From NCBI RefSeq assembly GCF_000621705.1, contig NZ_JHXO01000007.1:186001-250000 (forward strand): a stretch of 64,000 nucleotides of DNA. The letters run 5' to 3'. The DNA comes from Prolixibacter bellariivorans ATCC BAA-1284 (GTDB taxonomy: Bacteria; Bacteroidota; Bacteroidia; Bacteroidales; Prolixibacteraceae). The position numbers and the translations under genes are program-made. The notes under the pieces were generated by a model, which was not told where the DNA came from, did not search any database, and worked only from the letters and a program-made list of their open reading frames with translations. The number at the start of each line of letters is the position of its first letter. Within the stretch, counting starts at the first letter, position 1. Below, piece after piece: positions 1-64,000 of the stretch.

Positions 1-1
1 C

Positions 2-475
2 GATAAAAACCAGCCGGTATTGGGTGTGATTTACGTTCCGGTTACCGGATATCTCTATTTTGGCAGTACCGATAAAGGTGCTTACCGCACAGCCAATGCT
101 GATACGCTTTCGGCCGAGCAGATATTTGCCAAAGGCGTTCAGCTTCCGCTGGAAAACCAACATGAAAAGTTTACGCTGGTAGGAAGTTTATCGCATATGA
201 ATAAGGAAACCAGCGCGTATTTCGACAAGCTGATGGAGGAAAAGGGGAAAGAAAATGTAGATGTGGTTATTTGTGGGAGCTCATTAAAAATGTGCATGGT
301 CGGGGAAGGAACCGCCGACTGTTATCCGCGTTTGAGCAACATCATGGAGTGGGATACCGCTGCTGGCCACGCTATCTGCGAAGCATCGGGATGCGAAGTG
401 ACACAGTGGAATGGAAAACCGTTGATTTACAATAAGGAGGATTTTTACCAACCCTGGTTCCGGGTCTGCCGTTGA
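2..475 (+). CDS. cysQ: 3'(2'),5'-bisphosphate nucleotidase CysQ family, 3' part
   Basis: The 5' end is cut by the window edge; the frame is open from base 2 and ends with TGA at 473-475. The C-terminal motif MEWDTAAGHAICEASG is the second metal/substrate-binding motif (WDxAAGxxI/LxxxxG) of the inositol monophosphatase superfamily. The family is Mg2+-dependent and Li+-sensitive. The CysQ branch hydrolyses 3'-phosphoadenosine 5'-phosphate left over from sulfate activation. The stretch GKENVDVVICGSSLKMCMVG followed by ADCYPRL fits CysQ rather than plain IMPase (SxxLKxxxVAxGxAD is the family pattern). The gene converges on the lipoprotein gene that ends at 476 with no intergenic base. The family assignment is firm; the exact substrate is inferred. 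Confidence 0.85.
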   Translation, partial: DKNQPVLGVIYVPVTGYLYFGSTDKGAYRTANADTLSAEQIFAKGVQLPLENQHEKFTLVGSLSHMNKETSAYFDKLMEEKGKENVDVVICGSSLKMCMVGEGTADCYPRLSNIMEWDTAAGHAICEASGCEVTQWNGKPLIYNKEDFYQPWFRVCR

Positions 476-1012
476 TTATTGCATGTTGATGGTGACAGAA
501 TCTTCCCAAACTTTTTTCCCGTTAGGAACGGATTTCATTTGGTAGTGTACCTTGTATTTTCCGTTTCCCGATTTACGAATCACTTCACCAGTCAACAGAA
601 AATCGGCCTTTTGGTTGGCAGCCCAGTTCAATTGTGCGCTTTCCGATGGGAGCGTAGTGGTCGTAAAAAGCGTGGCTCTTCTGTCTCCTCCATGAATCAC
701 CCTTAATAAACCGGAAGCAGCCAGCTTGGCCTCCACAACGGGAACAACCGCTTTTGGCGATGTACCAAGTGAAGCCGGAATCGCAATACTCCCAACAATA
801 CAAACTGGTCGTTCTGTTGCGTAATCTTTCCCGACTTTTTTCAACCAACTTGAATTAAGCAGGCTGTGCTGAAGCTTCGATGGAAAATAGACAATGCTTA
901 ACGCCGGGTCCGGCGTCTTCATGTCAGGTTCCTGCATTTGCTGGGAAACCTGAGGGCTGCAGGCCTGCAAAAGGCCCATCAGAAAAATAATATAGATGGC
1001 GGTAAATCTCAT
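476..1012 (-). CDS. Hypothetical lipoprotein, 178 aa
   Basis: The protein starts with a lipoprotein signal (MRFTAIYIIFLMGLLQACSP, lipobox LQAC, Cys18), so it should be anchored to a membrane after the inner-membrane Lol step. The mature part has a central segment (VCIVGSIAIPASLGTSPKAV) and a C-terminal segment (GEVIRKSGNGKYKVHYQMKS) that read like a small alpha/beta domain of the kind seen in lipoproteins related to assembly factors such as LptE or CsgG, but I cannot assign a family. It lies 39 nt after dapA on the same strand and is probably co-transcribed with it. It converges directly on the cysQ-like gene. Function unknown. Confidence 0.7.
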   Translation of the reverse strand: MRFTAIYIIFLMGLLQACSPQVSQQMQEPDMKTPDPALSIVYFPSKLQHSLLNSSWLKKVGKDYATERPVCIVGSIAIPASLGTSPKAVVPVVEAKLAASGLLRVIHGGDRRATLFTTTTLPSESAQLNWAANQKADFLLTGEVIRKSGNGKYKVHYQMKSVPNGKKVWEDSVTINMQ

Positions 1013-1051
1013 ATCGTTTGGTGGCGCAAGATAACGATTACTCGTCAGCTA

Positions 1052-1933
1052 TCAGTTGATCTTTTTCATTTCTTCGGTAATTTCCCGGTAAATGATTTCG
1101 CTGATTTTTGTTAAAGGTAAGCGTAAAACATTCTGTACTTTGCCTTTAACATTCAGTGCAGCTTTAATCCCTCCCGGGTTACCTTCAACAAAAAGAAGAT
1201 TGAAAAGGTTTAGAAACTGCATGTGTTGTGCCGACGCTTTTGGGAAGTCTCCACTTACAGCCGAGTGCACCATATCAGCTACTTGTGCCGGAAATCCGTT
1301 GGCGATTACAGAGATAACTCCGTCGGCACCCAGCGAAATAGCCGGAACGGTCAGACCATCATCTCCCGAAAGAACTGAGAAGTTTTCGGGCCGGTCACGG
1401 AGAATAATAGCGAGTTCATTCAAATCGCCTGAGGCTTCTTTAATAGCGACAAATTTATCGGAAGCTTCGGCCAGTCTGATAGTTGTTGTTGCATCCATAT
1501 GCATACCGGTACGACCAGGAACATTATACAGAATAACAGGGACCGGACTGTATTTGGCAATCTGCATAAAATGCTGGTAAATGCCTTCCTGTGTAGGTTT
1601 GCTGTAGTAGGGGACAACAGAAAGGATTCCGTCGATTTTATCTGCATCCAGATTTTTCAGTCCTTCAACTACTTCTTGCGTGTTATTTCCTCCGGCTCCA
1701 ACAACGATGGGAAGTCGGCCGGCATTCTTTTCAGCAACAAAATCAACTACATTCTTCTTTTCTTCTGCCGAAAGGGTAGCGGTTTCGGCTGTAGTTCCCA
1801 AAACAACCAGAAAGTCGATGCCTCCGGAAATCATATCCTCGACTAAATCCCCAAGTGCATCAAAATCAATTGTACTGTCTTTCCTAAATGGTGTTATGAG
1901 GGCGACACCTGCTCCGCGAAACTTCTGTCCCAT
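1052..1933 (-). CDS. dapA: 4-hydroxy-tetrahydrodipicolinate synthase
   Basis: DapA condenses pyruvate and aspartate semialdehyde, the first committed step of the lysine/meso-diaminopimelate pathway, in the cytoplasm. The 293-aa length is normal. Visible family motifs are GTTAETATLS (substrate loop, residues 46-55), YYSKPTQEG (109-117), the active-site Tyr136 in ILYNVPGRTG and the Schiff-base Lys165 in FVAIKEASGD. The ATG start at 1933 is followed directly by the usual short N-terminal lead into strand 1 (GAGVALITPF). It lies 9 nt downstream of the DUF6913-like gene, so the two are almost certainly in one transcript. Confidence 0.97.
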   Translation of the reverse strand: MGQKFRGAGVALITPFRKDSTIDFDALGDLVEDMISGGIDFLVVLGTTAETATLSAEEKKNVVDFVAEKNAGRLPIVVGAGGNNTQEVVEGLKNLDADKIDGILSVVPYYSKPTQEGIYQHFMQIAKYSPVPVILYNVPGRTGMHMDATTTIRLAEASDKFVAIKEASGDLNELAIILRDRPENFSVLSGDDGLTVPAISLGADGVISVIANGFPAQVADMVHSAVSGDFPKASAQHMQFLNLFNLLFVEGNPGGIKAALNVKGKVQNVLRLPLTKISEIIYREITEEMKKIN

Positions 1934-1942
1934 AATGCTTAA

Positions 1943-2485
1943 TTAACCTTTTCGATTGATGTATTCCAAATAGTGAATAATCTGTTCGGTCAGATAACGG
2001 CAATTCTTTTTCCCTGAGATTTCTACAGTTAAGTCGTAAAAATTGTTTTCCGGCTCTTTCCAGCCAACTTTAAAACTGGCAGCAGAGTTGACTAAAATGC
2101 TCTGTAGTGGAATCAGTTCAGAAATGGACAAATCCAAAAGCAAATCAAACTGGGTATCAGTAAAACTCTTCAAATCATCCGATTTGGGATTTCCTTTCCA
2201 GTCGATTTCTTTTCCCGTAAAGAACCGCGAATGCGATGCTTTACTGAACGTTTCTTTTTCGTCAGCTGAATCAACTAACGCCAATCCCCGGGTGCTAATG
2301 CCGTGCTCTGTAAGAACTTTTCTCATATGTTCGTAGCTTTCCATTGCTCCGTCATCTTCGGGATACCACAGAATTGCTGCAGATTTCGCCGTGTTGAATG
2401 TATTGACCAGCACGTTACGACCAGGGTTCCGGTACCTTTTATGAAGCCTTTTCAGCGTAACAGTTTGGAGAGCTTTTTTAAACAT
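1943..2485 (-). CDS. DUF6913-like conserved Bacteroidota protein, 180 aa
   Basis: A basic N-terminus (LKRLHKRYRNPGRNVLV) is followed by a Rossmann-like alternation: AKSAAILWYPEDDGAMESYE, a second strand HGISTRGLALVD, and FDLLLDLSISELIPLQSILV. The pattern fits the DUF6913 family, short cytoplasmic proteins usually found next to dapA or purine/lysine genes in Bacteroidota; the family name is from memory. No catalytic residues stand out. It heads the group DUF6913-dapA-lipoprotein. A -7 type promoter lies only a few bases upstream of the ATG. Function unknown. Confidence 0.75.
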   Translation of the reverse strand: MFKKALQTVTLKRLHKRYRNPGRNVLVNTFNTAKSAAILWYPEDDGAMESYEHMRKVLTEHGISTRGLALVDSADEKETFSKASHSRFFTGKEIDWKGNPKSDDLKSFTDTQFDLLLDLSISELIPLQSILVNSAASFKVGWKEPENNFYDLTVEISGKKNCRYLTEQIIHYLEYINRKG

Positions 2486-2492
2486 ATTGGGA

Positions 2493-2500
2493 CAAATTTA
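2493..2500 (-). promoter_or_regulatory. Putative -7 promoter element upstream of the DUF6913-dapA operon
   Basis: On the minus strand the bases read TAAATTTG, a perfect TAnnTTTG. No clear TTTG is present 19 nt further upstream. A start site about 7 nt downstream would fall at roughly 2485-2488, practically on the start codon, so the transcript may be leaderless or nearly so. This is inferred from spacing only. Confidence 0.45.
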
Positions 2501-2671
2501 CGAATTCGTTGATTGGTTATTCTTATTTAAGATTGACAGTAATAATATTTCTGCTTACAAATCGTAAGCTCGCATATTGGTTTCGCTGTAATTTAATCAG
2601 TATTCATGTCTGAATGTGACAAATTTTAATCGCGCTACTATTCGTCTTCTTCGCTGTATCATAATTGCTTC

Positions 2672-4684
2672 TTACGCTTCAATCATCCTGAGAAACTCAT
2701 CTTCGTCGATGATTGGTATTTTTAATTTCTCTGCCTTCTCTCTTTTCGACGGGCCCATTTTATCACCGGCCAGCAGATAGTCCGTTTTTCCGGTTATGGA
2801 ACCGGCATTTTTTCCGCCGTTTTGCTCTACTAATTCACCCAGTTCTTTTCGACGCTGCGACGTGCCAAAGTTTCCGGAAATCACAAAGGTAAGGCCTTTG
2901 AGTTTCTCTGAAGCAGGCATAGAACTCTGATCGGCTTCCATTCGGAGTCCGGCACTGCGCAATTGCCCGATTAAAATACGGTTTTTTTCGTCGTCAAAAT
3001 AATTCCGGAGGGATTGTGCCATCTTCTCACCAACCTCATCTACGGCAATCAATTCTTCCAGTGAGGCATCTTCCAGTTTTTCAATAGAGCCAAAAGCACG
3101 AACAATTTTTTTGGCTGCTGTTTCACCAATGAAGCGAATTCCCAAACCGAACAGCACCTTCTCAAAAGGTTGTTGCTTCGATTTTTCAATTCCGTTTACC
3201 AGGTTGTTAACTGATTTTTCCTGAAAGAAATCCAGAGCAAGAATTTCTTTTTGCTTTTCAGGAAGATGATAGATACTGGCTACATCGGTGAGTAATCCTT
3301 TATCAAAGAAAAGCCGAATGGTTTCTTTTCCCAGTCCTTCTATGTCCATGGCACCGCGACTACAGAAATGCTCGATCTTTCCTTTCAACTGTGGAGGACA
3401 TCCGTTTTCGTTAGGACAATAATAGGCAGCTTCGCCTTCAGTCCGTTCGAGAGGTGTATTACATTCCGGACAGTTGGTTATGAATGCAACTTTTGCAGCG
3501 TCGGCTTTACGGGAGCTGGTGTCGACACCCACAATTTTGGGAATGATCTCACCGCCTTTTTCCACGTATACCTGGTCGTCGAGGTGTAAATCGAGATTGG
3601 CAATAATATCGGCATTATGAAGGGAAGCTCTTTTCACAATGGTTCCCGCCAACAATATGGGGTCCAAATTAGCGACCGGTGTAACCGCGCCGGTTCGTCC
3701 CACCTGGTAGGTAACGGCTTTAAGGCGGGTGGCCAGCCGTTCAGCTTTGAATTTATAGGCAATGGCCCAGCGGGGAGATTTGGCTGTGTAACCCATCTCT
3801 TCCTGAATTCTCCGTGAATTGACTTTGATAACTACACCATCCGTTGCTACGGGAAGGTTTTTCCGCTCTTCGTCCCAGTAACGGAGGAAATCGAAAATTT
3901 CATCGACTGTTTTACAGGCACGCGTGTGTTCCGAGATTTTAAAGCCCCATTTTTTCGCTTTTTCCAACAATTCGAGGTGACCATCCGATGGGAGATTATC
4001 GCCGAGTACATAATAAAATACGGCGTCGAGGTTGCGTTTCGCCACTTCAGACGAGTTCTGCAGCTTCAAGGTTCCTGATGCAACGTTTCTTGGGTTGGCA
4101 AACGGCGCTTCTCCAGCTTTGGCGCGTGCTTCGTTGAGTTTTTCAAAAGCACTGAACGGCATCAGCACTTCGCCACGAATCTCGAATTTTTCAGGATAAT
4201 CACCCTTCAACTTCAGCGGTACGCTTCGTATGGTTTTTATATTGGCTGTAACATCATCGCCCTGAACGCCATCACCGCGGGTTACCGCACGAACCAGCTG
4301 TCCGTTCTCGTACGTAATACTGATGGAAGTTCCGTCGAATTTCAACTCACAAACATAGATGAAAGGCTCATCCACCAGTTTTCGGGTACGTTGGTCAAAT
4401 TCCTGAACTTCGCTTTCTGAGTAAGTATTGCTCAGCGAAAGCATCGGGTAGGTGTGACGAACCTGCGTAAACTGCTGGTTGATGTCACTTCCCACGCGCT
4501 GTGAAGGTGAATTGGAATCGTTCAACTCCGGCGCTTCCTTCTCCAATTCAATGAGTTCATTCATCAAATGGTCGAAAGTTTCATCACCGATAATTGGCTG
4601 ATTTAATACGTAGTAATTGTAATTATGCTGCTCGAGTTCTTCTCTTAATTCCAGAATGCGTTTCCGGGTCGTTTCCGAAGTCAT
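2672..4684 (-). CDS. ligA: NAD+-dependent DNA ligase LigA
   Basis: This enzyme seals nicks during replication and repair using NAD+. With the ATG at 4684 the protein is 670 aa, the family norm; a GTG nine bases upstream could also be read but adds only MDK. In order it shows the Ia domain that binds NMN ([19 protein letters not shown]), the adenylation domain with the nucleophilic Lys115 in CELKFDGTS, the OB fold, the four-Cys zinc finger ([10 protein letters not shown], then CPNENGC), helix-hairpin-helix repeats ([27 protein letters not shown]) and a C-terminal BRCT domain ([39 protein letters not shown]). All key residues are present. Confidence 0.97.
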
Positions 4685-4770
4685 TTTGTCCACATTTTAA
4701 AAAATTAAAAGTACTAAAAATGGCAGTTCTGGAATAGAAAAAGAAGCCATTCGCAGCGAATTCTTTTACT

Positions 4771-4866
4771 TTAATGAAATTGTGAAATAATAATCAGATA
4801 GATAATGACGATACCGGCAAGCACAACCAGCCGGGTCAGATTAACCATCTTCCGGGTCTTAATCAT
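4771..4866 (-). CDS. Possible 31-aa single-pass membrane peptide
   Basis: A short frame reads a basic start (MIKTRKMVNLTR) and then one strongly hydrophobic helix (LVVLAGIVIIYLIIISQ), ending two residues later. The composition (positive inside, one TM helix) is that of real bacterial microproteins and not of random sequence. It lies just upstream of ligA on the same strand (87 nt before the ligA ATG), between ligA and the cobalamin riboswitch. There is no good Shine-Dalgarno sequence, which is common in this phylum. Coding status is uncertain. Confidence 0.4.
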   Translation of the reverse strand: MIKTRKMVNLTRLVVLAGIVIIYLIIISQFH

Positions 4867-4968
4867 GTCCTAAAAATCTTGGTCGTAAGTAAAAAATCAA
4901 ATGCTATTGTTGCTGGCAAGTAAGCAAAATATCCTGTTAAAAAATGATCATAATTTGAAAATGTCGTA

Positions 4969-4976
4969 TATCTTTG
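4969..4976 (+). promoter_or_regulatory. Putative -7 promoter element for the riboswitch operon
   Basis: TATCTTTG matches the Bacteroidota TAnnTTTG element and lies 10-15 nt before the first conserved helix of the cobalamin riboswitch, which is where a start site is needed. A TTTG occurs at 4954-4957 but only 11 nt upstream, so the -33 element is not canonical. Confidence 0.5.
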
Positions 4977-4984
4977 ACGTGAAT

Positions 4985-5170
4985 TTTGGTTTTTCAACTC
5001 CCGGTCGGGGAGAAGAAAATGAAAAGGGAATCCGGTGAAAATCCGGAGCTGTTCCCGCAGCTGTAAGCCCGTAATTATGGGTTTCCTGATCCGCAAAACC
5101 ACTGTTTCAGTTTGAAACGGGAAGGTGCAGGAAACCCGGGTGAGCCAGAAGACCTGCCACGATTCAACAA
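4985..5170 (+). ncRNA. Cobalamin (adenosylcobalamin) riboswitch
   Basis: The region carries the hallmark elements of the cobalamin riboswitch in order: GGGAATCCGGTGAAAATCCG with the following AGCTGTTCCCGCAGCTGTAA (about 5030-5070), then the J/P region ending GGGAAGGTGCAGGAAACCC, and the B12 box GAGCCAGAAGACCTGCC at 5142-5158. The conserved receptor is complete. About 110 nt separates its end from the first ATG at 5280. That leader contains an AT-rich hairpin (TTTTTGCT ... AGCAAAAA, near 5175-5205) nested in AACAATT/AATTGTT, but no GC-rich terminator with a U run. Control is therefore probably translational or through that hairpin. It should switch off the two genes downstream when B12 is plentiful. 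Confidence 0.95.
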
Positions 5171-5279
5171 TTAATTTTTGCTTTCGGGATAAATAGCAAA
5201 AATGAACTGCAAGCAATTGTTATTCATTTTTCACATTTGAAAGAAAGCCGGAATCATCCACTAATTTAAAGTCATTATT

Positions 5280-5501
5280 ATGGAAAAAGTATGTCCGCGC
5301 TGTGGTTCCACCTTCGAGTGTCGGGAGGACGACATTCAGCAATGTTGGTGTGCCCGTGAAAGATTGCCTGATGCGTTGTGTGAAACGCTCAGGGAAAACT
5401 ACGAAGCATGTTTATGTATGTCATGCATTAGTGAGCTTCAGAATGACCTCCGAATTAACCTAAATCAAACAAAAAAAGAGATTAATCATGAAGAAATTTA
5501 A
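5280..5501 (+). CDS. Cysteine-rich CWC family protein, 73 aa
   Basis: The small protein has a zinc-ribbon-like Cys pattern: CPRCGSTFECREDDIQQCWC, then CLCMSC, seven cysteines in 73 residues. CPxCGxxFxC...CWC is the signature of the Cys_rich_CWC family, which is thought to bind metal. It is the first gene behind the cobalamin riboswitch, and its 3' end overlaps the next gene by 14 nt, so the two are translated from one B12-responsive mRNA. The length is typical for the family. The biochemical role is unknown; a part in cobalamin or cobalt handling is inferred only from the riboswitch. Confidence 0.8.
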   Translation: MEKVCPRCGSTFECREDDIQQCWCARERLPDALCETLRENYEACLCMSCISELQNDLRINLNQTKKEINHEEI

Positions 5502-6243
5502 TGGATTGTTCATTAGTACAATTGCTGTTGCTTTATTTTTTACTGCCTGCGATAAATCGGACGAAACTATTACAGAAGTAAAAACCATCGATTTTGAAGA
5601 TCTCCAGACACCTTCTTCAGGTTACTGGAACGGAAGCGATGCATCGGGTGAATTTAACTCTGGCGATATGATCTTCCCGAACAGTTATAACGCTGACTGG
5701 TCAAGCTGGAACAGTTTTTCGTATTCTACACTGAATGATACCCAAACTGCCGGTTCCGGCAATCAGTATAGTGTTTATGACGCTGCCAATAACGGCAATA
5801 CATTTGCCCTGTTTTTTCCGTCATACTCAGGTGATGCGTACTTTTCATTTCTGAATGATCAGGAATATCAGGTAAAAAGCATTGAGCTGTGTAATGACGC
5901 CTATTCAGCGCTTTCGATGAAAGACGGAGATTCCTATAGCAAGAAATTCGGAGGCGATACAGGGAATGATGCCGACTGGTTTAAAGTGGACATTATCGGC
6001 TATGATGCAGCCGGCGATTCGATTGGAACCGTAGAGTTTTACCTGGCCGATTACCGCTTCACCGACAATAATCAGGATTACATTGTGAACGAGTGGACCA
6101 AAGTAGATTTATCGAGTCTGGGCAAAGTAAATAAACTGACTTTCCGCTTTGGCTCTTCTGATGTTGGCGATTATGGCATCAATACACCTAAGTATGTTTG
6201 TCTTGATAATATTCGTTACGAAGTAGTTTCGAAAGGAGAGTAG
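5488..6243 (+). CDS. DUF4465 family lipoprotein in a B12-regulated operon
   Basis: The 251-aa protein begins with a lipoprotein signal (MKKFNGLFISTIAVALFFTACDKSDE, lipobox FTAC). The mature part is a beta-rich DUF4465 domain starting TIDFEDLQTPSSGYWNGSD and ending YVCLDNIRY; the aromatic GYWNGSD opening and the closing LDNI are family features. It resembles carbohydrate-binding-type jelly rolls and has no catalytic signature. The acidic residues after the Cys (DKSDE) suggest surface export in Bacteroidota. The start overlaps the CWC gene. Regulation by the upstream cobalamin riboswitch suggests a cell-surface role in corrinoid capture or a B12-sparing function; which of these is not visible from the sequence. 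No BtuB-type receptor is adjacent. Confidence 0.8.
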   Translation: MKKFNGLFISTIAVALFFTACDKSDETITEVKTIDFEDLQTPSSGYWNGSDASGEFNSGDMIFPNSYNADWSSWNSFSYSTLNDTQTAGSGNQYSVYDAANNGNTFALFFPSYSGDAYFSFLNDQEYQVKSIELCNDAYSALSMKDGDSYSKKFGGDTGNDADWFKVDIIGYDAAGDSIGTVEFYLADYRFTDNNQDYIVNEWTKVDLSSLGKVNKLTFRFGSSDVGDYGINTPKYVCLDNIRYEVVSKGE

Positions 6244-6332
6244 CAAATCAACATCTGGCAGGAATATACCATTGTTATGTCGTAACTGTTTTGAAAATCA
6301 CTATTCCTGCTTAACATACTTGATTGTGAAAA

Positions 6333-6370
6333 GGCGGATGTCCCCGAAACGTGGGCGTTCGTCTTTTTTT
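6333..6370 (+). terminator. Rho-independent terminator after the DUF4465 gene
   Basis: A 12-13 bp stem with several G-U pairs (GGCGGATGTCCCC ... GTGGGCGTTCGTC) is followed by seven Ts. It lies 90 nt after the stop codon and closes the riboswitch operon. Confidence 0.75.
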
Positions 6371-6545
6371 ATACTGAATTATCTTCACTGAATAGTAGTT
6401 GTAAACATTTTTCAATAATATTCATTATCAGTGATATAATAATGCGACGCCCGGTTTCGTTATAAAAATGAAATATCGCTGCGTGTTGGTTGCCAGTGAC
6501 CTTGGACTCTGCGGTATTTTAACCAAACCAAAAAACACTTTTTCT

Positions 6546-7739
6546 ATGTCATTTCGTGTCAGTATATTATTGTTGATGCTGAATTTCGGGGTTTTGCTAC
6601 TACCCGACATTGCCTACGCAAAGAACAAAGAAGTACAGGGTTTAGAAGTTGAAGGAAAAATACGCACCGACGAAGGTGGATTGAACGGCGCAACCATCGA
6701 AGTTTACAAAGCAGACAACGATGAGCTTGAACAAACTGCGACCGTTGATGAAACGGGCAAGTTTGCTTTGCAGTTGGCTTTTCAGCATGACTATTACTTC
6801 ATTTTCAGAAGCAGAGGATGTTATCCCAAAAAATTGATTCTGAATGCAGTGATTCCTGAAAAAGTATTGAAGCGGGATCCCTATTTTCCCCCCATCAAAG
6901 TGATTGTTACCTTGTTTAAGGTAATTCCTGAAATTAATCCCTCTTTCTCAGAGAAACCAGTTGGGAAGATATTCTACTCAGCCAAGCTGGATAACTTTGA
7001 TTCGGAGTCATACTTCAATGATGTGCAAATACGCGAAAAAATCGATGAAGAAGTGGCTACTACCTACCAAGAAAAGCTGAATGTGGCAAAAACGCTTGAA
7101 GAAGACGGAAATTTGGCCCAAGCCATGGATGAATATCAGCGAGCTGTCAATTTAAAACAGGGAGACGATTCAGTAAAGGAAAAAATAGTGTCATTGGGGA
7201 AGAAAATTGAACAGGAAAAACAGGCCAACCAAGCAGAGGCTGCCAGAAAAGACAGTATGGACAACCAGCTAGTGGCTGCCTCTCTGGAAACAGCAGATAC
7301 GACTGACAATACGCTGGAAATTCAGGCAAATCAATCGGCTTCTGTTCGGAAAACTCCCAAAGTCACCGCCATCAACGAGAAGAAAAATCTGACTGTGCAA
7401 ACTCAATCAGATTCTGCTGAGATCATTGCCCAAACCGTAAAAGTTGAGCCGGAGAAAGTGCTACAGGATTCCGCCCGAAAGGAGAAAACCGAAACGGAGA
7501 AACACGAAGCCGTTGCAACAACAGAGACTACAGAGATTCAAAAAATAGAACAGGAGAAAGCAGAACCTTTGTCAGTTGACAGTGAAGATAAAGGTTCGGT
7601 ACTGGCGTCAATACAACCACATGGTAATGACTCAGCCAATGGTATTCTTCCGATATTCGGATTGATATTGTTTGCATTTCTTGTTCTTCTTTGGTTCAGG
7701 AGAAAAGCAAAACAAGAGCATACCACAGAAAACGAATAG
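6546..7739 (+). CDS. Secreted/membrane protein with a Bacteroidota-type N-terminal domain, short TPR segment and C-terminal TM helix
   Basis: I choose the ATG at 6546 because it opens a clean signal peptide (MSFRVSILLLMLNFGVLLLP ... AYA); an ATG at 6468 would add 26 residues in front of it. The mature N-terminal ~120 residues (GKIRTDEGGLNGATIEVY, RDPYFPP, KPVGKIFYSAKLDNFDSESY) match the start of the protein at 22757-25531 nearly residue by residue. The opening resembles a carboxypeptidase-regulatory-like beta domain. Then come one TPR-like hairpin (LNVAKTLEEDGNLAQAMDEY), a long charged Gln/Glu/Lys-rich linker, and a C-terminal TM helix (ILPIFGLILFAFLVLLWF) with a basic tail. The domain may therefore sit in the periplasm, tethered to the inner membrane. 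Function unknown. Confidence 0.8.
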   Translation: MSFRVSILLLMLNFGVLLLPDIAYAKNKEVQGLEVEGKIRTDEGGLNGATIEVYKADNDELEQTATVDETGKFALQLAFQHDYYFIFRSRGCYPKKLILNAVIPEKVLKRDPYFPPIKVIVTLFKVIPEINPSFSEKPVGKIFYSAKLDNFDSESYFNDVQIREKIDEEVATTYQEKLNVAKTLEEDGNLAQAMDEYQRAVNLKQGDDSVKEKIVSLGKKIEQEKQANQAEAARKDSMDNQLVAASLETADTTDNTLEIQANQSASVRKTPKVTAINEKKNLTVQTQSDSAEIIAQTVKVEPEKVLQDSARKEKTETEKHEAVATTETTEIQKIEQEKAEPLSVDSEDKGSVLASIQPHGNDSANGILPIFGLILFAFLVLLWFRRKAKQEHTTENE

Positions 7740-7818
7740 CATGTGACAAGGAATATTGCGATGCAAATAGTTTGGACTGTTTAGCTTTTTTTTAGGTTCA
7801 TAAAGTTTCATTAAAAAA

Positions 7819-7858
7819 GGCAGGTGAATCCTTTCGGGGACGCCTGTTTTTTTTGTTT
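7819..7858 (+). terminator. Rho-independent terminator
   Basis: The stem CAGGTGAATCC / GGGGACGCCTG closes a TTTC loop with two internal mismatches, followed by eight Ts. It sits 80 nt after the stop codon of the TPR/TM protein gene. Confidence 0.75.
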
Positions 7859-7926
7859 GTCATGTTGATTTTCTATCGTTTGACAGAATTTCTGTAAATT
7901 TCCGTTCTATTTTAACCGAACTAACA

Positions 7927-9615
7927 ATGAAGAAATTTGCTTCTCTGGTATTGCTTTTCCTGATAGGTATCTCACTTTTTGCACAGGACCGGATAACCGG
8001 TAAGAATTTCGCCACTCGCTCTGATGTGATGGCGCGCCATGGCATGGTTTGTACCAGTCAGCCTCTGGCAACACAAATTGGAATTGATATTCTGAAAAAA
8101 GGAGGCTCGGCTGTTGATGCCGCCATTGCAGCCAATGCGGCGCTGGGATTGATGGAACCAACTGGTAGCGGAATGGGAGGCGACCTGTTCGCCATTGTCT
8201 GGGATGCTAAGACGAAAAAACTATACGGACTAAATGCCAGCGGGCGTTCACCAAAAGCTTTAACGTTGGCGATTTTTAAAGAAAAAGGATTGAAGAAAAT
8301 ACCGCCGTTTGGTCCGCTTCCGGTAACAGTTCCCGGTTGTGTCGATGGCTGGTTCTCGTTACACGAACGTTTTGGTAAGCTTCCGATGAAAGATATTCTG
8401 GAACCGACGATTCAATATGCGGAAGAAGGATTTCCGGTGACGGAAATCATTGGCTACTATTTTGGCCGCTCTGTGGAATATTTCAGTAAGAAATTCCCCA
8501 ATGTGACAGAGACTTACATGTCAGACGGTGAACCGCCCTATAAAGGAAAAGTATTCCGGAATCCTATGCTGGCCAGCACCTACCGGGAAATTGCCCAAGG
8601 CGGCCGCGATGCTTTTTATAAAGGCCGCATTGCGCATGTTATTGCCGATTTTATTCAGGAGCAGGGAGGTTACCTTTCGTACGAGGATTTGGCTGCCCAT
8701 CATTCGCAATGGGTAGAGCCGGTTTCGGTTAATTACCGCGGCTACGATGTTTGGGAGCTTCCGCCGAATGGACAGGGAATTGCTGCGTTACAAATGCTCC
8801 AGGTTTTAAAAGGCTACGATATTGCTTCCATGGGATTCGGCTCAGCCGATCACATTCATTATTTCACGGAAGCTAAGAAACTGGCGTTCGAAGATCGGGC
8901 GAAGTATTATGCTGATATGGATTTTGCCAATGTTCCGGTGAAAACCTTGATTTCTGAAAAATATGCTGCAGAGCGCCGAAAACTGATTCGTCCCGATAGG
9001 GCAGGAAAATATTCAGCCGGCGAAATCAGCCAGGGAGAAACAGTTTACCTGACGGCTGCTGACGATGAAGGAAATATGGTTTCATTGATTCAGTCGAACT
9101 ATCGTGGAATGGGTTCCGGAATGGTTCCCCCGGGACTGGGCTTTATGCTCCAGGATCGCGGTCAGCTTTTCAACCTGGAAGAGGGACATGCCAATACCTA
9201 CGAACCGGGGAAACGGCCCTTCCATACCATCATTCCCGCTTTTGTTACCAAAGACGGAAAGCCATATATGAGTTTTGGTGTGATGGGTGGTGATTTTCAG
9301 CCGCAGGGACATGTGCAGATTTTGATGAACATCATCGATTTTGGTATGGGCCTGCAGGAGGCCGGTGATGCTCCGCGTATCAGTCATGATGGTTCTACAT
9401 CACCGACAGGCACGCCAGCTGACGGAACCGGACAGATTTCACTGGAAAGCGGTTTTGGCTACGAAGCTATCAGAACGTTAATGCAACGGGGACATCGTGT
9501 TGGTTTTGAAAATGGAATTTATGGTGGTTATCAGGCTATTATGTACGATGCGAAAAATGATGTTTATTACGGAGCATCTGAATCGAGAAAAGATGGAGAG
9601 GCTATAGGCTATTAA
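7927..9615 (+). CDS. ggt: Gamma-glutamyltransferase family N-terminal nucleophile hydrolase
   Basis: The signal peptide (MKKFASLVLLFLIGISLFAQ) directs this 562-aa proenzyme to the periplasm. Family motifs are QIGIDILKKGGSAVDAAIAA (residues ~45-64), SGMGGDLFAIV, PGCVDGW and GPLPVTVPG. Autocleavage to large and small subunits should occur before Thr372 (GETVYLTAADDEGNMVS). In classical GGTs this position reads TTHxSVxD; here the second Thr and the His are replaced by Val and Tyr, so the substrate may not be glutathione, and a cephalosporin-acylase-like or capsule-type branch is possible. The small subunit has the GMGSGMVPPGLGFMLQDRG stretch in place of the usual GSG...LNN segment. It appears monocistronic. 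Confidence 0.88.
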   Translation: MKKFASLVLLFLIGISLFAQDRITGKNFATRSDVMARHGMVCTSQPLATQIGIDILKKGGSAVDAAIAANAALGLMEPTGSGMGGDLFAIVWDAKTKKLYGLNASGRSPKALTLAIFKEKGLKKIPPFGPLPVTVPGCVDGWFSLHERFGKLPMKDILEPTIQYAEEGFPVTEIIGYYFGRSVEYFSKKFPNVTETYMSDGEPPYKGKVFRNPMLASTYREIAQGGRDAFYKGRIAHVIADFIQEQGGYLSYEDLAAHHSQWVEPVSVNYRGYDVWELPPNGQGIAALQMLQVLKGYDIASMGFGSADHIHYFTEAKKLAFEDRAKYYADMDFANVPVKTLISEKYAAERRKLIRPDRAGKYSAGEISQGETVYLTAADDEGNMVSLIQSNYRGMGSGMVPPGLGFMLQDRGQLFNLEEGHANTYEPGKRPFHTIIPAFVTKDGKPYMSFGVMGGDFQPQGHVQILMNIIDFGMGLQEAGDAPRISHDGSTSPTGTPADGTGQISLESGFGYEAIRTLMQRGHRVGFENGIYGGYQAIMYDAKNDVYYGASESRKDGEAIGY

Positions 9616-9682
9616 TTAGCGACCTCGATGACATATTTTGTGTTAAATTTAATCTAAATTAATGTATTTTTGATAAGTGATA

Positions 9683-9714
9683 TTTGCATGATAGAATTGT
9701 TCATGCTTTCTTTG
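9683..9714 (+). promoter_or_regulatory. Candidate promoter of the slyD gene
   Basis: TTTG at 9683-9686 is followed after 20 nt by TTTCTTTG at 9707-9714, one base off the TAnnTTTG element. The implied start near 9721 leaves a ~28-nt leader. Weak evidence. Confidence 0.35.
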
Positions 9715-9748
9715 TACGACGCAAAATTTTTGTATTAAATAGCTTATT

Positions 9749-10369
9749 ATGACAATTGCTAGAGATAAAATGGTTTCCCTTACTTATGAACTCAGAGTAG
9801 ACGGGAAGGAAGGAGAAGTATTCGAGAATGCCGGGAAAGAAAATCCTTTGACATTTCTTTACGGAGCCGGATTGATGCTGCCGATGTTCGAAGAACGTCT
9901 GGCTGGATTGTCTGATGGTGCCGTATTTGACGTTGAAATTCCGGCAAAAGATGCTTATGGTGAAGTGAACGAAGAGGCCATCATTAATCTGCCCAAGCAT
10001 ATTTTTGAAGTCAACGGCGAGTTTGATGGAGAGCTGGTTAAACCGGGAAATACTGTTCCGATGATGTCGACTTCAGGACAACGTATGAACGGAATTGTTT
10101 TGGCGGTTGAAGATGATACAGTACGCATGGACTTCAATCACCCGCTGGCAGGAGAAGATTTGTTCTTCAAAGGTGAGGTTCTGGAAGTACGCGATGCAAC
10201 AGCTGAAGAATTGGCTGCTGTATACAACCAGGGCGGTTGTGGCTGCGGAAGCGGCGGCGGTTGTGGAAGCGGAAGCTGTAGCACCGATGAACACGAGCAC
10301 GAGCATGCCCATGCAGGCGGTGGTTGTGGTTGTGGAAGCGGAAGCGGCGGCGGAAGTTGCGGTTGCTAA
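9749..10369 (+). CDS. slyD: FKBP-type peptidyl-prolyl isomerase, SlyD-like, with Cys/His-rich metal-binding tail
   Basis: The 206-aa cytoplasmic protein has the split FKBP fold (VSLTYELRVDGKEGEVFEN; PLTFLYGAGLMLPMFEERL) with an inserted IF chaperone flap (DAYGEVNEEAIINLPKHIF) and the closing motif FNHPLAGEDLFFKGEVLEV. This is the SlyD arrangement. The last ~45 residues are almost only Gly, Cys, Ser and His (GGCGCGSGGGCGSGSC, EHEHEHAHAG, GGCGCGSG, SCGC), with ten or more cysteines, as in nickel-binding E. coli SlyD but richer in Cys-Gly pairs. SlyD assists folding and can deliver Ni2+ to hydrogenase maturation. No hydrogenase gene is in the window. A strong hairpin terminator follows. Confidence 0.93.
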   Translation: MTIARDKMVSLTYELRVDGKEGEVFENAGKENPLTFLYGAGLMLPMFEERLAGLSDGAVFDVEIPAKDAYGEVNEEAIINLPKHIFEVNGEFDGELVKPGNTVPMMSTSGQRMNGIVLAVEDDTVRMDFNHPLAGEDLFFKGEVLEVRDATAEELAAVYNQGGCGCGSGGGCGSGSCSTDEHEHEHAHAGGGCGCGSGSGGGSCGC

Positions 10370-10423
10370 GCAAATCCTAAAAACATTTTCTTTTCCGAAT
10401 AAAGAAATTAACGTATTTTTATC

Positions 10424-10450
10424 AACCCGGGACTTTCCCGGGTTTCTTAT
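10424..10450 (+). terminator. Hairpin terminator between slyD and aroC
   Basis: AACCCGGG-ACTTT-CCCGGGTT, a perfect 8-bp GC-rich stem, is followed by TCTTATTTC. It ends only ~9 nt before the aroC ATG at 10459, so it sits in the aroC leader and could also affect aroC translation if read-through occurs. Confidence 0.7.
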
Positions 10451-10458
10451 TTCAACCT

Positions 10459-11532
10459 ATGAACACGTTTGGACAAATATTCAGGTTAACCACTTTTGGA
10501 GAATCACACGGAGTAGCGATAGGCGGCGTTATTGACGGATGCCCGTCCGGACTGGAACTGGATGTGGAAAAGGTGCAGAAAGATTTGGACCGCCGTAAGC
10601 CTGGCCAGTCGCATATCACGACTCAACGAAAAGAGGGAGACAAAGTTGAATTCCTATCCGGAATTTTTGAAGGAAAAACCACCGGAACGCCCATCGGTTT
10701 CATTATTCGAAATAAAGATCAGCACTCAAGGGATTACAATAACCTCAGGGAGATCTTTCGTCCTTCGCATGCCGATTACACCTACATTAAGAAGTACGGA
10801 CGCCGTGATCACCGTGGGGGCGGACGTTCCTCGGCGCGTGAGACCATTGCCCGTGTAGCTGCCGGAGCAGTTGCCAAGCAATTACTGCAGAATATAGGTG
10901 TAAACATTCAGGCGTATGTATCGCAGGTAGGCGAGGTAGAAGTAAAGAAAAGTTACCTTGAATTGGATCTCGGTTTAACCGAATCGAATATTGTCCGTTG
11001 TCCGGATTTGGAAACGGCTGAAAAAATGATTGCTCGTATTGAAGAAGCCGGACATAATCACGATACGGTTGGCGGTGTCATTACTTGCGTTGCAACCGGA
11101 GCTCCTGCAGGACTGGGTGAGCCGGTTTTCAATAAATTGCATGCCGATTTGGGCCATGCTATGTTGGGTATCAATGCGGTGAAAGGCTTTGAATATGGCT
11201 CCGGTTTTGCCGGAACCCGTCTGTCCGGGTCAGAACACAATGATGTATTTGTGAAAGACGGAGAGACGATTCGCACCAAAACGAACCATTCAGGAGGTGT
11301 GCAGGGAGGAATCTCCAACGGTGAAGACATATACTTCCGGGTCGCCTTCAAACCCATTGCTACCTTGTTGAAAGAGCAGCATACGGTGGACAGCTCATCA
11401 CATGAAGTGACCATTAATCCGAAAGGTCGTCATGATCCGTGTGTATTGCCAAGGGCTGTGCCCATTGTGGAAGCGATGGCAGCGCTGGTTCTGGCTGATC
11501 ATTTCCTGATGAATAGCATCTCAAAACTCTAA
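10459..11532 (+). CDS. aroC: Chorismate synthase
   Basis: AroC converts EPSP to chorismate, the last step of the shikimate pathway, using reduced FMN. The 357-aa length is normal. The N-terminal signature [21 protein letters not shown] (its first bases start at residue ~9), the arginine-rich FMN/EPSP segment [20 protein letters not shown] and the C-terminal [18 protein letters not shown] are all present. Start ATG 10459 gives the usual [18 protein letters not shown] beginning. The next gene starts 11 nt after the stop, suggesting a small operon with the winged-helix protein and YccF. Confidence 0.98.
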
Positions 11533-11543
11533 CATTCTAACCA

Positions 11544-11726
11544 ATGGAAATCACGGAACTAATCTTGCAAACCATGGACGAAGCCGGTCGTCCACTCAAA
11601 GGTGGAGAAATCGCCGAGAGTGCCGGCATTGACAAAAAGATGGTCGACAAAGCTTTGAAAAAGCTGAAAGACGAAGGGAAGATTGTTTCTCCCAAGCGAT
11701 GTTTCTATGAACCCAAACGTCCGTAG
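11544..11726 (+). CDS. Small winged-helix-like DNA-binding protein, 60 aa
   Basis: The peptide reads as one helix-turn-helix with a short wing: ITELILQTMDEAGRPLKGGE, then IAESAGIDKKMVDKALKKL, then KDEGKIVSPKRCFYEP. The repeated charged helices and the final strand/wing (GKIVSP..CFYEP) are what small MarR/ArsR-type winged helices show. It lacks any effector domain. It lies 11 nt after aroC and 25 nt before yccF on the same strand. The target is unknown; it could be a nucleoid or local regulator. Confidence 0.75.
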   Translation: MEITELILQTMDEAGRPLKGGEIAESAGIDKKMVDKALKKLKDEGKIVSPKRCFYEPKRP

Positions 11727-11751
11727 AAAGGACAATTATACCTAATTCGTT

Positions 11752-12120
11752 ATGAGACTTCTTGGAAATATTATCTGGTTCGTTTTTGGAGGCGTTTTTA
11801 TCTTCTTCGAGTATCTTTGGGGCGGCTTGATACTCTGCCTGACCATTGTTGGCATTCCCTGGGGATTGCAGGCTTTTAAACTGGGAATTGCTCATCTGGC
11901 TCCTTTTGGTAAGCATGTTGTTCCAACCGGCGGCAGTATCCCGGTCATTTCGTTTCTGTTGAATGTCGTCTGGATCATTTTGGCCGGTTTTTGGATTGCT
12001 GTTACACATCTTCTGTTCGGAATTCTGTTTTGTATCACCATCGTCGGAATTCCATTCGGCCTGCAGCATTTTAAACTGATGCGACTGGGATTCTATCCCT
12101 TCGGATACGACTTACGGTAA
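11752..12120 (+). CDS. yccF: YccF family inner membrane protein
   Basis: The 122-aa protein contains two copies of the YccF motif: LTIVGIPWGLQAFKLGIAHL and ITIVGIPFGLQHFKLMRLGF. Each is preceded by a hydrophobic helix (NIIWFVFGGVFIFFEYLWGG; FLLNVVWIILAGFWIAVTHL). The family is a small integral membrane protein of unknown function. It is the last gene of the aroC group; a terminator follows 20 nt after the stop and also reaches the convergent nitrilase gene. Confidence 0.9.
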   Translation: MRLLGNIIWFVFGGVFIFFEYLWGGLILCLTIVGIPWGLQAFKLGIAHLAPFGKHVVPTGGSIPVISFLLNVVWIILAGFWIAVTHLLFGILFCITIVGIPFGLQHFKLMRLGFYPFGYDLR

Positions 12121-12140
12121 GCTGTTAAGTCATTTTAGTT

Positions 12141-12171
12141 AGCGTTGAAGGTGATTTCAGCGCTTTTTTTT
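12141..12171 (+). terminator. Terminator of the aroC-yccF group
   Basis: The stem GCGTTGAA / TTTCAGCGC (8 bp, one G-U) is followed by eight Ts. The T run overlaps the stop codon of the convergent nitrilase gene at 12170. Confidence 0.75.
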
Positions 12172-13108
12172 AAGTCATATTGATGAGCGGCTGTTTCGAC
12201 TTTTTCACAGTTAAACTGAAAATATCGGGTCGCGAATAATGGCCCGCTACATCGAGCGAACGCCGCCGATCGATGATATCCTGCAAGTCATACTCTCCGT
12301 ATAGGATACCTTTTTCCCGTTTCATCGGGCCTGCGGCAATCTTTCCGAAGGGATTGATCAGAACAGCATCTCCATCGGTGAACCATTCCTCTTCATTCGG
12401 AAAAACTTCTTTTTTATAAGGAAAATTTTCCGGGATGTCATTTCCCTGGAAAGGTGTGGCGCAACTGGCTACCCAACATCCGCTTTCCCGGGCTATATGC
12501 CCCATCGTACCAATCCAGTTGGGGCCATAATCCCACGTGGGAGCCAGGTAGAGCTCTAAGCCTTGTGTATAGAGCGCATATCGCGATAAGGGCATGTAAT
12601 TTTCCCAGCAAATGAGACCGCCAATCTTCCCGGCAGGGGTTTCCACCACATTCATCCCTGAGGCATCACCGCGTCCCCAGGTCATCCGCTCAGCTACCGT
12701 TGGAACTAACTTCCGGTGAACATTAGCCAGTTTTCCATCCGGACTGATAATCGCAAACGTGTTGTAGAGCGTAGTGCCTGAAGCTTCTGCATTAAGTTCG
12801 TTCATGCCAATGGCCACGGTAATCTTGTTGTCTTTTGCCACTTTCCGGATTTTCGCTAATCCGTCTTTCGATAAATCGACCGAATTTTCCACCAGTATGC
12901 GGTGCATTACCTTGGCTTTTTCAAAATCGGTACTCGGTCTTAATCGCCAAATCCATGCCGGGTAACCGGGAATATAAGCTTCCGGAAACATAACGAGACC
13001 GGCGTTGTTTTTGGCTGCTCCAGCAATTAACTCACAGCAGAGCGCAATGGTCTTTTCCAAATCCATAAATATCGGGGGAACCTGTACAATGGCGATTTTC
13101 TTTTTCAT
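12170..13108 (-). CDS. Carbon-nitrogen hydrolase (nitrilase branch)
   Basis: The 312-aa protein has the complete catalytic triad of the nitrilase superfamily: Glu43 (LVMFPEAYIPGYP), Lys133 (VHRKLVPTVAERM) and the nucleophile Cys167 (GGLICWENYMPL). The CWEN context and the YPAW segment after the Glu are typical of true nitrilases, which turn nitriles into acid plus ammonia, and not of amidases (CYD) or omega-amidases. No signal peptide is present, so it is cytoplasmic. It is a single gene between convergent yccF and a divergent aminotransferase gene. The natural substrate (aliphatic, aryl or cyanide-derived) cannot be read from the sequence. Confidence 0.9.
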   Translation of the reverse strand: MKKKIAIVQVPPIFMDLEKTIALCCELIAGAAKNNAGLVMFPEAYIPGYPAWIWRLRPSTDFEKAKVMHRILVENSVDLSKDGLAKIRKVAKDNKITVAIGMNELNAEASGTTLYNTFAIISPDGKLANVHRKLVPTVAERMTWGRGDASGMNVVETPAGKIGGLICWENYMPLSRYALYTQGLELYLAPTWDYGPNWIGTMGHIARESGCWVASCATPFQGNDIPENFPYKKEVFPNEEEWFTDGDAVLINPFGKIAAGPMKREKGILYGEYDLQDIIDRRRSLDVAGHYSRPDIFSLTVKKSKQPLINMT

Positions 13109-13366
13109 GGCTGGTTATTTGAAGATTAGTAAAGTAGAGTGGAGGCCTCGCAAGCCAGGTATTAGGTGCTTTAATGAACATCGCTGATTAAATTTACGGC
13201 TTTTCAAACGGGATGACCAGCAACTTGACGAATATTCGGATATAATTATCTGAATTAGTGCGAGTAAATGCTAATAATTTCAACAAGAAAATTATGATAA
13301 TTCTTCTCCTTGCGGGAAAGTTGGGTAACTTTAGCATTATCAAACCCAATCAAAAACCGTTGAAGC

Positions 13367-14530
13367 ATGGAAGCCCGTCTGCTTGGCCAGATAAAGCCTT
13401 TTATCGTCATGGAGGTGCTCGAACGCGCCAATGAACTGCAAAAACAAGGTGTCGATATCATTCACATGGAAGTGGGAGAGCCGGACTTTGATGTGCCGGA
13501 ATGTGTGAAAGCAGCCTGTGAAGCAGGAATTCGAAGTGGTTATACTCATTATACGCACAGCCTGGGTGATCCGGAACTGCGCGAAGCCATCAGCCGACAT
13601 TATAAGAATACATATGGTGTTTCGGTAAAACCGGAACAAATTCTGGTTACATCAGGTACTTCTCCCGGAATTCTTTTGGCTTTGTCTGTGTTGCTGAATG
13701 CCGGAGACGAGGTAATTCTTTCCGATCCGGGATATGCCTGTTACGCTAATTTTGTGACTTATGCGGGTGGCAAACCGGTAACTGTTCCTGTAGAGGCAAC
13801 GAACGGATTTCAATATACTCCGGAAGGTATTTGCGGGAAACTGACAGAACGAACCAAAGCCATTCTTATTAATTCGCCGATGAATCCTACCGGAAATTTA
13901 CTGACTCCGGAAACCATGAAAGCCATTGCTCAGTATTCTCCATATATTATCTCCGATGAGATTTACCATGGATTGGTATACGGCGAAAAGGCACATTCAA
14001 TCCTGGAGTTTACCGATAAAGCATTTGTGCTGAACGGTTTTTCGAAGTTGTATGCCATGACCGGTCTGCGTCTGGGGTATTTGATTGCTCCGGAGAAATA
14101 CATGCGTCATTTGCAGATTTTGCAACAAAACCTCTTTATCTGCGCCAATTCGGTGGCTCAGCGGGCAGGAATCGCAGCTTTGGAGAAAGGTGGTCCGGAT
14201 ATTGAACGGATGCGGCTAACCTACGACAGACGACGTAAGTTTCTCATTCAGCGATTACGGGAATTGGGATTTACTATTCCGGTAGAACCAACCGGTGCAT
14301 TTTACATTTTCGTCGATGCCAGCCACCTCTCCAACGATTCGTATAAACTTGCGTTCGATATGTTGGAGAAAGCTCATATCGGAGTTACACCAGGCATCGA
14401 CTTTGGTGCAAATGGCGAAGGTTATCTTCGTTTTTCGTATGCCAATTCGCTGGAAAACCTGGAAGAAGGGATGAGACGGCTGGAAAATTATCTGCAAAAT
14501 TTCAATGGATTGGATTCAGGTGACAAATAA
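13367..14530 (+). CDS. Class I/II pyridoxal-phosphate aminotransferase
   Basis: A 387-aa fold-type I aminotransferase. Visible features are MEVGEPDFDVPE near the N-terminus, YTHYTHSLGDPELREAIS, Asn173 (INSPMNPTGN), Asp197 and Tyr200 (IISDEIYHGLVYG), the Schiff-base Lys227 (LNGFSKLYAMTGLRLGYLI) and the substrate Arg in YLRFSYANS near the C-terminus. It belongs to the aspartate/aromatic aminotransferase group (AspC/PatA-like). Candidate amino donors are aspartate, alanine or aromatic residues; this cannot be settled from the sequence. It is monocistronic, in front of GH97. Confidence 0.92.
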   Translation: MEARLLGQIKPFIVMEVLERANELQKQGVDIIHMEVGEPDFDVPECVKAACEAGIRSGYTHYTHSLGDPELREAISRHYKNTYGVSVKPEQILVTSGTSPGILLALSVLLNAGDEVILSDPGYACYANFVTYAGGKPVTVPVEATNGFQYTPEGICGKLTERTKAILINSPMNPTGNLLTPETMKAIAQYSPYIISDEIYHGLVYGEKAHSILEFTDKAFVLNGFSKLYAMTGLRLGYLIAPEKYMRHLQILQQNLFICANSVAQRAGIAALEKGGPDIERMRLTYDRRRKFLIQRLRELGFTIPVEPTGAFYIFVDASHLSNDSYKLAFDMLEKAHIGVTPGIDFGANGEGYLRFSYANSLENLEEGMRRLENYLQNFNGLDSGDK

Positions 14531-14581
14531 CTTATAAGCCATTTATTTGTAGCTAATCACGTTAGTTTAAAGCGAAGTCAT

Positions 14582-14589
14582 TAAATTTG
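14582..14589 (+). promoter_or_regulatory. Putative -7 promoter element of the GH97 gene
   Basis: TAAATTTG is a perfect TAnnTTTG, 31 nt before the ATG at 14621. No good TTTG lies at the matching -33 distance, which hints at an activated or weak promoter. Confidence 0.45.
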
Positions 14590-14620
14590 TGACTGTTGCT
14601 AACCAATTAAACCTGACGTG

Positions 14621-16576
14621 ATGAAGTTGAATAAGATTCTGCTTTCCTTTATATTGCTCTGCAGTTTTTCGTTTTTGCAGGCTGCTGACATCCAACCACT
14701 CCGTTCACCCGACGGTAAAATTAAGGTCACTATTCGGCAAACCGATAAGCTCTATTATTCGGTTGATTATAATGACCAGAATATTCTTTGGTACTCGCCG
14801 CTGAGTCTGACGGTCGACAACCAGAGACTTGGATTCCGTGATCAGGTTGTTAGTCAACTAACACGTTCCAACAGTTCTGTGATTAAACCCTATTGGTGGT
14901 TTCGCAGCGAAATTCCGGATGATTATAATGAATTGGAGTTGGTATTCGAAGGAAAGTATTCTATCATCTTCAGAGCGTATAACGATGGAATAGCTTATCG
15001 GTGGAAAACCGCTTTTCGGGGAAATGTCAAGGTTCAGGATGAAGAAGTTGAATATCGTTTTCCGAAAAACTATCTGCTGATTTCTCATCAGGTTGGAGAC
15101 TTCCAGACATCTTATGAAAAAAATTATACCAAAGCACCTATTCAGTCTTTGAAGGAGGCTGATTTTACATCCATTCCTGTTATTGTCGACGAAGAAAATC
15201 TCAAAGTTGCCGTCACGGAGGCTGATTTGTACGATTATCCGGGAATGTATCTGACACATTTCGATAATGCGTCTGGTCGGCCATTTCTTACGGGACTATT
15301 TCCTCGCTATCCCGAAAAGGTGAAAAAAGGCGGGCATGGGAACTTCAATCTCAGGGTAACTAGACGCGCCGATTATATGGCCCAGACTGACGGAACACGG
15401 GAATTTCCCTGGCGCGTGCTGATTGTTGCTCCGGAAGACAAGGATTTGGCAGCAAATGATATTGTCTATCGTCTGGCCCGGAAAGCACAATTCGATGCAT
15501 CATGGGTAAAACCGGGAAAAGTATCGTGGGAGTGGTGGAACGATTGGAATTTGGAAGGTGTCAACTTCCAGGCCGGCATCAACATGGATACGTACAAGTA
15601 TTATATCGATTTCGCCGCACGTCACCACATCGACTATGTATTGATGGATGAAGGCTGGTCCGATCAGTTCGATATCTTATTGCCCAAGCCAGGTATCGAC
15701 GTACCCGAGTTGGTGCAATATGGACGAAAAAGAGGTGTGAAAATACTGCTCTGGACGGTTTGGCATACCATCGACCGGCAAATGAATGAGGCGCTTGCCT
15801 TGTTTGAAAAATGGGGAGTAGCCGGTGTAAAAGTCGATTTTATAGATCGGGATGACCAGGTAGCCGTCAATTTCTATGAACGTCTGGCCGCCGAGGCTGC
15901 CAAACACCACTTGTTGGTTGACTATCATGGTTGTTCCAAGCCAACCGGGTTGGAAAGAACCTATCCGAATGTGCTGAATTTTGAATCGGTGAGGGGAAAT
16001 GAATACAACAAGTTTACCTCGCCCGATACGCCGGAGCACAACGTTGATATTACCTATATCAGAATGCTGGCCGGGCCGATGGATTATACTCCGGGTGCCA
16101 TGCGGAACGCTGCCAAGGGGCAGTTCTTTACCTCGTACAGTATGCCAATGAGCTACGGAACGCGATGCCAACAATTGGGTATGTACATTTGCTATTTCGC
16201 TCCTTTGCAGATGCTTTGCGATGCTCCGACCGAATACGAAAAATATCCTGACATTCTGAAGTTCCTGTCGGAAGTGCCGGTTACCTGGGACGAAACGATT
16301 CCGCTTGACGGCAAACTGGGAGAATACGTTGTATTGGCCAGAAGAAAGGGAAACACGTGGTACATCGGTGCATTGAATAATTGGACGGAACGTACCATCA
16401 GGATTGATTTATCTTTTATCAGCGAGGGACAGCATCAGGCACAGATGTTTGTCGACGGAAAGAATGCAGACCGGCGCGGAGATGATTATATGGTGATTTC
16501 GCAACGTGTGAATAACAGTACACCACTTGAAATAACATTAAAACCGGGCGGCGGTACTGCCATCCGGATTGAATAG
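14621..16576 (+). CDS. Glycoside hydrolase family 97
   Basis: A 652-aa periplasmic enzyme with signal peptide (MKLNKILLSFILLCSFSFLQA) when started at the ATG; a GTG directly before it adds one residue. The N-terminal super-beta-sandwich runs to ~290 (ADIQPLRSPDGKIKVTI). The (beta/alpha)8 barrel follows (WEWWNDWNLEG; YVLMDEGWSD; AGVKVDFIDRDDQ; VDYHGCSKPTGLERTYPN). The family contains inverting alpha-glucosidases with two Glu bases (SusB type) and retaining alpha-galactosidases with an Asp nucleophile. Candidate residues here are Asp406 in VDF and Glu455 in NFESVRGNEY; I cannot decide the mechanism by eye. It stands alone, 30 kb from the polysaccharide locus, with its own terminator. A supporting role in alpha-glucan breakdown is possible. 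Confidence 0.93.
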   Translation: MKLNKILLSFILLCSFSFLQAADIQPLRSPDGKIKVTIRQTDKLYYSVDYNDQNILWYSPLSLTVDNQRLGFRDQVVSQLTRSNSSVIKPYWWFRSEIPDDYNELELVFEGKYSIIFRAYNDGIAYRWKTAFRGNVKVQDEEVEYRFPKNYLLISHQVGDFQTSYEKNYTKAPIQSLKEADFTSIPVIVDEENLKVAVTEADLYDYPGMYLTHFDNASGRPFLTGLFPRYPEKVKKGGHGNFNLRVTRRADYMAQTDGTREFPWRVLIVAPEDKDLAANDIVYRLARKAQFDASWVKPGKVSWEWWNDWNLEGVNFQAGINMDTYKYYIDFAARHHIDYVLMDEGWSDQFDILLPKPGIDVPELVQYGRKRGVKILLWTVWHTIDRQMNEALALFEKWGVAGVKVDFIDRDDQVAVNFYERLAAEAAKHHLLVDYHGCSKPTGLERTYPNVLNFESVRGNEYNKFTSPDTPEHNVDITYIRMLAGPMDYTPGAMRNAAKGQFFTSYSMPMSYGTRCQQLGMYICYFAPLQMLCDAPTEYEKYPDILKFLSEVPVTWDETIPLDGKLGEYVVLARRKGNTWYIGALNNWTERTIRIDLSFISEGQHQAQMFVDGKNADRRGDDYMVISQRVNNSTPLEITLKPGGGTAIRIE

Positions 16577-16595
16577 TTGTATTGGCTCAACACAA

Positions 16596-16630
16596 AAACC
16601 TGTCTGGAAATTCAATCAGACAGGTTTTTT
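16596..16630 (+). terminator. Strong terminator after GH97
   Basis: AAACCTGTCTG / CAGACAGGTTT, an 11-bp perfect stem with a 10-nt loop, is followed by TTTT. It sits 20 nt after the GH97 stop. Confidence 0.9.
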
Positions 16631-16840
16631 ATGTCCCAAAAATGGCGAATCGGTGAGTGGATTTCAGTAATTAGTGTATTCGTGCTAAAGGATGTTAATA
16701 GTAAGCAACCATGGTCCAAGTTTATGGCATCCTGAAGATGAACGCAAGGTTGTTTTCCGTAATTTAGACGGAAATTTAACCCTGAGTAATGAAATCGGTT
16801 ATGTTGGTTTCATTAGCCCATGAACAGATGATAATACTTG

Positions 16841-18079
16841 ATGAAAGCAGATTTAATTACCATTGGCGATGAGATTCTCATCGGACAGATTATCGATACC
16901 AATTCGGCATGGATGGCCAGAAAACTTAACGACGAAGGAATTGCCGTCCGGCAAATTACCAGTATATCAGACGAACACGATCACATATTGGAGACACTTT
17001 CAGATGCTTCCGAAAATGTTGATTTGGTACTGATTACCGGTGGATTAGGCCCGACAAAAGATGACAGAACCAAAGACGCTATTTGTCAGTTTTTTGGTAC
17101 ACAGCTTGTTTATGACGATAATGTATTGAAGCACATTCAGGCATTGCTGGCACCGCGCGGAGTGCAGATGAACGGCCTTAACCGTGATCAGGCGCTGGTT
17201 CCCGAAAGTGCAGTGGTGTTACATAACCGGATGGGAACGGCTCCCGGACTTTGGATGGAAAAAGACGGCTGTGTTTTTGTTTTCATGCCTGGTGTGCCCT
17301 TCGAAATGAAGACATTGGTCAGCGAACAAATTTTGCCCCGGGTTCGTACCCGTTTCAAAACCACACCCATTATTCACCGAACCGTGCTTTCTCAGGGATT
17401 GCCTGAGTCGATGTTAGCCGAACGCATTGCCGATTGGGAAAACAGCCTGCCTTCGTTCATCAAACTGGCATATTTGCCCAACCCGATGCACATCCGGCTG
17501 CGATTGAGTGCTTCCGGCGAAGATCGCGATGTGATGAACAAGGTACTCGATGAAAAAGTGGAAGAGCTGCTGGAAATTATTCCGGAACAGATTTTCGGTT
17601 TCGAGGATGAAACCCTCACCGGAAATATTGGCAAGTTGCTGAAGCAACGTAACCAAACTGTCGGAACAGCAGAGAGTTGTACGGGGGGAAATATCGCTCA
17701 CTTTTTTACGTCTGATGCGGGTAGTTCTGATTATTTCCGCGGAAGCGTGGTAGCGTATTCCAACGAGGTAAAAGAAAAAGTGCTCGGTGTTCCGGAAAAA
17801 TTGCTCATCGAACACGGAGCTGTAAGTGCCGAAGTCGTAGAAGCGATGGCTGTTGGTGCACGAAAAGTATTGGGCGTTGATTATGTCGTAGCTACGTCCG
17901 GAGTGGCAGGACCAACGGGAGGTACTCCGGAAAAACCGGTTGGCTTGGTTTGGATAGCCGTTGCCGGTCCTGACGGAGTTGTTTCAAAAAAATATAACTT
18001 TGGTAATGACCGCGGAAGAAATATTGTTCGTTCGTCGCAGTCGGCCCTGAACCTGTTACGCAATACTTTGTTGAAGTAA
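16841..18079 (+). CDS. cinA: CinA family protein (MoCF domain plus NMN deamidase domain)
   Basis: With ATG at 16841 (a TTG directly before it would add one residue) the protein is 412 aa, the family norm. The N-terminal half is a COG1058/molybdopterin-binding-like domain (ITIGDEILIGQIIDTNSAWM; LVLITGGLGPTKDDRTKDA). The C-terminal half is the CinA/PncC domain (GTAESCTGGNIAHFFTS; VVATSGVAGPTGG), which deamidates nicotinamide mononucleotide and so recycles the NMN made by LigA. The full-length form may also hydrolyse ADP-ribose. ligA is in the same window but 12 kb away. The N-terminal domain was once linked to competence; that role is not assumed here. Confidence 0.95.
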   Translation: MKADLITIGDEILIGQIIDTNSAWMARKLNDEGIAVRQITSISDEHDHILETLSDASENVDLVLITGGLGPTKDDRTKDAICQFFGTQLVYDDNVLKHIQALLAPRGVQMNGLNRDQALVPESAVVLHNRMGTAPGLWMEKDGCVFVFMPGVPFEMKTLVSEQILPRVRTRFKTTPIIHRTVLSQGLPESMLAERIADWENSLPSFIKLAYLPNPMHIRLRLSASGEDRDVMNKVLDEKVEELLEIIPEQIFGFEDETLTGNIGKLLKQRNQTVGTAESCTGGNIAHFFTSDAGSSDYFRGSVVAYSNEVKEKVLGVPEKLLIEHGAVSAEVVEAMAVGARKVLGVDYVVATSGVAGPTGGTPEKPVGLVWIAVAGPDGVVSKKYNFGNDRGRNIVRSSQSALNLLRNTLLK

Positions 18080-18138
18080 AAGACAGACAGCGAAATAACC
18101 AGACTTATTTCTTTTTGACTCTCAAAACTTCGCTTGTT

Positions 18139-18154
18139 TTCCGGTTAACCGGAA
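18139..18154. promoter_or_regulatory. 16-nt perfect palindrome in the cinA-asmA gap
   Basis: TTCCGGTTAACCGGAA is self-complementary without a loop. It lies 60 nt after the cinA stop and 34 nt before the asmA-like start, in a good place for a dimeric repressor or activator site. It has no U run, so it is not an obvious terminator. The binding protein is unknown. Confidence 0.4.
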
Positions 18155-18187
18155 TGAGAAAAATATAGATAAATAAAAAACGATGAT

Positions 18188-20662
18188 ATGAAAAAAGCAC
18201 TCATCATTATTGGTATTGTTGTGGTGGTTTTATTAGCTGCTATGATTGCCGTTCCTCTGATTTTTAAAGATCAGATTTATAAGAAAGCACTTGATAAGGC
18301 CAACGAAATGGTTGACGCCAAAGTCGAACTCGATGGTGTCAATTTGTCTTTGTTCAAAAGCTTTCCGAAGGTGTATGCCGAACTGGATGGGCTGCGAATT
18401 ATCGGGAAAGGTGATTTTGCCAACGATACTTTGGTGAGTGTGGGCTCAGTGGCGACCACCATTAATTTGTCGAGCTTGTGGCACATGGACGAGGGAATTG
18501 ATGTGAATGAAATTATCGTTGATAACCCGAAGGTGTCGCTCAAGGTGAATAAGACCGGCAAAAGCAACTGGGATATTACAACGCCAAGTGAGCAGCCGGC
18601 GACTACGGATACAACAGCATCAGAGATGCAGCTGAACCTCGACAAGATTTCGGTGCACAATTTATCGCTGAGCTATACCGATGAATCAACGCCCATGTCT
18701 TTCTCGATGAATGAAGGCGATTTCAATTTGTCGGGAACCATGGACGGTGCCAACAGTACCCTGAAAACGGATGCACAGGTGAAAAACATCACCTTCGATT
18801 ACCAGGGAAGCCGGTATGCGAAGGATATCAGTCTCGATATGAAAACGGTTCTAACGGCTAATTTCGATAAGATGAAATTTGCCGTTGCCGAAAATGAGAC
18901 GCACATCAATAAATTACCGGTGAAAATCGACGGTAGCTTCGCCATTGGCGATTCCAGCTATGATTTCGATTTGAAATTCAGTTCACCAGGTTCCGGCTTT
19001 AACGAATTGCTGGGCTTTGTTCCGGAAGAGTACCAATCGTATCTGAAGGATGTTCAAACTAAAGGCAATGTGGCGTTCGGAGGTTTTGTAAAAGGAGCCT
19101 ACACCGAAACCAGCTATCCGGCTTTTGGTATCGACCTGAAGCTGGATAATGGCTGGTTGAAATATCCGGATCTACCCAAAGCAGTGGAAAATATCAACCT
19201 GGCTGCCAGTGTGAAAAAACCCGAAGGCGATTTGGATTTGATGACCGTGAATGTGAATAAATTCGAAGCGAACGCCGCCGGAAACCCGGTTTCGGCGAAT
19301 CTCTCCATTGCGCATCCGATGAGCGACATGCAGCTGAAAGGAAAGCTGAACGGAAAAATCGATTTTACGACGGTAGCACAGGCTTTACCAATGGATTCAA
19401 TGGATATCCGCGGTCTGCTTGATGCGGCTGTTCAGTTCAACGGACCTTATTCCGCTATCGATAAGCAGCAATACGACAAGTTTGAAACCGAAGGAAAAGT
19501 TCAATTGAAAGGATTCCGGATGGTTTCGAAAGACTTGCCCATGCCAATTACCATTTCCTCGGCTGATATGACGATGAACTCACGTTCAGTATCGCTCGCT
19601 TCACTAAAAGGGAATATGGGACATTCAGACTTTTCGGCATCCGGTTCACTTTCTAATTACTGGCCTTATATCCTGAAGAATGAAACGTTGAAAGGTAACC
19701 TGAAGGTGAGTTCAAATCTTTTGGATGTAAATCAGTTGATGGCCAGTATGGCAACCACCGATACCGCGAAGACCGACACTACCAAAATGGAAGCCATTGA
19801 AGTTCCCAATCACCTCGATTTTGTGATGCAGGCCAACATCAATAAAATCCTGTACGATAAGATGGTGATTACCGGGACAAAAGGTCAGGTAATTGTCCGG
19901 AACAAAAAACTTTTGTTGGATGGTCTGAACATGAACATGCTGAACGGTCAGGTGACGATGAATGGCTCCTATGAAATGCCGCAGCCGCAAAAACCAAAAT
20001 TTGATTTCAATTTAAAGGTGAAGGGATTTGATATTCCGCAGGCTTATCGTTCTTTATCAACGGTACGAACCATGCTCCCGATTGCGTCGAACAGTACCGG
20101 CGAATTCAGTACGGGGTTGTCTATCTCCGGCTTTCTAACGAAGAATATGGAACCCGTTTTTCAGTCGTTTAACGGAAACGGCGACATTTCCACATCTGAT
20201 ATTCAGATTGTAGGAGCAAAGGTATTCCAGGAAATCGGTAAGTATTTCAAGAAGAACAAATTCGACAAGGTAGATATCGATAATTTTGCCACGAAATTTA
20301 AAATCGTGAACGGTGGTCTGGACGTGTCTCCATTTAAAACAAAGATTGCCGGCCAGGAGGCAGTTGTTTCGGGACACCAAACGGTCAGTCAGGATTTGGA
20401 TTACAAAATTGATTTCAAAGTCAATAAGAACGATTTAAGCGGCGATATTAACAAGTACCTGGGCTTCGTACCCGGAACTGAAAATATTAAAAAACTGCCG
20501 GTCGGAGTGACTATCGGAGGTACATTCAAGCAACCGGAAGTGAAAGTGAATCTGAATGATGCCAAAAAGCTGGTAGAGCAGGAGTTCAAAAAGTCATCGA
20601 AAAAACAGATTCAGGATGCCGCGAAGAAGCTGGGTAACGAGCTGAATAAGCTGTTTAAGTAA
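18188..20662 (+). CDS. AsmA family protein
   Basis: An 824-aa protein with one N-terminal TM helix (ALIIIGIVVVVLLAAMIAVP), a periplasmic body starting KALDKANEMVDAKVELDGVN, and the typical pattern of repeating beta strands with DxxxxD and GNxKVSS-type turns. The end contains VGVTIGGTFKQPEVKVNLND, a common AsmA closing segment, before a basic C-terminus. Members of this family (AsmA, TamB, YhdP) form long hydrophobic grooves thought to carry phospholipid between membranes, as VPS13-like bridges. The length (800-900 aa) is usual for Bacteroidota AsmA-like proteins. A terminator follows immediately. Confidence 0.88.
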   Translation: MKKALIIIGIVVVVLLAAMIAVPLIFKDQIYKKALDKANEMVDAKVELDGVNLSLFKSFPKVYAELDGLRIIGKGDFANDTLVSVGSVATTINLSSLWHMDEGIDVNEIIVDNPKVSLKVNKTGKSNWDITTPSEQPATTDTTASEMQLNLDKISVHNLSLSYTDESTPMSFSMNEGDFNLSGTMDGANSTLKTDAQVKNITFDYQGSRYAKDISLDMKTVLTANFDKMKFAVAENETHINKLPVKIDGSFAIGDSSYDFDLKFSSPGSGFNELLGFVPEEYQSYLKDVQTKGNVAFGGFVKGAYTETSYPAFGIDLKLDNGWLKYPDLPKAVENINLAASVKKPEGDLDLMTVNVNKFEANAAGNPVSANLSIAHPMSDMQLKGKLNGKIDFTTVAQALPMDSMDIRGLLDAAVQFNGPYSAIDKQQYDKFETEGKVQLKGFRMVSKDLPMPITISSADMTMNSRSVSLASLKGNMGHSDFSASGSLSNYWPYILKNETLKGNLKVSSNLLDVNQLMASMATTDTAKTDTTKMEAIEVPNHLDFVMQANINKILYDKMVITGTKGQVIVRNKKLLLDGLNMNMLNGQVTMNGSYEMPQPQKPKFDFNLKVKGFDIPQAYRSLSTVRTMLPIASNSTGEFSTGLSISGFLTKNMEPVFQSFNGNGDISTSDIQIVGAKVFQEIGKYFKKNKFDKVDIDNFATKFKIVNGGLDVSPFKTKIAGQEAVVSGHQTVSQDLDYKIDFKVNKNDLSGDINKYLGFVPGTENIKKLPVGVTIGGTFKQPEVKVNLNDAKKLVEQEFKKSSKKQIQDAAKKLGNELNKLFK

Positions 20663-20690
20663 CGATTTAAAAAACAGCAAAATATAAAGA

Positions 20691-20727
20691 GGCCGTCTCC
20701 ATAATATTTTTTTGGGGACGGCCTTTT
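20691..20727 (+). terminator. Terminator after the AsmA gene
   Basis: GGCCGTCTCC / GGGGACGGCC, a 10-bp stem with a T-rich loop, is followed by TTTTGTT, 28 nt after the stop codon. Confidence 0.85.
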
Positions 20728-20823
20728 GTTGTCTCTTGATTCTTCTTTTAGCGAATGCGTCCCAGCAGTATTTTTTCCTGCTCACTGTTAGGGGCAATTG
20801 AATTGTTTTTTCTGCCGGGAAAA

Positions 20824-20951
20824 CTTCTACGTATAAGTTCATACACTTCTACTGTTCTTTTTAAAAACTTCTACTTAGAAAGGTGGATCACTTCTACTTA
20901 GAAAGGAAGAAAAAGAACAGTAGAAAGATGAAAAGAGAACAGTAGAAAGAT
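20824..20951. repeat. Short-unit repeat array, ~22-nt period, partly inverted
   Basis: CTTCTAC occurs at 20824, 20846, 20868 and 20891 (steps of 22, 22, 23). ACTTCTACTTAGAAAGG is present twice (20867, 20890). GAACAGTAGAAAGAT is present twice (20915, 20937; step 22). The two arms are reverse complements: CTTCTACTGTTCTTTTT (20846-20862) pairs with AAAAAGAACAGTAGAA (20910-20925), with the direct copies in the loop. The array lies between the convergent AsmA and NhaC genes, about 90 nt after a terminator, so it is not a promoter of either. It could be a degenerate repeat element, a small-RNA gene or an mRNA 3' structure. Confidence 0.75.
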
Positions 20952-21042
20952 CGAGGCTCGTCCGTATCCCCGCTGTCAGTGGAGCTTTTCAGGATTAAGA
21001 GTGTTCCCTGTCTTTTTGAGATTTTCCCGGTAGGAGAACAGA

Positions 21043-22536
21043 TCACCGCTTCAATTTTCCTGTCAGTTCAATTCCTTCTTTCTGCAGCTCATCCGATGTA
21101 TACCGGCGTATTTTAAAGTTGAGATAAGCCACCAGAACTGTCATCACCGGACTGATCAGGTTGAAAAAGGCATAAGGCAGATAGGCCAGTGTAGGGACGC
21201 CCAAAACCCGTGACTGTGTCGCACCGCAGGTATTCCAGGGAATCAGCACGGAGACAACGGTTCCAGAATCTTCTAATGTGCGACTGAGGAGCTCCGGCTT
21301 AAGACCATTTTCCCGGTAGGTTTGCGAAAACATGCGCCCGGGAACTACGATGGCCAGGTACTGATCGGAAGCGGTGAAATTGAAAAATATGCAGCTGCTG
21401 ACAGTGGAGAATACCAGTGAGCCGGTACTGTGCGCAAACTTGAGAATTTCGCTGGTTATGCGCTTCAACAGGCCGCCGGCTTCCATTACGCCACCAAAAA
21501 CCATGGCGGATAAGATTAGCCATATGGTGTCGAGCATCCCGCTCATTCCGGAGGTATGTAGCAGTTCGTTTACCGCGGCGTCGCTGGTTGTCAGACTAAT
21601 ATCGCCAAACATCGATTGCATTACAGCTATATAGGCATCTTTCAGGTAAATACCTGATTCACCGGAAACGCTCTGAATGATTTGTGGTTGAAAAATGACT
21701 GCAAATAGAGCGCCCAGCATGGTTCCAATGAAAAGGGCAGGGAGGGCAGGCATTTTCCGGATAATGATGATCAGCAACGTTATTGGAACGATGAAGAGTA
21801 ATGGCGTCGTATTGAAGGTTCCATCAATGGCTGTCTTTACATCGTCAACATTAATGGTGATTTGGGTAAAGTCGTGAGTGATTCCCATGATGAGGAAAAT
21901 AATGAGCGTAAGCGTCATCGTGGGAACCGTGGTATACATCATGTACCGGATGTGTGTGAAGATATCGGTGCCGGCCATAGCGGGAGCCAGATTCGTCGTA
22001 TCGGAGAGGGGCGACATTTTATCACCAAAGTAGGCCCCGCTGATGATGGCTCCGGCTACTACCGCCTCACTAAATCCGAGCGTTTTACCGATGCCCAGCA
22101 AAGCGACACCAATGGTCGCAACGGTTGACCAGGAACTTCCGGTGGCAACCGAAACAATAGCGGATACGACCACGGCTGAGAAAAGGAATAATTTGGGAGA
22201 AATAATATCCAATCCATAAAAAATCATCGCAGGAACCACACCGCTAATCATCCAGGTACCGGCAAGTGAACCAATGAGCAGTAAGATAAGCATCGAGGGC
22301 ATTGCTGAGCTGATATTCTTTAGGACCCGTCCCTGTATGGTTGTCCAGCTACGCTTTAGCCTGTGGCAAATGAGACCTGCAACAGCGGCCGAAAGTAGAA
22401 GAGCAATCTGGTTGGCACCGGCCAGTGTGTCCTCGAAAAACCAGACATTCATGCTGAGCAGCGTTATCAGAAAGATAATCGGAAGAAATGCCTGCCACAA
22501 AGCCGGTTTGTTTAGGTCTTCTTGTGCTTGACTCAA
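21043..22536 (-). CDS. nhaC: Na+/H+ antiporter NhaC family
   Basis: A 497-aa membrane protein with about 11-12 TM segments. Recognisable stretches are MSVATGSSWSTVATIGVA-like (VVVSAIVSVATGSSWSTVAT), ISGAYFGDKMSPLSDTTNLA (the highly conserved NhaC motif) and NFTASDQYLAIVVPGRMF near the end. These place it in the NhaC subfamily, which expels Na+ in exchange for H+; malate/lactate variants also exist. The start is TTG at 22536: no in-frame ATG exists between it and an upstream stop, and the first TM needs the residues that follow, so TTG is the most likely start. It is monocistronic and divergent from the TPR protein gene. Confidence 0.93.
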   Translation of the reverse strand: MSQAQEDLNKPALWQAFLPIIFLITLLSMNVWFFEDTLAGANQIALLLSAAVAGLICHRLKRSWTTIQGRVLKNISSAMPSMLILLLIGSLAGTWMISGVVPAMIFYGLDIISPKLFLFSAVVVSAIVSVATGSSWSTVATIGVALLGIGKTLGFSEAVVAGAIISGAYFGDKMSPLSDTTNLAPAMAGTDIFTHIRYMMYTTVPTMTLTLIIFLIMGITHDFTQITINVDDVKTAIDGTFNTTPLLFIVPITLLIIIIRKMPALPALFIGTMLGALFAVIFQPQIIQSVSGESGIYLKDAYIAVMQSMFGDISLTTSDAAVNELLHTSGMSGMLDTIWLILSAMVFGGVMEAGGLLKRITSEILKFAHSTGSLVFSTVSSCIFFNFTASDQYLAIVVPGRMFSQTYRENGLKPELLSRTLEDSGTVVSVLIPWNTCGATQSRVLGVPTLAYLPYAFFNLISPVMTVLVAYLNFKIRRYTSDELQKEGIELTGKLKR

Positions 22537-22756
22537 AATCGAAAAAATTAGTTAGTGGTTAGAATATTCGGTATTAGGAATATAATATCTCCTGCAAATT
22601 ACCGTTACAAAGAAAAGGTATTTTTACTTATTCAGTGTGTTTTACCCGATGTTTAAAAGATACCAAAAGTTTTAATCCCCGATAATATTTTGTTAGGTAG
22701 AATTAAAGTTTTCCTTACTTTTATGTTTCATCTATTATCAGGTTTCGCCGTACTTT

Positions 22757-25531
22757 ATGAATACTTTCTCTACTTCGTTGCATAATATTCTGATTCCTTT
22801 ATTGTTGGGAGTGATATTGTTGTCATTTCCGGATTCTGCACATGCTCAAAAAAAGAAACCGAAAATATTAGAAGTTGGCGGAAAAGTGCGGTTGGATGAA
22901 GGCCGATTTGACGGGGCAACCATTGAAGTACTCAATACAGATAATAATAAAGTTGAGAAAAAGATAGATGTAACAGCAGCAGGGAAATTCGACTTTGAAT
23001 TGCCGTATCAGCATAATTATCAGCTCTTTTTCCGAAAAAGTGGTTTTTACCCGAAGATGTTGATTCTGACAACCGTTATCCCGGATAAAGTATTGGAGCG
23101 TGATCCTTATTTTCCACCTGTTCAGTTTGTTGTTACCTTATTTAAGGTTGTGCCGGAAATCGATCCGTCGTTTTCAAAGAAACCGGTGGGGAAAATATTC
23201 TATTCGGCTAAGGTGGATAATTTCGATTCGGAATCGTACTTCAACGATATGCAAATACGTCAGAAGATTGATGACGAAAAAACCAAACTGGCTGACAAAT
23301 CATATCAGAAGAAGCTGGATGAGGCGAAATCTCTCGAAGAAGCTGGAAAACTGGCGGAAGCCATTGCCGTATATCAACAGGCTGCCGATTTAAAACCGAA
23401 GGACAATTTTGTTAAGGACAAGATTAAGTTGCTTGGTGAACAAATCAAACTGAAAGAAGAGCAGGCAAAGCAGGATGAAGAATTTAAACAGCTAATAGCC
23501 GATGGAGATGCAAAGGTTGCCAATAAAGCATACCAGGAGGCCCTGAATACATACAACAAAGCACTGAAGATTAAACCTGATAGTCAGAATGCCAAAGCTA
23601 AGGTTGATAAAGTAAATGGTTTGATTGCAGCACAGGAAGAAGCTGCGAAGCAAAAAGCGCTTGCCGAAGCTCTTCAGAAGCAATTTAACGAAGCTGTAGC
23701 AAAAGGGGATAAATTATTCGAGCAACAATCGTATGCTGATGCAACTGATGCCTTTAACCAAGCCCTGAAGTTACAACCGAATGCGCAGCATCCGAAAGAG
23801 ATGCTAAGCAAAATTCAGGAGGCTATTGCTGAGCAAAACAAAGCACAGGAGGAGGCTGCTAAACAGAAAGCTTTGGCTGAAGCACGTCAAAAACAATTTG
23901 AGCAGGCGGTTGCAAAAGGCGACAGTTTATTTGCCGTTAAATCTTATCCTGAAGCGACGACCGCTTTTAATCAGGCTTTACAGTTGCAGTCCGATGCAAA
24001 ACATCCGCAGGCGATGTTGAACAAAATTAAAGCTGCGGTTGCCGCACAAAAGCAAGCTGCAGAGGAGGCTGCCAGGCAAAAGGCGTTGGCCGAAGCTCGT
24101 CAGCGACAATACGATGCTGCTGTTTCGAAAGGAGATAGTCTATTTGTCCTGCAATCCTATGCTGATGCAACAACATCCTTCAATCAGGCTTTGCAGCTGC
24201 AGCCCGATGCCAAACATCCCCAGGAAATGTTAGGCAAAATTCAGAATGCCCTGGCTGCTCAAAAGAAAGCAGCTGATGAAGCATCCCGGCAAAAAGCACT
24301 GGCTGCGGCCAAACAGCAACAGTATAATTCTGCGGTAGCAAGAGGAGACAGTTTGTTCACGATTAAATCTTACCAGGAAGCTACGCTGGCTTTTCAACAG
24401 GCTTTGCAGATTCAGCCGAATGCCCAATACCCCCAGGAACAAATTGACAAAATAAAGGCTGCTCTTGCCGAACAACAGCGACAGAAAAAGTTGGCATTGG
24501 CCGAAGCAACACAAAAACAGGCCGAAGCTGAAGCGGAACAACGTCGGTTTTCTTCTGCGATAGCAAAAGGCGATAGTTTGTTTGGACTCAAACAATACGA
24601 TAGTTCCGTTGCTGCTTTTAATGAAGCGTTGCAATTACAACCCGATGCAACTTATCCGGCTACGATGCTTGAAAAAATAAAACAGGCTCTGGCGGAACAG
24701 AAGCAATTGCAGCAACAGCGGGCTATGGCAGAAAAAGAACAGGCAGAAAAGGAAAAACAGTATACTGATTTGATTGCGAAGGCTGACCAGCAAGCGAAAA
24801 ATAATCAGTTGATGGCGGCAAGGCAATCATATACCGATGCCAGTAAAATCAGTCCGGAGGAAACGTATCCCATCCGCCGGGTGAATGAGATTAATGCACT
24901 GCTGGCAGAGCAAGCACGAAAAGAAAAGGCTGCGAAAGAAAAAGAGTTGGCTGAGCAATCACAGAAAAGTTCGACGTATCAGGAACAAAAAGACACGCTG
25001 AATTTTCACTACACCGGCGTGGTAGAGGATTTGTATCTGAAAAATATCAAAAAGGCGGATGCCGCTTACGCCGAGTCAAAATGGACGGTTGCCCGTTTCT
25101 TTTATTACGAGGCACAGAAGTACAAGCCTTCGGAAAAGTATCCGCAAAAGCAGGTTGATTTGTGTGACAAAGCGATTGAAGCGGAGTTGCTGGCTAAAAG
25201 AGAAAAACAATATCAAGGTTTCATCAGCAAGGCGGATGCGAGTTTGAAAACCGGAGAATTCACGTTGGCAAAATTTTATTATCAGCAGGCGCTGAAGATT
25301 AAAGGAGGAGAGGACTACCCGAAAAAGCAGCTGGTTGAAGTGGAGAAAGCGGTTCAACAAAAACACGCGTCCGAAGAAGAAACTCAATTCCGTTCTTTTG
25401 TGAAAAAGGCTGATGAGGCGTTCGACCAAAAGGACATTTCGGTTGCTCGTTTTTACTACCGGAGAGCACTGGCGCTTAAGCCCGGTGAATCATACCCGAA
25501 AACACAGTTGGATAAACTGAAAAGTCTGTAG
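22757..25531 (+). CDS. Large secreted TPR/coiled-coil protein with the same N-terminal domain as the 6546-7739 protein
   Basis: The 924-aa protein has a signal peptide (FSTSLHNILIPLLLGVILLS ... AHA). A ~120-residue N-terminal domain is closely homologous to the protein at 6546 (DGATIEVLNTDNNKVEKK, RDPYFPPVQFVVTLFKV, KPVGKIFYSAKVDNFDSESY). Then follow one TPR-like hairpin and four tandem 71-aa units of the type QKALAEARQ..GDSLF..SY..ATTAFNQALQLQPDAKHP (DNA 23651-24502). More divergent copies follow, and at the end three YP..Q-type units (ARFFYYEAQKYKPSEKYP; AKFYYQQALKIKGGEDYP). All units carry a TPR core (A-x-x-x-Y-x-x-A). It has no TM tail, unlike its paralog. A role as periplasmic scaffold is inferred; the function is unknown. 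Confidence 0.85.
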   Translation: MNTFSTSLHNILIPLLLGVILLSFPDSAHAQKKKPKILEVGGKVRLDEGRFDGATIEVLNTDNNKVEKKIDVTAAGKFDFELPYQHNYQLFFRKSGFYPKMLILTTVIPDKVLERDPYFPPVQFVVTLFKVVPEIDPSFSKKPVGKIFYSAKVDNFDSESYFNDMQIRQKIDDEKTKLADKSYQKKLDEAKSLEEAGKLAEAIAVYQQAADLKPKDNFVKDKIKLLGEQIKLKEEQAKQDEEFKQLIADGDAKVANKAYQEALNTYNKALKIKPDSQNAKAKVDKVNGLIAAQEEAAKQKALAEALQKQFNEAVAKGDKLFEQQSYADATDAFNQALKLQPNAQHPKEMLSKIQEAIAEQNKAQEEAAKQKALAEARQKQFEQAVAKGDSLFAVKSYPEATTAFNQALQLQSDAKHPQAMLNKIKAAVAAQKQAAEEAARQKALAEARQRQYDAAVSKGDSLFVLQSYADATTSFNQALQLQPDAKHPQEMLGKIQNALAAQKKAADEASRQKALAAAKQQQYNSAVARGDSLFTIKSYQEATLAFQQALQIQPNAQYPQEQIDKIKAALAEQQRQKKLALAEATQKQAEAEAEQRRFSSAIAKGDSLFGLKQYDSSVAAFNEALQLQPDATYPATMLEKIKQALAEQKQLQQQRAMAEKEQAEKEKQYTDLIAKADQQAKNNQLMAARQSYTDASKISPEETYPIRRVNEINALLAEQARKEKAAKEKELAEQSQKSSTYQEQKDTLNFHYTGVVEDLYLKNIKKADAAYAESKWTVARFFYYEAQKYKPSEKYPQKQVDLCDKAIEAELLAKREKQYQGFISKADASLKTGEFTLAKFYYQQALKIKGGEDYPKKQLVEVEKAVQQKHASEEETQFRSFVKKADEAFDQKDISVARFYYRRALALKPGESYPKTQLDKLKSL
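23651..24502 (+). repeat. Four tandem 213-bp coding repeats
   Basis: Units start at 23651, 23864, 24077 and 24290, each exactly 213 bp (71 codons), beginning with CA(A/G) AAA GC. They encode TPR-like helices joined by a Gln/Ala/Glu-rich coiled-coil spacer. The units differ at many silent sites, so they are old duplications, not an assembly artefact. Confidence 0.9.
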
Positions 25532-25547
25532 CAAACGTTAAAGCATA

Positions 25548-25577
25548 AAAAAAGCCCCGCCGGGCTTTTTGTTTTTT
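25548..25577 (+). terminator. Terminator after the TPR protein gene (may serve both strands)
   Basis: AAAGCCC-CGC-CGGGCTTT is followed by TTGTTTTTTG on the plus strand. On the minus strand an A/T-rich tract also follows, so it may stop the epimerase operon reading the other way, which ends at 25626. Confidence 0.85.
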
Positions 25578-25625
25578 GTAAGGTGAGTAGAAGGATTTTA
25601 ATAAATCCGGCGGGACCTTATTTCG

Positions 25626-26480
25626 TTATACAAAACTTGCGTTATTCAAATACGTAAAGCTGGTATTCAAATCTTCCCAGATATCGCCTTTACAACGATC
25701 TTCTTCCACGAAGAAATGTTTCATTCCTGCTTTTTCGCGTGCATCAAATATCGGTTTAAAATCAATTGTTCCGGTACCTACAGCTGCAAAAAATTGTTCC
25801 GGAGTGTTATCCATGTCTTTCACATGCCAGAGTTCGAAACGACCAGGGAATTTATTGAAATACTCAACCGGGGTATGTCCGCCCTTGGTAATCCAATACA
25901 AATCCAACTCGCTTTTTACCAATTTCGGGTCGGTATTGCCTAGTAACACATCCATAGGAATTTGTCCTTCCATGGGTTCGAACTCGAAATTATGGTTGTG
26001 ATAGGCAAACTGAAGGCCATGCTTTTGAGCAATCTGGCCTAAGGTATTCAGTTTGTCCGCAGTATTCTTGTAACCGTCGAGGTTTTCGCGGAACTGGCCC
26101 GGCAGATAAGGGTAAACAATGTACTTGCAACCAGCTTCGGCGTGAGCTGCACAAACGTCATCAGCAACATCCGGTTCAAATACCGTATGGCTCGACATGA
26201 ACTTCATGCCCATGTCGTTGAGCATCTTGGTAAATTCCTTCGGTTCTTTTCCGTAAAAACGACCATTACCAAAACCGGCGGCTTCAACCGAATTGTATCC
26301 TAGTTCAGCAACTTTTTTTAGTGTGCCTTCCAGATCTTCATTTAGCTGATCGCGTACAGTGTAAATCTGCAGGCCAATTTCTTTTTGTTTTTTACCACAG
26401 GAAGAAAGGACTGTGGGAGCTACCATTGCAGCGGTTGTGAGCATAGCTGATTTTTTAAGAAAATCGCGTCTTGTTCCCAT
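25626..26480 (-). CDS. Sugar phosphate isomerase/epimerase-like TIM-barrel lipoprotein
   Basis: The 284-aa protein has a twin-arginine start (MGTRRDFLKKSAML) ending in a lipobox (LSSC, Cys28), so it should be exported folded and lipid-anchored. The mature part is a xylose-isomerase-like barrel (IGLQIYTVRDQLNEDLEGTL; GYNSVEAAGFGNG; YHNHNFEFEPM; SELDLYWITKGG; FFVEEDRCKG) with metal ligands in the usual Glu/Asp/His positions. Tat export would fit a metal cofactor loaded in the cytoplasm. It is the last gene of the DoxX-Gfo-epimerase group, 35 nt after the oxidoreductase. Related enzymes act as 3-keto-glycoside lyases or isomerases. Confidence 0.9.
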   Translation of the reverse strand: MGTRRDFLKKSAMLTTAAMVAPTVLSSCGKKQKEIGLQIYTVRDQLNEDLEGTLKKVAELGYNSVEAAGFGNGRFYGKEPKEFTKMLNDMGMKFMSSHTVFEPDVADDVCAAHAEAGCKYIVYPYLPGQFRENLDGYKNTADKLNTLGQIAQKHGLQFAYHNHNFEFEPMEGQIPMDVLLGNTDPKLVKSELDLYWITKGGHTPVEYFNKFPGRFELWHVKDMDNTPEQFFAAVGTGTIDFKPIFDAREKAGMKHFFVEEDRCKGDIWEDLNTSFTYLNNASFV

Positions 26481-26515
26481 TTTTATCGGTTTATAGTGTT
26501 AGTTAGAATGTAAAT

Positions 26516-28108
26516 TTACACGATGATTTTTTCATTTTCAGCATCCCAGAACACTTTTTTGTTATGCTTATACGAAAGTGTTCCCATGTGTGCTGTAATG
26601 GCTTCTTCGAAACCCTGATCAATATTACAACTGGGCTCTCTCCCGTCACGGATGCAGTCGACCCACTCTTTCATGTGCAGATGCGTTGTATCAACGCGTT
26701 TGCCACCCCTGTAAGTGTATAGCAGACCTCGTCCGGCAAAATACTTTTCGGTAGCTGAAGTAACGGCATCTGCATTTTTCCTGCCGGGAATATAAGAATA
26801 AATAGGCAGTTCCGGATCGATAATACCTTTCTTGATCTTGTCAGCGTATTTCGTCGATTCTACGTCGGCATTGATGGTAAGGGTTTGTCCGAGCTCCATC
26901 CAGGCATCGTGTCCCATTACTACTTTCCCGCGTTGATGTTGGCTGGAAAGGGTGGCGCTGTATACCAGTGATAAATCTTGTTTCGGGAATTCAAACACTG
27001 TATGCAACACATCCGGTACCGTCCGTCCGTCTTTGTAGAAATAGACGCCTCCCGTTGACATCGCTGAATCCGGAATACCAACATTCATAATTTGGTTGAT
27101 GGCATCATACTCGTGTGTCAGCAAGTCGCCTGATAAACCAGTGCTGTAATCCCACCAGCAACGCCAGCGGAAAAAGCGCTCGAGACTGAATTCATGCCAG
27201 GGTGCTGGCCCTATAAATTGTTCCCAGTCGATGGTTCCAGGATTGGCGTCTTTATGTATTGGATATACCCAAGCACCATTTGGTGTATTCCGGTTTGTGG
27301 TTACCTCTACCAGGTTAATTGGCCCCAGCACACCTTTTTCGATGGCTTCTTTGGCTTTCTGGTAACTGTCAGTCTGACGTCCCTGATGTCCCAACTGGAA
27401 GGTTATTCCACTCTCTTTTACTGCTTTTCGGACCTCATAGGTTTCTTCAACGGTCCATGTCATGGGTTTTTCGCAATAAACATGCTTGCTATTTTTCGCT
27501 GCTTCAATGGTCATTGGGCCATGCCAGTGATCGGGCGCAGCAATAACAATGGCATCTATATCGGGTGACGCACAAAGCTCTTTGTAATTCTTAAAGATTT
27601 TGGGCATTGGCCCCATGGTTCCACCGGTTCCTTCACGATTGACATTGGCACCGGCCTCGGCACACATTTTTTCGTAAGTGTTGAAGATATCGCAAACAGC
27701 AGTAATCTGAATTCCGAGGTTTTCCTGTTGAAGAAACTCTTCGTACCGTTTATCGTCCTTATTACTCATGGCGCCTTCTTTCCACTCGTCCACCATGGTG
27801 GGATGAGCAAAGCCCAACGCTTTCGCGAGCATTTTTCCACGGATACCGTATCCGATCAATCCAACGCGAAGCGGTTTTCCGCTAAGGTCCGAAGGGGGAG
27901 TGGCGGCCGGCTCTTCATAACTCATACCAACTTCATCGGTAATTGAATTACTCAGCAGGCGATCGTATTGTTTCTTTTTGTAAACACCGTAGGCAAAGGC
28001 ACCCAACACCGGAACTGTTGCCAGACTTTTAATCACGTCGCGGCGGCCTACATTCTTTTTATTCTCGGTCTGTTCTGTATGTTCCTGATTTTGCTTATTA
28101 TCACTCAT
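26516..28108 (-). CDS. Gfo/Idh/MocA family oxidoreductase with N-terminal export/anchor segment
   Basis: The 530-aa protein has an N-terminal extension with a twin-arginine type motif and hydrophobic stretch (GRRDVIKSLATVPVLGAFAY) before the Rossmann fold (PLRVGLIGYGIRGKML). The conserved EKP motif (HVYCEKPMTWTVEETYEV) and the active-site segment (QLGHQGRQTDSY) are present, then the C-terminal beta domain. Family members oxidise or reduce sugars with NAD(P). In exported members the cofactor is tightly bound, because no free NAD exists in the periplasm. The start overlaps no gene; 27 nt separate it from the DoxX gene upstream. With the epimerase it probably forms a sugar oxidation pathway. Confidence 0.92.
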   Translation of the reverse strand: MSDNKQNQEHTEQTENKKNVGRRDVIKSLATVPVLGAFAYGVYKKKQYDRLLSNSITDEVGMSYEEPAATPPSDLSGKPLRVGLIGYGIRGKMLAKALGFAHPTMVDEWKEGAMSNKDDKRYEEFLQQENLGIQITAVCDIFNTYEKMCAEAGANVNREGTGGTMGPMPKIFKNYKELCASPDIDAIVIAAPDHWHGPMTIEAAKNSKHVYCEKPMTWTVEETYEVRKAVKESGITFQLGHQGRQTDSYQKAKEAIEKGVLGPINLVEVTTNRNTPNGAWVYPIHKDANPGTIDWEQFIGPAPWHEFSLERFFRWRCWWDYSTGLSGDLLTHEYDAINQIMNVGIPDSAMSTGGVYFYKDGRTVPDVLHTVFEFPKQDLSLVYSATLSSQHQRGKVVMGHDAWMELGQTLTINADVESTKYADKIKKGIIDPELPIYSYIPGRKNADAVTSATEKYFAGRGLLYTYRGGKRVDTTHLHMKEWVDCIRDGREPSCNIDQGFEEAITAHMGTLSYKHNKKVFWDAENEKIIV

Positions 28109-28135
28109 TTCTCGTTCCTCTCAAATAATTAAATT

Positions 28136-28618
28136 TCACTTTGTTTTAACCAGCAACCGATCGAATCCAATAATTTTCCCGGTAGGAAAAAGGGATAATA
28201 CCCACATGGCAAAAAATTCGATGACCACCTTATCAATGAAAAGGTAACTTCCTTCGGAAGGAAGGGCATACGTTAATCCAATGAAAGGTGGATGAGAGAA
28301 ATAATACATGGCCAGCAACAACATGCCTCCGTAAATGGCCCAATGGGTAAACAGGCCCATTATCAATGCTACGCCGATGAGGACAAGTCCCCATTCGTTT
28401 AAAGCGTCGATAACCGGAAGTAATTTGGGGGAAGCCGCCAGTGAATGATAAAATCCGGAAAAAAATCCTTTTGAATCCATTAAATAGCCAACCGAAGTCC
28501 AGTTGGGATTCAAAAGCTTGGTAATACCTTCATAGAGAAAATGCCAGCCGATCACCACACGAAGTATGAGCAATGCTGCAAGCTGGGCATTGGAAAGTTT
28601 TTGGTTAGGATTTAACAT
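28136..28618 (-). CDS. DoxX family membrane protein
   Basis: From the ATG at 28618 the protein is 160 aa; an ATG at 28657 would add 13 residues without better features. It has four TM helices (LAALLILRVVIGWHFLYEGI; GLVLIGVALIMGLFTHWAIY; GGMLLLAMYYFSHPP; VIEFFAMWVLSLFP) and the DoxX/TQO opening LRxxxGxxFLxxGxxKL. DoxX is the membrane subunit of thiosulfate:quinone oxidoreductase in Acidianus, and the wider family passes electrons to quinones. It heads the operon with the oxidoreductase and epimerase, so a link from the exported sugar dehydrogenase to the quinone pool is a reasonable inference. Confidence 0.88.
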   Translation of the reverse strand: MLNPNQKLSNAQLAALLILRVVIGWHFLYEGITKLLNPNWTSVGYLMDSKGFFSGFYHSLAASPKLLPVIDALNEWGLVLIGVALIMGLFTHWAIYGGMLLLAMYYFSHPPFIGLTYALPSEGSYLFIDKVVIEFFAMWVLSLFPTGKIIGFDRLLVKTK

Positions 28619-28817
28619 GATGCGTTTAGTATTGATTAGGCTTAAATAGAGATACAAATCTGCCGAAAATTAATAAAAGGAAGGAGATTGTGAAAAAACG
28701 TTAAATAGCTTTTTGTGTTTATTACAATTATTTAACTTATGCAAGCAGGTAGATATGACAATGGCATCCGGCATGAGATGCCATCAGTATTTTCAAGTGA
28801 TATGTGGATATCGATTG

Positions 28818-29366
28818 CTACTCGACCAGCATCGCTTCGGCCAGTTTTTCTGCCACCTTTTTGTCTTCCAGGTATTCGACAATTTTTAATGCGAATTTAA
28901 TGGCAACGCCGGCGCCTCTTCCCATGATAATATTTTCACATTGCAGCGTCGGTTCTTTCAGGATGGTTGCACCCTTCAGGTATTTTTCAAATCCGGGGTA
29001 GCAGACAGCTTTCTTGCCTTCAAGAAGTCCTAATTCCCCAAAAACAAGCGGTGCAGCGCAAATAGCGCCCAAGGGTTTGTCTTCGGCAGCAAAAGCTTTA
29101 ATCTGTTTTTTTAAACCTTCGTGCTCGTTTAAATGGCGTGCACCCGGCATACCTCCGGGCAGAACAATCATTTCAATATCATCGTAATTGACTTCTTCGA
29201 ATAGTTTGTCTGCAACAACCGGGATGCTGTGACTACCCTTTACCTCTTTCTTTCCTGTAAGGGAAACAGTTGAAACATCGAAACGGGCACGCCTGAGAAC
29301 ATCAATAATGCTGATGGCTTCAATCTCTTCAAATCCCTCGGCAAGGTGTACTGCAATGTTGGTCAT
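28818..29366 (-). CDS. DJ-1/PfpI family protein
   Basis: The 182-aa cytoplasmic protein shows the DJ-1 signature: AEGFEEIEAISIIDVLRRA with the conserved Glu16, LPGGMPGARHL, and the nucleophile Cys103 in LGAICAAPLVFGELGLL. The segment GVAIKFALKIVEYLEDKK closes the family domain. This is the DJ-1/YajL branch, linked to protection from methylglyoxal and oxidative stress and to chaperone or deglycase activity; the exact reaction is debated. It is monocistronic. Confidence 0.92.
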   Translation of the reverse strand: MTNIAVHLAEGFEEIEAISIIDVLRRARFDVSTVSLTGKKEVKGSHSIPVVADKLFEEVNYDDIEMIVLPGGMPGARHLNEHEGLKKQIKAFAAEDKPLGAICAAPLVFGELGLLEGKKAVCYPGFEKYLKGATILKEPTLQCENIIMGRGAGVAIKFALKIVEYLEDKKVAEKLAEAMLVE

Positions 29367-29416
29367 ATCGTGTATTTTTTTTGATGACTAAAGTTAATCA
29401 TTAGCTGGCTTGAACA

Positions 29417-29450
29417 CAAAAAGCCCGGTGAAACAATTGTTAACCGGGCC
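29417..29450 (-). terminator. Terminator of the ECF sigma factor gene
   Basis: On the minus strand GCCCGGT / ACCGGGC is a perfect stem of 7 bp (plus A-T extensions) followed by TTTTTG. It sits 35 nt after the sigma factor stop codon. Confidence 0.8.
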
Positions 29451-29484
29451 TTGAAGAAAAATTGAAGACTTATTTTTCAGCTAT

Positions 29485-29991
29485 TTAAACTGCATAATCT
29501 TTTAACCACTTACTGAGCTTTTTACGGGTAAAGAAAATGCGGCTTTTAACTGTACCTAACGGTAAGTCAAGCTTTTCAGCGATTTCTTTGTATTTGTACC
29601 CGCTCAGAAACATCTGGAAAGGCTCTCTGAATTCTTTCTCAAGCATGTCAATTTTCTTGTAAATCTCTTTCTCCGCATGAATAGAATCGGGAGCCGGATA
29701 ATGAACATCCTTGGAAAGGGTGAGATGGAAATTGTTATTGGCTGAATCAAAGGTTTTTTTCGCCTTTACGTTGCGCCTGTAGTCATTAATGAAGGTATTC
29801 TTCATAATGGTATAAATCCAGGCCTTGAAATTGGTGTTTGTCCGGAATTTATCGCGGTAGGTGAGTGCTTTCAGGTAGGTTTCCTGAAGCAAATCCTGCG
29901 CTTTTTCCGGGTCACTTGTTAAACTTAGGGCAAAATGATACAACCGGTCTTCCAGACTGATTAAGGTGTTTTGAAATTGAATCTGTGTCAT
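29485..29991 (-). CDS. ECF sigma factor, 168 aa
   Basis: Region 2 (RLYHFALSLTSDPEKAQDLL; AWIYTIMKNTFINDYRR) and region 4 (YKYKEIAEKLDLPLGTVKSR) are intact; regions 1 and 3 are missing, as in ECF factors. It belongs to a group with short region 2-4 linker that is common in Bacteroidota. No anti-sigma gene is adjacent, so partner and regulon are unknown. A -7-like box is 55 nt upstream. Confidence 0.9.
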   Translation of the reverse strand: MTQIQFQNTLISLEDRLYHFALSLTSDPEKAQDLLQETYLKALTYRDKFRTNTNFKAWIYTIMKNTFINDYRRNVKAKKTFDSANNNFHLTLSKDVHYPAPDSIHAEKEIYKKIDMLEKEFREPFQMFLSGYKYKEIAEKLDLPLGTVKSRIFFTRKKLSKWLKDYAV

Positions 29992-30045
29992 GGTTTTTGA
30001 TGATTAAAGTTCGCGTTGATTGACTAAAATGCGTGTTTGGTTGAT

Positions 30046-30053
30046 CAAATGTA
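30046..30053 (-). promoter_or_regulatory. Putative -7 promoter element of the sigma factor gene
   Basis: The minus strand reads TACATTTG, a perfect TAnnTTTG, 54 nt upstream of the ATG at 29991. No TTTG at the -33 position, so it may need an activator or be a chance match. Confidence 0.4.
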
Positions 30054-30434
30054 CTATCAAAATTATCCTAAGTTTTTTGTTTTAGCAAACGATCGGAGGG
30101 GATTCTTTTCATTAAATTGAACTTATTCTAAATAAGGCATGACATAAATCACTGATACACTATTTTATAAAAAAAAGTTTAAAGATTGATTCTAAATTAC
30201 GCACAAAATGAAACATTTTTATACACTTTGCGGTAGGCGGGCTTCCTTTTAGTATAAAACAACATGAATAGTCATTCTATTTCACAGTATTACTGTAGGT
30301 TAAGTGTTTTTCGAAATTGTTTAATAAAGTTTCGCCCGGAATGTATTTACTGATTGAATTTTCTTTTAATGAAAAGAAATGAAATTTATGATAATCAATA
30401 CAAAGTCTTTTTGCGATTCAAGGTAGGAGGGAAA
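30054..30434. other. Gene-free AT-rich stretch
   Basis: About 380 nt between the sigma factor promoter region and the tRNA terminator. I see no credible reading frame, tRNA, repeat or strong hairpin here, only AT-rich sequence. Confidence 0.6.
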
Positions 30435-30468
30435 CAAAAAAAGCCTCCCAATAATAGGAGGCTTTTTT
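30435..30468 (-). terminator. Terminator of the first tRNA-Lys gene
   Basis: GCCTCC-TATTATTG-GGAGGC, read on the minus strand, is followed by seven Ts, starting ~12 nt after the tRNA 3' end. Confidence 0.85.
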
Positions 30469-30474
30469 GAAAAG

Positions 30475-30547
30475 TGACTGAGCTGGGGCTCGAACCCAGG
30501 ACCCACGCCTTAAAAGGGCGTTGCTCTACCAGCTGAGCTACTCAGTC
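30475..30547 (-). tRNA. tRNA-Lys (UUU), copy 1
   Basis: A 73-nt cloverleaf on the minus strand. The acceptor GACTGAG pairs with CTCAGTC, with discriminator A. The D arm is AGCTCAGCTGGTAGAGC, the anticodon arm ACGCC-CTTTTAA-GGCGT with anticodon TTT, and the T arm CTGGGTTCGAGCCCCAG. CCA is not encoded. Recognised by the anticodon and the acceptor; tRNA-Lys is the only fit. Confidence 0.98.
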
Positions 30548-30580
30548 ATCCTTTAGATGCCTTTGTTTTTCAAAGGCGGT

Positions 30581-30612
30581 GCAAATATATTTTCTTTTCG
30601 TTGAAATGCAAA
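30581..30612 (-). promoter_or_regulatory. Bacteroidota promoter of tRNA-Lys copy 1
   Basis: Minus strand: -33 TTTG (30612-30609), exactly 19 nt, then -7 TATATTTG (30589-30582, followed by C). The start site should fall near 30574, giving a ~27-nt leader that holds a small hairpin (GCCTTTG-AAAAA-CAAAGGC) before the mature 5' end. Confidence 0.85.
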
Positions 30613-30698
30613 ACTGAATGTATTTTTTAATCGTAATGGCTGAAATATTTTTCGTTTTCTGCCATAATTTCAATGAAAAAAAGAACGTTGAAAAAAAG

Positions 30699-30771
30699 TG
30701 ACTGAGCTGGGGCTCGAACCCAGGACCCACGCCTTAAAAGGGCGTTGCTCTACCAACTGAGCTACTCAGTC
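30699..30771 (-). tRNA. tRNA-Lys (UUU), copy 2
   Basis: Same 73-nt structure and anticodon TTT as the first copy, with one base change in the D loop/stem (CTCAGTTGGTAGAG in place of CTCAGCTGGTAGAG). It lies 151 nt from copy 1 on the same strand and has its own promoter, so it is not processed from a shared transcript by necessity. No CCA encoded. Confidence 0.98.
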
Positions 30772-30805
30772 ATCCTTTGTTGTACCCTTGTTTTTCAAAG
30801 GCGAT

Positions 30806-30837
30806 GCAAATGTAGAATCTTTTGTTAGAAAATCAAA
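30806..30837 (-). promoter_or_regulatory. Bacteroidota promoter of tRNA-Lys copy 2
   Basis: Minus strand: -33 TTTG (30837-30834), exactly 19 nt, -7 TACATTTG (30814-30807, followed by C). Geometry and downstream leader are as in copy 1. Confidence 0.85.
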
Positions 30838-31118
30838 AGATGAATTCTGAATCCCGCTAAAACAATGGCCTTCGTATGGGGCAACTACTTTTTTTTCAGA
30901 AGTTCAGAACGGGTGATTTTTTTTGAAAATATTTTTTTTGACTTTCCTCATAACTGTATTAACTGACATTGTTTTTAAATATGACCAGCTGTTGTTATCG
31001 TTCGACGGCTTAATCTGGCTGGATGATATCACAGACAAGTGAGGTGAATCCTGCTTGCTTCCTTTTCTCTTTCGAGAGGAACTATTAACTTGATCAGTCG
31101 ATCACTAAACCAGTAGCT
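30838..31118. other. Gene-free stretch between tRNA-Lys copy 2 and the small membrane protein gene
   Basis: About 280 nt with poly-T and poly-A runs but no credible gene, repeat or strong hairpin. It must contain the promoter of the plus-strand gene at 31119, but I see no convincing -33/-7 pair. Confidence 0.5.
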
Positions 31119-31319
31119 ATGAGAACAACTGCATTTTGGATATTTGGTATCCTACAGAGTATTACCCTTGGCGTGATTATTTTTTTGCTTTTTCGTTCAT
31201 TGAATATTATTCACGGAACCAATGTGGTGGGAGTAGACACACAATCAGTACTAAGCATACTGTTTCCTTTGTTTTTACTGCTGACCGAATATGTTATTTA
31301 TTCAAAAAAGCGCCGTTGA
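31119..31319 (+). CDS. Small membrane protein, 66 aa, two TM helices
   Basis: The sequence is FWIFGILQSITLGVIIFLLF, a short polar loop (RSLNIIHGTNVVGVDTQS), VLSILFPLFLLLTEYVIY and a basic tail (SKKRR). The two hydrophobic helices and the positive C-terminus are typical of real small inner-membrane proteins. It converges on the LytTR gene with 25 nt between them. Not recognised; function unknown. Confidence 0.65.
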   Translation: MRTTAFWIFGILQSITLGVIIFLLFRSLNIIHGTNVVGVDTQSVLSILFPLFLLLTEYVIYSKKRR

Positions 31320-31344
31320 AGATGAAGGAAAGCAGGAATGATTC

Positions 31345-32061
31345 TTAATAATTCTCAAGCCTCGCTAAAACAGCATTTTTGTAGGTCCGGCTGACAGGAA
31401 CCATTTTTTTTCCGATTTCCACATATTCGTTGGTAAATGATTCGAGTTTGGGGATGGAGACAATATAGGCCCGGTGTGTGCGGAGAAACTCTTTTTGTGG
31501 CAATTTGCCTTCGATACTGGTAATGGTTTCCCGCGTAACAATGGTTTTGTCATCCAAATGAATCTTCACATAGTCGCTCAGACTTTCGACGTAAAGAATG
31601 TCGGAAAAATTCACCTTAATCATTTTTCTGTCGGAGCGAACAAAAATGAAGTCGATTTTTTCCTCCTCTGTTTCTTCTGAAATATCGTGGTTAGTGGAAA
31701 GATTTTCATCGAAATATTTATTGACCGCTTGAAACAGCCGGTCGAAGGAAATGGGCTTGAGCAGATAATCTACCGCCTGCAAATCAAAACCATCGACTGC
31801 ATATTCCCGGTAGGCGGTGGTGAAAATGATTTTGATGTTTCGGTTAATCGATTTGGCAAAAGAAAGGCCGGAAATGTCGGGCATGTTAATGTCAAGAAAA
31901 ACCAGGTCAACTTTTTTCGAGTTGATGATATGAAACGCTTCAATTGCATTTTTGCAACTGGCTTCAATTTGTATGGAGTCGATCTTCTTCAAATGACTTT
32001 CCAGAATTTCGCGAGCGATGGGCTCGTCATCGACGATAATGCAGTGAATGGTTTTCGACAT
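31345..32061 (-). CDS. LytTR family response regulator
   Basis: The 238-aa protein has an N-terminal receiver (HCIIVDDEPIAREILESHL; phospho-acceptor Asp57 in LVFLDINMPDISG; TAYREYAVDGFDLQAVDYLL) and a C-terminal LytTR DNA-binding domain (FIFVRSDRKMIKVNFSDILY; EFLRTHRAYIVSIPKLESF). It starts 2 nt after the stop of the histidine kinase gene, so the pair is translationally coupled. Typical of AlgR/AgrA/LytR-type systems. Confidence 0.95.
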   Translation of the reverse strand: MSKTIHCIIVDDEPIAREILESHLKKIDSIQIEASCKNAIEAFHIINSKKVDLVFLDINMPDISGLSFAKSINRNIKIIFTTAYREYAVDGFDLQAVDYLLKPISFDRLFQAVNKYFDENLSTNHDISEETEEEKIDFIFVRSDRKMIKVNFSDILYVESLSDYVKIHLDDKTIVTRETITSIEGKLPQKEFLRTHRAYIVSIPKLESFTNEYVEIGKKMVPVSRTYKNAVLARLENY

Positions 32062-32063
32062 TT

Positions 32064-33122
32064 TTAGTTCTTTAAATCGGTTATCGTCAGGTCAACAGCG
32101 TACCAGTTTTCTCTTTTTTCAATTTTTAATTCGTGATGATCAGGATAGTTCAATTCCAGTCTTTTTCGGATATTTTCGAGGCCTATACCACCATTCCCGT
32201 CATTTTCATTGTGGTTTCTGGTCGTATTTCGAATGAAGAAATGTAATTGCCCGTTTTTTAGCGTAATATTCATTTCAATTGTCAGAAATCCGTCAATAAT
32301 GCTTCCGTGCTTAAACGCGTTTTCCACAAACGGAATCAACAACATGGGGGCAATCGGAACATTGTCGTCGATTTCTTCTGCATCAATAGAGACTTTCAAT
32401 GTATCCTGAAAACGGATTTTCTCGAGTTCAATGTACTCCTTTACGTGCAGAACTTCTTCGCTCAAACTAACTTTTGGTTTATTGACCTGATAGAGTATAT
32501 AATCCAGAATATTGGACAACTTCAGTATGATTTCGGGCGTTTGTTTCGATTGCTTCAGTGCAAAACCATACAGTGTATTCAAGGTATTGAACAGAAAGTG
32601 GGGATGAATCTGTTTTTTGAGATAATCCAGTTCCTGTTCTTTAAATTGCAATTGCGTTTCCAGAATTTTCTTTTCCAACTCCCGGTTGCGTGACTGAATC
32701 CGGAAGTTATTATTCAGCAAACTGACCGAACTGATAATACCGACTATCAGGTAAACGATAATCAGGATGAATATATAATTTCGGCTCATGAGCGGCATGT
32801 CGGCTATGTGGATGTTTGTGAGAAAGATAAAGCTCCCTATGATTGTCACAATAATCAGGTAGGTCGACATGATGAGCGTATAGACCCCATATAGTGCAAA
32901 AAGCCGGTACTTCTTTGTTAGTAAATATCTTGGTATCAGAAAATAGACCACGAAGTAGGTGACAGCCATAGTGACCGGTAACAGAAAGCTGGCAAACCAG
33001 GTCACATAGGTAATGTTGTCGGTTTTATAACTGAAGAAGTAGACATAGAAAAACCAGACTACCACCCAAAACATGGTATGCAGCAATACCGAACGAAGTT
33101 TTATGGTTGTTCCCTGAAACAT
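32064..33122 (-). CDS. LytS/YehU-type sensor histidine kinase
   Basis: A 352-aa protein with four TM helices in the first ~140 residues (HTMFWVVVWFFYVYFFSY; LLPVTMAVTYFVVYFLIP; VYTLIMSTYLIIVTIIGSFI; IFILIIVYLIVGIISSVSLL), a coiled-coil linker, and the His_kinase domain with His175 in QIHPHFLFNTLNTLYGFAL. A GHKL ATPase follows (VENAFKHG; GGIGLENIRKRL). No periplasmic sensor domain is visible; the signal may be sensed in the membrane. It forms a pair with the LytTR regulator downstream. Confidence 0.95.
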   Translation of the reverse strand: MFQGTTIKLRSVLLHTMFWVVVWFFYVYFFSYKTDNITYVTWFASFLLPVTMAVTYFVVYFLIPRYLLTKKYRLFALYGVYTLIMSTYLIIVTIIGSFIFLTNIHIADMPLMSRNYIFILIIVYLIVGIISSVSLLNNNFRIQSRNRELEKKILETQLQFKEQELDYLKKQIHPHFLFNTLNTLYGFALKQSKQTPEIILKLSNILDYILYQVNKPKVSLSEEVLHVKEYIELEKIRFQDTLKVSIDAEEIDDNVPIAPMLLIPFVENAFKHGSIIDGFLTIEMNITLKNGQLHFFIRNTTRNHNENDGNGGIGLENIRKRLELNYPDHHELKIEKRENWYAVDLTITDLKN

Positions 33123-33298
33123 GACGATAATGATAGGGAATTTAGCTGAATCTGCGGATTTTTATAGACGAAATACCAAATTATATCCCGATTTTGCAGA
33201 AATAAGCCCGAAAAATCGTTTTATCTTGCTTATCTGGTCGAAAACCGGTGTTGACTGTTCGTTGGTCGCAAAAAATATTTTGGAGCAAGAGACCATGG

Positions 33299-33306
33299 TA
33301 CATTTG
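33299..33306 (+). promoter_or_regulatory. Putative -7 promoter element for the ExbB/TolQ-like gene
   Basis: TACATTTG fits TAnnTTTG, 29 nt upstream of the ATG at 33336. A TTTG lies at 33279-33282, 16 nt away, slightly too close for the consensus. Confidence 0.4.
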
Positions 33307-33335
33307 GATTAGTGTTCAACCAAAAAGAAAAAATT

Positions 33336-33704
33336 ATGTCTTCATTTTTCGCAAAACTTATCGAAGGAGGTCCGCTCTTCATGTTCCCCATCTTATTCCT
33401 GTTGATCCTGATTCTGGTGCTTATCGTAAAAGGATTTCTGGAAAAAGGGAATAACCCGAAAACACTTTCTCTAATCGGCTCAATTGGCCTGTTTACCATT
33501 GTCTGGGGATTTCTGGGACAAACGATCGGCTTAATTGAGGCTTTTGGTGTCATTGAGAAGGTCGGTGATATATCGATGTCTCTAATTGCCGGCGGGCTTA
33601 AAGTGTCACTTTTAGCTCCGGTATTTGGACTGATTGTCTTCCTGATTGCCCGGTTGGGAATCATCGTTCTTATTTGGATGGGAAAAGAAACAAACCAGTC
33701 ATAA
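33336..33704 (+). CDS. Small MotA/TolQ/ExbB-like membrane protein, 122 aa
   Basis: I start at the ATG (33336); a GTG eight codons earlier gives no added feature. Three TM helices are visible: GPLFMFPILFLLILILVLIV; SLIGSIGLFTIVWGFLGQTI; LLAPVFGLIVFLIARLGIIV. The segment between helices 2 and 3 (GFLGQTIGLIEAFGVIEKVG, then SLIAGGLKVSLLAPVFGL) has the ExbB/TolQ pattern, in which a polar helix lines a proton path. It is about half the size of ExbB and has no ExbD/TolR partner nearby. It is divergent from the LytS gene. Small solitary family members are common in Bacteroidota; role unknown. Confidence 0.75.
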   Translation: MSSFFAKLIEGGPLFMFPILFLLILILVLIVKGFLEKGNNPKTLSLIGSIGLFTIVWGFLGQTIGLIEAFGVIEKVGDISMSLIAGGLKVSLLAPVFGLIVFLIARLGIIVLIWMGKETNQS

Positions 33705-33735
33705 GGCTCAGGTTAGAAACAGAAACATGAAAACT

Positions 33736-33768
33736 AAGTCTGTCGCATTTCGTTGTGACAGACTTTTT
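33736..33768 (+). terminator. Terminator after the ExbB/TolQ-like gene
   Basis: AAGTCTGTCGC ... GTGACAGACTT, a 9-11 bp stem, is followed by TTTT. Its T run abuts the stop codon of the convergent acetyltransferase at 33768. Confidence 0.8.
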
Positions 33769-34226
33769 TACGACTGCTTCACTTTTTTCTCGAAACAAAC
33801 ACTGCTCTTCGCATCTTTGTACTGTCCGTAGTTGGGAATTCGGTTGTAGTTGTTTTTGGTGTATAGAGCAATGGCTTCAGGTTGCTTCACGCCCGTTTCC
33901 AAAATGCATTTTTCATACTCAAGTTCCGCTGCCCATCTTTCCAAAGCATTCAGGACTTTTGATGCAATACCCTCTCCCCGCAATTCCGGAAGAACAAACA
34001 TCCGCTTAATTTCCATTGTGTTACCATCATACGGTTTTATTGCGCCACAACCTACCGGTTTTTCACCCTGATAGGCCACAATTACATGTCCGATTTGGTC
34101 AATCTTGTTGAATTGCGCGTAAAATGCATGTTCGTTACCGTCGCGCACCCGTAAATCGGCGTCGAGCTCCGAAACAAGTTGTATAAAATCAGAGTTTTCG
34201 GAGTTGGTTTGTTTGAGTGATATCAT
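33768..34226 (-). CDS. GNAT family N-acetyltransferase (152 aa)
   Basis: GNAT motif A is clear (RMFVLPELRGEGIASKVLNA), followed by the alpha4 segment (EYEKCILETGVKQPEAIALY) and the YTKNNYNRIPNYGQY end. It starts 4 nt after the stop of the other GNAT gene, so the two form an operon. The acetyl acceptor (small molecule or protein) cannot be predicted. Confidence 0.9.
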   Translation of the reverse strand: MISLKQTNSENSDFIQLVSELDADLRVRDGNEHAFYAQFNKIDQIGHVIVAYQGEKPVGCGAIKPYDGNTMEIKRMFVLPELRGEGIASKVLNALERWAAELEYEKCILETGVKQPEAIALYTKNNYNRIPNYGQYKDAKSSVCFEKKVKQS

Positions 34227-34230
34227 CGAT

Positions 34231-34785
34231 CTATTCCAGTTCCTTATTCAATTTTACAAAATGCAGATGATCCTCCCATATACCATTTATCTTTAGGTAT
34301 TTCCGACTAATTCCTTCTTCGGTAAATCCCGATTTACTTAATAACTTCACAGACGGCTTATTACGAGGCATCACATTGGCTTCAATTCGGTGTAATCCTA
34401 AGGTTTGAAAAGCAATTTTTATCATTCCCTTTACAGCTTCTGTCATATACCCTTTATTCCATTCTTTTGCGGTGAGCTCATAGCCCAGGAATGCTGAAAG
34501 AAAGGGACCATAAACGATGTTGGTCAGTGAAATGGTGCCGATCAGTTCATTTTTGCTTTTTTCAAAAATGAATAGGAGACAACTGCTACCTTCCACATAA
34601 GAAGCACGTGAGTTTATAATAAGCTGCCGCGCTTTTTCATGTGTATAGTAGTTTTCATTTCGTGTGGGTACCCATTCTTTGTGGAAATCTCTGTTTTCGA
34701 CAAGAAAATTATGAAATAAAGTGGCATCTTCTTCTTTCGGTGACCGTAAAACCAACCGTTCTGTCTCTGCTGACAACTCAGACAT
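34231..34785 (-). CDS. RimJ/RimL-type GNAT acetyltransferase (184 aa)
   Basis: Starts with ETERLVLRSPKEEDATLFHN, the RimJ/RimL opening. It has GYELTAKEWNKGYMTEAVKG (motif A) and HRIEANVMPRNKPSVKLLSK (motif B). Relatives acetylate ribosomal protein N-termini or small molecules, spermidine included. It is followed after 4 nt by a second GNAT gene. Confidence 0.9.
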   Translation of the reverse strand: MSELSAETERLVLRSPKEEDATLFHNFLVENRDFHKEWVPTRNENYYTHEKARQLIINSRASYVEGSSCLLFIFEKSKNELIGTISLTNIVYGPFLSAFLGYELTAKEWNKGYMTEAVKGMIKIAFQTLGLHRIEANVMPRNKPSVKLLSKSGFTEEGISRKYLKINGIWEDHLHFVKLNKELE

Positions 34786-34808
34786 CCTTTTTTCTTTTGT
34801 TCCCTAAA

Positions 34809-34843
34809 AAAGGCGAACAGGAGTGAAATCCTTGTTCGCCTAA
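34809..34843 (-). terminator. Terminator after gpmA
   Basis: Minus strand: AGGCGAACA / TGTTCGCCT, a perfect 9-bp stem, is followed by TTTTTTAG. It lies ~25 nt after the gpmA stop and upstream of the GNAT operon. Confidence 0.85.
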
Positions 34844-34866
34844 TATTTTTGTTCCGGAAAAGTCAA

Positions 34867-35538
34867 TTATTCCCGGGTAAGTTTATCGTTTTCGTAACTG
34901 AAGAGCAACGGAACACCGGTGGGAATTTCCAGCTTCAGTACTTCCTCTTTAGACAGTTCTTCGATGAACATTACAATGGAACGAAGGCTGTTTCCGTGAG
35001 CTGAAACCAACACGTTTTTGCCTTCTTTCAGCTGTTTCAGGATGTTTTCCTTGAAGAAGGGTATGGTACGCTCAGCCGTATCCTGCAAACATTCGCCGTT
35101 TGGCGGCGGAACATCGTAGCTTCTTCTCCAGATGTGAACCTGCTCGTCGCCGTAGGTTTTTGCGGTTTCGGCTTTGTTCATTCCCTGCAACTCACCATAG
35201 TAACGTTCATTCAGGTGCCAGTCGCGGTAAACCGGAATGATATTTTTATTCATCTCTTCGCTGTAAATTACACCCCATTCGCTCATCTTGCCATCAGAAT
35301 GAATCACCACCGGTGTTTTTTCGCTTTTGTTTTGTGCCATAGCAATCATTGCCGTTTCGAGGGCACGAACCTGTACCGATGTATATACAGCATCAAATTC
35401 TACGTCGGCCAGTGTTTCACCAGCTTTCAGCGCTTCTTCAATTCCGACAGTTGACAGCGGGACGTCTACCCAGCCGGTAAATACGTTCTTCTTGTTCCAA
35501 AGGGATTGTCCGTGACGGACCAATACCAGTTTTGCCAT
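34867..35538 (-). CDS. gpmA: 2,3-bisphosphoglycerate-dependent phosphoglycerate mutase
   Basis: The 223-aa protein has the phosphohistidine motif LVLVRHGQSLWNKKNVFTGW (His in RHG), DWHLNERYYGELQGMNKAET (family signature), RSYDVPPPNGECL and the second catalytic His in LVSAHGNSLRSIVMF. It interconverts 3- and 2-phosphoglycerate in glycolysis. It is ~25 residues shorter than E. coli GpmA at the C-terminus, as is common in this phylum. Confidence 0.97.
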   Translation of the reverse strand: MAKLVLVRHGQSLWNKKNVFTGWVDVPLSTVGIEEALKAGETLADVEFDAVYTSVQVRALETAMIAMAQNKSEKTPVVIHSDGKMSEWGVIYSEEMNKNIIPVYRDWHLNERYYGELQGMNKAETAKTYGDEQVHIWRRSYDVPPPNGECLQDTAERTIPFFKENILKQLKEGKNVLVSAHGNSLRSIVMFIEELSKEEVLKLEIPTGVPLLFSYENDKLTRE

Positions 35539-35669
35539 TGTTTCTTTTTTATTGAATGGTTTAAAACTCTTTTTTCAGGTTATTTCTCCGGTTTAACAAC
35601 TTAAAGAGGGCAGAGGTTGAAAAAAATGTAAAAGAGAATGACTTTTATTTCATCGTTCGCCTAATATCA

Positions 35670-35712
35670 AAAGAAACGAGCCATAACCGACTTAGCGTTA
35701 CAGCTCGTTCTA
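35670..35712 (-). terminator. Terminator of the DUF6261-like gene
   Basis: Minus strand: AACGAGC ... GCTCGTT, a 7-bp stem with a long loop, is followed by TCTTTTG, about 85 nt after the stop. Confidence 0.6.
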
Positions 35713-35796
35713 ACCAAATTATTTAACCTTAAAAACCACTATGTGGGAAAAACAACAATATGAGCAAAAAACAAATTAAATCTATTCGTTTATCAT

Positions 35797-36516
35797 TTAT
35801 TCTTTGTTGTTGCGACCGGCCCTAATGGACAGTTGTACTTTATAATACTTGATTTTCTCGTTCAGCTCATTGACGAATGCCTCCACACTTTCGGCAGCCA
35901 TGTTAAGTGTGATAGTGGCATTAATCCGTTCAATTATCTTTTCATACAATGGATCGATAACAAGCCTGACCGAACGCACATCGCCATTTCCACGCTCCGA
36001 CAACTCGGTATTGCGTTCGTTGAAGATATCTTGAAATACCTGATTCTGATCTTTCAGAGCAGCCACCCAGTGGCTTATCCCGATTTGTTCCACATGCGGA
36101 GCGTTTTTCACGCTTTGTAAATCGTTTACTAAGTTGCTTATGGCTGCACTCTCTTCGTTATAGGGTACTCTTCGTATATCGCCGTAAAGCGAAATAACCC
36201 GTTGAACAAGCTCTGCACTATTGACCTCTTCTTCAACCGGGCTGTCAATCGTGGCGTCAACCCGTTTATGTATGGCTCTCCAGGTCCTGTCCCGACGATT
36301 ATCCATCTCTGATATTTTAGCCGAGAGGCTACTACCGTTGCCTACACGCACCGCGCTATCAAGTTTGTTCAGCGTGGCAATAAATTCAGGATACAGGGCT
36401 GTAATTCCCAGCGTTTCGGGCGTTGTGGCCTCAATAAGCTTTTTGATATCGGTCATGAACTGGTCGTGTTCATTGTTGCGCAACGGATACAGGTTAAAGT
36501 CTTCGATTTGTTTCAT
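35797..36516 (-). CDS. DUF6261-like protein, 239 aa
   Basis: I start at the ATG at 36516 (MKQIEDFNLYPLRNNEHDQF), because the upstream 20 residues from an alternative ATG at 36576 look like non-coding AT-rich sequence. The protein is all-helical and highly charged. The opening FNLYPLRNNEHDQF and the end VEAFVNELNEKIKYYKVQLS match what I recall of the DUF6261 family, which is confined to Bacteroidota and often occurs in many copies per genome. No signal peptide or TM segment. Function unknown. Confidence 0.75.
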   Translation of the reverse strand: MKQIEDFNLYPLRNNEHDQFMTDIKKLIEATTPETLGITALYPEFIATLNKLDSAVRVGNGSSLSAKISEMDNRRDRTWRAIHKRVDATIDSPVEEEVNSAELVQRVISLYGDIRRVPYNEESAAISNLVNDLQSVKNAPHVEQIGISHWVAALKDQNQVFQDIFNERNTELSERGNGDVRSVRLVIDPLYEKIIERINATITLNMAAESVEAFVNELNEKIKYYKVQLSIRAGRNNKE

Positions 36517-36750
36517 GATAATTAGTTTATAGTGGAAAAACATTAGAAATTTACAATTTTCGACAACGAAATTCAAAACAAAAAAATATGTTTATGATCA
36601 TTATTTTATTGTCATAAAGACTAAAAACATTGTAAAACACCCTATGTATTTTCATAAACTGAGTAGTTGTATAATTACTTTGCAGTGAAAATCCTTGAAT
36701 TCGTTATGTGATAATATAGTATCTGCGGTTTTGGTCATACAGTTATCCCG

Positions 36751-36960
36751 GATTTATGCTTTCCCATTTTCGGAAAAGGTTGCCGCAATTCTGATTCATG
36801 CTTCCCCACTTCCGGGAAACGCTGCCGCAATCCTGATTCATACCTTCCCACTTCCGGGAGACGTTGCCGCAGTTCTGACTCATGCTTTCCCATTTTCGGG
36901 AAATGTTGCTGCAGTTCGGATTCATGCTTTGTGGCTCTTGGGAAACGTTACCGCCGATCC
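36751..36960. repeat. Tandem array of five 42-nt units
   Basis: Units begin at 36751, 36793, 36835, 36877 and 36919, each 42 nt. The consensus begins GATTCATGCTTTCCCACTTC and continues CGGGAAACGTTGCCGCAGTTCT; the last unit is the most degenerate. On the minus strand units 1-4 read as 14-residue repeats of the type MNQNCGNVSRKWES; the plus strand is open as well. The mix of silent and replacement changes gives no clear sign of coding. No unique spacers exist between units, so it is not CRISPR. It sits between the DUF6261-like gene (divergent) and the lipoprotein gene at 37180. Confidence 0.85.
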
Positions 36961-37179
36961 TTTTTGGATGTTTTTATGTCGTCTAAATATGTTAATAAAA
37001 TGTATCCTTCCTGATCCGTTTTTTGGTCTTAAAGTGCTAATTTAGGCAGGTGATGTTGTAATTCTGTTGATAATTTATTCTTAAAAAAGGACAACAAGGC
37101 ATGAGATACGGGCAACTAATAAGGGTTGTATTGTATCTACCACTTGTAACATGTTTTCACTAATTAAAAATTCCATATT
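36961..37179. other. Gap between the 42-nt array and the lipoprotein gene
   Basis: About 220 nt of AT-rich sequence. It must hold the promoter of the lipoprotein gene, but I see no convincing -33/-7 pair. Confidence 0.4.
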
Positions 37180-37893
37180 ATGAAACGTATTATCCCGGCG
37201 CTAATGATAGCGATTCTGTTTTCATCGTGCGCAACCCACCTGGGAATGATAAGTTCGGGTGTATCAGATCAAAACATTCAGTATGAAGATATGGCCGTCG
37301 GCGTCGCCCAAACAGCCCATGTATTCGGTATAGGCGGTTTATCGAAGGATGCGTTGGTCCTTCAGGCCAAACAAAATATGATGAAATCGCGCCCGCTAAA
37401 GAAGGATGAAATGTACATGAATTTTACGGTCGACTTTAAACAGAGTTATTGGTTGGTTTATATCCAAACCAAGGTGACGGTAAGCGCCGATGTAGTAAAG
37501 AAAACCGGCACCGAAGACGTTTCACCATTTTCTCCTAACTATCTTAATAGCCTTGGAACCTCCAATATGGCGAACAAGTTATTTGAAGTGGGTGATTCGG
37601 TTATATTTGACAAGACACTCAGAGGAACTGTTGTTGCTGTTAAAAAGAGTGGCCGGATGCGCGTATCATACAAAACCAGTCGTGGCAACTTTAAAGTAGC
37701 AAACATGTCTGTCAATAGCGTTTTTTCGCCCAATAAAAAATACAGAGGTTACCGTGCGGGAGATATGTACGCAACGACCTTTACGCAAGGTGGAGAGGAT
37801 GAAACAGTTGTCGGGAAAGTGGTCGGTGTAGGGCTGCAATTTGTACTGGTGCGTTCCGTCAAGAACGGCTATCTGCTTAAACTTAAATATTAG
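37180..37893 (+). CDS. Lipoprotein with DUF6567-like N-terminal part, 237 aa
   Basis: The signal peptide MKRIIPALMIAILFSSCATH has a lipobox (FSSC, Cys17). Residues ~45-120 (AQTAHVFGIGGLSKDALVLQ; TVDFKQSYWLVYIQTKVTVS) follow the pattern FGIGGL...A...A...M that I associate with DUF6567/TRL-like lipoproteins. The C-terminal half (VGDSVIFDKTLRGTVVAVKK; MRVSYKTSRGNFKVANMSVN; DETVVGKVVGVGLQFVLVRS) shows two short beta-barrel or SH3-like segments, so the protein appears to be a fusion of two small domains. Expected at the outer or inner membrane. Function unknown. A terminator follows. Confidence 0.75.
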   Translation: MKRIIPALMIAILFSSCATHLGMISSGVSDQNIQYEDMAVGVAQTAHVFGIGGLSKDALVLQAKQNMMKSRPLKKDEMYMNFTVDFKQSYWLVYIQTKVTVSADVVKKTGTEDVSPFSPNYLNSLGTSNMANKLFEVGDSVIFDKTLRGTVVAVKKSGRMRVSYKTSRGNFKVANMSVNSVFSPNKKYRGYRAGDMYATTFTQGGEDETVVGKVVGVGLQFVLVRSVKNGYLLKLKY

Positions 37894-37924
37894 ATATGTA
37901 GTGTATTAAAATAACTAGTTAAGT

Positions 37925-37964
37925 GCCCTGAACAGCAAATAATGCCGATGTTTAGGGCTTTTTT
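37925..37964 (+). terminator. Terminator after the DUF6567-like lipoprotein gene
   Basis: GCCCTGAACA ... TGTTTAGGGC, a 9-10 bp stem with a single mismatch, is followed by TTTTTT. Confidence 0.8.
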
Positions 37965-38137
37965 AGCGCTTTTATTTTAACATCCTAATTACGATTTTCC
38001 AAAACATGAGCTAAAAAGTTGTGTTGTGGAATCCAATTTTTAATCCTTTCAAATCACCGTATATTACCTGTATTTTAAAACTTTTGCAAACCTTGCTCGT
38101 TGTACATATTGCAACGTTTTACTGCATGATTTATTTG

Positions 38138-38145
38138 TAAATTTG
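38138..38145 (+). promoter_or_regulatory. Putative -7 promoter element of the 1149-aa protein gene
   Basis: TAAATTTG fits TAnnTTTG, 35 nt before the ATG at 38181. The -33 region reads GTTTTAC (TTTT at 38117-38120, 17 nt away), a weak match. Confidence 0.5.
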
Positions 38146-38180
38146 ATAGCAGATTACTAAATAATAAAAAGGATTTGACG

Positions 38181-41100
38181 ATGAGAAAGACTTTTGGTGC
38201 TGGTATTGATACAAAGACGCGTACTGTCAACAAGAAAAAGAAGATTCAGTACATTAATCTAAAACTGGCTGCGCTTGGATATCCTTACTATGAGGATGAA
38301 CGAACCGCACAGTTTTTGGAAATAGCCTCTCCGTTACTGGACAATTACAAAGAGCAGTCCCGTATTCTGTCCAGTCATTTATCGCCTATCGGAAAACGGA
38401 TTCAAACCTTCCTGAACGACTACCTGGCTGATGTTTCCGGGGAAAAAAATATTTCCTTGCCGGGAAATTCTTTTGTGCTCGACACACATGGTCTGGCCCG
38501 CATGATGTCTATTTCTCCCAACAAAGATTCTTACGAAACAGACATGGTTCGGTCGTACCGGACTGCGCAGGGAATTCTGCACAATCCGAAACATGATAAA
38601 CGTACCACCAAAGGAGTTTTTCACGTGGCAGAAGGAGGGCTACCCGTTCCGAACGATAAGAAAGCGGTTCCGAAACAAACTTTTGCCAAACTGTTGGAAG
38701 CAGCTTTAGCTCCCCCAATCGATTTGATGGAGCTTCCGTTTACTTCCGACCAGGAAGAAAAAGCGGAGGTATTTCTGAGCCTGATGCTACGTCCGGTTGT
38801 CGTACCTGAAGTCGCTGGTGTTACAAAGGAAAAGGCTATGGAGATTCTCTTTCTGGCACCCGGAAACCTGATTAGTAACCTCGATTTCGTCGAATCTATT
38901 TTTGGTAATGCAGGTGATCCCAATCTGCCGGAAAATGATGCGGCACTTGATCCCGAAACCTGGACGGGACATTCGGGATGCGTTATTCTGGCTACGCATC
39001 TCATTCACATGAAGAAAAAAGATTTGGGACTTCCACATTACGATGACGCCACCGAACGGCAGCGCCTCGATGGAATGTGCTGGAGGGATGAGAATGAGCT
39101 ATACAACGACGGAGGCGCATTTAAGATTACAGCCCGTGATGAGCGGGGAGTGGTGGTAACCATTATTGCCGATAACTATTTCGGATACTGTAAAAAAGAG
39201 GTGAAAACACAAATCAGTTACTCAGCCAACCTATACGGACTTTGCGAAGAGGAGCATGCCGGTGGTGCGCTTGCTTTCCAAAGCTACGACTTAGGTGAGC
39301 GTTTCATGCTGGATGACCGCCTTCCCGACAACAATCTTACTTTTAAAGAAATAACCAGGCTTTATGGCGATATGATGGATATTCAGCCGGAAGGATATGG
39401 TCAGGATAAGAATTATCCGAATATTCTTTATGTGCCTGAAAATGCTGAGTTCAATATTTATGAACAAACGGTCAGTTGGACGAATGGTAAAGGCAATCAT
39501 AGTATTAAGCTCCTGCCTACGAAATATTACATTCTGCCGTCGGGCTACCGGATACAGATGCGGAAACGGATGAATGGTCACCACTGGCATCTTACCGGTG
39601 CGGTGGCCGAAGGAACGCTGTGTCACAAGCCCTGTACTGTTTCCGGTGGTGGAAAATCGGAAATCTCTAAATCCATCAGGGATGCTATGATTCAGGGGTC
39701 GGTCATCGTTTCCGATGATTTGCAGAAAGATTTGGATATGGTAGACGAAATCATGCAAAAAGATTTCACCCACCGTTTCAAAATACCGGTTGATTACAAA
39801 CGGCCGCCTCGCAGTATTATGGATACAAACCGATCGTTGGGTTCGGTTATCAAGTTATTGACACCGGCCAATGAATACACCGATGAATACAACGACTGGT
39901 TGAAATCTGTTCCACAACGGATAAAAGACTTAATCTACATTGTTAAAAGGCGTTATCACACGGAATGGAGCCAACACTGGCGCGAGTATTTTTCGGTCGA
40001 CCAGATAAACGGCAGTTCAGGAAATGAATTAAAATTCATGGGCCGCAAGCTGATTTCCAACTATCTGCGTGTAGGCCACGATTTGGACAATTCGTGGCGA
40101 ATTTTCCAGTTGCGACAGGATTTCTATCCTGCCCAAAAAGTTCAGGTAGAAGATGATATTACTGCTTCCATCATTGTGAAAACCGATCAGCTGTCGGACT
40201 TGAATCCGCAATATTCAAATCCCAGCGTGAAGTTACTGACCAACTGTGAAGCCCGTCTCTTTCAACGTCCGGATGATTGTGTGGTGAAAGGATACGATAA
40301 ACAGGCCGAAGCTGATTTGACTAACCCGAATACCTTCCTGTCGAATTTCGAGCCTTTAACACGTGAGCAGGTGAAGGAGATTAAAGAAGATACCATCGGC
40401 TTTGATTTCTATACTAAGCCAGTGAAGGATTTGATTAATAATTTCCTGGAAAGTGATGAACCCAATTACCTGGTAGTGCCATCGGAGCCTCGCCTGGTAA
40501 ATGGTGCTCCGTCTCAAAATCCCCGGTATTTGCAGGTTCGCCCCGATTTGGTGGACTCAACGGACAAATACCTGGCAGAAACCTGCGAACGAATCTTTCG
40601 CAAGATACCATTGAATAAACCCCTTTATTTACCAGTGAACAGTGTCCTTCCGGGAAGAAGGAATAACCCGGCCGACGAAAAGGCTAACGTACCGCCACTG
40701 GCTATTTATAATCCAATTCATTACCAGGAATTACCGGAATTGTTTATCGACTTTATCTGTAGCATTACCGGTAAATCACCATCTACTACCGGTTTTGGTT
40801 CGGAGGGTGCGCTTACCAAAGGGCCGTTTAACAATCTTTTGGTAGCTGCCGACCTGAACAATGCGTTGCTGTCGTATATTCTTACAGGATACGAGCCGCT
40901 CTCATCAGCTGCCGGTTATGTTGGTCCTAAATATAAAGTCGATCACGATATCAGCCTGTTAATGCCTGAAGTTATTTCGCGCATGTCGGTAGACGAGCGT
41001 GACCCGAAATATTTGATCAAAAATGGTTACCTGGAAAAAGTGAACAATATTGAACACGATGGAGAGGTAATAGAGGCGAGTTTGTTGGGATACCGCATCA

Positions 41101-41630
41101 CCATCAAGTTTGTTCACCATTTCCTTGGCCGTATTTTCAATAACCCGGATGCTGTTTTTACGAAAGATATGCTCCAGCCCGAATTGCAGGATATGGATAC
41201 TTTTGTGCATTCGCTGAAGAATCTTTCGATTACCCAAAAGCGGGTAGCGGAAGGGTTGATGACGGACGGAACCTACGAAGCATTGTGTCCGCCGTTGCAG
41301 TCACTGGTCTCCATTATGGTTAACGGAGAATATGAAGGCAAGGATCGGGAACATCCCGAAGTTCGTAAAATGTTTACCCGGGACTATGTGATGAACAGCG
41401 ATTGGTACAAGCATCGCTTGAAAGTTAAACAGGATCGTGATATCAAATTCCAGAATCAAACCATCGCTTACCTGGAAGATGCAATGCAGCGTGAAAACCT
41501 GAAAGAAGCCGTTCAAAAGCTTGAGCTGGAAGCGAAACTTAAAGCTGCCCGAAAAGAACTGGCTCATGTTCAGTCAGAAGCCTATATCGAGGAGTTATAT
41601 GGTACGCTTGGAGCCGATCCATTGAAATAA
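38181..41630 (+). CDS. Large cytoplasmic enzyme, candidate PPi-type phosphoenolpyruvate carboxykinase
   Basis: From the ATG at 38181, with AAGGA 7-8 nt upstream, the protein is 1149 aa and has no signal peptide or TM helix. Around residue 485-495 it has a P-loop-like turn, CTVSGGGKSEISKSIRDA, comparable to the GxxGxGK(T/S) phosphate loop of ATP/GTP PEPCKs. Other conserved-looking segments are NYFGYCKKEVKTQISYSANL (~332-351), EEHAGGALAFQSYDLG, and GFGSEGALTKGPFNNLL. Size and motifs fit the PPi-dependent PEPCK (EC 4.1.1.38) described from Propionibacterium and Entamoeba, which makes oxaloacetate from PEP and CO2 and releases PPi. I identify it from memory of length and motifs, so treat it as a hypothesis. 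A strong terminator follows. Confidence 0.5.
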   Translation: MRKTFGAGIDTKTRTVNKKKKIQYINLKLAALGYPYYEDERTAQFLEIASPLLDNYKEQSRILSSHLSPIGKRIQTFLNDYLADVSGEKNISLPGNSFVLDTHGLARMMSISPNKDSYETDMVRSYRTAQGILHNPKHDKRTTKGVFHVAEGGLPVPNDKKAVPKQTFAKLLEAALAPPIDLMELPFTSDQEEKAEVFLSLMLRPVVVPEVAGVTKEKAMEILFLAPGNLISNLDFVESIFGNAGDPNLPENDAALDPETWTGHSGCVILATHLIHMKKKDLGLPHYDDATERQRLDGMCWRDENELYNDGGAFKITARDERGVVVTIIADNYFGYCKKEVKTQISYSANLYGLCEEEHAGGALAFQSYDLGERFMLDDRLPDNNLTFKEITRLYGDMMDIQPEGYGQDKNYPNILYVPENAEFNIYEQTVSWTNGKGNHSIKLLPTKYYILPSGYRIQMRKRMNGHHWHLTGAVAEGTLCHKPCTVSGGGKSEISKSIRDAMIQGSVIVSDDLQKDLDMVDEIMQKDFTHRFKIPVDYKRPPRSIMDTNRSLGSVIKLLTPANEYTDEYNDWLKSVPQRIKDLIYIVKRRYHTEWSQHWREYFSVDQINGSSGNELKFMGRKLISNYLRVGHDLDNSWRIFQLRQDFYPAQKVQVEDDITASIIVKTDQLSDLNPQYSNPSVKLLTNCEARLFQRPDDCVVKGYDKQAEADLTNPNTFLSNFEPLTREQVKEIKEDTIGFDFYTKPVKDLINNFLESDEPNYLVVPSEPRLVNGAPSQNPRYLQVRPDLVDSTDKYLAETCERIFRKIPLNKPLYLPVNSVLPGRRNNPADEKANVPPLAIYNPIHYQELPELFIDFICSITGKSPSTTGFGSEGALTKGPFNNLLVAADLNNALLSYILTGYEPLSSAAGYVGPKYKVDHDISLLMPEVISRMSVDERDPKYLIKNGYLEKVNNIEHDGEVIEASLLGYRITIKFVHHFLGRIFNNPDAVFTKDMLQPELQDMDTFVHSLKNLSITQKRVAEGLMTDGTYEALCPPLQSLVSIMVNGEYEGKDREHPEVRKMFTRDYVMNSDWYKHRLKVKQDRDIKFQNQTIAYLEDAMQRENLKEAVQKLELEAKLKAARKELAHVQSEAYIEELYGTLGADPLK

Positions 41631-41650
41631 CGTATCGAAATACAATGCAA

Positions 41651-41690
41651 AAAGCCACTTCCTGACTTAACGGAAGTGGCTTTTATTTTT
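41651..41690 (+). terminator. Strong terminator after the 1149-aa protein gene
   Basis: AAAGCCACTTCC / GGAAGTGGCTTT, a 12-bp perfect stem, is followed by TATTTTT. It can also stop the convergent membrane-protein gene that ends at 41714. Confidence 0.92.
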
Positions 41691-41713
41691 AATCGTGTTC
41701 CAAAAATCTTCAA

Positions 41714-42427
41714 TTATCGCAGAATGTAAAGGAAAATCAATAACCCGAGAAGGATTAAAATGGTGTACATGATAACGTTTCTCCGCTTTTTTATCCGGCG
41801 TTCTGCAATCTTCATTGAAGCGAGACTTTCATTGTAGAGGTCTTCAATGGTTTCGGTCAATTCTTTCACCTGGCTCCGGTAATTGGCCCATTGAGCCCCG
41901 AACGAGATGATGAATGCCAGTAACAGGAACAGATATAGGATAGGATCGTTCCAGGGGAGTTCCATCCTTATTTCGTGGTATTTGAACTGATAATAGAAGA
42001 AAAAACCAGTCAATACAAATAATGGATTTGACAGGGAACTGTTGATAATGAAATTCCGGAAGGTAGTTTTAAAATAATGCAGCTTATTCTCCAGGTTTTC
42101 CATTATGGCATCTGTTTCCTTAACGGCTTTCAGCTTTTTGATATAACTAAAATTCAATCCCAAAAGCAATACGGTAACGGATATCAGAACAACAATAATT
42201 TGATGATAAACTGGCTGTGTTACCTGAAAAACAAGTAAAAACAACAACGCTGCAGCAATCAAAGCTTTAAAGACGATATCAAACCAAATGGCCCGGGAAC
42301 CAGACGTTGACATCTGATGTGATTTATTTTTCCGGTAATCCTGAATTTTACTCAATGAGTACCGTTTACCTGTTGTTTCATCGGTGTTGGCTGATTTCCA
42401 GATTTGTTTTATATCGTTCGTTTTCAT
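41714..42427 (-). CDS. Membrane protein, probable partner of the ECF sigma factor, 237 aa
   Basis: The cytoplasmic N-terminal ~45 residues start MKTNDIKQIWKSANTDET and precede two TM helices (AIWFDIVFKALIAAALLFLL; IIVVLISVTVLLLGLNFSYI). Two more follow (FVLTGFFFYYQFKYHEI...; ILYLFLLLAFIISFGAQWAN), then a coiled region and a final TM (RNVIMYTILILLGLLIFLYI). The ATGA overlap (start 42427, sigma stop 42424) couples it to the ECF gene. A membrane partner translated after an ECF factor is usually its anti-sigma factor. I see no FecR, RseA or ZAS signature, so that role is inferred. Confidence 0.75.
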   Translation of the reverse strand: MKTNDIKQIWKSANTDETTGKRYSLSKIQDYRKNKSHQMSTSGSRAIWFDIVFKALIAAALLFLLVFQVTQPVYHQIIVVLISVTVLLLGLNFSYIKKLKAVKETDAIMENLENKLHYFKTTFRNFIINSSLSNPLFVLTGFFFYYQFKYHEIRMELPWNDPILYLFLLLAFIISFGAQWANYRSQVKELTETIEDLYNESLASMKIAERRIKKRRNVIMYTILILLGLLIFLYILR

Positions 42428-42948
42428 GACTCCGCGTGTTTGAGGGTGATGTAAGGCTGAAGGATCTTTTCGAGTTTGCGTTTGATGCGGTGTAGTTTCA
42501 CTCCGGCATTTTTCTCGCTTATTCCAATGATGTCGGCAATTTCACTGTACGAGTGTTCTTCGAGATAAAGCAGAATCAGCGCTTTTTCAACTGGTTTGAG
42601 TCGCTCGATTCCTTTATACAGGATTCGTATTTGCTCTTCGTCAATTGAATCATCATTCGAACCAATTGCCGCGCTTTCCGGCAGCTTATCCTGATACTGC
42701 ACCAGTCGTTTCTTTTTTCTTCCAGCTTTCGAAATGGCGGTATTCAGGCTTACCCGGTAAATCCACGTCGACAATTTGGAATTCCCTTTGAACGACGACA
42801 ATCCTTTCCACAGGTTGATGGTTATCTCCTGAAAAAGGTCATCCTTGTCGGTCTGCGTTTTACAGAAAATGTTGCAAACCTTTATCAACATTGCCTGATT
42901 TTCAAATATCAGCTGCTCGAATGCTTTTTCAGATGTTGGTATTTCCAT
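42424..42948 (-). CDS. ECF sigma factor, ~174 aa
   Basis: The start is set at ATG 42948 (MEIPTSEKAFEQLIFENQAM), which begins directly at region 2; a longer frame to 43044 adds 32 residues unlike any sigma region. Region 2 (DDLFQEITINLWKGLSSFKG; KLSTWIYRVSLNTAISKAGR) and region 4 (VEKALILLYLEEHSYSEIAD; ISEKNAGVKLHRIKRKL) are complete. Its stop overlaps the start of the membrane protein gene by 4 nt. Confidence 0.9.
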   Translation of the reverse strand: MEIPTSEKAFEQLIFENQAMLIKVCNIFCKTQTDKDDLFQEITINLWKGLSSFKGNSKLSTWIYRVSLNTAISKAGRKKKRLVQYQDKLPESAAIGSNDDSIDEEQIRILYKGIERLKPVEKALILLYLEEHSYSEIADIIGISEKNAGVKLHRIKRKLEKILQPYITLKHAES

Positions 42949-43258
42949 TTTTGTAAGCTTATTACACCCAATTAGACGAAGGTATTCGGAAATAACTACA
43001 TTTTCTGAAAGATTTTTTCCTTTTCGACCAAAAGGAAGGTTCATCGGTTACGAGAAGAATCGCTTTTCTGATAAGCTGCATCTTTGTCTTCTTAATTTTC
43101 TAAGAATAATCTAGTTGTGGATAGTGAGAAGGAAGGAACTACTTTCAGGCTTACGATGGGATTTTAAAAATCACTATTCCCTTTTTTCAAGGTACTGGTT
43201 CTCGTCAAATGATGATATATTTCTCAACTGGTTGTGTCTAAAAATTTTCATCTAACGC
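42949..43258. other. Gap upstream of the ECF sigma factor gene
   Basis: About 310 nt without a credible gene, including the alternative 5' extension of the sigma frame. No repeat, tRNA or clear promoter seen. Confidence 0.4.
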
Positions 43259-43262
43259 AAAA

Positions 43263-43303
43263 GAAAAGAGAGGAACCGTGTTAGTAACAAAATCCTCTCT
43301 TTT
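43263..43303 (-). terminator. Terminator after the TonB-C/TPR protein gene
   Basis: Minus strand: AAAAGAGAGGA ... TCCTCTCTTTT, an 11-bp perfect stem, followed by CTTTTGC. It lies ~40 nt after the stop at 43345. Confidence 0.85.
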
Positions 43304-43344
43304 CTCAATGCTCAATGGACATTTACACATAGAGTTATTTGCAA

Positions 43345-44082
43345 TCATTTGCTAATAATTTCCGTCATTTCAGCGTAGCCTTTCATTTCACAAAAATTTT
43401 CCAGCCACCCCTCAGCTTCAATTCCACCCAGTGCTTTGATGCGGTTCCAATCCTGACAGGCTTGCTCTTTGTCACCCAGTTCATAAAGGCACACCCCATG
43501 TAACAATAGCATCGGTTTGTCCGCTGGAACATAAACCAGGCCTTGTTCAAAATGGCGAAGTGCCCGCTTCGGATTCTCTTTAATCAGGAGTAGCTTACTG
43601 CCTCTTTTGTAGCGACTAGCAGCAAGGGATTGAAGACTGCGCGTTCCTGGAATTTTGAAGACAATGCTGAATTCTTTTTCCATAGGGACGATGGTTTCAT
43701 TGTTGTAACCCGGTTTCCACATGCCCTCAGTTGTTTTTATGGCATTGATGACTTCTTGATCAATGCTGGGAGATACACTGTTGACTACAACAAAATCAGT
43801 TAAGGAGCCATCAGGATGGACAGTAAAACGAATGATCTCTTTTCCTTCCCTGATACTTTCAATATCAATCTCAGGGTACGTTACATGATTCAGCATATAC
43901 TGGCTCAGAAGCGATACGTTGGCATTCTCTCCGTTCAGGAATCGCGTTGCTCCTTCGATACCTGTAAACTCGGGAGGCGAAACCTGCACCTCTTCCAGTG
44001 TCGTATGGTCTTTTTCATTCTGGCTAAATGCCGGAACTGAGATGACCAGGCATAATAATAGCAATAACAGTTTTGTTTTCAT
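43345..44082 (-). CDS. Secreted protein with TonB C-terminal-like domain and TPR segment, 245 aa
   Basis: The ATG at 44082 begins a signal peptide (MKTKLLLLLLCLVISVPAFS); an upstream ATG adds only a polar octapeptide. Residues ~45-150 form a TonB_C-like domain (LLSQYMLNHVTYPEIDIESI; GKEIIRFTVHPDGSLTDFVV; PGYNNETIVPMEKEFSIVFK). A TPR hairpin pair follows (RALRHFEQGLVYVPADKPML; KEQACQDWNRIKALGGI). It lacks the N-terminal TM of true TonB. It lies 115 nt after the AraC/TPR membrane regulator on the same strand and may be its partner in the periplasm. Confidence 0.85.
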   Translation of the reverse strand: MKTKLLLLLLCLVISVPAFSQNEKDHTTLEEVQVSPPEFTGIEGATRFLNGENANVSLLSQYMLNHVTYPEIDIESIREGKEIIRFTVHPDGSLTDFVVVNSVSPSIDQEVINAIKTTEGMWKPGYNNETIVPMEKEFSIVFKIPGTRSLQSLAASRYKRGSKLLLIKENPKRALRHFEQGLVYVPADKPMLLLHGVCLYELGDKEQACQDWNRIKALGGIEAEGWLENFCEMKGYAEMTEIISK

Positions 44083-44197
44083 GATTTTGATTTTTTGGTT
44101 AGACATTCTTTCTCCAATCGGTAAAGAAATATATAACCATTGGGCAGCGGTTACATAGCAACTATGACGGCAAAAACTTAAAGTTTCGGGAAGGAAT

Positions 44198-46213
44198 TTA
44201 AATTATGGTTTGTTGGGTTGAAACTATGTCGAAATAGTGCTCTTTAAAGGACAAATTATCTGGTGAATACATGAAGTCTGGACAAATGAAATGGTCATTT
44301 TTAATCAGATTGTTGCTTTTATGATGAGCTGTGACGGGCGATTTACCCGTTGGCAAATTCAGTCTTACAAGCAGTTTATCGAAACGGGGATCATTGCGGA
44401 TACTTTCGGTAAACACATAAGTATTAATATAAATTACTGGATAATCTTTCCGATCGATGGCTTCATTTAATAACTCGAAGGCTTTGTCCGTGAATCCAAG
44501 GTAGGCCGCCATCATACCTCTATAGCAACAATTTACCCGATGATTTTTCGCGTAATCTTCTATCTCATTCCAGAGTTCCAATGCTTTTTCCCTTTGTCCT
44601 GCTTTCACATACGCATAGCCGCGCATTACTTTATAATAGGTTCCTTTTTTAGGTAATTTTTCCTGATATTCAATGGCCTGTTGATATTGACCTTTTATGA
44701 TACATATCTCGCCCAACACAAAATACCCATATGGTGTATCTTCTTTAATGGATAACGCTTTCCGGGCATAGTTTTCCGCCAAATTATATTCTTCAATGTG
44801 AATATACAACATGGCTAACCATGCATTGTACGAAGCTGACAACGGTTCAATCATGACCGCCCTTTTTGCATAACGAACCGATTCTTCAAAATCACCAAAA
44901 AGAGCATAGTACCAGGCAAAATGAGCGTTGGCAATTGCATTGTTGGGATTATTGGCGAGGGCACCTTCAAAGGTTTCTTTTGCCTTTGCCCAGTCCCATA
45001 AATCATATAAATAAAGCAAAGCTAAGGCTGTATAAGCCTCGTCAATTGTTGGATCCAATTTGATTGCTTTGTTAGCAGCTGACATGGCACGACGAAATGA
45101 TTCTTCCGATTCCAATTGCCCATGCCCCTTGGTGGCATATCCCAGAGCCAGACCTGCGTAGGCAAGTGGATCTCCCGGGTCCTTTTTAATTGCTTCATTT
45201 AAGTAACCAATGCCTTTCTCAAATGACTCTTTTGTTCCCTGGTTTACGTAATACATGCCTCTCAGATAGGCTTTGTAGGTCTCCGGATTGATTGTTCGTG
45301 CTCTGTTTAATTGCTGTTCTTCCTTTTTCGAAAGTTTCAAGTCGGTTTTTTTGGCGATATCTTTTACCACCTCAGACTGAAGCGTCAAAATATTACTAAT
45401 GCCGTCATGATATTCATTGGACAGAATGTGCCTTTCTTTTGGAAACACATCAATTAACTGGATCAGCATCCGAAGGCTATCACCGGCACCGATTATTGAT
45501 CCCTCCATAATGGTATTGACACCCAGTTCGTTGGCAATGTCTTTTAACAGCATGTTGCTGTCGCGGTAACGGAGCGTAGAGGTTCTGGAAATTACCCGAA
45601 GTGATTCAATCCGGCCCAATTCACCAATTAGTGCATCATGTATACCATCCACCAAATAATCGTTTTCTGTTTCACCGGTCAAATTTTTAAGTGGAAGAAC
45701 CGCAATGGACTTTTCTTCATTTCTTTCCCGGAAGGAGAGTGGCTTTACAACCATGAAAGAGATAATAACCAAAATGATTACGGTGGTTGCCGCGAAAATG
45801 AGTTTCGTTTTATTCCGTCTTTTTAAAATATCAATATCATGTTGGGGAGTCGGTTCAGACTCAGAATAGCTTTCATTGTCTTTGTTAACTTCTCCAGGGG
45901 AAACTCCGTAATGGTCATGAAAACACTTGCTAAAATAAGTTGGACTACCAAAACCCACTTCGTAAGAAACTTCTGAGACCGTCAAGGAAGTTTGCTTAAG
46001 TAATTCCATGGCCTTTTTCAAACGGACTTCGCTGATAAAACGGCTAACTGACTTTTTCGTTATCCTTTTTATTTTCGTGTAAAGATTTGAGCGGCTCATG
46101 CCCATTTCACGGGCCAATTCACTTACTCCAAACTGTTCATTTTTCAGGTTGGTCTCAATTATTTCGGTGAGTTTTTGAACAAAAGTCTGCGAATTTGTGG
46201 TTTGCCTGTCCAT
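44198..46213 (-). CDS. Membrane-bound regulator: AraC HTH, TM helix, TolB-like domain, TPRs
   Basis: The 671-aa protein has a cytoplasmic N-terminal AraC-type double HTH (residues ~10-112: FGVSELAREMGMSRSNLYTK; VSEVSYEVGFGSPTYFSKCF). One TM helix follows (TKLIFAATTVIILVIISFMV, ~136-158). Next is a TolB/adenylate-cyclase-type accessory domain (KSIAVLPLKNLTGETENDYL, DALIGELGRIESLRVISRTS; ~168-300). Many TPRs cover ~310-620. The HTH comes first, then the membrane, then the sensor part, a CadC-like order. It reads ligand or partner information from the periplasm through the TPRs. It is upstream of the TonB-C protein gene and convergent with nothing; the dextran-type locus begins 230 nt away on the same strand. 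Confidence 0.9.
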   Translation of the reverse strand: MDRQTTNSQTFVQKLTEIIETNLKNEQFGVSELAREMGMSRSNLYTKIKRITKKSVSRFISEVRLKKAMELLKQTSLTVSEVSYEVGFGSPTYFSKCFHDHYGVSPGEVNKDNESYSESEPTPQHDIDILKRRNKTKLIFAATTVIILVIISFMVVKPLSFRERNEEKSIAVLPLKNLTGETENDYLVDGIHDALIGELGRIESLRVISRTSTLRYRDSNMLLKDIANELGVNTIMEGSIIGAGDSLRMLIQLIDVFPKERHILSNEYHDGISNILTLQSEVVKDIAKKTDLKLSKKEEQQLNRARTINPETYKAYLRGMYYVNQGTKESFEKGIGYLNEAIKKDPGDPLAYAGLALGYATKGHGQLESEESFRRAMSAANKAIKLDPTIDEAYTALALLYLYDLWDWAKAKETFEGALANNPNNAIANAHFAWYYALFGDFEESVRYAKRAVMIEPLSASYNAWLAMLYIHIEEYNLAENYARKALSIKEDTPYGYFVLGEICIIKGQYQQAIEYQEKLPKKGTYYKVMRGYAYVKAGQREKALELWNEIEDYAKNHRVNCCYRGMMAAYLGFTDKAFELLNEAIDRKDYPVIYINTYVFTESIRNDPRFDKLLVRLNLPTGKSPVTAHHKSNNLIKNDHFICPDFMYSPDNLSFKEHYFDIVSTQQTII

Positions 46214-46390
46214 GGCATTTCTTATAAGATGCTGACTTTCTGGACTCCTTTATTCGAAGTTACGGAGAATGAATTTTTTTTGCAATGAATTGACTGTGAT
46301 GCTCGTCAAGCCAGGTAGCTATCTCTCATCTAATGACTGGAAGTTGCTGTTTTTCATTAAATACTCTAAACACCGTATCTATTTATCAAA

Positions 46391-46424
46391 GAAGCAGAGA
46401 CGCCAATCCTCGCGCCTCTGCTTC
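46391..46424 (-). terminator. Probable terminator of the polysaccharide utilisation locus
   Basis: Minus strand: GAAGCAGAGGCGCG ... GGCGTCTCTGCTTC, a stem of about 12 bp with one mismatch, followed by TTTGAT. It is 16 nt after the last stop codon of the locus. Confidence 0.75.
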
Positions 46425-46440
46425 TCTGGTGTTCTGTTTA

Positions 46441-49119
46441 TTATTGTATTCGAACTAATTGAATTTCATTGAGTAAGAATCGGTTAACTTTACCATTCAT
46501 GTTGGTGTTACAATCATCAAACTGTATACTGAACTGATGTGTACCTTTGCTTAACTTTACATCCACTACATTGCTCCATCCCCAATCGGACCACTCGTTT
46601 TTTCCCCTTTGCGGAAAAACCAGCGCTCCTTTAAATTGATTGTCTAGATAGAAAGAGCGAATACCGCATTTATTGTCGGTATTCACCGGTCCGCTGCCGT
46701 TGGCATATCGAAAACGGAAGCGGTAAACTCCAGTCGTTGGGAGGGTTACCCTGAAACTAAAAGGCCGATTGTTTTCGAGATTGAATTCAACGTAACCATT
46801 ACCTATATATCCACTCACTTCTTTCTTTAATGGATAATTGAATTGCTCTGCCTGAATTGCTATAAGAGAGGATGTTGGAAAAATTTCAACAGGCTGGCTT
46901 AAAAATGAAGTTGTACCATCATTTGCCACCGCGTCAACCTGGTAAGTTGCAGGTACACTCTTTTTAAAAATTAGGCTTGTGGTATCCTTTATTTCTGAGA
47001 CAACCGTTCCGTTTTTGACGATGCGATATTTGGCAGCCCCTTTGATGGAGTTCCAGGTCAAAACTTCTCCCTTGAGCTCTGCCTCGGGAGTAGCAGGAGC
47101 AGTTATAAAAGGAGCCATTTTCACAGCAGGTCTGTCCGGATGATTGTTCATCACCATTTCAACGGTATGTTTTCCGGTTAAACCGGAAGGAATAACAGGT
47201 GTTTTGAGCAACCTCCCATCTAATTTAAAAGTTGAAACAGAATTACCAAATCCACTTACTGTCAGTGATAAAATAGATTCACGATAATGAAAATTATCCA
47301 AATGGTAAGTTCCACCAAAGTTTTTCGGAATAACCGGATGAAAACGCAGACTATCGGGTCCCGGGATTATACCAAATATGATTCGGAAAGTCATGGCCAG
47401 TTGACCCCCAATACTCCACAACTGGCGACTGGAATTGAGTACGGTTCCGGCAAAATCGCCCGTTTCAGCAACCATGTTTTCCTTGTTTGTCAAAAATAAG
47501 GCTGCGGCCCGAAGCTGAGTCGCATAGCTATAGGCGACCATGCTTTGCTGTTTTTCTTTTGCTGCAGCCAAAGTCCAGAATGCCTGCACAAAGGGCCAGC
47601 TGCCATTGTTGTGGTATGGCGAAATACCCGGGGTTTGCGGATAAATACAGGGAATTCCGTAGGGGAGAAGCGGTGTATTTTCCAGCACCGACTGGCTTCT
47701 GGATGAATCGGCAATACCGAAAAGCAAGGTAAACGCTTCGCCCAGGGATTCAGAACGCGGCGAAAGACTAAAGGCGTTTCGACCGTAAAGGTATTGCCCA
47801 TAGTAGCCCTTGTCTGCTTCCCACAGGTGTGCATTTATGCTCTTTTTCAGTGAATCAGCTTTGGCACTCCACGAATCGGTTGCTCCCAATTCATTGGCCA
47901 TTTTGCCCAACACTTTGAGCGTTTGGTAATGAACGGCATTCGTTCCCAGGTTCATTGATGCATAGATATCGACGGGCTGCATCCAACGCGGATACGTTTG
48001 CTTCCGCCAGTCGAGGAAAGATGATTCCCCACGCATCAAACCGATTGCCGGGTCAACGATGGTCCGTTGATCGCATTCTACCGAGTTGCGAACAATTTCG
48101 TAGCTCGTTTTCAGCCAGTTTTTGTCACCGGTGGTTTTGTATATCTCCCAGGCAGCCAAAGACCACACAACCCGATCGGACGAAACAGGCCACGCACCGC
48201 CGGTCCCGGTGTCCTGAATAATGTGGCCATCTTTCACTTTCTTCATTAAGCTGATTTTGGCCACCTCCGGTTCTAACATTGCCAGCGACAGTACGATGCT
48301 GTAGCTGATGTCCCGGGTCCAGACACCGCCCCATTTATCGCCGGTGCGAAAGGTACTGTCGGCTTCAATGTCCTGTTTCAGCTCGTCCAAAGAAAGCCGG
48401 TAGATGGAATTCAGTAGCGGAGACTCACTCCTAAAAACCGGATATTGAGCGATGTCATTCTTCAGTTTCCATTCAGGTCCGACATGCGCATCCGGATCAA
48501 AAGCATTGAAGACCAATGTTACACTGTAAATGCCATCGCCATCAGGGTCGGTGAGTTCCAGTTGTTTGTTGTTGGGCAGGTTCTCGAAGTCCCAGTTCAA
48601 CGGATAAGCACTTCCGGCAATGTACACGCCCTTAAAATCCTTCCGGTAAATTTTATTACCATGAATATCTTCGTAGTAGCCTTTGGTTTTGAAAGCGTTC
48701 AGTACCGGACGCATATCGAGATTGAACTGCACTTTGGTATTCTCCGGTAGGTTTACTGCAGACTGATGCTCGGGTGAAAGTTCGCTTCGTTTTCCGAATA
48801 CGGCATTGATGACCACCGGTTGATTCCCGGTAGGGCTTAAATCAGCCTCGTGATTGACATTGAAGTCCAGCTCATTATCCTTGCCATTGATGCTGAATTT
48901 GAATTGAAGCAGAGGACTGAATGCCTGTTTCGCCGGACTTTTGTAGTTGGTCACCATGTGCGTATCCGAAAGCGCTTTGGCTACAAAGGAATCCTGAACA
49001 ACCCGGTCGGAATAGACCGTAAATTCCGGACTTTGATACAGCACTTTTTCCTTTTTCCGACAGGAAGAGAAGGTCGCCACGAAAAGCAATACCATGGCAA
49101 TTGATAGTAATTGTTTCAT
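46441..49119 (-). CDS. Secreted six-hairpin glycosidase with C-terminal carbohydrate-binding module
   Basis: Started at ATG 49119, the protein is 892 aa with a lipoprotein signal (QLLSIAMVLLFVATFSSC). The layout is an N-terminal beta domain; an (alpha/alpha)6 barrel with GGVWTRDISYSIVLSLAM, TGGAWPVSSDRVVWSLAAWE, SFLDWRKQTYPRW and AETGDFAGTVLNSSRQLWSI (acidic candidates in DW and AET); then a short beta linker; and a C-terminal CBM35/6-like domain (IAIQAEQFNYPLKKEVSGYI; GVYRFRFRYANGSG). This resembles MGH1/GH15/GH63-type clan members, but I cannot assign a CAZy family. It starts 17 nt after the GH31 stop and is the last gene of the locus. Confidence 0.85.
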   Translation of the reverse strand: MKQLLSIAMVLLFVATFSSCRKKEKVLYQSPEFTVYSDRVVQDSFVAKALSDTHMVTNYKSPAKQAFSPLLQFKFSINGKDNELDFNVNHEADLSPTGNQPVVINAVFGKRSELSPEHQSAVNLPENTKVQFNLDMRPVLNAFKTKGYYEDIHGNKIYRKDFKGVYIAGSAYPLNWDFENLPNNKQLELTDPDGDGIYSVTLVFNAFDPDAHVGPEWKLKNDIAQYPVFRSESPLLNSIYRLSLDELKQDIEADSTFRTGDKWGGVWTRDISYSIVLSLAMLEPEVAKISLMKKVKDGHIIQDTGTGGAWPVSSDRVVWSLAAWEIYKTTGDKNWLKTSYEIVRNSVECDQRTIVDPAIGLMRGESSFLDWRKQTYPRWMQPVDIYASMNLGTNAVHYQTLKVLGKMANELGATDSWSAKADSLKKSINAHLWEADKGYYGQYLYGRNAFSLSPRSESLGEAFTLLFGIADSSRSQSVLENTPLLPYGIPCIYPQTPGISPYHNNGSWPFVQAFWTLAAAKEKQQSMVAYSYATQLRAAALFLTNKENMVAETGDFAGTVLNSSRQLWSIGGQLAMTFRIIFGIIPGPDSLRFHPVIPKNFGGTYHLDNFHYRESILSLTVSGFGNSVSTFKLDGRLLKTPVIPSGLTGKHTVEMVMNNHPDRPAVKMAPFITAPATPEAELKGEVLTWNSIKGAAKYRIVKNGTVVSEIKDTTSLIFKKSVPATYQVDAVANDGTTSFLSQPVEIFPTSSLIAIQAEQFNYPLKKEVSGYIGNGYVEFNLENNRPFSFRVTLPTTGVYRFRFRYANGSGPVNTDNKCGIRSFYLDNQFKGALVFPQRGKNEWSDWGWSNVVDVKLSKGTHQFSIQFDDCNTNMNGKVNRFLLNEIQLVRIQ

Positions 49120-49136
49120 TGTTATGCGGTTAGTCG

Positions 49137-51635
49137 CTATTTTTCGATGGTTATATGTGCTACTGTTTGGTTGGCCGGGACGTAAATGGTACACACATGT
49201 GCAGCCTTATCCCAGGACCATTGAACGCGCTTCGCGAAATGTTTCCCGGAAGGATTCCAGGCTTCCTTTACTTTCTTCATTTTTCCGTCTTGTGTGATAA
49301 CGGAATGCGGAGCTTTATCCAAATAGAGCTGATAAACTAACTCTCTGGGAGTAAGTTCGTAACCATTTGATACCTTCAGTGAATAATTAATGGCATAAGC
49401 TTCGCGGGTCGTGCTGCAAACCAGTTGTCTTTCGGCGAAGATGTTTCGTTTGTAGTCATTGCTTTCGCCGTCGTCTTCGTATACCGAAAAAGTGGCCTTT
49501 TTATTCACTGAAGCCGGATAAACATGCAGGATTAAAGGATAACGCGGGTTTTGTTTAATGAATTGCATGACCGGCATCATGGGAACGATGGAACCTTTGC
49601 GGACAAAGAGGGGCGTGGTTTCCAGCGAAACCGGATAATCAATCCACTGCTTCCCGGTATAAACCGTTTTCGGATGCTCAAAGTCAATCCATTCGCCTTC
49701 CGGGAGATAGACTTTTTTCGAAGCGGCGCCTTCTTCCGTTACCGGAGCAACCAGCAATTCCTTCCCGAAAAGGAATTCACTATTTAGATCGGCTGTTTCC
49801 GGATCATCGGGATATTCGAGCATTAGGGCGCGCATTAGCGGAAGGCCTGTATCATGCGCTTTCCGTGCATACGAGTAGATGTATGGGAAAAGCTGGTATT
49901 TCCGTTCAATAGCTTTTTTGCAGATGGCTTCTACTTCCGGACCAAACCGCCACGGTTCCACGGCGTTGTTACCCTCGTGGTGGGCGCGGCTGATGGGATT
50001 AAATACCCCGAATTGCATCCAGCGGGTATAGAGCTCGCCTTCGGCCTGGTAGTCGGTTATATCGCCGCAATAGCCCGAAATATCACAACTCCAGAAGGGA
50101 ATACCGCCCATCCCGGCGGAAAGGGCCAACGGAATTTGTGCAGTGAGTTTTTTCCAGCCTTGAGTCACGTCGTCACCATTACCTGAATCGCCTGACCAAC
50201 CGAAGGTGTACCGCTGCATTCCGGCGAAAGCCGAACGGGTCATTTGGAAAATGCGAGTATTCGGATTGTGTTTTTCAAATTCTTCGGTTACAACCTTGTC
50301 CCAGGTGAGGCCGAAAACGTTGTGTATTTCGGCGTGCATGCCCAGGTAGTGCTTCATGTTGAGCCGGTCAGTGCTCTCTTCGTTACTCCAGGCGGGTTCG
50401 CCCATATCAGTCCAGAAACCGCGTACACCCTGGTCAATTACTTTTTGCTGGTAGTTACCCCACCAGTCGGCGACTGCAGGATTAGTGAAATCGACCACGC
50501 CGCAGTTTCCGCCCCAGGGCCAGGGCATGTCATACGATTTTCCGGTACGAATATCTTTCACAAAATAGCCCAGCGAATCGGCTTCTGTCCATTGTGCTTT
50601 GTTGTTTTGTGAAACCACTGGGTCCTGCGAAACAATTACTTTGAATCCCTGATTTTCGAGGTCTTCTAGCATCTTCACCGGGTCGGTGTAATTCTCCCTT
50701 CGCCAATTGAAATCCTGCAAATACTGCGTCCAGCCAATGTCCTGAAAAATGATATCGCAGGGAATTTGCCGGTCGCGGAAGCCTTTGGCAATCTCGCGTG
50801 TGAGCTTTTCATTGGTTAGCATACCACGCGATTGCGAGAATCCGAGTGCCCAATCGGGCGGCATGATGGGATGACCGGTCAGATTCATGTACCGGCCGAT
50901 AATCTGTTTGTAAGAAGGACCGTAGATAAAGTAGTAAATCATCTCGCCGCCGGGAGTTGCGAACGAATAGTTATCGCCTGATTCAGAGCCAAAATGATAG
51001 ATCGTTTTGTAGGTATTGTCGAAGTAGATTCCGTAACCCTCGCTGCTCATGAAAAAGGGAATGCTTTTGTAAAGTGGGTCTTTGTCGACCTCGTAACAGG
51101 GATTATCACTGTTCCACATTTTAAACTGGTGACCAACGCGATTGATGGAACCGTTTTTTTCGCCCAGTCCGTAGATGCGTTCCCCCGGACGCAGGCTAAC
51201 GTAACTGGCCATTCGGGTGGAATCCATTTCGAAACCGCGATTTTGGTAATCATCCATCAATAGTTTCTGATACTTGTCGAAAATACTGATGTGGAAAGGA
51301 GCTTTCCGTACCCGGATGATCAAATCGCCGGTGTATATTTCGTAGTGTTGTGGTTGCTCCGAAATATTCAGCTTTTGGTTCCCATTGGATTCGTCGGCTA
51401 CTACGGCAAATGACTGATTATTTCTGTGAAAATCGTCGGTATCGTACCATATTCGGATGATTCCGGGACCGACTTCTTTTATCTGAACGTTGATGTTGTT
51501 TTCACAGGTAAATACAGCCGTATTTCCCTCGACTGAATAACTCCGGCAATTCCCCGGATGAATAACATCTGAAGCTTTTATTATTCCTGCAAAGAAGAGC
51601 ACAAAAGCTACCGTTTGTATGATTCGTTTTATCAT
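49137..51635 (-). CDS. Glycoside hydrolase family 31 (alpha-glucosidase type)
   Basis: Started at ATG 51635, the protein is 832 aa with a signal peptide (MIKRIIQTVAFVLFFAGIIK). The GH31 barrel has the nucleophile Asp410 in VRGFWTDMGEPAWS and the acid/base Asp483 in FGWSGDSGNGDD, with the usual QSRGMLTNEKL and RIFQMTRSAFAGMQRY segments. The WTDMGEP form is typical of alpha-glucosidases and dextran-type enzymes. It ends 17 nt before the six-hairpin gene. In dextran loci GH31 removes glucose from isomalto-oligosaccharides. Confidence 0.95.
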   Translation of the reverse strand: MIKRIIQTVAFVLFFAGIIKASDVIHPGNCRSYSVEGNTAVFTCENNINVQIKEVGPGIIRIWYDTDDFHRNNQSFAVVADESNGNQKLNISEQPQHYEIYTGDLIIRVRKAPFHISIFDKYQKLLMDDYQNRGFEMDSTRMASYVSLRPGERIYGLGEKNGSINRVGHQFKMWNSDNPCYEVDKDPLYKSIPFFMSSEGYGIYFDNTYKTIYHFGSESGDNYSFATPGGEMIYYFIYGPSYKQIIGRYMNLTGHPIMPPDWALGFSQSRGMLTNEKLTREIAKGFRDRQIPCDIIFQDIGWTQYLQDFNWRRENYTDPVKMLEDLENQGFKVIVSQDPVVSQNNKAQWTEADSLGYFVKDIRTGKSYDMPWPWGGNCGVVDFTNPAVADWWGNYQQKVIDQGVRGFWTDMGEPAWSNEESTDRLNMKHYLGMHAEIHNVFGLTWDKVVTEEFEKHNPNTRIFQMTRSAFAGMQRYTFGWSGDSGNGDDVTQGWKKLTAQIPLALSAGMGGIPFWSCDISGYCGDITDYQAEGELYTRWMQFGVFNPISRAHHEGNNAVEPWRFGPEVEAICKKAIERKYQLFPYIYSYARKAHDTGLPLMRALMLEYPDDPETADLNSEFLFGKELLVAPVTEEGAASKKVYLPEGEWIDFEHPKTVYTGKQWIDYPVSLETTPLFVRKGSIVPMMPVMQFIKQNPRYPLILHVYPASVNKKATFSVYEDDGESNDYKRNIFAERQLVCSTTREAYAINYSLKVSNGYELTPRELVYQLYLDKAPHSVITQDGKMKKVKEAWNPSGKHFAKRVQWSWDKAAHVCTIYVPANQTVAHITIEK

Positions 51636-51740
51636 TTTTCGTCTTATTATTTGGTTCAGGAAACACAAAGCATCCCCTGAAGAACCGATGATCCTTCTAC
51701 TCTTTTTACTTATTCTCTATTTGTTTCTCTGGTCTTTCTG

Positions 51741-53510
51741 CTAATTATATTCTATCACCAACATTCCCCAATACTGCATCTCCGGAACGGTACAGGTGAG
51801 GTTAGAACCGTCTTGCGTAAATGCCAATTCTTCGGATGAACCGTAGCGATAATCGGGTGAAGCGTACCAGACCTTCTTCACTGTTTTTGAAGTCTCAATC
51901 TGCAGCGATAAATCTTTTATCACACGCTGAAAAGGTTGCGTTCCTGAAGCATCCCTCCAGTTCAGGCTGGTAGCGTCCATGTAATTCAATAAGTTGATAA
52001 CCTGCGTAGAACCGAAATCTTTTCCTGCCACAGCAACACTTCCGGTTTGTGGCGGCCAACTGTTGACATTAATTTGTCCGTCAAGTGAAGTCACTGACGG
52101 CGTGTTGAAATCGCCGTTGGCCTGCAATAGATTCTCATAAGCTACCTGAAAATCATAATAAGTGGTCAGCGCTTCTTTCAGGTCGGTCCGCATCAACAGG
52201 TTGTTGTTAGGGAAATATTCCTTGGCCAGCATGTGTTCTCCAAGTTCCAGATGGCTTCCGCCGAAAGCGAAAATAACGGCATCGGTCATCAACACGCCCG
52301 GCGTATTGAAATAGCCGGTGGAGTTGGCTTTGTCGTAATCCATGTAAGCAGCCAATACTGTTTTGGTACCTGCTCCGCCCATTTTAGTGTTGTCCTGAAT
52401 GATATTAGCCAGGTCCTCGTATTTATCGTTGGGGGACCAAACTTCGGTGTAGGCAAAATTTACCGGCGTCGACAGAATGTTGGCCTGACCATATTGATTG
52501 ACCGCATTCATCACCATTTTCTTATTCGGAAAACGTTGGTTCAAATTATTCAGGAACGAGCTGAATCCGTAAGGCAAGTCAGCTTGCTGTCCATTATAAT
52601 CGTAGACTGTTCCCCGATCGCCCAACTGGTCCAGATGCCAGCCGTCAAAATCAAGGAACTGGTAAACCAACGCCGTTTGATCGTCGATGTATTTCTGCCA
52701 GTCGAGATTGGCCGGATCGAGGACAAAGATGTCACTCAATGCCCAGTTGTTATCCAAATCGTGCTTGTTCACATTCTGATGATTGGCATCGTTATACAGC
52801 ATCCATGTAGATGAAACACCATCTGTAGCATAATCGTCCCAGGCACCGTAAAGCAAATTGTAAAACATGGAGGCAATGCCGTATTCGTGCGCTTTATCGA
52901 TGTAACCTTTCACCACGTCGAAGGAGACATCTCGTTTGGCAATATCCTGCCACTCCGCGGCGGGTTGTGAGCCATCCATCTTCAGTGGTGCATGATGCTT
53001 GTTTTGCCAGTCGTAGTATTGAATTCCATTGATATGATAGCGGGTGACCTTTGCTAGTTGCGTATTGATATCATCACTAGTCACATCACCCGAAAACTCT
53101 GAAAGAAAACCGTATCGGGGAAAATGTGTCCAGTCGGATGAAACATCCACACCAATACTTCCATACACCACTTCTTTGCCATCGACGGTTTCGTACACAT
53201 CCACCATATAACCCGTGAAATCGGTATTTGGAGCCGTCCATTGCCAGGTTTTCCCGGGGAAATCCTCTTCTTTGACAACTTCATTTAAATGACGATATCT
53301 GATTTTTGCCGAGGAAGTTAACCCCTTGTCGGCCGTAAACTGTATCACATCGCCGGGATGATACAAGGCTTTGTCGGTTGAGAGTTTTACCGCGGTGTTG
53401 GTCGTCGGATTATCCGGTCCGTCAGGTGAAGGAGCGGGTGCGTCCGATTTACTGCAACCTGCGAGTATGAATACGATAAGTAGATAATATAGTTTATTAA
53501 GGCTTGTCAT
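51741..53510 (-). CDS. GH66 endo-dextranase / cycloisomaltooligosaccharide glucanotransferase family lipoprotein
   Basis: The 589-aa protein has a lipobox (VFILAGCSKSDAP, Cys19) with an acidic mature start, so it is probably on the cell surface. After a beta domain (STDKALYHPGDVIQFTADK) comes the GH66 barrel: HINGIQYYDWQNKHHAPL, the nucleophile candidate Asp294 in DFDGWHLDQLGDRG, and the acid/base candidate Glu356 in FAYTEVWSPND. GH66 enzymes cut alpha-1,6-glucosidic bonds inside dextran. There is no CITase-type CBM35 insert visible. Bacteroides thetaiotaomicron uses a GH66-GH31 pair in its dextran locus. Confidence 0.92.
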   Translation of the reverse strand: MTSLNKLYYLLIVFILAGCSKSDAPAPSPDGPDNPTTNTAVKLSTDKALYHPGDVIQFTADKGLTSSAKIRYRHLNEVVKEEDFPGKTWQWTAPNTDFTGYMVDVYETVDGKEVVYGSIGVDVSSDWTHFPRYGFLSEFSGDVTSDDINTQLAKVTRYHINGIQYYDWQNKHHAPLKMDGSQPAAEWQDIAKRDVSFDVVKGYIDKAHEYGIASMFYNLLYGAWDDYATDGVSSTWMLYNDANHQNVNKHDLDNNWALSDIFVLDPANLDWQKYIDDQTALVYQFLDFDGWHLDQLGDRGTVYDYNGQQADLPYGFSSFLNNLNQRFPNKKMVMNAVNQYGQANILSTPVNFAYTEVWSPNDKYEDLANIIQDNTKMGGAGTKTVLAAYMDYDKANSTGYFNTPGVLMTDAVIFAFGGSHLELGEHMLAKEYFPNNNLLMRTDLKEALTTYYDFQVAYENLLQANGDFNTPSVTSLDGQINVNSWPPQTGSVAVAGKDFGSTQVINLLNYMDATSLNWRDASGTQPFQRVIKDLSLQIETSKTVKKVWYASPDYRYGSSEELAFTQDGSNLTCTVPEMQYWGMLVIEYN

Positions 53511-53578
53511 TTTCGGTTAACTTTCTGAATAACAACTATCATAGTTGAAACCCCGTTAGGTTTTAATCTGCTGTAAAA

Positions 53579-53605
53579 CTGGCGGAGAGATGAACACTCC
53601 GCCAG
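53579..53605 (-). promoter_or_regulatory. Intercistronic stem-loop between the SusE/F-like gene and GH66
   Basis: CTGGCGGAG-TGTTCATCT-CTCCGCCAG is a perfect 9-bp GC-rich stem with a 9-nt loop, 10 nt after the SusE/F-like stop. On the minus strand only TTTTACAG follows, so it is a weak terminator at best. It may protect the 3' end of the susCDE part of the mRNA or attenuate the enzyme genes. Confidence 0.75.
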
Positions 53606-53614
53606 CTATTAAAT

Positions 53615-55093
53615 TTATTGTTTCTGAATATTAATGGTTAAATCCTGAACATTAAGCGTAAGGGTGTAGGTTCCCGCATCGGCAGCAGAAATAGTCCACT
53701 TGTTGTCATCTGCTTCGCCACCGATGTGCCGGTACATTTTGGTCGGATCATTCGGATCAGGCATATACATATCTTGTCCCCAGTCGCTGTTTCTGTTAAC
53801 CGGGAATTTGAATTCGCCTTCTCCCAAATCTCCCTGGAATGTGAAGATGTACCAGTTATTCGGGTCCTGTGTCAATTCAATCGCGTTGGTGATATCCCAT
53901 CCAATGGAAGTCGCCGATCCCACAATGTAGAGCTTCAACGGCTCGATGGTAATGGTCATTTTTTTCAAATCAACCATGACGTGATACTGGTTTTCATTGG
54001 TTATCGTCCATTTGTTATCATCCGGATCACCGCCGTTGTGCAAATAGATCTTTGTTGAATCGGAGGGATCACGCATGTACATATCCTGGCTCCAGTCGGT
54101 ATTCCGGTTGACCGGAATTTTGAAATCTCCGGGTGTCAACACGCCGTCGTAGGTAAACTGGAAGAGGTTATCCGGATTCTGAACCATTGGTGTAGCATTG
54201 GCAATATCCCAACCATTTGGAGTAGCATCACCGACCAAATAGAGCTTATCATAAGGCGGACCGGGTTGTTTGGTAATGGTGATGGTCAAATTCACCAGGT
54301 TCAGCTTAATAATGTAGATGCCATCTTCTGCAATGGTAAACTGATCGTCTGGTTGTGCAGCATCTGTGCGGTAGATCAACGTATTTTCGTCTTTGCCTTT
54401 CTGATAAGAAGGCAGGAATGAACCCAGCGTGGTAATGAATTTCAGATTTCCGGCTTTCAACGTTCCCTGATAAGAGAATGTGGTCGGATCGTTTGCATCC
54501 GGAGTCATTGCTATTGCATTATTGGCATCCCAGCCATTTGGTGACGCATCACCAATCAGGTATAGTGTACTGGAAACCGGTTCATACGGTGTAACAGCAA
54601 ACTTCGATGCTTCGGTTACGTCATCCGGGACGGTTTCGCCGGCGATTTTGGCCGTAATCCGAGCTTCCAGTGTTACGGCGGTTCCGGGCTGAACGTTCCA
54701 ATAGTTCAGAAGCAAGTCATTCAATTCGCTTACCGTGAAATCTTTCTGGTAAACGGCTTTGCCCATGTTGTAGGACTTGGCATTGGCAAAATTGTTGCCA
54801 TCCTGATCTAGATCCAATGTGTAGGAGATGGAGTTACCGGTTCCCTGGTTACTGCCGGCTGTCCAGTTAATGCTGACTGCAACACTGGCATCATTTTTCT
54901 GCGCAAGCACAACGTTATCGGCTGAAGTCGACAGCGCCACCGGTGCTCCCATGGAAATAGTAATGGGTTCATCCTTGGTGCATGAATTCATCATGAACAC
55001 CGATGATAAGCTAAGCAACAGAATGAGCGTTAGTGAGCTGATATTCGCCCACGCCTGTTTCTTCTGATGTATATGAATATTGTATTTTTTCAT
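53615..55093 (-). CDS. SusE/SusF-like glycan-binding lipoprotein, 492 aa
   Basis: The lipobox is MMNSCTKDE (Cys38), after a long signal sequence. It has an N-terminal SusE-type Ig domain (residues ~45-170: ALSTSADNVVLAQKNDASVA) and three starch-binding-like beta domains at ~177-276, 284-384 and 388-490. These begin LYLIGDASPNGWDANNA, LYLVGDATPNGWDIANA and LYIVGSATSIGWDITNA. Domains two and three are near copies (NRNTDWSQDMYMRDPSD / NRNSDWGQDMYMPDPND). The Trp residues in GWD and DW are good candidates for sugar stacking. The protein is expected on the surface, holding substrate for SusCD. Located between SusD and GH66. Confidence 0.9.
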   Translation of the reverse strand: MKKYNIHIHQKKQAWANISSLTLILLLSLSSVFMMNSCTKDEPITISMGAPVALSTSADNVVLAQKNDASVAVSINWTAGSNQGTGNSISYTLDLDQDGNNFANAKSYNMGKAVYQKDFTVSELNDLLLNYWNVQPGTAVTLEARITAKIAGETVPDDVTEASKFAVTPYEPVSSTLYLIGDASPNGWDANNAIAMTPDANDPTTFSYQGTLKAGNLKFITTLGSFLPSYQKGKDENTLIYRTDAAQPDDQFTIAEDGIYIIKLNLVNLTITITKQPGPPYDKLYLVGDATPNGWDIANATPMVQNPDNLFQFTYDGVLTPGDFKIPVNRNTDWSQDMYMRDPSDSTKIYLHNGGDPDDNKWTITNENQYHVMVDLKKMTITIEPLKLYIVGSATSIGWDITNAIELTQDPNNWYIFTFQGDLGEGEFKFPVNRNSDWGQDMYMPDPNDPTKMYRHIGGEADDNKWTISAADAGTYTLTLNVQDLTINIQKQ

Positions 55094-55206
55094 TATTTCA
55101 TTGGTTTAAATGAAAAGGAGCAGAGCTTCCTCCGCAGAGGAAAAATGAACTGAATAAAACTCTGTTCTTTTCCAAATTGTCAATATTCGGGTTATTCTCC
55201 TCTGTT

Positions 55207-56676
55207 TTAATAACCTGGATTTTGTGTCAGGTTCGGATTGGCATCAATTTCCTTTTGAGGAATGGGCAGCAGCAGAAATTTGCTGGTGGCATTCACTTTG
55301 CCGATGGAATGCAGGAAGTTTAGCCCGTAATCGCCGTTGTCAACGCGAATCAAATCGAACCAACGTTGTCCTTCGAACGCCAGTTCCATGCGGCGTTCGT
55401 GCAATACCTTCGCCTTGAAATCGGCTTGCGATAAACCGGTTACTGCAGGTAATCCGGCACGGGCACGCACTTCATTCAGTGGTGCTTCAGCCTCGGATGT
55501 TTTGCCCAAATTGTTCAGCGCTTCGGCTTTCATCAGCAACACATCGGCATAACGCAGTATTGGGAAATCCATCGGACTATTGTCATATGAAGACGCAACT
55601 GATTTGGGAACCAGAAATTTGCGCAGATTGTATCCGGTCGTAGAATAGCCCGGATCGTAATCCATGCCGTCGAATTGCGGACACCCATCATATAGAATGG
55701 TTACATCCTTACGGAGATCGCCAGGTTCGTATGAATCGACAAACTCCTGGGTAGGTTGGTTCCATCCCCAGCCGCCGGCCACCATATTGGAGTTACGTGG
55801 ACCGGTAAAGGTACTTAGCCATGATGCCTGATTGGTATTGTCCCAGAAACCCTCACCGGCATTTCCGGTATACTGAATTTCGAAAAGAGACTCGACTGAG
55901 TTTTTCTTATCTACATCGAAGTTGTCGGCATAATTGGGATTTAGAGCATAACCCAGCGATTCTACTTCGTTTGCCAGTGTAACCACTTTATCCCACTGTC
56001 CAAGTGTCAGATATACCTTTGCTAATAAACCTGCGGCAGCACCTTTTGATGCTCTTCCCAGGTCACTGGATGAATATGAGGAGCGGGGCGGGAGCAATTG
56101 CTCGGCATCCGTCAGGTCAGCAATGATTTGTTCATAAACAGCTGCTTTGTCTGTACGCGAAGGACGAAGGTCATCACCAGGTTCCTGTGGAACGGTAATC
56201 AACGGAACATCACCAAAGAAGCGTACCAGGATGAAGTAGTATAATCCGCGCAGGAATTTGGCTTCACCAATGATTCGGTTTTTCAGATTTTCATCGATGT
56301 TCATGTCCGGGACCTTTTGCAGGATGATGTTACAACGCAGTATACCGGGTGACGGTCCGCGCCATAAATCAAGTACTCCGGCATTGTCTGTCGTGGTAAC
56401 GAAGTTGGCTTCATCTTGTGTCTCAATACCGTCAGTTCCGCCACCGGCACCGACGATACTGTTGCCTGCCATGATATCGGTGGTCCACATACGCATGTTG
56501 TACAGTTTGGGCCACTGTAAAGGTTGGTAAGCGCCATTAATGGCTGAGATGGCATCTTCTTTCGTTTGAAAGAAGTTTGCCGTATTGATCGAGTCGAGTG
56601 GTGCCTTTTCCAGAAAACTTTTGCTGCAGGCGACACTCATAAACATTGCTAATATCAGTATGAAATATTTTTTCAT
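55207..56676 (-). CDS. susD: SusD family outer-membrane glycan-binding lipoprotein
   Basis: The lipobox is SVACSKSFLEKAPLD (Cys17), followed by the SusD/RagB domain (INTANFFQTKEDAISAINGA; RNIILQKVPDMNIDEN-type start). The end carries ARAGLPAVTGLSQADF, then LHERRMELAFEGQRWFDLIR, and finally PIPQKEIDANPNLTQNPGY, the near-universal SusD end. 489 aa is normal. SusD closes over the SusC barrel like a lid and helps select oligosaccharides. It starts 18 nt after the SusC stop. Confidence 0.97.
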   Translation of the reverse strand: MKKYFILILAMFMSVACSKSFLEKAPLDSINTANFFQTKEDAISAINGAYQPLQWPKLYNMRMWTTDIMAGNSIVGAGGGTDGIETQDEANFVTTTDNAGVLDLWRGPSPGILRCNIILQKVPDMNIDENLKNRIIGEAKFLRGLYYFILVRFFGDVPLITVPQEPGDDLRPSRTDKAAVYEQIIADLTDAEQLLPPRSSYSSSDLGRASKGAAAGLLAKVYLTLGQWDKVVTLANEVESLGYALNPNYADNFDVDKKNSVESLFEIQYTGNAGEGFWDNTNQASWLSTFTGPRNSNMVAGGWGWNQPTQEFVDSYEPGDLRKDVTILYDGCPQFDGMDYDPGYSTTGYNLRKFLVPKSVASSYDNSPMDFPILRYADVLLMKAEALNNLGKTSEAEAPLNEVRARAGLPAVTGLSQADFKAKVLHERRMELAFEGQRWFDLIRVDNGDYGLNFLHSIGKVNATSKFLLLPIPQKEIDANPNLTQNPGY

Positions 56677-56694
56677 TGTTCAATCTTTTGCATG

Positions 56695-59600
56695 TTAGAA
56701 ATTCATGTTGACGCCGAAACTGAATGTTTTGGTCACCGGATATAGTCCGTTGTCAATACCATTGACTGTTCCACCGCCATCAATGCTCGAGTCTTGTACT
56801 TCCGGGTCAAAGCCGGTGTAGTTAGTTAGGGTATAAAGATTGGAACCGGAGAAGTAAACTCTTACTTTATTCATTCCCCATTTCCTGGTAAGGTTATCAG
56901 GTAACGTGTATCCGAAAACTACGTTTTTCAATCTCAGGTACGAGCCGTCTTCAATCCAGCGATTGGATGGACGGGTATTTTTGTTCGGATCGTTGAATAT
57001 TGCACGAGGAACATTCGTTTGATCACCTTCTTTCTGCCAGCGTTTCAGCGTTTCGGTGGTCTGGTTGTATGCAACAGCCATTCCTTCGCTCCAAATCCGG
57101 TTAACGTTCAGAATTTTATTTCCGGATACGCCCTGTAGAAATACAGAGAGATCGAATCCTTTATAGGAAAAGGTATTGTTGAGTGCGAAAATGAATTTCG
57201 GACTGGGATTTCCCAGGTAGGTACGGTCAGCGTCGTTGATAACACCGTCGCTGTTCAGGTCTTTAAACCGGATGTCACCTGCTGAGGTACGGTTGTACGG
57301 ATCGAGTCCGGGAACCTGTACGGCATGATTATCAACTTCCTGCTGATTCTGGAAGATGCCATCGGTCACAAATCCGTAGAATTCATTTACCGGCTGTCCT
57401 TCGGCTATACGTGCAGCTGCAAAGTTGAAATTGAAGCTGCCGGTAGTCATCGGAATGGAATCATTCAGACTGGTCACCTTATTTTCGTTGTAGGAAATAT
57501 TGAAATCGGTGTTCCATTTGAAACCGCCTTTGTCAATGTTTCTGGACGAAATGGTTAATTCCGCTCCTTTGCTTTCCATTTTACCGGCATTGATGGAAGG
57601 AACATCTACGTCAGAATATCCGGTCGAAATCGGAACCGACATCGGTACCAGCATATCGTTGGTATTTTTCTGATACACATCAGCTGTGATGTTGATTCGC
57701 TGATTCAGAATCGTGGCATCGAAACCGAGGTTGATCTGCTCCTGTGATTCCCATTTTACATTCGGATTAGGCATCATGTTGGGTACAACGGCACTGACAA
57801 TGTTGTCATTAAAGTTGTATTTTACAGTTTCCAGTTTCGAGGCGAATGAGTAGTTACCAATCTCTTGGTTTCCGGTGAAACCGATGCCGGCACGAATTTT
57901 CAGATCATCGATAAAATGAATGTTCTCGAAGAATTTCTCCTGCGAAATGCGCCATGCCACCGAACCCGACGGGAAAATTCCCCATTTATTGCCGGAACCG
58001 AAACGTGATGAACCATCACGACGAACGGTGGCAGTTACCAAATATTTGTCGGCGTAGTTGTAGTTTACTCGTGCCATGTAGGAAAGTAATGACCATTCAG
58101 AAGCATTCCCGTCCAGGGTCACTTGATCGGTTCCATTGCCCAGTTGCTGTGTTAAATCGCTGGCAAAATTTTGAATGGAACCTTTCATGAAATCGTAGCG
58201 ATTCTCCTGGGCACTGGTACCTACCATGGCCGTCAGATGATGAACATCTTTAAACGTTTTAGTGTAGGTGAGAGTATTGTCCCATACCCAGGTAATACTC
58301 TTATTGGATGCCTGGTATAGGTACGATTGATCCTGAGGAGTCGGTTTCCAGTCGTACTTGGGCGACCATGTGCGATCGTACCAGAAATTGGCCTGCAAAC
58401 CCGCATTGGTTTTGAAAACCAAACCATCAAGCAGGGTAATTTCAGCGTATACTGCACCACGGACATTGTAGCCATTGGTTGAATTGTCGATGAGTTTAGC
58501 CGAACCAATCGGGTTGCGGATATCGCCATCCCACGACGGACGTCCTTCCGGACCGGCATACGTTCCGTCTTCGTTATATATTGGTTGTGTAGGAAGCGCT
58601 TTAATCGTATTCCCGATGTTGTAATCGCCTTTGCTTTTAATATCGTGATTCAAAGTCAGGCGGTTGCCAAATTTGACATTCTTGAAAACCTTCGACTCGG
58701 AATTGAACTGTACGGTGTACCGTTTGTAGTTGGTATTCATCACAATTCCATCCTGATCCAATACATTTCCGGATATGTAATAGCTTGTTTTTTCGCTTCC
58801 GCCGGAATAGGAGACTGACAGGTTATGCATACCTGCCGGGCTAAACAGCGCTCCGAGCCAATCGGTGCCTTTTCCAAGCGATGAGGGATTGGCATAAGCC
58901 GGATTCTGTTCCAGACCTGCATTGGCCATCATATCGTTGTGCAATGCGGCAAACTGCGATGCATCCAACACTTTAATCATGTTAGTGGCTTGCTGGATTC
59001 CGTAGTTGTAGTCGACATTAATGTTGCCTTTGCCCGATTTACCCAACTTGGTAGTAATAATGACGACACCGTTGGCACCACGCGAACCATAAATCGCGGT
59101 AGCGGAAGCGTCCTTTAATATCTGGACCGATGCAATGTCATTCATGTTTAACTGATTCAGTCCGTCCTGGGTAGGAACACCGTCAATAACCAGCAACGGG
59201 TTGTTGTTGTTAATGGTTCCCAGCCCACGGATCCGGATGGTTGCATCACTTCCCGGCGCTCCATTCGAGATAATCTGAACGCCGGCTGCCCGTCCCTGCA
59301 AGGCATCGCTTACACTAGGAACCGGAAGGGATTCCATATCTCCGGTACGTACCGAGACAATCGATCCGGTCAAATCCTTTTTCTTCTGGTAGCCGTAACC
59401 CACAGCCACCACTTCGTCCAAACCAATGGCCTGCTCCTGCATGATTACATTCAGAGTAGGCTCGCCGTTTAAAACAACTTCGCGGGTTTTCATTCCAACA
59501 AACGAGAAAACCAACGTGGTGCCAACCGGGGCATCTGCAAGATTGTAGTTCCCGTTAAAATCAGTGATCGTTCCGTTGGTCGTTCCCTTTATCACGATAG

Positions 59601-60057
59601 TAACACCGGGAATAGGGTCTCCTTTGGGATTAGTCACTTTTCCTTTTAAAGGATGAGACTGCGGCTGGGTAGTGTTGGTAGGTTCCTCACTACCATTTTT
59701 GGGATAAAGTACAATGCGTCGGTCGATGATTTTGTAGGTAATGTTTCTACCTTCAAATAACCGGTTCAGAACGTCTTCAATGTTACTCTCGTTCGCTTTT
59801 ATGCTAACGCGATCATCTAACTGAATCTGGTCAGCATTGTAAAAGAAAACAAACTGAGTTTGCTGTTCAATCTGATTCAGTGCATTTTCCAGGGTCGTAT
59901 TTTCGAGGTTGACCGAAAGTCGGGTTTCCTGCGAATAAACACTGGCTGAGACCTGCATCAGGCTTAGAAGTAAAATGACGAACGTTAGTCGCATAATTAA
60001 CCATAGTTTAATCATGCCATTCCTGGGAAAGGCAAGCAATCGAAACTTTTTTTTCAT
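56695..60057 (-). CDS. susC: SusC family TonB-dependent transporter with N-terminal STN domain
   Basis: The 1120-aa protein has a signal (LTFVILLLSLMQVSASVYS) and an STN domain (residues ~45-115: TRLSVNLENTTLENALNQIE; IEDVLNRLFEGRNITYKII). A carboxypeptidase-like domain follows (PLKGKVTNPKGDPIPGVTIV). Then come the plug (LDEVVAVGYGYQKKKDLTGS; ILKDASATAIYGSRGANGVV) and the beta barrel. The STN domain is the part that contacts a FecR-type anti-sigma factor, and such a gene lies directly upstream, as in hybrid signalling/transport systems. It brings oligosaccharides across the outer membrane powered by TonB/ExbB/ExbD. Confidence 0.97.
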   Translation of the reverse strand: MKKKFRLLAFPRNGMIKLWLIMRLTFVILLLSLMQVSASVYSQETRLSVNLENTTLENALNQIEQQTQFVFFYNADQIQLDDRVSIKANESNIEDVLNRLFEGRNITYKIIDRRIVLYPKNGSEEPTNTTQPQSHPLKGKVTNPKGDPIPGVTIVIKGTTNGTITDFNGNYNLADAPVGTTLVFSFVGMKTREVVLNGEPTLNVIMQEQAIGLDEVVAVGYGYQKKKDLTGSIVSVRTGDMESLPVPSVSDALQGRAAGVQIISNGAPGSDATIRIRGLGTINNNNPLLVIDGVPTQDGLNQLNMNDIASVQILKDASATAIYGSRGANGVVIITTKLGKSGKGNINVDYNYGIQQATNMIKVLDASQFAALHNDMMANAGLEQNPAYANPSSLGKGTDWLGALFSPAGMHNLSVSYSGGSEKTSYYISGNVLDQDGIVMNTNYKRYTVQFNSESKVFKNVKFGNRLTLNHDIKSKGDYNIGNTIKALPTQPIYNEDGTYAGPEGRPSWDGDIRNPIGSAKLIDNSTNGYNVRGAVYAEITLLDGLVFKTNAGLQANFWYDRTWSPKYDWKPTPQDQSYLYQASNKSITWVWDNTLTYTKTFKDVHHLTAMVGTSAQENRYDFMKGSIQNFASDLTQQLGNGTDQVTLDGNASEWSLLSYMARVNYNYADKYLVTATVRRDGSSRFGSGNKWGIFPSGSVAWRISQEKFFENIHFIDDLKIRAGIGFTGNQEIGNYSFASKLETVKYNFNDNIVSAVVPNMMPNPNVKWESQEQINLGFDATILNQRINITADVYQKNTNDMLVPMSVPISTGYSDVDVPSINAGKMESKGAELTISSRNIDKGGFKWNTDFNISYNENKVTSLNDSIPMTTGSFNFNFAAARIAEGQPVNEFYGFVTDGIFQNQQEVDNHAVQVPGLDPYNRTSAGDIRFKDLNSDGVINDADRTYLGNPSPKFIFALNNTFSYKGFDLSVFLQGVSGNKILNVNRIWSEGMAVAYNQTTETLKRWQKEGDQTNVPRAIFNDPNKNTRPSNRWIEDGSYLRLKNVVFGYTLPDNLTRKWGMNKVRVYFSGSNLYTLTNYTGFDPEVQDSSIDGGGTVNGIDNGLYPVTKTFSFGVNMNF

Positions 60058-60117
60058 AGATTTGTAATGCTAAGTTCTACAAATGAATAGCTCCAACTAT
60101 TCGTTTTTAATTTAACA

Positions 60118-60150
60118 GCCGGGAAGTGCTCCAACATTTCCCGGTTTTAT
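60118..60150. promoter_or_regulatory. Hairpin between the FecR and SusC genes
   Basis: GCCGGGAA ... TTTCCCGGT forms an ~8-bp stem with an 11-nt loop, about 12 nt after the FecR stop. The T-rich flank lies on the wrong side for minus-strand termination. It may be a processing or attenuation element separating regulator genes from the transport genes. Confidence 0.6.
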
Positions 60151-60155
60151 TGTTT

Positions 60156-61169
60156 TTATTTCCGTTCAATCCATATATCAGTGCTGTCACGTTGTACTTT
60201 GATGGGAATCGTCAGGTTAACCAGATCAAAGAATTTTTCAATGTTGTCGTCTTTGTAGGCAGCTCCCGAGAAGACTTCTTTGCCGAGTTCAACATCCCGG
60301 AAGTGTATGTTCACTTTGTACATCCGCTCCAGTGTTTTCGCTATCTCGTTTAGTGGTTGCCGGTTGAAGTGATACTCGCCGGTTCGCCAGGTGGTAACCA
60401 GATTGGCATTGGCTTTTACAACTTTATCCTGCCCGGTACTCTTGTCATAACTCCATTGTTCACCCGGTTTCAGCATTACCGGCGCTTCTTTTTGCGGAAT
60501 ATCTTTAATTTCCACAACTCCTTTCAATAGCGTGGTTTCTGTTCGGTTGTCTTCCGGATAGGCCCGAACATCGAATTGTGTCCCTAGTACGTTCACACTC
60601 ATATTGGGCGTAATGACCCGAAAAACGCGTGATTTATTGTGTGTCACTTTGAAATAGGCCTCTCCAACCAATTCGATTTCCTGTAGTTTTTTGTCAGGCG
60701 AAATGTGGTATTTCAGTTTGGAATCGTAGTTCAGTGCCACAAATGTGCCATCGGGCAACGTTACTTCCGATTGCTGTCCGCGCGGAGTATTGAATTCAAT
60801 GACCTGGCTTTGCAAATCACCGGAAGAAAAGAAATGCCTTTCGCCCAGGAAATAACTGGTTACTCCCAGGATAAGAAGAATGGAAGCTGCTGCTGCAATA
60901 CGAGGCAATCGTTTGATAAAATGACCTGAAAACTTGCTTTTGCGGCGAAAGATATCGAGTGATTCGTGCTTTATTCTTTTGAAATCATCGTCTCCGATTT
61001 GTGATTGTTGAATCTCATTTCGTTTCCATTTCAGCACATAACCAATCAACAGGGCCAGGGCCGATTCGCGGTTTTTCCTTTTTTCCTCGTGGTAATCCCG
61101 GAGCGAATCTTTGGTCAGCTTGTTCTGAAATTGTTTATCAAACAAATGATCAGAGATGTTCTTTTTCAT
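60156..61169 (-). CDS. FecR family anti-sigma factor
   Basis: A 337-aa protein with an N-terminal cytoplasmic part (residues 1-~90) that includes a short helical anti-sigma segment. One TM helix (LPRIAAAASILLILGVTSYF) follows, then the periplasmic FecR domain (FNTPRGQQSEVTLPDGTFVA; PNMSVNVLGTQFDVRAYPED) and a C-terminal STN-like DUF4974 domain (PLNEIAKTLERMYKVNIHFR). It should hold the sigma factor inactive until the STN of SusC signals that substrate is bound. Located between sigma and SusC genes, 130 nt after the sigma stop. Confidence 0.95.
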   Translation of the reverse strand: MKKNISDHLFDKQFQNKLTKDSLRDYHEEKRKNRESALALLIGYVLKWKRNEIQQSQIGDDDFKRIKHESLDIFRRKSKFSGHFIKRLPRIAAAASILLILGVTSYFLGERHFFSSGDLQSQVIEFNTPRGQQSEVTLPDGTFVALNYDSKLKYHISPDKKLQEIELVGEAYFKVTHNKSRVFRVITPNMSVNVLGTQFDVRAYPEDNRTETTLLKGVVEIKDIPQKEAPVMLKPGEQWSYDKSTGQDKVVKANANLVTTWRTGEYHFNRQPLNEIAKTLERMYKVNIHFRDVELGKEVFSGAAYKDDNIEKFFDLVNLTIPIKVQRDSTDIWIERK

Positions 61170-61299
61170 GGTGTTCGGTTTACTCTTTATCCTAAAAAGC
61201 CAAACCGTTGGTTATATACCCCTCTGTTAAATGTGCTGTAAAACATATTTGTGATTTTACCGCTAAAAGGAAGGGGAGAGGTGTCCGGATTTTGCAGCT

Positions 61300-61887
61300 T
61301 TAGCGAAATGAAGAGTTGAAAAAGAGGAGGATGGATTCGGAGGTAGTGTCCAGCAATTCTTTTAATTTGTTGATAGCTTTCTGCACGTTGTTTCCAACCG
61401 TTTGGTAGTTCACTTGCATCACTTCCGCCACTTCTTGATTGGACAAATTCTTATAAAATTTCAGATAGATGGTCTCTTTTAACCGGGGAGGTAATTCGTT
61501 AATGGCTTGTGCCAACTGGTCGAGTCGTAGTTCTTTTTCTTCCGGATCGACTTCCGTGGTATAACTGAGACGGAATTCGTCCAGTCGCTCATCATCCAGC
61601 ACGGTTTCCCCTTTCCGGTTGTTCTTTCTGAGGTTAGCAAAGATTTTCAACCGCAGCGATTTCAGCAAATAAAAAAGAATGTTGTCAGTAGAAGAGAGTT
61701 TGTCTTTTTTTCGGGCCAGTTCGAAAAACAAATCCTGGATGCTGTCGCGAACCAAAAACTCGTCCGAAGTAAATCGTTGCCCATATTCATACAAAGGCAA
61801 ATGATAAGTGTCGAAAATATAGGAAAAGGCTTTTTCATCACCACGCTTAAAGCGTTCCCAAATTTCTTCATCCGGATTTAGCCGCAT
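61300..61887 (-). CDS. FecI-type ECF sigma factor, ~195 aa
   Basis: The start is placed at ATG 61887 (MRLNPDEEIWERFKRGDEKA); a TTG three codons earlier is possible. Region 2 (FLVRDSIQDLFFELARKKDK; DNILFYLLKSLRLKIFANLR) and region 4 (LKETIYLKFYKNLSNQEVAE; VNYQTVGNNVQKAINKLKEL) are complete. This is the Bacteroidota family-1 ECF group that pairs with FecR and SusC. It is the first gene of the locus and is probably autoregulated with it. Confidence 0.95.
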   Translation of the reverse strand: MRLNPDEEIWERFKRGDEKAFSYIFDTYHLPLYEYGQRFTSDEFLVRDSIQDLFFELARKKDKLSSTDNILFYLLKSLRLKIFANLRKNNRKGETVLDDERLDEFRLSYTTEVDPEEKELRLDQLAQAINELPPRLKETIYLKFYKNLSNQEVAEVMQVNYQTVGNNVQKAINKLKELLDTTSESILLFFNSSFR

Positions 61888-61925
61888 TGGTTTCAATTTC
61901 GCATCCCCAAAAGTTAGTCGTCATG

Positions 61926-61933
61926 CAAAACTA
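61926..61933 (-). promoter_or_regulatory. Putative -7 promoter element of the locus sigma factor gene
   Basis: Minus strand TAGTTTTG fits TAnnTTTG, 38 nt before the ATG at 61887. The -33 region (CTTG, 23 nt away) is weak. Confidence 0.4.
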
Positions 61934-62028
61934 ACCGAAATTTTTCAATCTGGTTACAAGTCTGTTTTATTCTCCCTTCCGAAAGATGAGTAGGTGTTAA
62001 GGTTGCGTGCGGCTTTTTCCCCTCCGGG

Positions 62029-62238
62029 AAGAGGAGTTCTTCGGTTGCAAAGCTTGTTTCTTTGCATGCCGGGTTCATTTCTTTGCCGACAGAGTAGTTT
62101 TCGTGCCTCGCTGAGTTCATTTCTTTACCGCCGACTGACTTTGCGGCAGTCGCCAGGTACTTTGCACGAAGCTCGGAGTAGTTTGCATCATTCGGTTTGT
62201 TCTTTTCATGAGTGGCAGAGTAGTTTGCATCAAAACCG
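62029..62238. repeat. Array of ten degenerate 21-nt units
   Basis: Ten units of exactly 21 nt begin at 62029, 62050, 62071, 62092, 62113, 62134, 62155, 62176, 62197 and 62218. The best copies read GAGTAGTTTGCATCA (62176 and 62218), GAGTAGTTTTCGTGC (62092), and GAGTTCATTTC (62113; GGGTTCATTTC at 62071). An anchor TTTGC/TTTTC/ATTTC/GTTTC recurs at offset 6 in every unit but the first, which has AGTTC. On the minus strand the frame is open and reads as heptads (for example ANYSATH, ANYSELR, ENYSVGK). It lies between the sigma gene and tRNA-Lys copy 3. Not a known feature class. Confidence 0.75.
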
Positions 62239-62269
62239 GCGATTTTCGCGACAGCGGGAATGGGGCGAA

Positions 62270-62303
62270 CAAAAAAAAGCTTCCCGTTTCGGAGAAGCTT
62301 TTC
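62270..62303 (-). terminator. Terminator of tRNA-Lys copy 3
   Basis: Minus strand: AAGCTTCTCCG-AAA-CGGGAAGCTT, ~9 bp with one mismatch, followed by TTTTTT. Confidence 0.85.
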
Positions 62304-62310
62304 TGAAAAG

Positions 62311-62383
62311 TGACTGAGCTGGGGCTCGAACCCAGGACCCACGCCTTAAAAGGGCGTTGCTCTACCAGCTGAGCTACTCAGTC
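62311..62383 (-). tRNA. tRNA-Lys (UUU), copy 3
   Basis: 73-nt cloverleaf identical to copy 1 in all arms, with anticodon TTT and no encoded CCA. Its upstream leader matches that of copy 2 (CAAAGGATG before the mature 5' end), so promoter and leader were duplicated with the gene. It lies ~31.6 kb from copies 1 and 2. Confidence 0.98.
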
Positions 62384-62417
62384 ATCCTTTGTAGTACCCT
62401 TGTTTTTCAAAGGCGGT

Positions 62418-62449
62418 GCAAATATACGGTCATTTTTCTTTTATGCAAA
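62418..62449 (-). promoter_or_regulatory. Bacteroidota promoter of tRNA-Lys copy 3
   Basis: Minus strand: -33 TTTG (62449-62446), exactly 19 nt, -7 TATATTTG (62426-62419, followed by C). This is the same geometry as at copies 1 and 2. Confidence 0.85.
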
Positions 62450-62520
62450 AGATGAATACAAAAAATTACCACTCTTTGAGCGATGAATTTTCGTTCGTTC
62501 AGTATCCTTCTGAAAACCGG

Positions 62521-63012
62521 CTAATTCCCGTTGGCACGTATGGTAAATTCGCCCGTCGTATTTTCGGTTTTGATGATGAATTTCCAGTGTCCGGTAAATT
62601 CCGAATGATTTTCCTTCACATTAACTACGCGCGACCAGCTGGCATAATTTCCGTTTTTCATGTGAATACTGGCCATTTTATTTCCATTTGGAGTCAGCAA
62701 CTCGATATCCATATTACCAATGGTGCTGTGACCGTTGATAGAAAGTTCGAGTTGAGTGATTTTCCGGGTAACCCGAAACTCAATTTCGTTCTGTGATGTA
62801 GTGTTGTGAAGCTGTTTATGCTCCTGCACCAGGTTGCCCGGCTCAGTCTGCTGATTGGAGGCTTGTTTCATTTCATCCCGCATATCTTTCATCGCCGATT
62901 CCATTTTTTTATGGAATTCCCGGGCTTTCTTCTGAATCTCAGCATGGGGATCTTGTGCTCTTGCAAAAAGAAATATTGCCAAAAGCGGGAGTATTAAAAT
63001 GATTTGTTTCAC
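62521..63012 (-). CDS. Small secreted protein, 163 aa, unknown function
   Basis: The signal peptide (MKQIILILPLLAIFLFARAQ) starts at a GTG codon (63012); no in-frame ATG lies nearby upstream. The mature part opens with a charged helix (HAEIQKKAREFHKKMESAMK, DMRDEMKQ). It then has a beta-rich domain (IEFRVTRKITQLELSINGHS; GNMDIELLTPNGNKMASIHM; FTGHWKFIIKTENTTGEFTI) that reads like a C-terminal binding fold similar to a P-domain or pre-peptidase sandwich. Not recognised. It lies between tRNA-Lys copy 3 and the SDR gene. Confidence 0.7.
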   Translation of the reverse strand: MKQIILILPLLAIFLFARAQDPHAEIQKKAREFHKKMESAMKDMRDEMKQASNQQTEPGNLVQEHKQLHNTTSQNEIEFRVTRKITQLELSINGHSTIGNMDIELLTPNGNKMASIHMKNGNYASWSRVVNVKENHSEFTGHWKFIIKTENTTGEFTIRANGN

Positions 63013-63234
63013 GTGCTTGTTATTTATTGTTTCACAATTCTGGTTGGGGTAAGAAACTTGTCTAAAAATACAACGCTTTCAGGTGGTTTAAAAGTATGTG
63101 CCTGCATTTATACATTAATTAAAAAGCAACATTTATTCTTCGGCAGAGTGGGTTTGCGAAAAAAACATACTTTTGTTTACCTTAAATAAACCGGTAAGGA
63201 CCATTCCGGTTTAGTAACTTCGAATTTTTGTACA

Positions 63235-64000
63235 ATGAAAAATAAGGTTGTCATCATAACCGGTGCTTCTTCCGGGATTGGACGGGCATTGGCTGTCGAA
63301 TTTGCATCGCGTGGAGCGAAACTTGTTTTGGGAGCACGACGCACCGAGCGTCTGCAGGAATTAGAAAAAGAGCTTTCAGACACTGAAATCCTTTCGGTGA
63401 AAACCGATGTTTCGGTTGAAGAAGAGTGCCGGAACCTGGTAGAGCAAGCAGTTTCCCGGTTTGGCCACATCGATATCCTGATAAACAATGCTGGTATTTC
63501 CATGCGGGCGAATTTTGAGGATATGGATCTGGAAGTGATGCATAAAGTCATGGATGTGAATTTCTATGGAACCGTATATTGTACCAAGTATGCCTTGCCG
63601 TATCTGCTCGAAAGTAAAGGTTCGCTGGTAGGGGTGATTTCCATTGCGGGTCATGTTGGCCTGCCGGGAAGAACAGCCTATTCGGCTTCGAAGTTTGCCG
63701 TTCGCGGATTTTTAGATACGGTTCGCATCGAGAACCTGAAAAAAGGATTGCATGTGTTGGTGGCCGCTCCTGGCTTCACTGCTTCCGAAGTTCGAAAATC
63801 AGCACTGACGGCTAACGGAACTTCGCAAGGCGAAACACCGCGTAATGAAGAGAAAATGATGAGTGCAGAAGAGTGTGCCGTGCACATTGCCAATGCGGTA
63901 AAAAAGCGGAAGCGGCAGTTGATTCTCACTTTCGTGGAAGGAAAATTCACGGTTTTCCTGGGCAAGTTTTTCCCATCGTTGCTCGATAAACTAACATTCA
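63235..64000 (+). CDS. SDR family oxidoreductase, 5' part
   Basis: The frame runs off the window. It has the SDR motifs in order: the cofactor loop VVIITGASSGIGRALAVEFA (residues 5-24), DILINNAGISM (NNAG), the catalytic Ser in GVISIAGHVG, and Tyr/Lys in AYSASKFAVRGFLD (YxxxK). The C-terminal part seen to the window end (HVLVAAPGFTASEVRKSA) fits classical SDRs of the short-chain/DltE type with an NAD(P) preference that cannot be read. It starts with ATG at 63235. Substrate unknown. Confidence 0.92.
   Translation, partial: MKNKVVIITGASSGIGRALAVEFASRGAKLVLGARRTERLQELEKELSDTEILSVKTDVSVEEECRNLVEQAVSRFGHIDILINNAGISMRANFEDMDLEVMHKVMDVNFYGTVYCTKYALPYLLESKGSLVGVISIAGHVGLPGRTAYSASKFAVRGFLDTVRIENLKKGLHVLVAAPGFTASEVRKSALTANGTSQGETPRNEEKMMSAEECAVHIANAVKKRKRQLILTFVEGKFTVFLGKFFPSLLDKLTF

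Follow-up and report, generated by a model that had tools for sequence, protein, structure and literature searches.

Between positions 46,441 and 61,887 of the window, the whole 64,000-nucleotide stretch of DNA that was analysed, lies an eight-gene locus (Table 1). A sequence-only reading had proposed this locus, and every one of its genes is present on the minus strand in the order and at the coordinates given there. The adjacent tRNA-Lys gene adjoins the locus in three congeners also.

Table 1. Features of the locus and of its upstream flank.
Feature	Coordinates	Strand	Supporting matches and remarks
tRNA-Lys(TTT)	62310..62383	-	just upstream of the locus
ECF sigma factor	61300..61887	-	Sigma70_r4_2, TIGR02937; ATG at 61887, ORF opens with TTG at 61896
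FecR-type anti-sigma factor	60156..61169	-	PF04773 4e-19, PF16344 6e-15
fecR-susC intergenic region	60058..60155	-	two predicted hairpins, ~60146-60117 and ~60102-60085
SusC-type TonB-dependent transporter	56695..60057	-	TIGR04056 937 bits; STN PF07660 5e-13
SusC domain order			N-terminal STN (residues 70-120), CarbopepD_reg_2, plug
SusD-type glycan-binding lipoprotein	55207..56676	-	PF07980, PF14322; lipoprotein start by eye
SusE/F-type glycan-binding lipoprotein	53615..55093	-	PF14292, PF16411 (three stretches); lipoprotein start by eye
GH66 endo-dextranase	51741..53510	-	PF13199 641 bits; NF052487; lipoprotein start by eye
GH31	49137..51635 (ATG); ORF from TTG 51668	-	1,152 bits to 6jr6; type I signal peptide by eye
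SixH six-hairpin protein	46441..49119 (ATG), or to 49194 from upstream GTG	-	PF17389, fold
SixH parts			N-terminal beta part, (alpha/alpha)6 six-hairpin catalytic domain, C-terminal CBM35-like domain

This arrangement was compared with the loci surrounding the best 80 of 269 GH66 relatives, across which the gene set of this locus recurs. By flank length, 49 of the 80 loci counted as full, and the 45 of these that contain a SusC form the basis of the tables analysed below. The SixH alignment (A3) comprises 32 of the 35 members from the window and these loci, leaving out L070 (truncated), L076 and L085; the corresponding tree has L014 and L020 as extra rows, and L020, with a branch length of 10, was disregarded.

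The product of the last gene had been called a six-hairpin protein with a CBM35/6-like tail, and both parts of this description hold. The six-hairpin rhamnosidase domain PF17389 scores 44.6-44.7 bits in the window protein (cut-off 24.5; 118 of 339 model positions), in agreement with the predicted fold, and it matches all 32 SixH members. This best Pfam label would nevertheless mislead annotation. Across the 32 members 11 families give a match, and these do not include the rhamnosidase domains PF08531 and PF17390, both of which occur in a GH78-like ORF of locus L032; a rhamnosidase motif was dropped after it was not found even in a GH78-like ORF. The YgjK-type alpha-glucosidase model PRK10137 matches 26 of 31 members and a trehalase model 17 of 31. 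The most likely activity of SixH is that of an inverting alpha-glucosidase acting in exo fashion, similar to the enzymes of GH37 and GH63. A GH37 trehalase assignment for the window protein was not supported (16.0 bits with the trehalase model, below the cut-off of 21), as was GH15, no Pfam model of which matches any of the 32 members. Few members match the kojibiose hydrolase model NF053734 (3/31) or the oligosaccharide amylase model TIGR01577 (3/31, best E 0.0043), and GH94 signals are weak (PF17167 in 3/32 members; 1v7v, E 5e-4).

Neither Pfam nor NCBIfam has a dedicated SixH model, and we found no characterisation of the enzyme in the open-access literature. SixH may nonetheless have no family of its own and be a divergent GH63 enzyme of the mannosylglycerate-hydrolase/YgjK branch, a serious alternative even though we lean against it. 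In the window protein an MGH1-like Pfam model scores 30.3, above the threshold of 27, and at E 0.01 it hits 31 of the 32 members, PDB titles place both mannosylglycerate hydrolase and YgjK in GH63, and the PRK10137 matches point the same way. However, the MGH1-like match is confined to residues 388-569, and PF17389 scores higher and reaches one member more. Among GH63-named models, the MGH1-like one alone gives a match.

The predicted structure (pLDDT 84.7 for the whole protein; 76, and thus poorer, for the catalytic domain alone) has GH94, GH63, GH37, GH100, amylo-1,6-glucosidase and GH15 proteins as its nearest fold neighbours, with Z scores from 29.5 to 27.4. The catalytic-domain model gives a similar bunching, with GH78, GH116 and GH65 in addition. 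Because these neighbours lie within about two Z units, the fold fixes neither the family nor the substrate of SixH, and naming the family by fold was abandoned.

Three acidic residues, Asp270, Asp370 and Glu547 (numbered from the ATG at 49119), are invariant in both SixH alignments, of 17 and 32 members. The general base is most likely Glu547, with Asp270 belonging to a putative glucose-binding WTRD motif, and Asp370, in a motif read by eye, is the most likely general acid. Alignment with hhalign covers 347 columns of YgjK and 320 of TreA. In the single-sequence comparison with YgjK (86.5% probability) the WTRD motif agrees, the base does so only after a by-eye shift of a few residues that brings Glu547 to YgjK Glu727, and the acid is ambiguous; Arg372 falls opposite TreA Asp312, and Asp384 opposite YgjK Asp501.

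The C-terminal tail (residues 789-897 of the long ORF) matches the CBM35 of a cycloisomaltooligosaccharide glucanotransferase (CITase; 5x7g, E 2e-8), with a Foldseek superposition of 2.7 A over 139 columns. Other CBM35s of alpha-1,6-glucan enzymes are also matched, including 5x7o (E 2e-11) and that of isomaltodextranase, while the Pfam CBM_35 model scores 16.7, under its cut-off of 28. CBM35 is the module name given to the matched CITase region in the literature (PMC12446779).

The sequence-only reading had treated the six-hairpin gene as unusual for such loci, and this did not stand. Among the best 80 of 269, SixH occurs in 34 GH66 loci, always on the GH66 strand and under every kind of regulator: ECF/FecR (8 of 13), SusR (17 of 44), HTCS (4 of 4) and none in view (5 of 19). 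In 33 of these 34 loci it adjoins GH31 or GH66, the preceding ORF being GH31 in 19, GH66 in 14 and SusE in one. Across 395 genomes of the class, SixH is present in 13 and GH66 in 7; the three genomes with both, a significant overlap (p 0.0009; 0.012 without the window's own genome), all have them within 3 kb of each other. SixH shows no significant preference for ECF control (8 of 11 ECF loci versus 18 of 34 others, p 0.31; 45 full loci with SusC). In B. theta and F. johnsoniae, the genes reported for the dextran locus do not include SixH (PMC10936149, PMC10316084), and our search of the open-access literature found nothing on a six-hairpin enzyme in a bacteroid dextran context.

A different alpha-glucosidase, GH97, is present in some of these loci. 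SixH favours the full SusC-containing loci that lack GH97 (raw p 0.0027); both genes are present in 7 of these 45 loci and neither in 5. After correction for the tree the exclusion is not significant (of 7 independent pairs, 3.3 opposite and 0.2 same; median p 0.25). Similarly, GH97 is found in none of the 11 fully covered ECF loci versus 21 of 34 others (raw p 0.0003), an association that is not significant in tree-independent pairs (2.4 opposite and 0 same, of 4). One less complete ECF locus, L103, does have GH97, which lies on the opposite side of GH66 from the ECF and SusC genes. Several dextran loci without GH97 are noted in the F. johnsoniae study, which in the sections consulted names no substitute for that enzyme (PMC10316084). 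We infer that in loci without GH97 the glucose-releasing role of that enzyme would be filled by SixH, which makes it a testable candidate for the replacement. The window's genome also encodes, elsewhere, a GH97 of PUL type (47% identity), two GH65 proteins and another SixH that belongs to no PUL; further solitary SixH genes have unrelated neighbours, such as the GH94, sugar kinase and fucose isomerase genes of L045. SixH may therefore be dispensable, and its family may not be specific to dextran.

As to the bond that is cut, we put first the cleavage of 1,6 linkages in the chain, ahead of 1,2 or 1,3 branches. Were SixH instead a debranching enzyme that removes 1,2- or 1,3-linked glucose, the 1,6 chain would be left to GH31 and the GH97 encoded elsewhere. 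The matches to the kojibiose hydrolase and PRK10137 models, the appearance of FjGH65A (7fe3, Z 23.9) among the fold neighbours and the seven fully covered loci that hold both SixH and GH97 would all suit this role, as would the response of F. johnsoniae, reported to be strongest to 1,2/1,3-branched dextran (PMC10316084). However, the CBM35 resembles those of 1,6-glucan enzymes, and SixH is commoner where GH97 is missing, albeit not significantly once the tree is considered; we regard debranching as unlikely, at roughly one chance in four.

The assignment of the locus to an alpha-1,6-glucan, dextran, also made in the sequence-only reading, is supported by its enzymes. GH66 exceeds the cut-off of the NCBIfam endo-dextranase model NF052487 (791.5 versus 730 bits), and its closest solved relative is 8iu8, the FjGH66 of the F. 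johnsoniae dextran locus (628 bits). The closest solved relative of GH31, aligned over query residues 37-842, is 6jr6, which we take to be an F. johnsoniae dextranase. A SusC/SusD pair and a surface binding protein are present as in dextran utilisation loci of Bacteroidota, and the best reading is a dextran utilisation locus of the already known Sus type. It is improbable, somewhat more so than debranching by SixH, that the locus would serve a different alpha-glucan, such as a branched exopolysaccharide, with linear dextran as a partial substrate only. In F. johnsoniae, induction is reported as about 50-fold with one branched glucan and about 10-fold with linear dextran (PMC10316084), and solitary SixH genes occur outside dextran loci; against this stand the endo-dextranase equivalog score of GH66 and the origin of its closest solved relative.

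The suggestion that an ECF/FecR/STN-SusC trio here replaces a SusR-type regulator was upheld: the window has the ECF factor, a FecR with a FecR_C domain and an STN domain on the neighbouring SusC. In B. theta and F. johnsoniae, the regulators described for dextran utilisation are of SusR type (PMC10936149, PMC3878776, PMC10316084), and ECF/FecR pairs are known as a third class of PUL regulation (PMC10316084, PMC3878776). In the open-access literature, no dextran locus with ECF/FecR and an STN-bearing SusC stood out. Among the best 80 of 269 GH66 loci, the regulator is of SusR type in 44, ECF/FecR in 13 and HTCS in 4, with none in view in 19, and at least 10 regulator changes are needed on the tree of these GH66 relatives. 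In the same sample, an STN profile, built from the STN region of the window's SusC and its matches among the same 66 SusC ORFs, detects STN in 12 of the 13 ECF/FecR loci and in none of the 44 SusR or 4 HTCS loci. Given this origin, the profile favours relatives of the window, as is evident from the divergent thirteenth ECF/FecR protein (L119), which is STN-like by eye. Across the 61 loci of known regulator in the best 80 of 269, STN thus tracks FecR, as would be expected of a functional signalling route. The import channel of the locus is probably also the means by which the locus is induced.

That the ECF/FecR pair merely tunes expression while susC and the genes beyond it have an independent promoter seems quite improbable: fecR and susC are set apart by 98 bases and a predicted hairpin, but the tracking of FecR by STN argues for control by the pair. 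The intergenic region is the same in three congeners except for three extra bases in the window. Scans gave 20 sigma-70 promoter sites and 15 terminators, both below the means from shuffled sequence (25.9 and 18.6), and GTTGGAGC occurs three times in the window versus 1.5 expected, a count that 19 of 100 shuffles reach. An Rfam search of positions 41700-63200 returned the tRNA and, below threshold, RNase P, but nothing else.

The least probable alternative, which we consider very unlikely, is that SixH is a six-hairpin transglucosidase or phosphorylase that would reshape oligosaccharides without hydrolysis, like GH15 dextran dextrinase or GH94; both are fold neighbours (GH94 at the top with Z 29.5, dextran dextrinase with Z 27.4) and dextran dextrinase also bears a CITase-like CBM35 (PMC12446779), but most sequence matches are to hydrolases, those to GH94 are weak, and SixH has a Glu that can be matched with YgjK Glu727.

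We consider it moderately probable that this is a dextran locus under ECF/FecR control in which SixH, probably periplasmic, acts as an alpha-glucosidase that cuts imported isomalto-oligosaccharides to glucose. Dextran would be cut at the cell surface by GH66, SusE and SusD would hold the polymer and its fragments, and isomalto-oligosaccharides would enter through SusC. Loading of SusC with substrate would be signalled through its STN domain to FecR, freeing the ECF factor to transcribe susC and the genes that follow; import itself is thus the proposed inducer. The model for ECF/FecR-controlled PULs derives from FecA/FecR/FecI. In the periplasm GH31 would act and then SixH, kept on alpha-1,6-glucan by its CBM35.

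A broader proposal is more tentative, and we would sooner doubt than adopt it in full: SixH would found a family, as yet without a name, of alpha-glucosidases that invert and combine a six-hairpin domain with CBM35, serving as the glucose-releaser of a large share of Bacteroidota dextran loci and exchangeable with GH97, and these loci would have switched repeatedly among SusR, HTCS and ECF/FecR control, with the STN domain of SusC gained and lost together with the ECF/FecR pair. If such switching is real, dextran loci form a natural series of three ways to sense one sugar.

Several known systems resemble parts of this locus. PUL48 of B. theta (BT3086-BT3091) likewise has a GH66 endo-dextranase, GH31, SusC, SusD and a surface binding protein, but its regulator, BT3091, is of SusR type, SixH is not in the published list, and the GH97 alpha-glucosidase BT4581 lies outside PUL48 (PMC10936149, PMC7618045). 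FjDexUL of F. johnsoniae (Fjoh_4428-4435) shares SusC/D/E, GH66 and GH31 in conserved order, and its final digestion is also proposed to be periplasmic; it differs in its SusR-type FjDusR and in having GH97 and GH65 in place of the window's SixH (PMC10316084). Debranching by SixH would give it the part that GH65 has in F. johnsoniae.

SixH itself shares its fold class with GH63 YgjK and GH37 trehalase, and YgjK has similar WxxD and EN...G motifs, whereas the accessory domains differ and the window protein does not reach the threshold of the trehalase model. Its tail is like the CBM35 modules of GH66 CITase and isomaltodextranase, but in SixH this module is joined to a six-hairpin catalytic domain. 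Finally, ECF/FecR-controlled PULs of Bacteroides also have the sigma factor, anti-sigma factor and STN-SusC genes in a row (PMC7782687, PMC3878776), whereas in the window the pair sits on a dextran locus. Because substrate and transporter family stay constant while the regulator is of three types, these otherwise matching loci allow the sensing of import to be compared with the sensing of a periplasmic oligosaccharide.

The locus comprises eight genes in a single minus-strand run, with intergenic gaps of 130 (ECF-FecR), 98 (FecR-SusC) and then 18, 113, 104, 105 and 17 bases. Pfam and NCBIfam label an ECF sigma factor, FecR, SusC with an STN domain, SusD, SusE, GH66 and GH31. The GH66 protein exceeds the NCBIfam endo-dextranase equivalog cut-off (791.5 versus 730), and its nearest solved relative, 8iu8 (628 bits), is the enzyme FjGH66 from the dextran locus of F. 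johnsoniae. The nearest solved relative of the GH31 protein (6jr6, 1152 bits) is the dextranase of that locus. P. denitrificans DSM 27267 carries a GH66 that is 93% identical to that of the window. Both the assignment to alpha-1,6-glucan (dextran) and the ECF/FecR and STN-SusC trio, proposed in the sequence-only reading, are upheld; the locus belongs to a known type of dextran polysaccharide utilisation locus (PUL), here in a version under probable ECF/FecR control.

Coordinates of features in the window and in related loci
Feature	Location	Strand	Remarks
Dextran PUL	61887-46441	-	eight genes
SixH (six-hairpin protein)	46441-49119	-	last gene; residues numbered from ATG at 49119
fecR-susC gap	60058-60155	-	hairpins
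GH97	14618-16576	+
ORF	38175-41630	+	1151 aa
tRNA-Lys(TTT), three genes	30474-30771; 62310-62383
Second SixH, L032	G000:C10:203990-206632		outside PUL
Tandem regulatory units, L043 (Gaoshiqia sediminis)	13748-19901

A GH66 alignment was used to scan species genomes; it found 269 relatives, of which the best 80 were kept. These are the loci nearest the window GH66, with those of B. theta and F. johnsoniae UW101 lying outside. Flanks of 10 kb per side were taken where contigs were long enough, and ORFs were clustered and labeled by similarity to the window, with Pfam and NCBIfam applied to representatives only. Although SixH had been described as not a usual part of such loci, it occurs in 34 of these best 80 of 269 (GH97 in 29), in all 34 on the GH66 strand and preceded by GH31 (19), GH66 (14) or SusE (1). 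Its proposed CBM35-like tail is confirmed by matches to CBM35s of 1,6-glucan enzymes. A second, evenly spread sample of 395 class genomes, the window's own included, has SixH (threshold E 1e-40) in 13 genomes and GH66 in 7; the 3 genomes with both always have them less than 3 kb apart (overlap p 0.0009, or 0.012 with the own genome removed). At E 0.001, matches, some partial, are found in 31 of the 100 nearest genomes. Dextran loci thus contain SixH repeatedly, and it is no oddity of this one. It is common and uncharacterised there, and is the most useful component to test.

SixH has no match in an NCBIfam search of the window proteins; in Pfam it is matched best by the rhamnosidase six-hairpin and MGH1-like domains. 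A structure model using 32 aligned relatives (mean pLDDT 84.7, pTM 0.85) predicts a helical barrel, preceded by an N-terminal beta part and followed by beta domains at the C-terminus. Its fold neighbours lie close together in Z score: GH94 (29.5), GH63 YgjK (28.9), GH37 (28.1), GH100 (28.0), amylo-1,6-glucosidase (27.5) and GH15 dextran dextrinase (27.4). Among 31 SixH catalytic domains, 26 match the PRK10137 alpha-glucosidase model and 17 a trehalase model; in the PDB, sequence similarity is strongest to a putative rhamnosidase (4.5e-7), followed by E. coli trehalase (1.4e-6), and YgjK scores 6e-4. SixH may be a divergent GH63, as suggested by the MGH1-like model, which is over its cut-off in SixH and is named after an enzyme that carries GH63 in its PDB title, or it may form a family of its own.

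Alignment of SixH with YgjK by hhalign pairs WTRD with WPWD. The SixH motif ENxxAxxG resembles ENYNPLTG of YgjK; because hhalign was offset by a few residues, the register was read by eye, placing Glu547 at Glu727, a residue changed in a YgjK glycosynthase structure (PDB titles). Asp501 of YgjK, and Asp312 and Glu496 of the trehalase TreA, have catalytic roles. Asp370, within GESSFLDW, resembles the YgjK ESGRD site and is a candidate acid, less sure than the Glu547 match; hhalign puts Asp384 at that site and Arg372 at TreA Asp312. Asp270, Glu365, Asp370, Asp384 and Glu547 are invariant in 32 of 32 members.

In 45 fully covered loci with SusC from the best 80 of 269, SixH occurs alone in 19, GH97 alone in 14, both in 7 and neither in 5 (Fisher p 0.0027 for exclusion), and GH97 is found in 0 of 11 ECF/FecR loci versus 21 of 34 others (p 0.0003). 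After correction on the GH66 tree the SixH/GH97 direction is kept, but significance is lost (7 independent pairs, 3.3 opposite, 0.2 same). Any replacement of GH97 would be at the locus and not in the cell, because, besides two GH65 genes, the genome has four GH97 genes that exceed the cut-off, and one of these shares 47% identity with a PUL GH97. The GH97 in the window is unlike that of dextran loci; it scores 768 bits on a retaining alpha-galactosidase model, just below the cut-off of 800, and the dextran-locus GH97 of L102 scores 263.

In a quick SixH tree of 44 rows, 10 solitary genes, the window genome's own paralogue among them, are interspersed with PUL-linked ones, and 4 changes suffice. 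Most solitary genes with examined neighbours adjoin unrelated genes, for esterase, thioesterase, UvrD helicase, MFS, CBM48 or cadherin-like proteins; in one case the neighbours are a GH94 gene, a gene for a sugar kinase and one for fucose isomerase. The second SixH of this genome (49% identity) is flanked by an esterase gene and a thioesterase-like gene, after which comes a UvrD-type helicase; this SixH is kept in three congeners. In one congener (L036, genome G003) the locus is decaying next to a tRNA-Lys: GH66 and SixH are fragmented and GH31 is intact; no regulator or Sus genes were seen in the 20 kb, and a 432-aa ORF on the opposite strand may be a transposase. The three tRNA-Lys(TTT) genes of the window share their last 22 bases, and since no further copy of this end (≤3 mismatches) occurs in the window, there is no sign of tRNA-targeted insertion. 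The 1151-aa ORF, for which Pfam gives no match at 1e-5, has same-size counterparts beside the locus in relatives.

Regulators in the best 80 of 269 loci are SusR (44), ECF/FecR (13) and HTCS (4), with none in view in 19; in 14 of the latter, under 8 kb separate the GH66 start from the end of the locus. A profile of the STN region of the window, run on SusC proteins, matches 12 of 13 FecR loci (E <1e-23) and 0 of 44 SusR and 0 of 4 HTCS loci (no E <0.003). The thirteenth, L119, has an STN-like SusC N-terminus by eye, and L067, one of three loci in which no regulator is in view, also matches. A quick GH66 tree, in which several forks are weak, calls for at least 10 changes of regulator type, and gene exchange would count among them. 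Thus, regulator and SusC extension change together. In Gaoshiqia sediminis, ECF/FecR/STN-SusC units occur twice in tandem, the second beginning directly after SixH of the dextran unit; L072 has the same in the same place.

The fecR-susC gap, identical in three congeners except for three extra bases and without an Rfam match, contains two hairpins sharing one tip, GTTGGAGC. Among ECF loci of other genera, 9 of 12 fold a hairpin there with a different stem sequence, a count made with no shuffled control (loci: L040, L041, L058, L061, L063, L066, L072, L073, L081, L090 and L092); L081 repeats its own tip, as in the window. These hairpins may serve as a terminator, mRNA stabiliser or RNA-protein site.

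Read by eye, the starts of SixH, GH66, SusD and SusE are lipoprotein-like, and GH31 carries a type I signal; among SixH orthologues, both lipoprotein-like and type I starts occur. Surface lipoproteins are recognized by an export signal after the cysteine, which SusE (CTKDE) fits. SixH (CRKKE) does not, which suggests a periplasmic location.

STN-bearing SusC proteins are known in ECF-controlled PULs and, by analogy with that paradigm as outlined in part of PMC7782687, import itself would be the signal here; in that account an NTE precedes STN, whereas STN comes first in the window SusC (residues 70-120, then 137-217). Dextran dextrinase, also a six-hairpin enzyme, resembles SixH in carrying a CBM35 like that of cycloisomaltooligosaccharide glucanotransferase, according to a portion of PMC12446779. 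Likewise, the final enzymes of the F. johnsoniae dextran locus are proposed, in a section of PMC10316084, to be periplasmic, the same location suggested for SixH.
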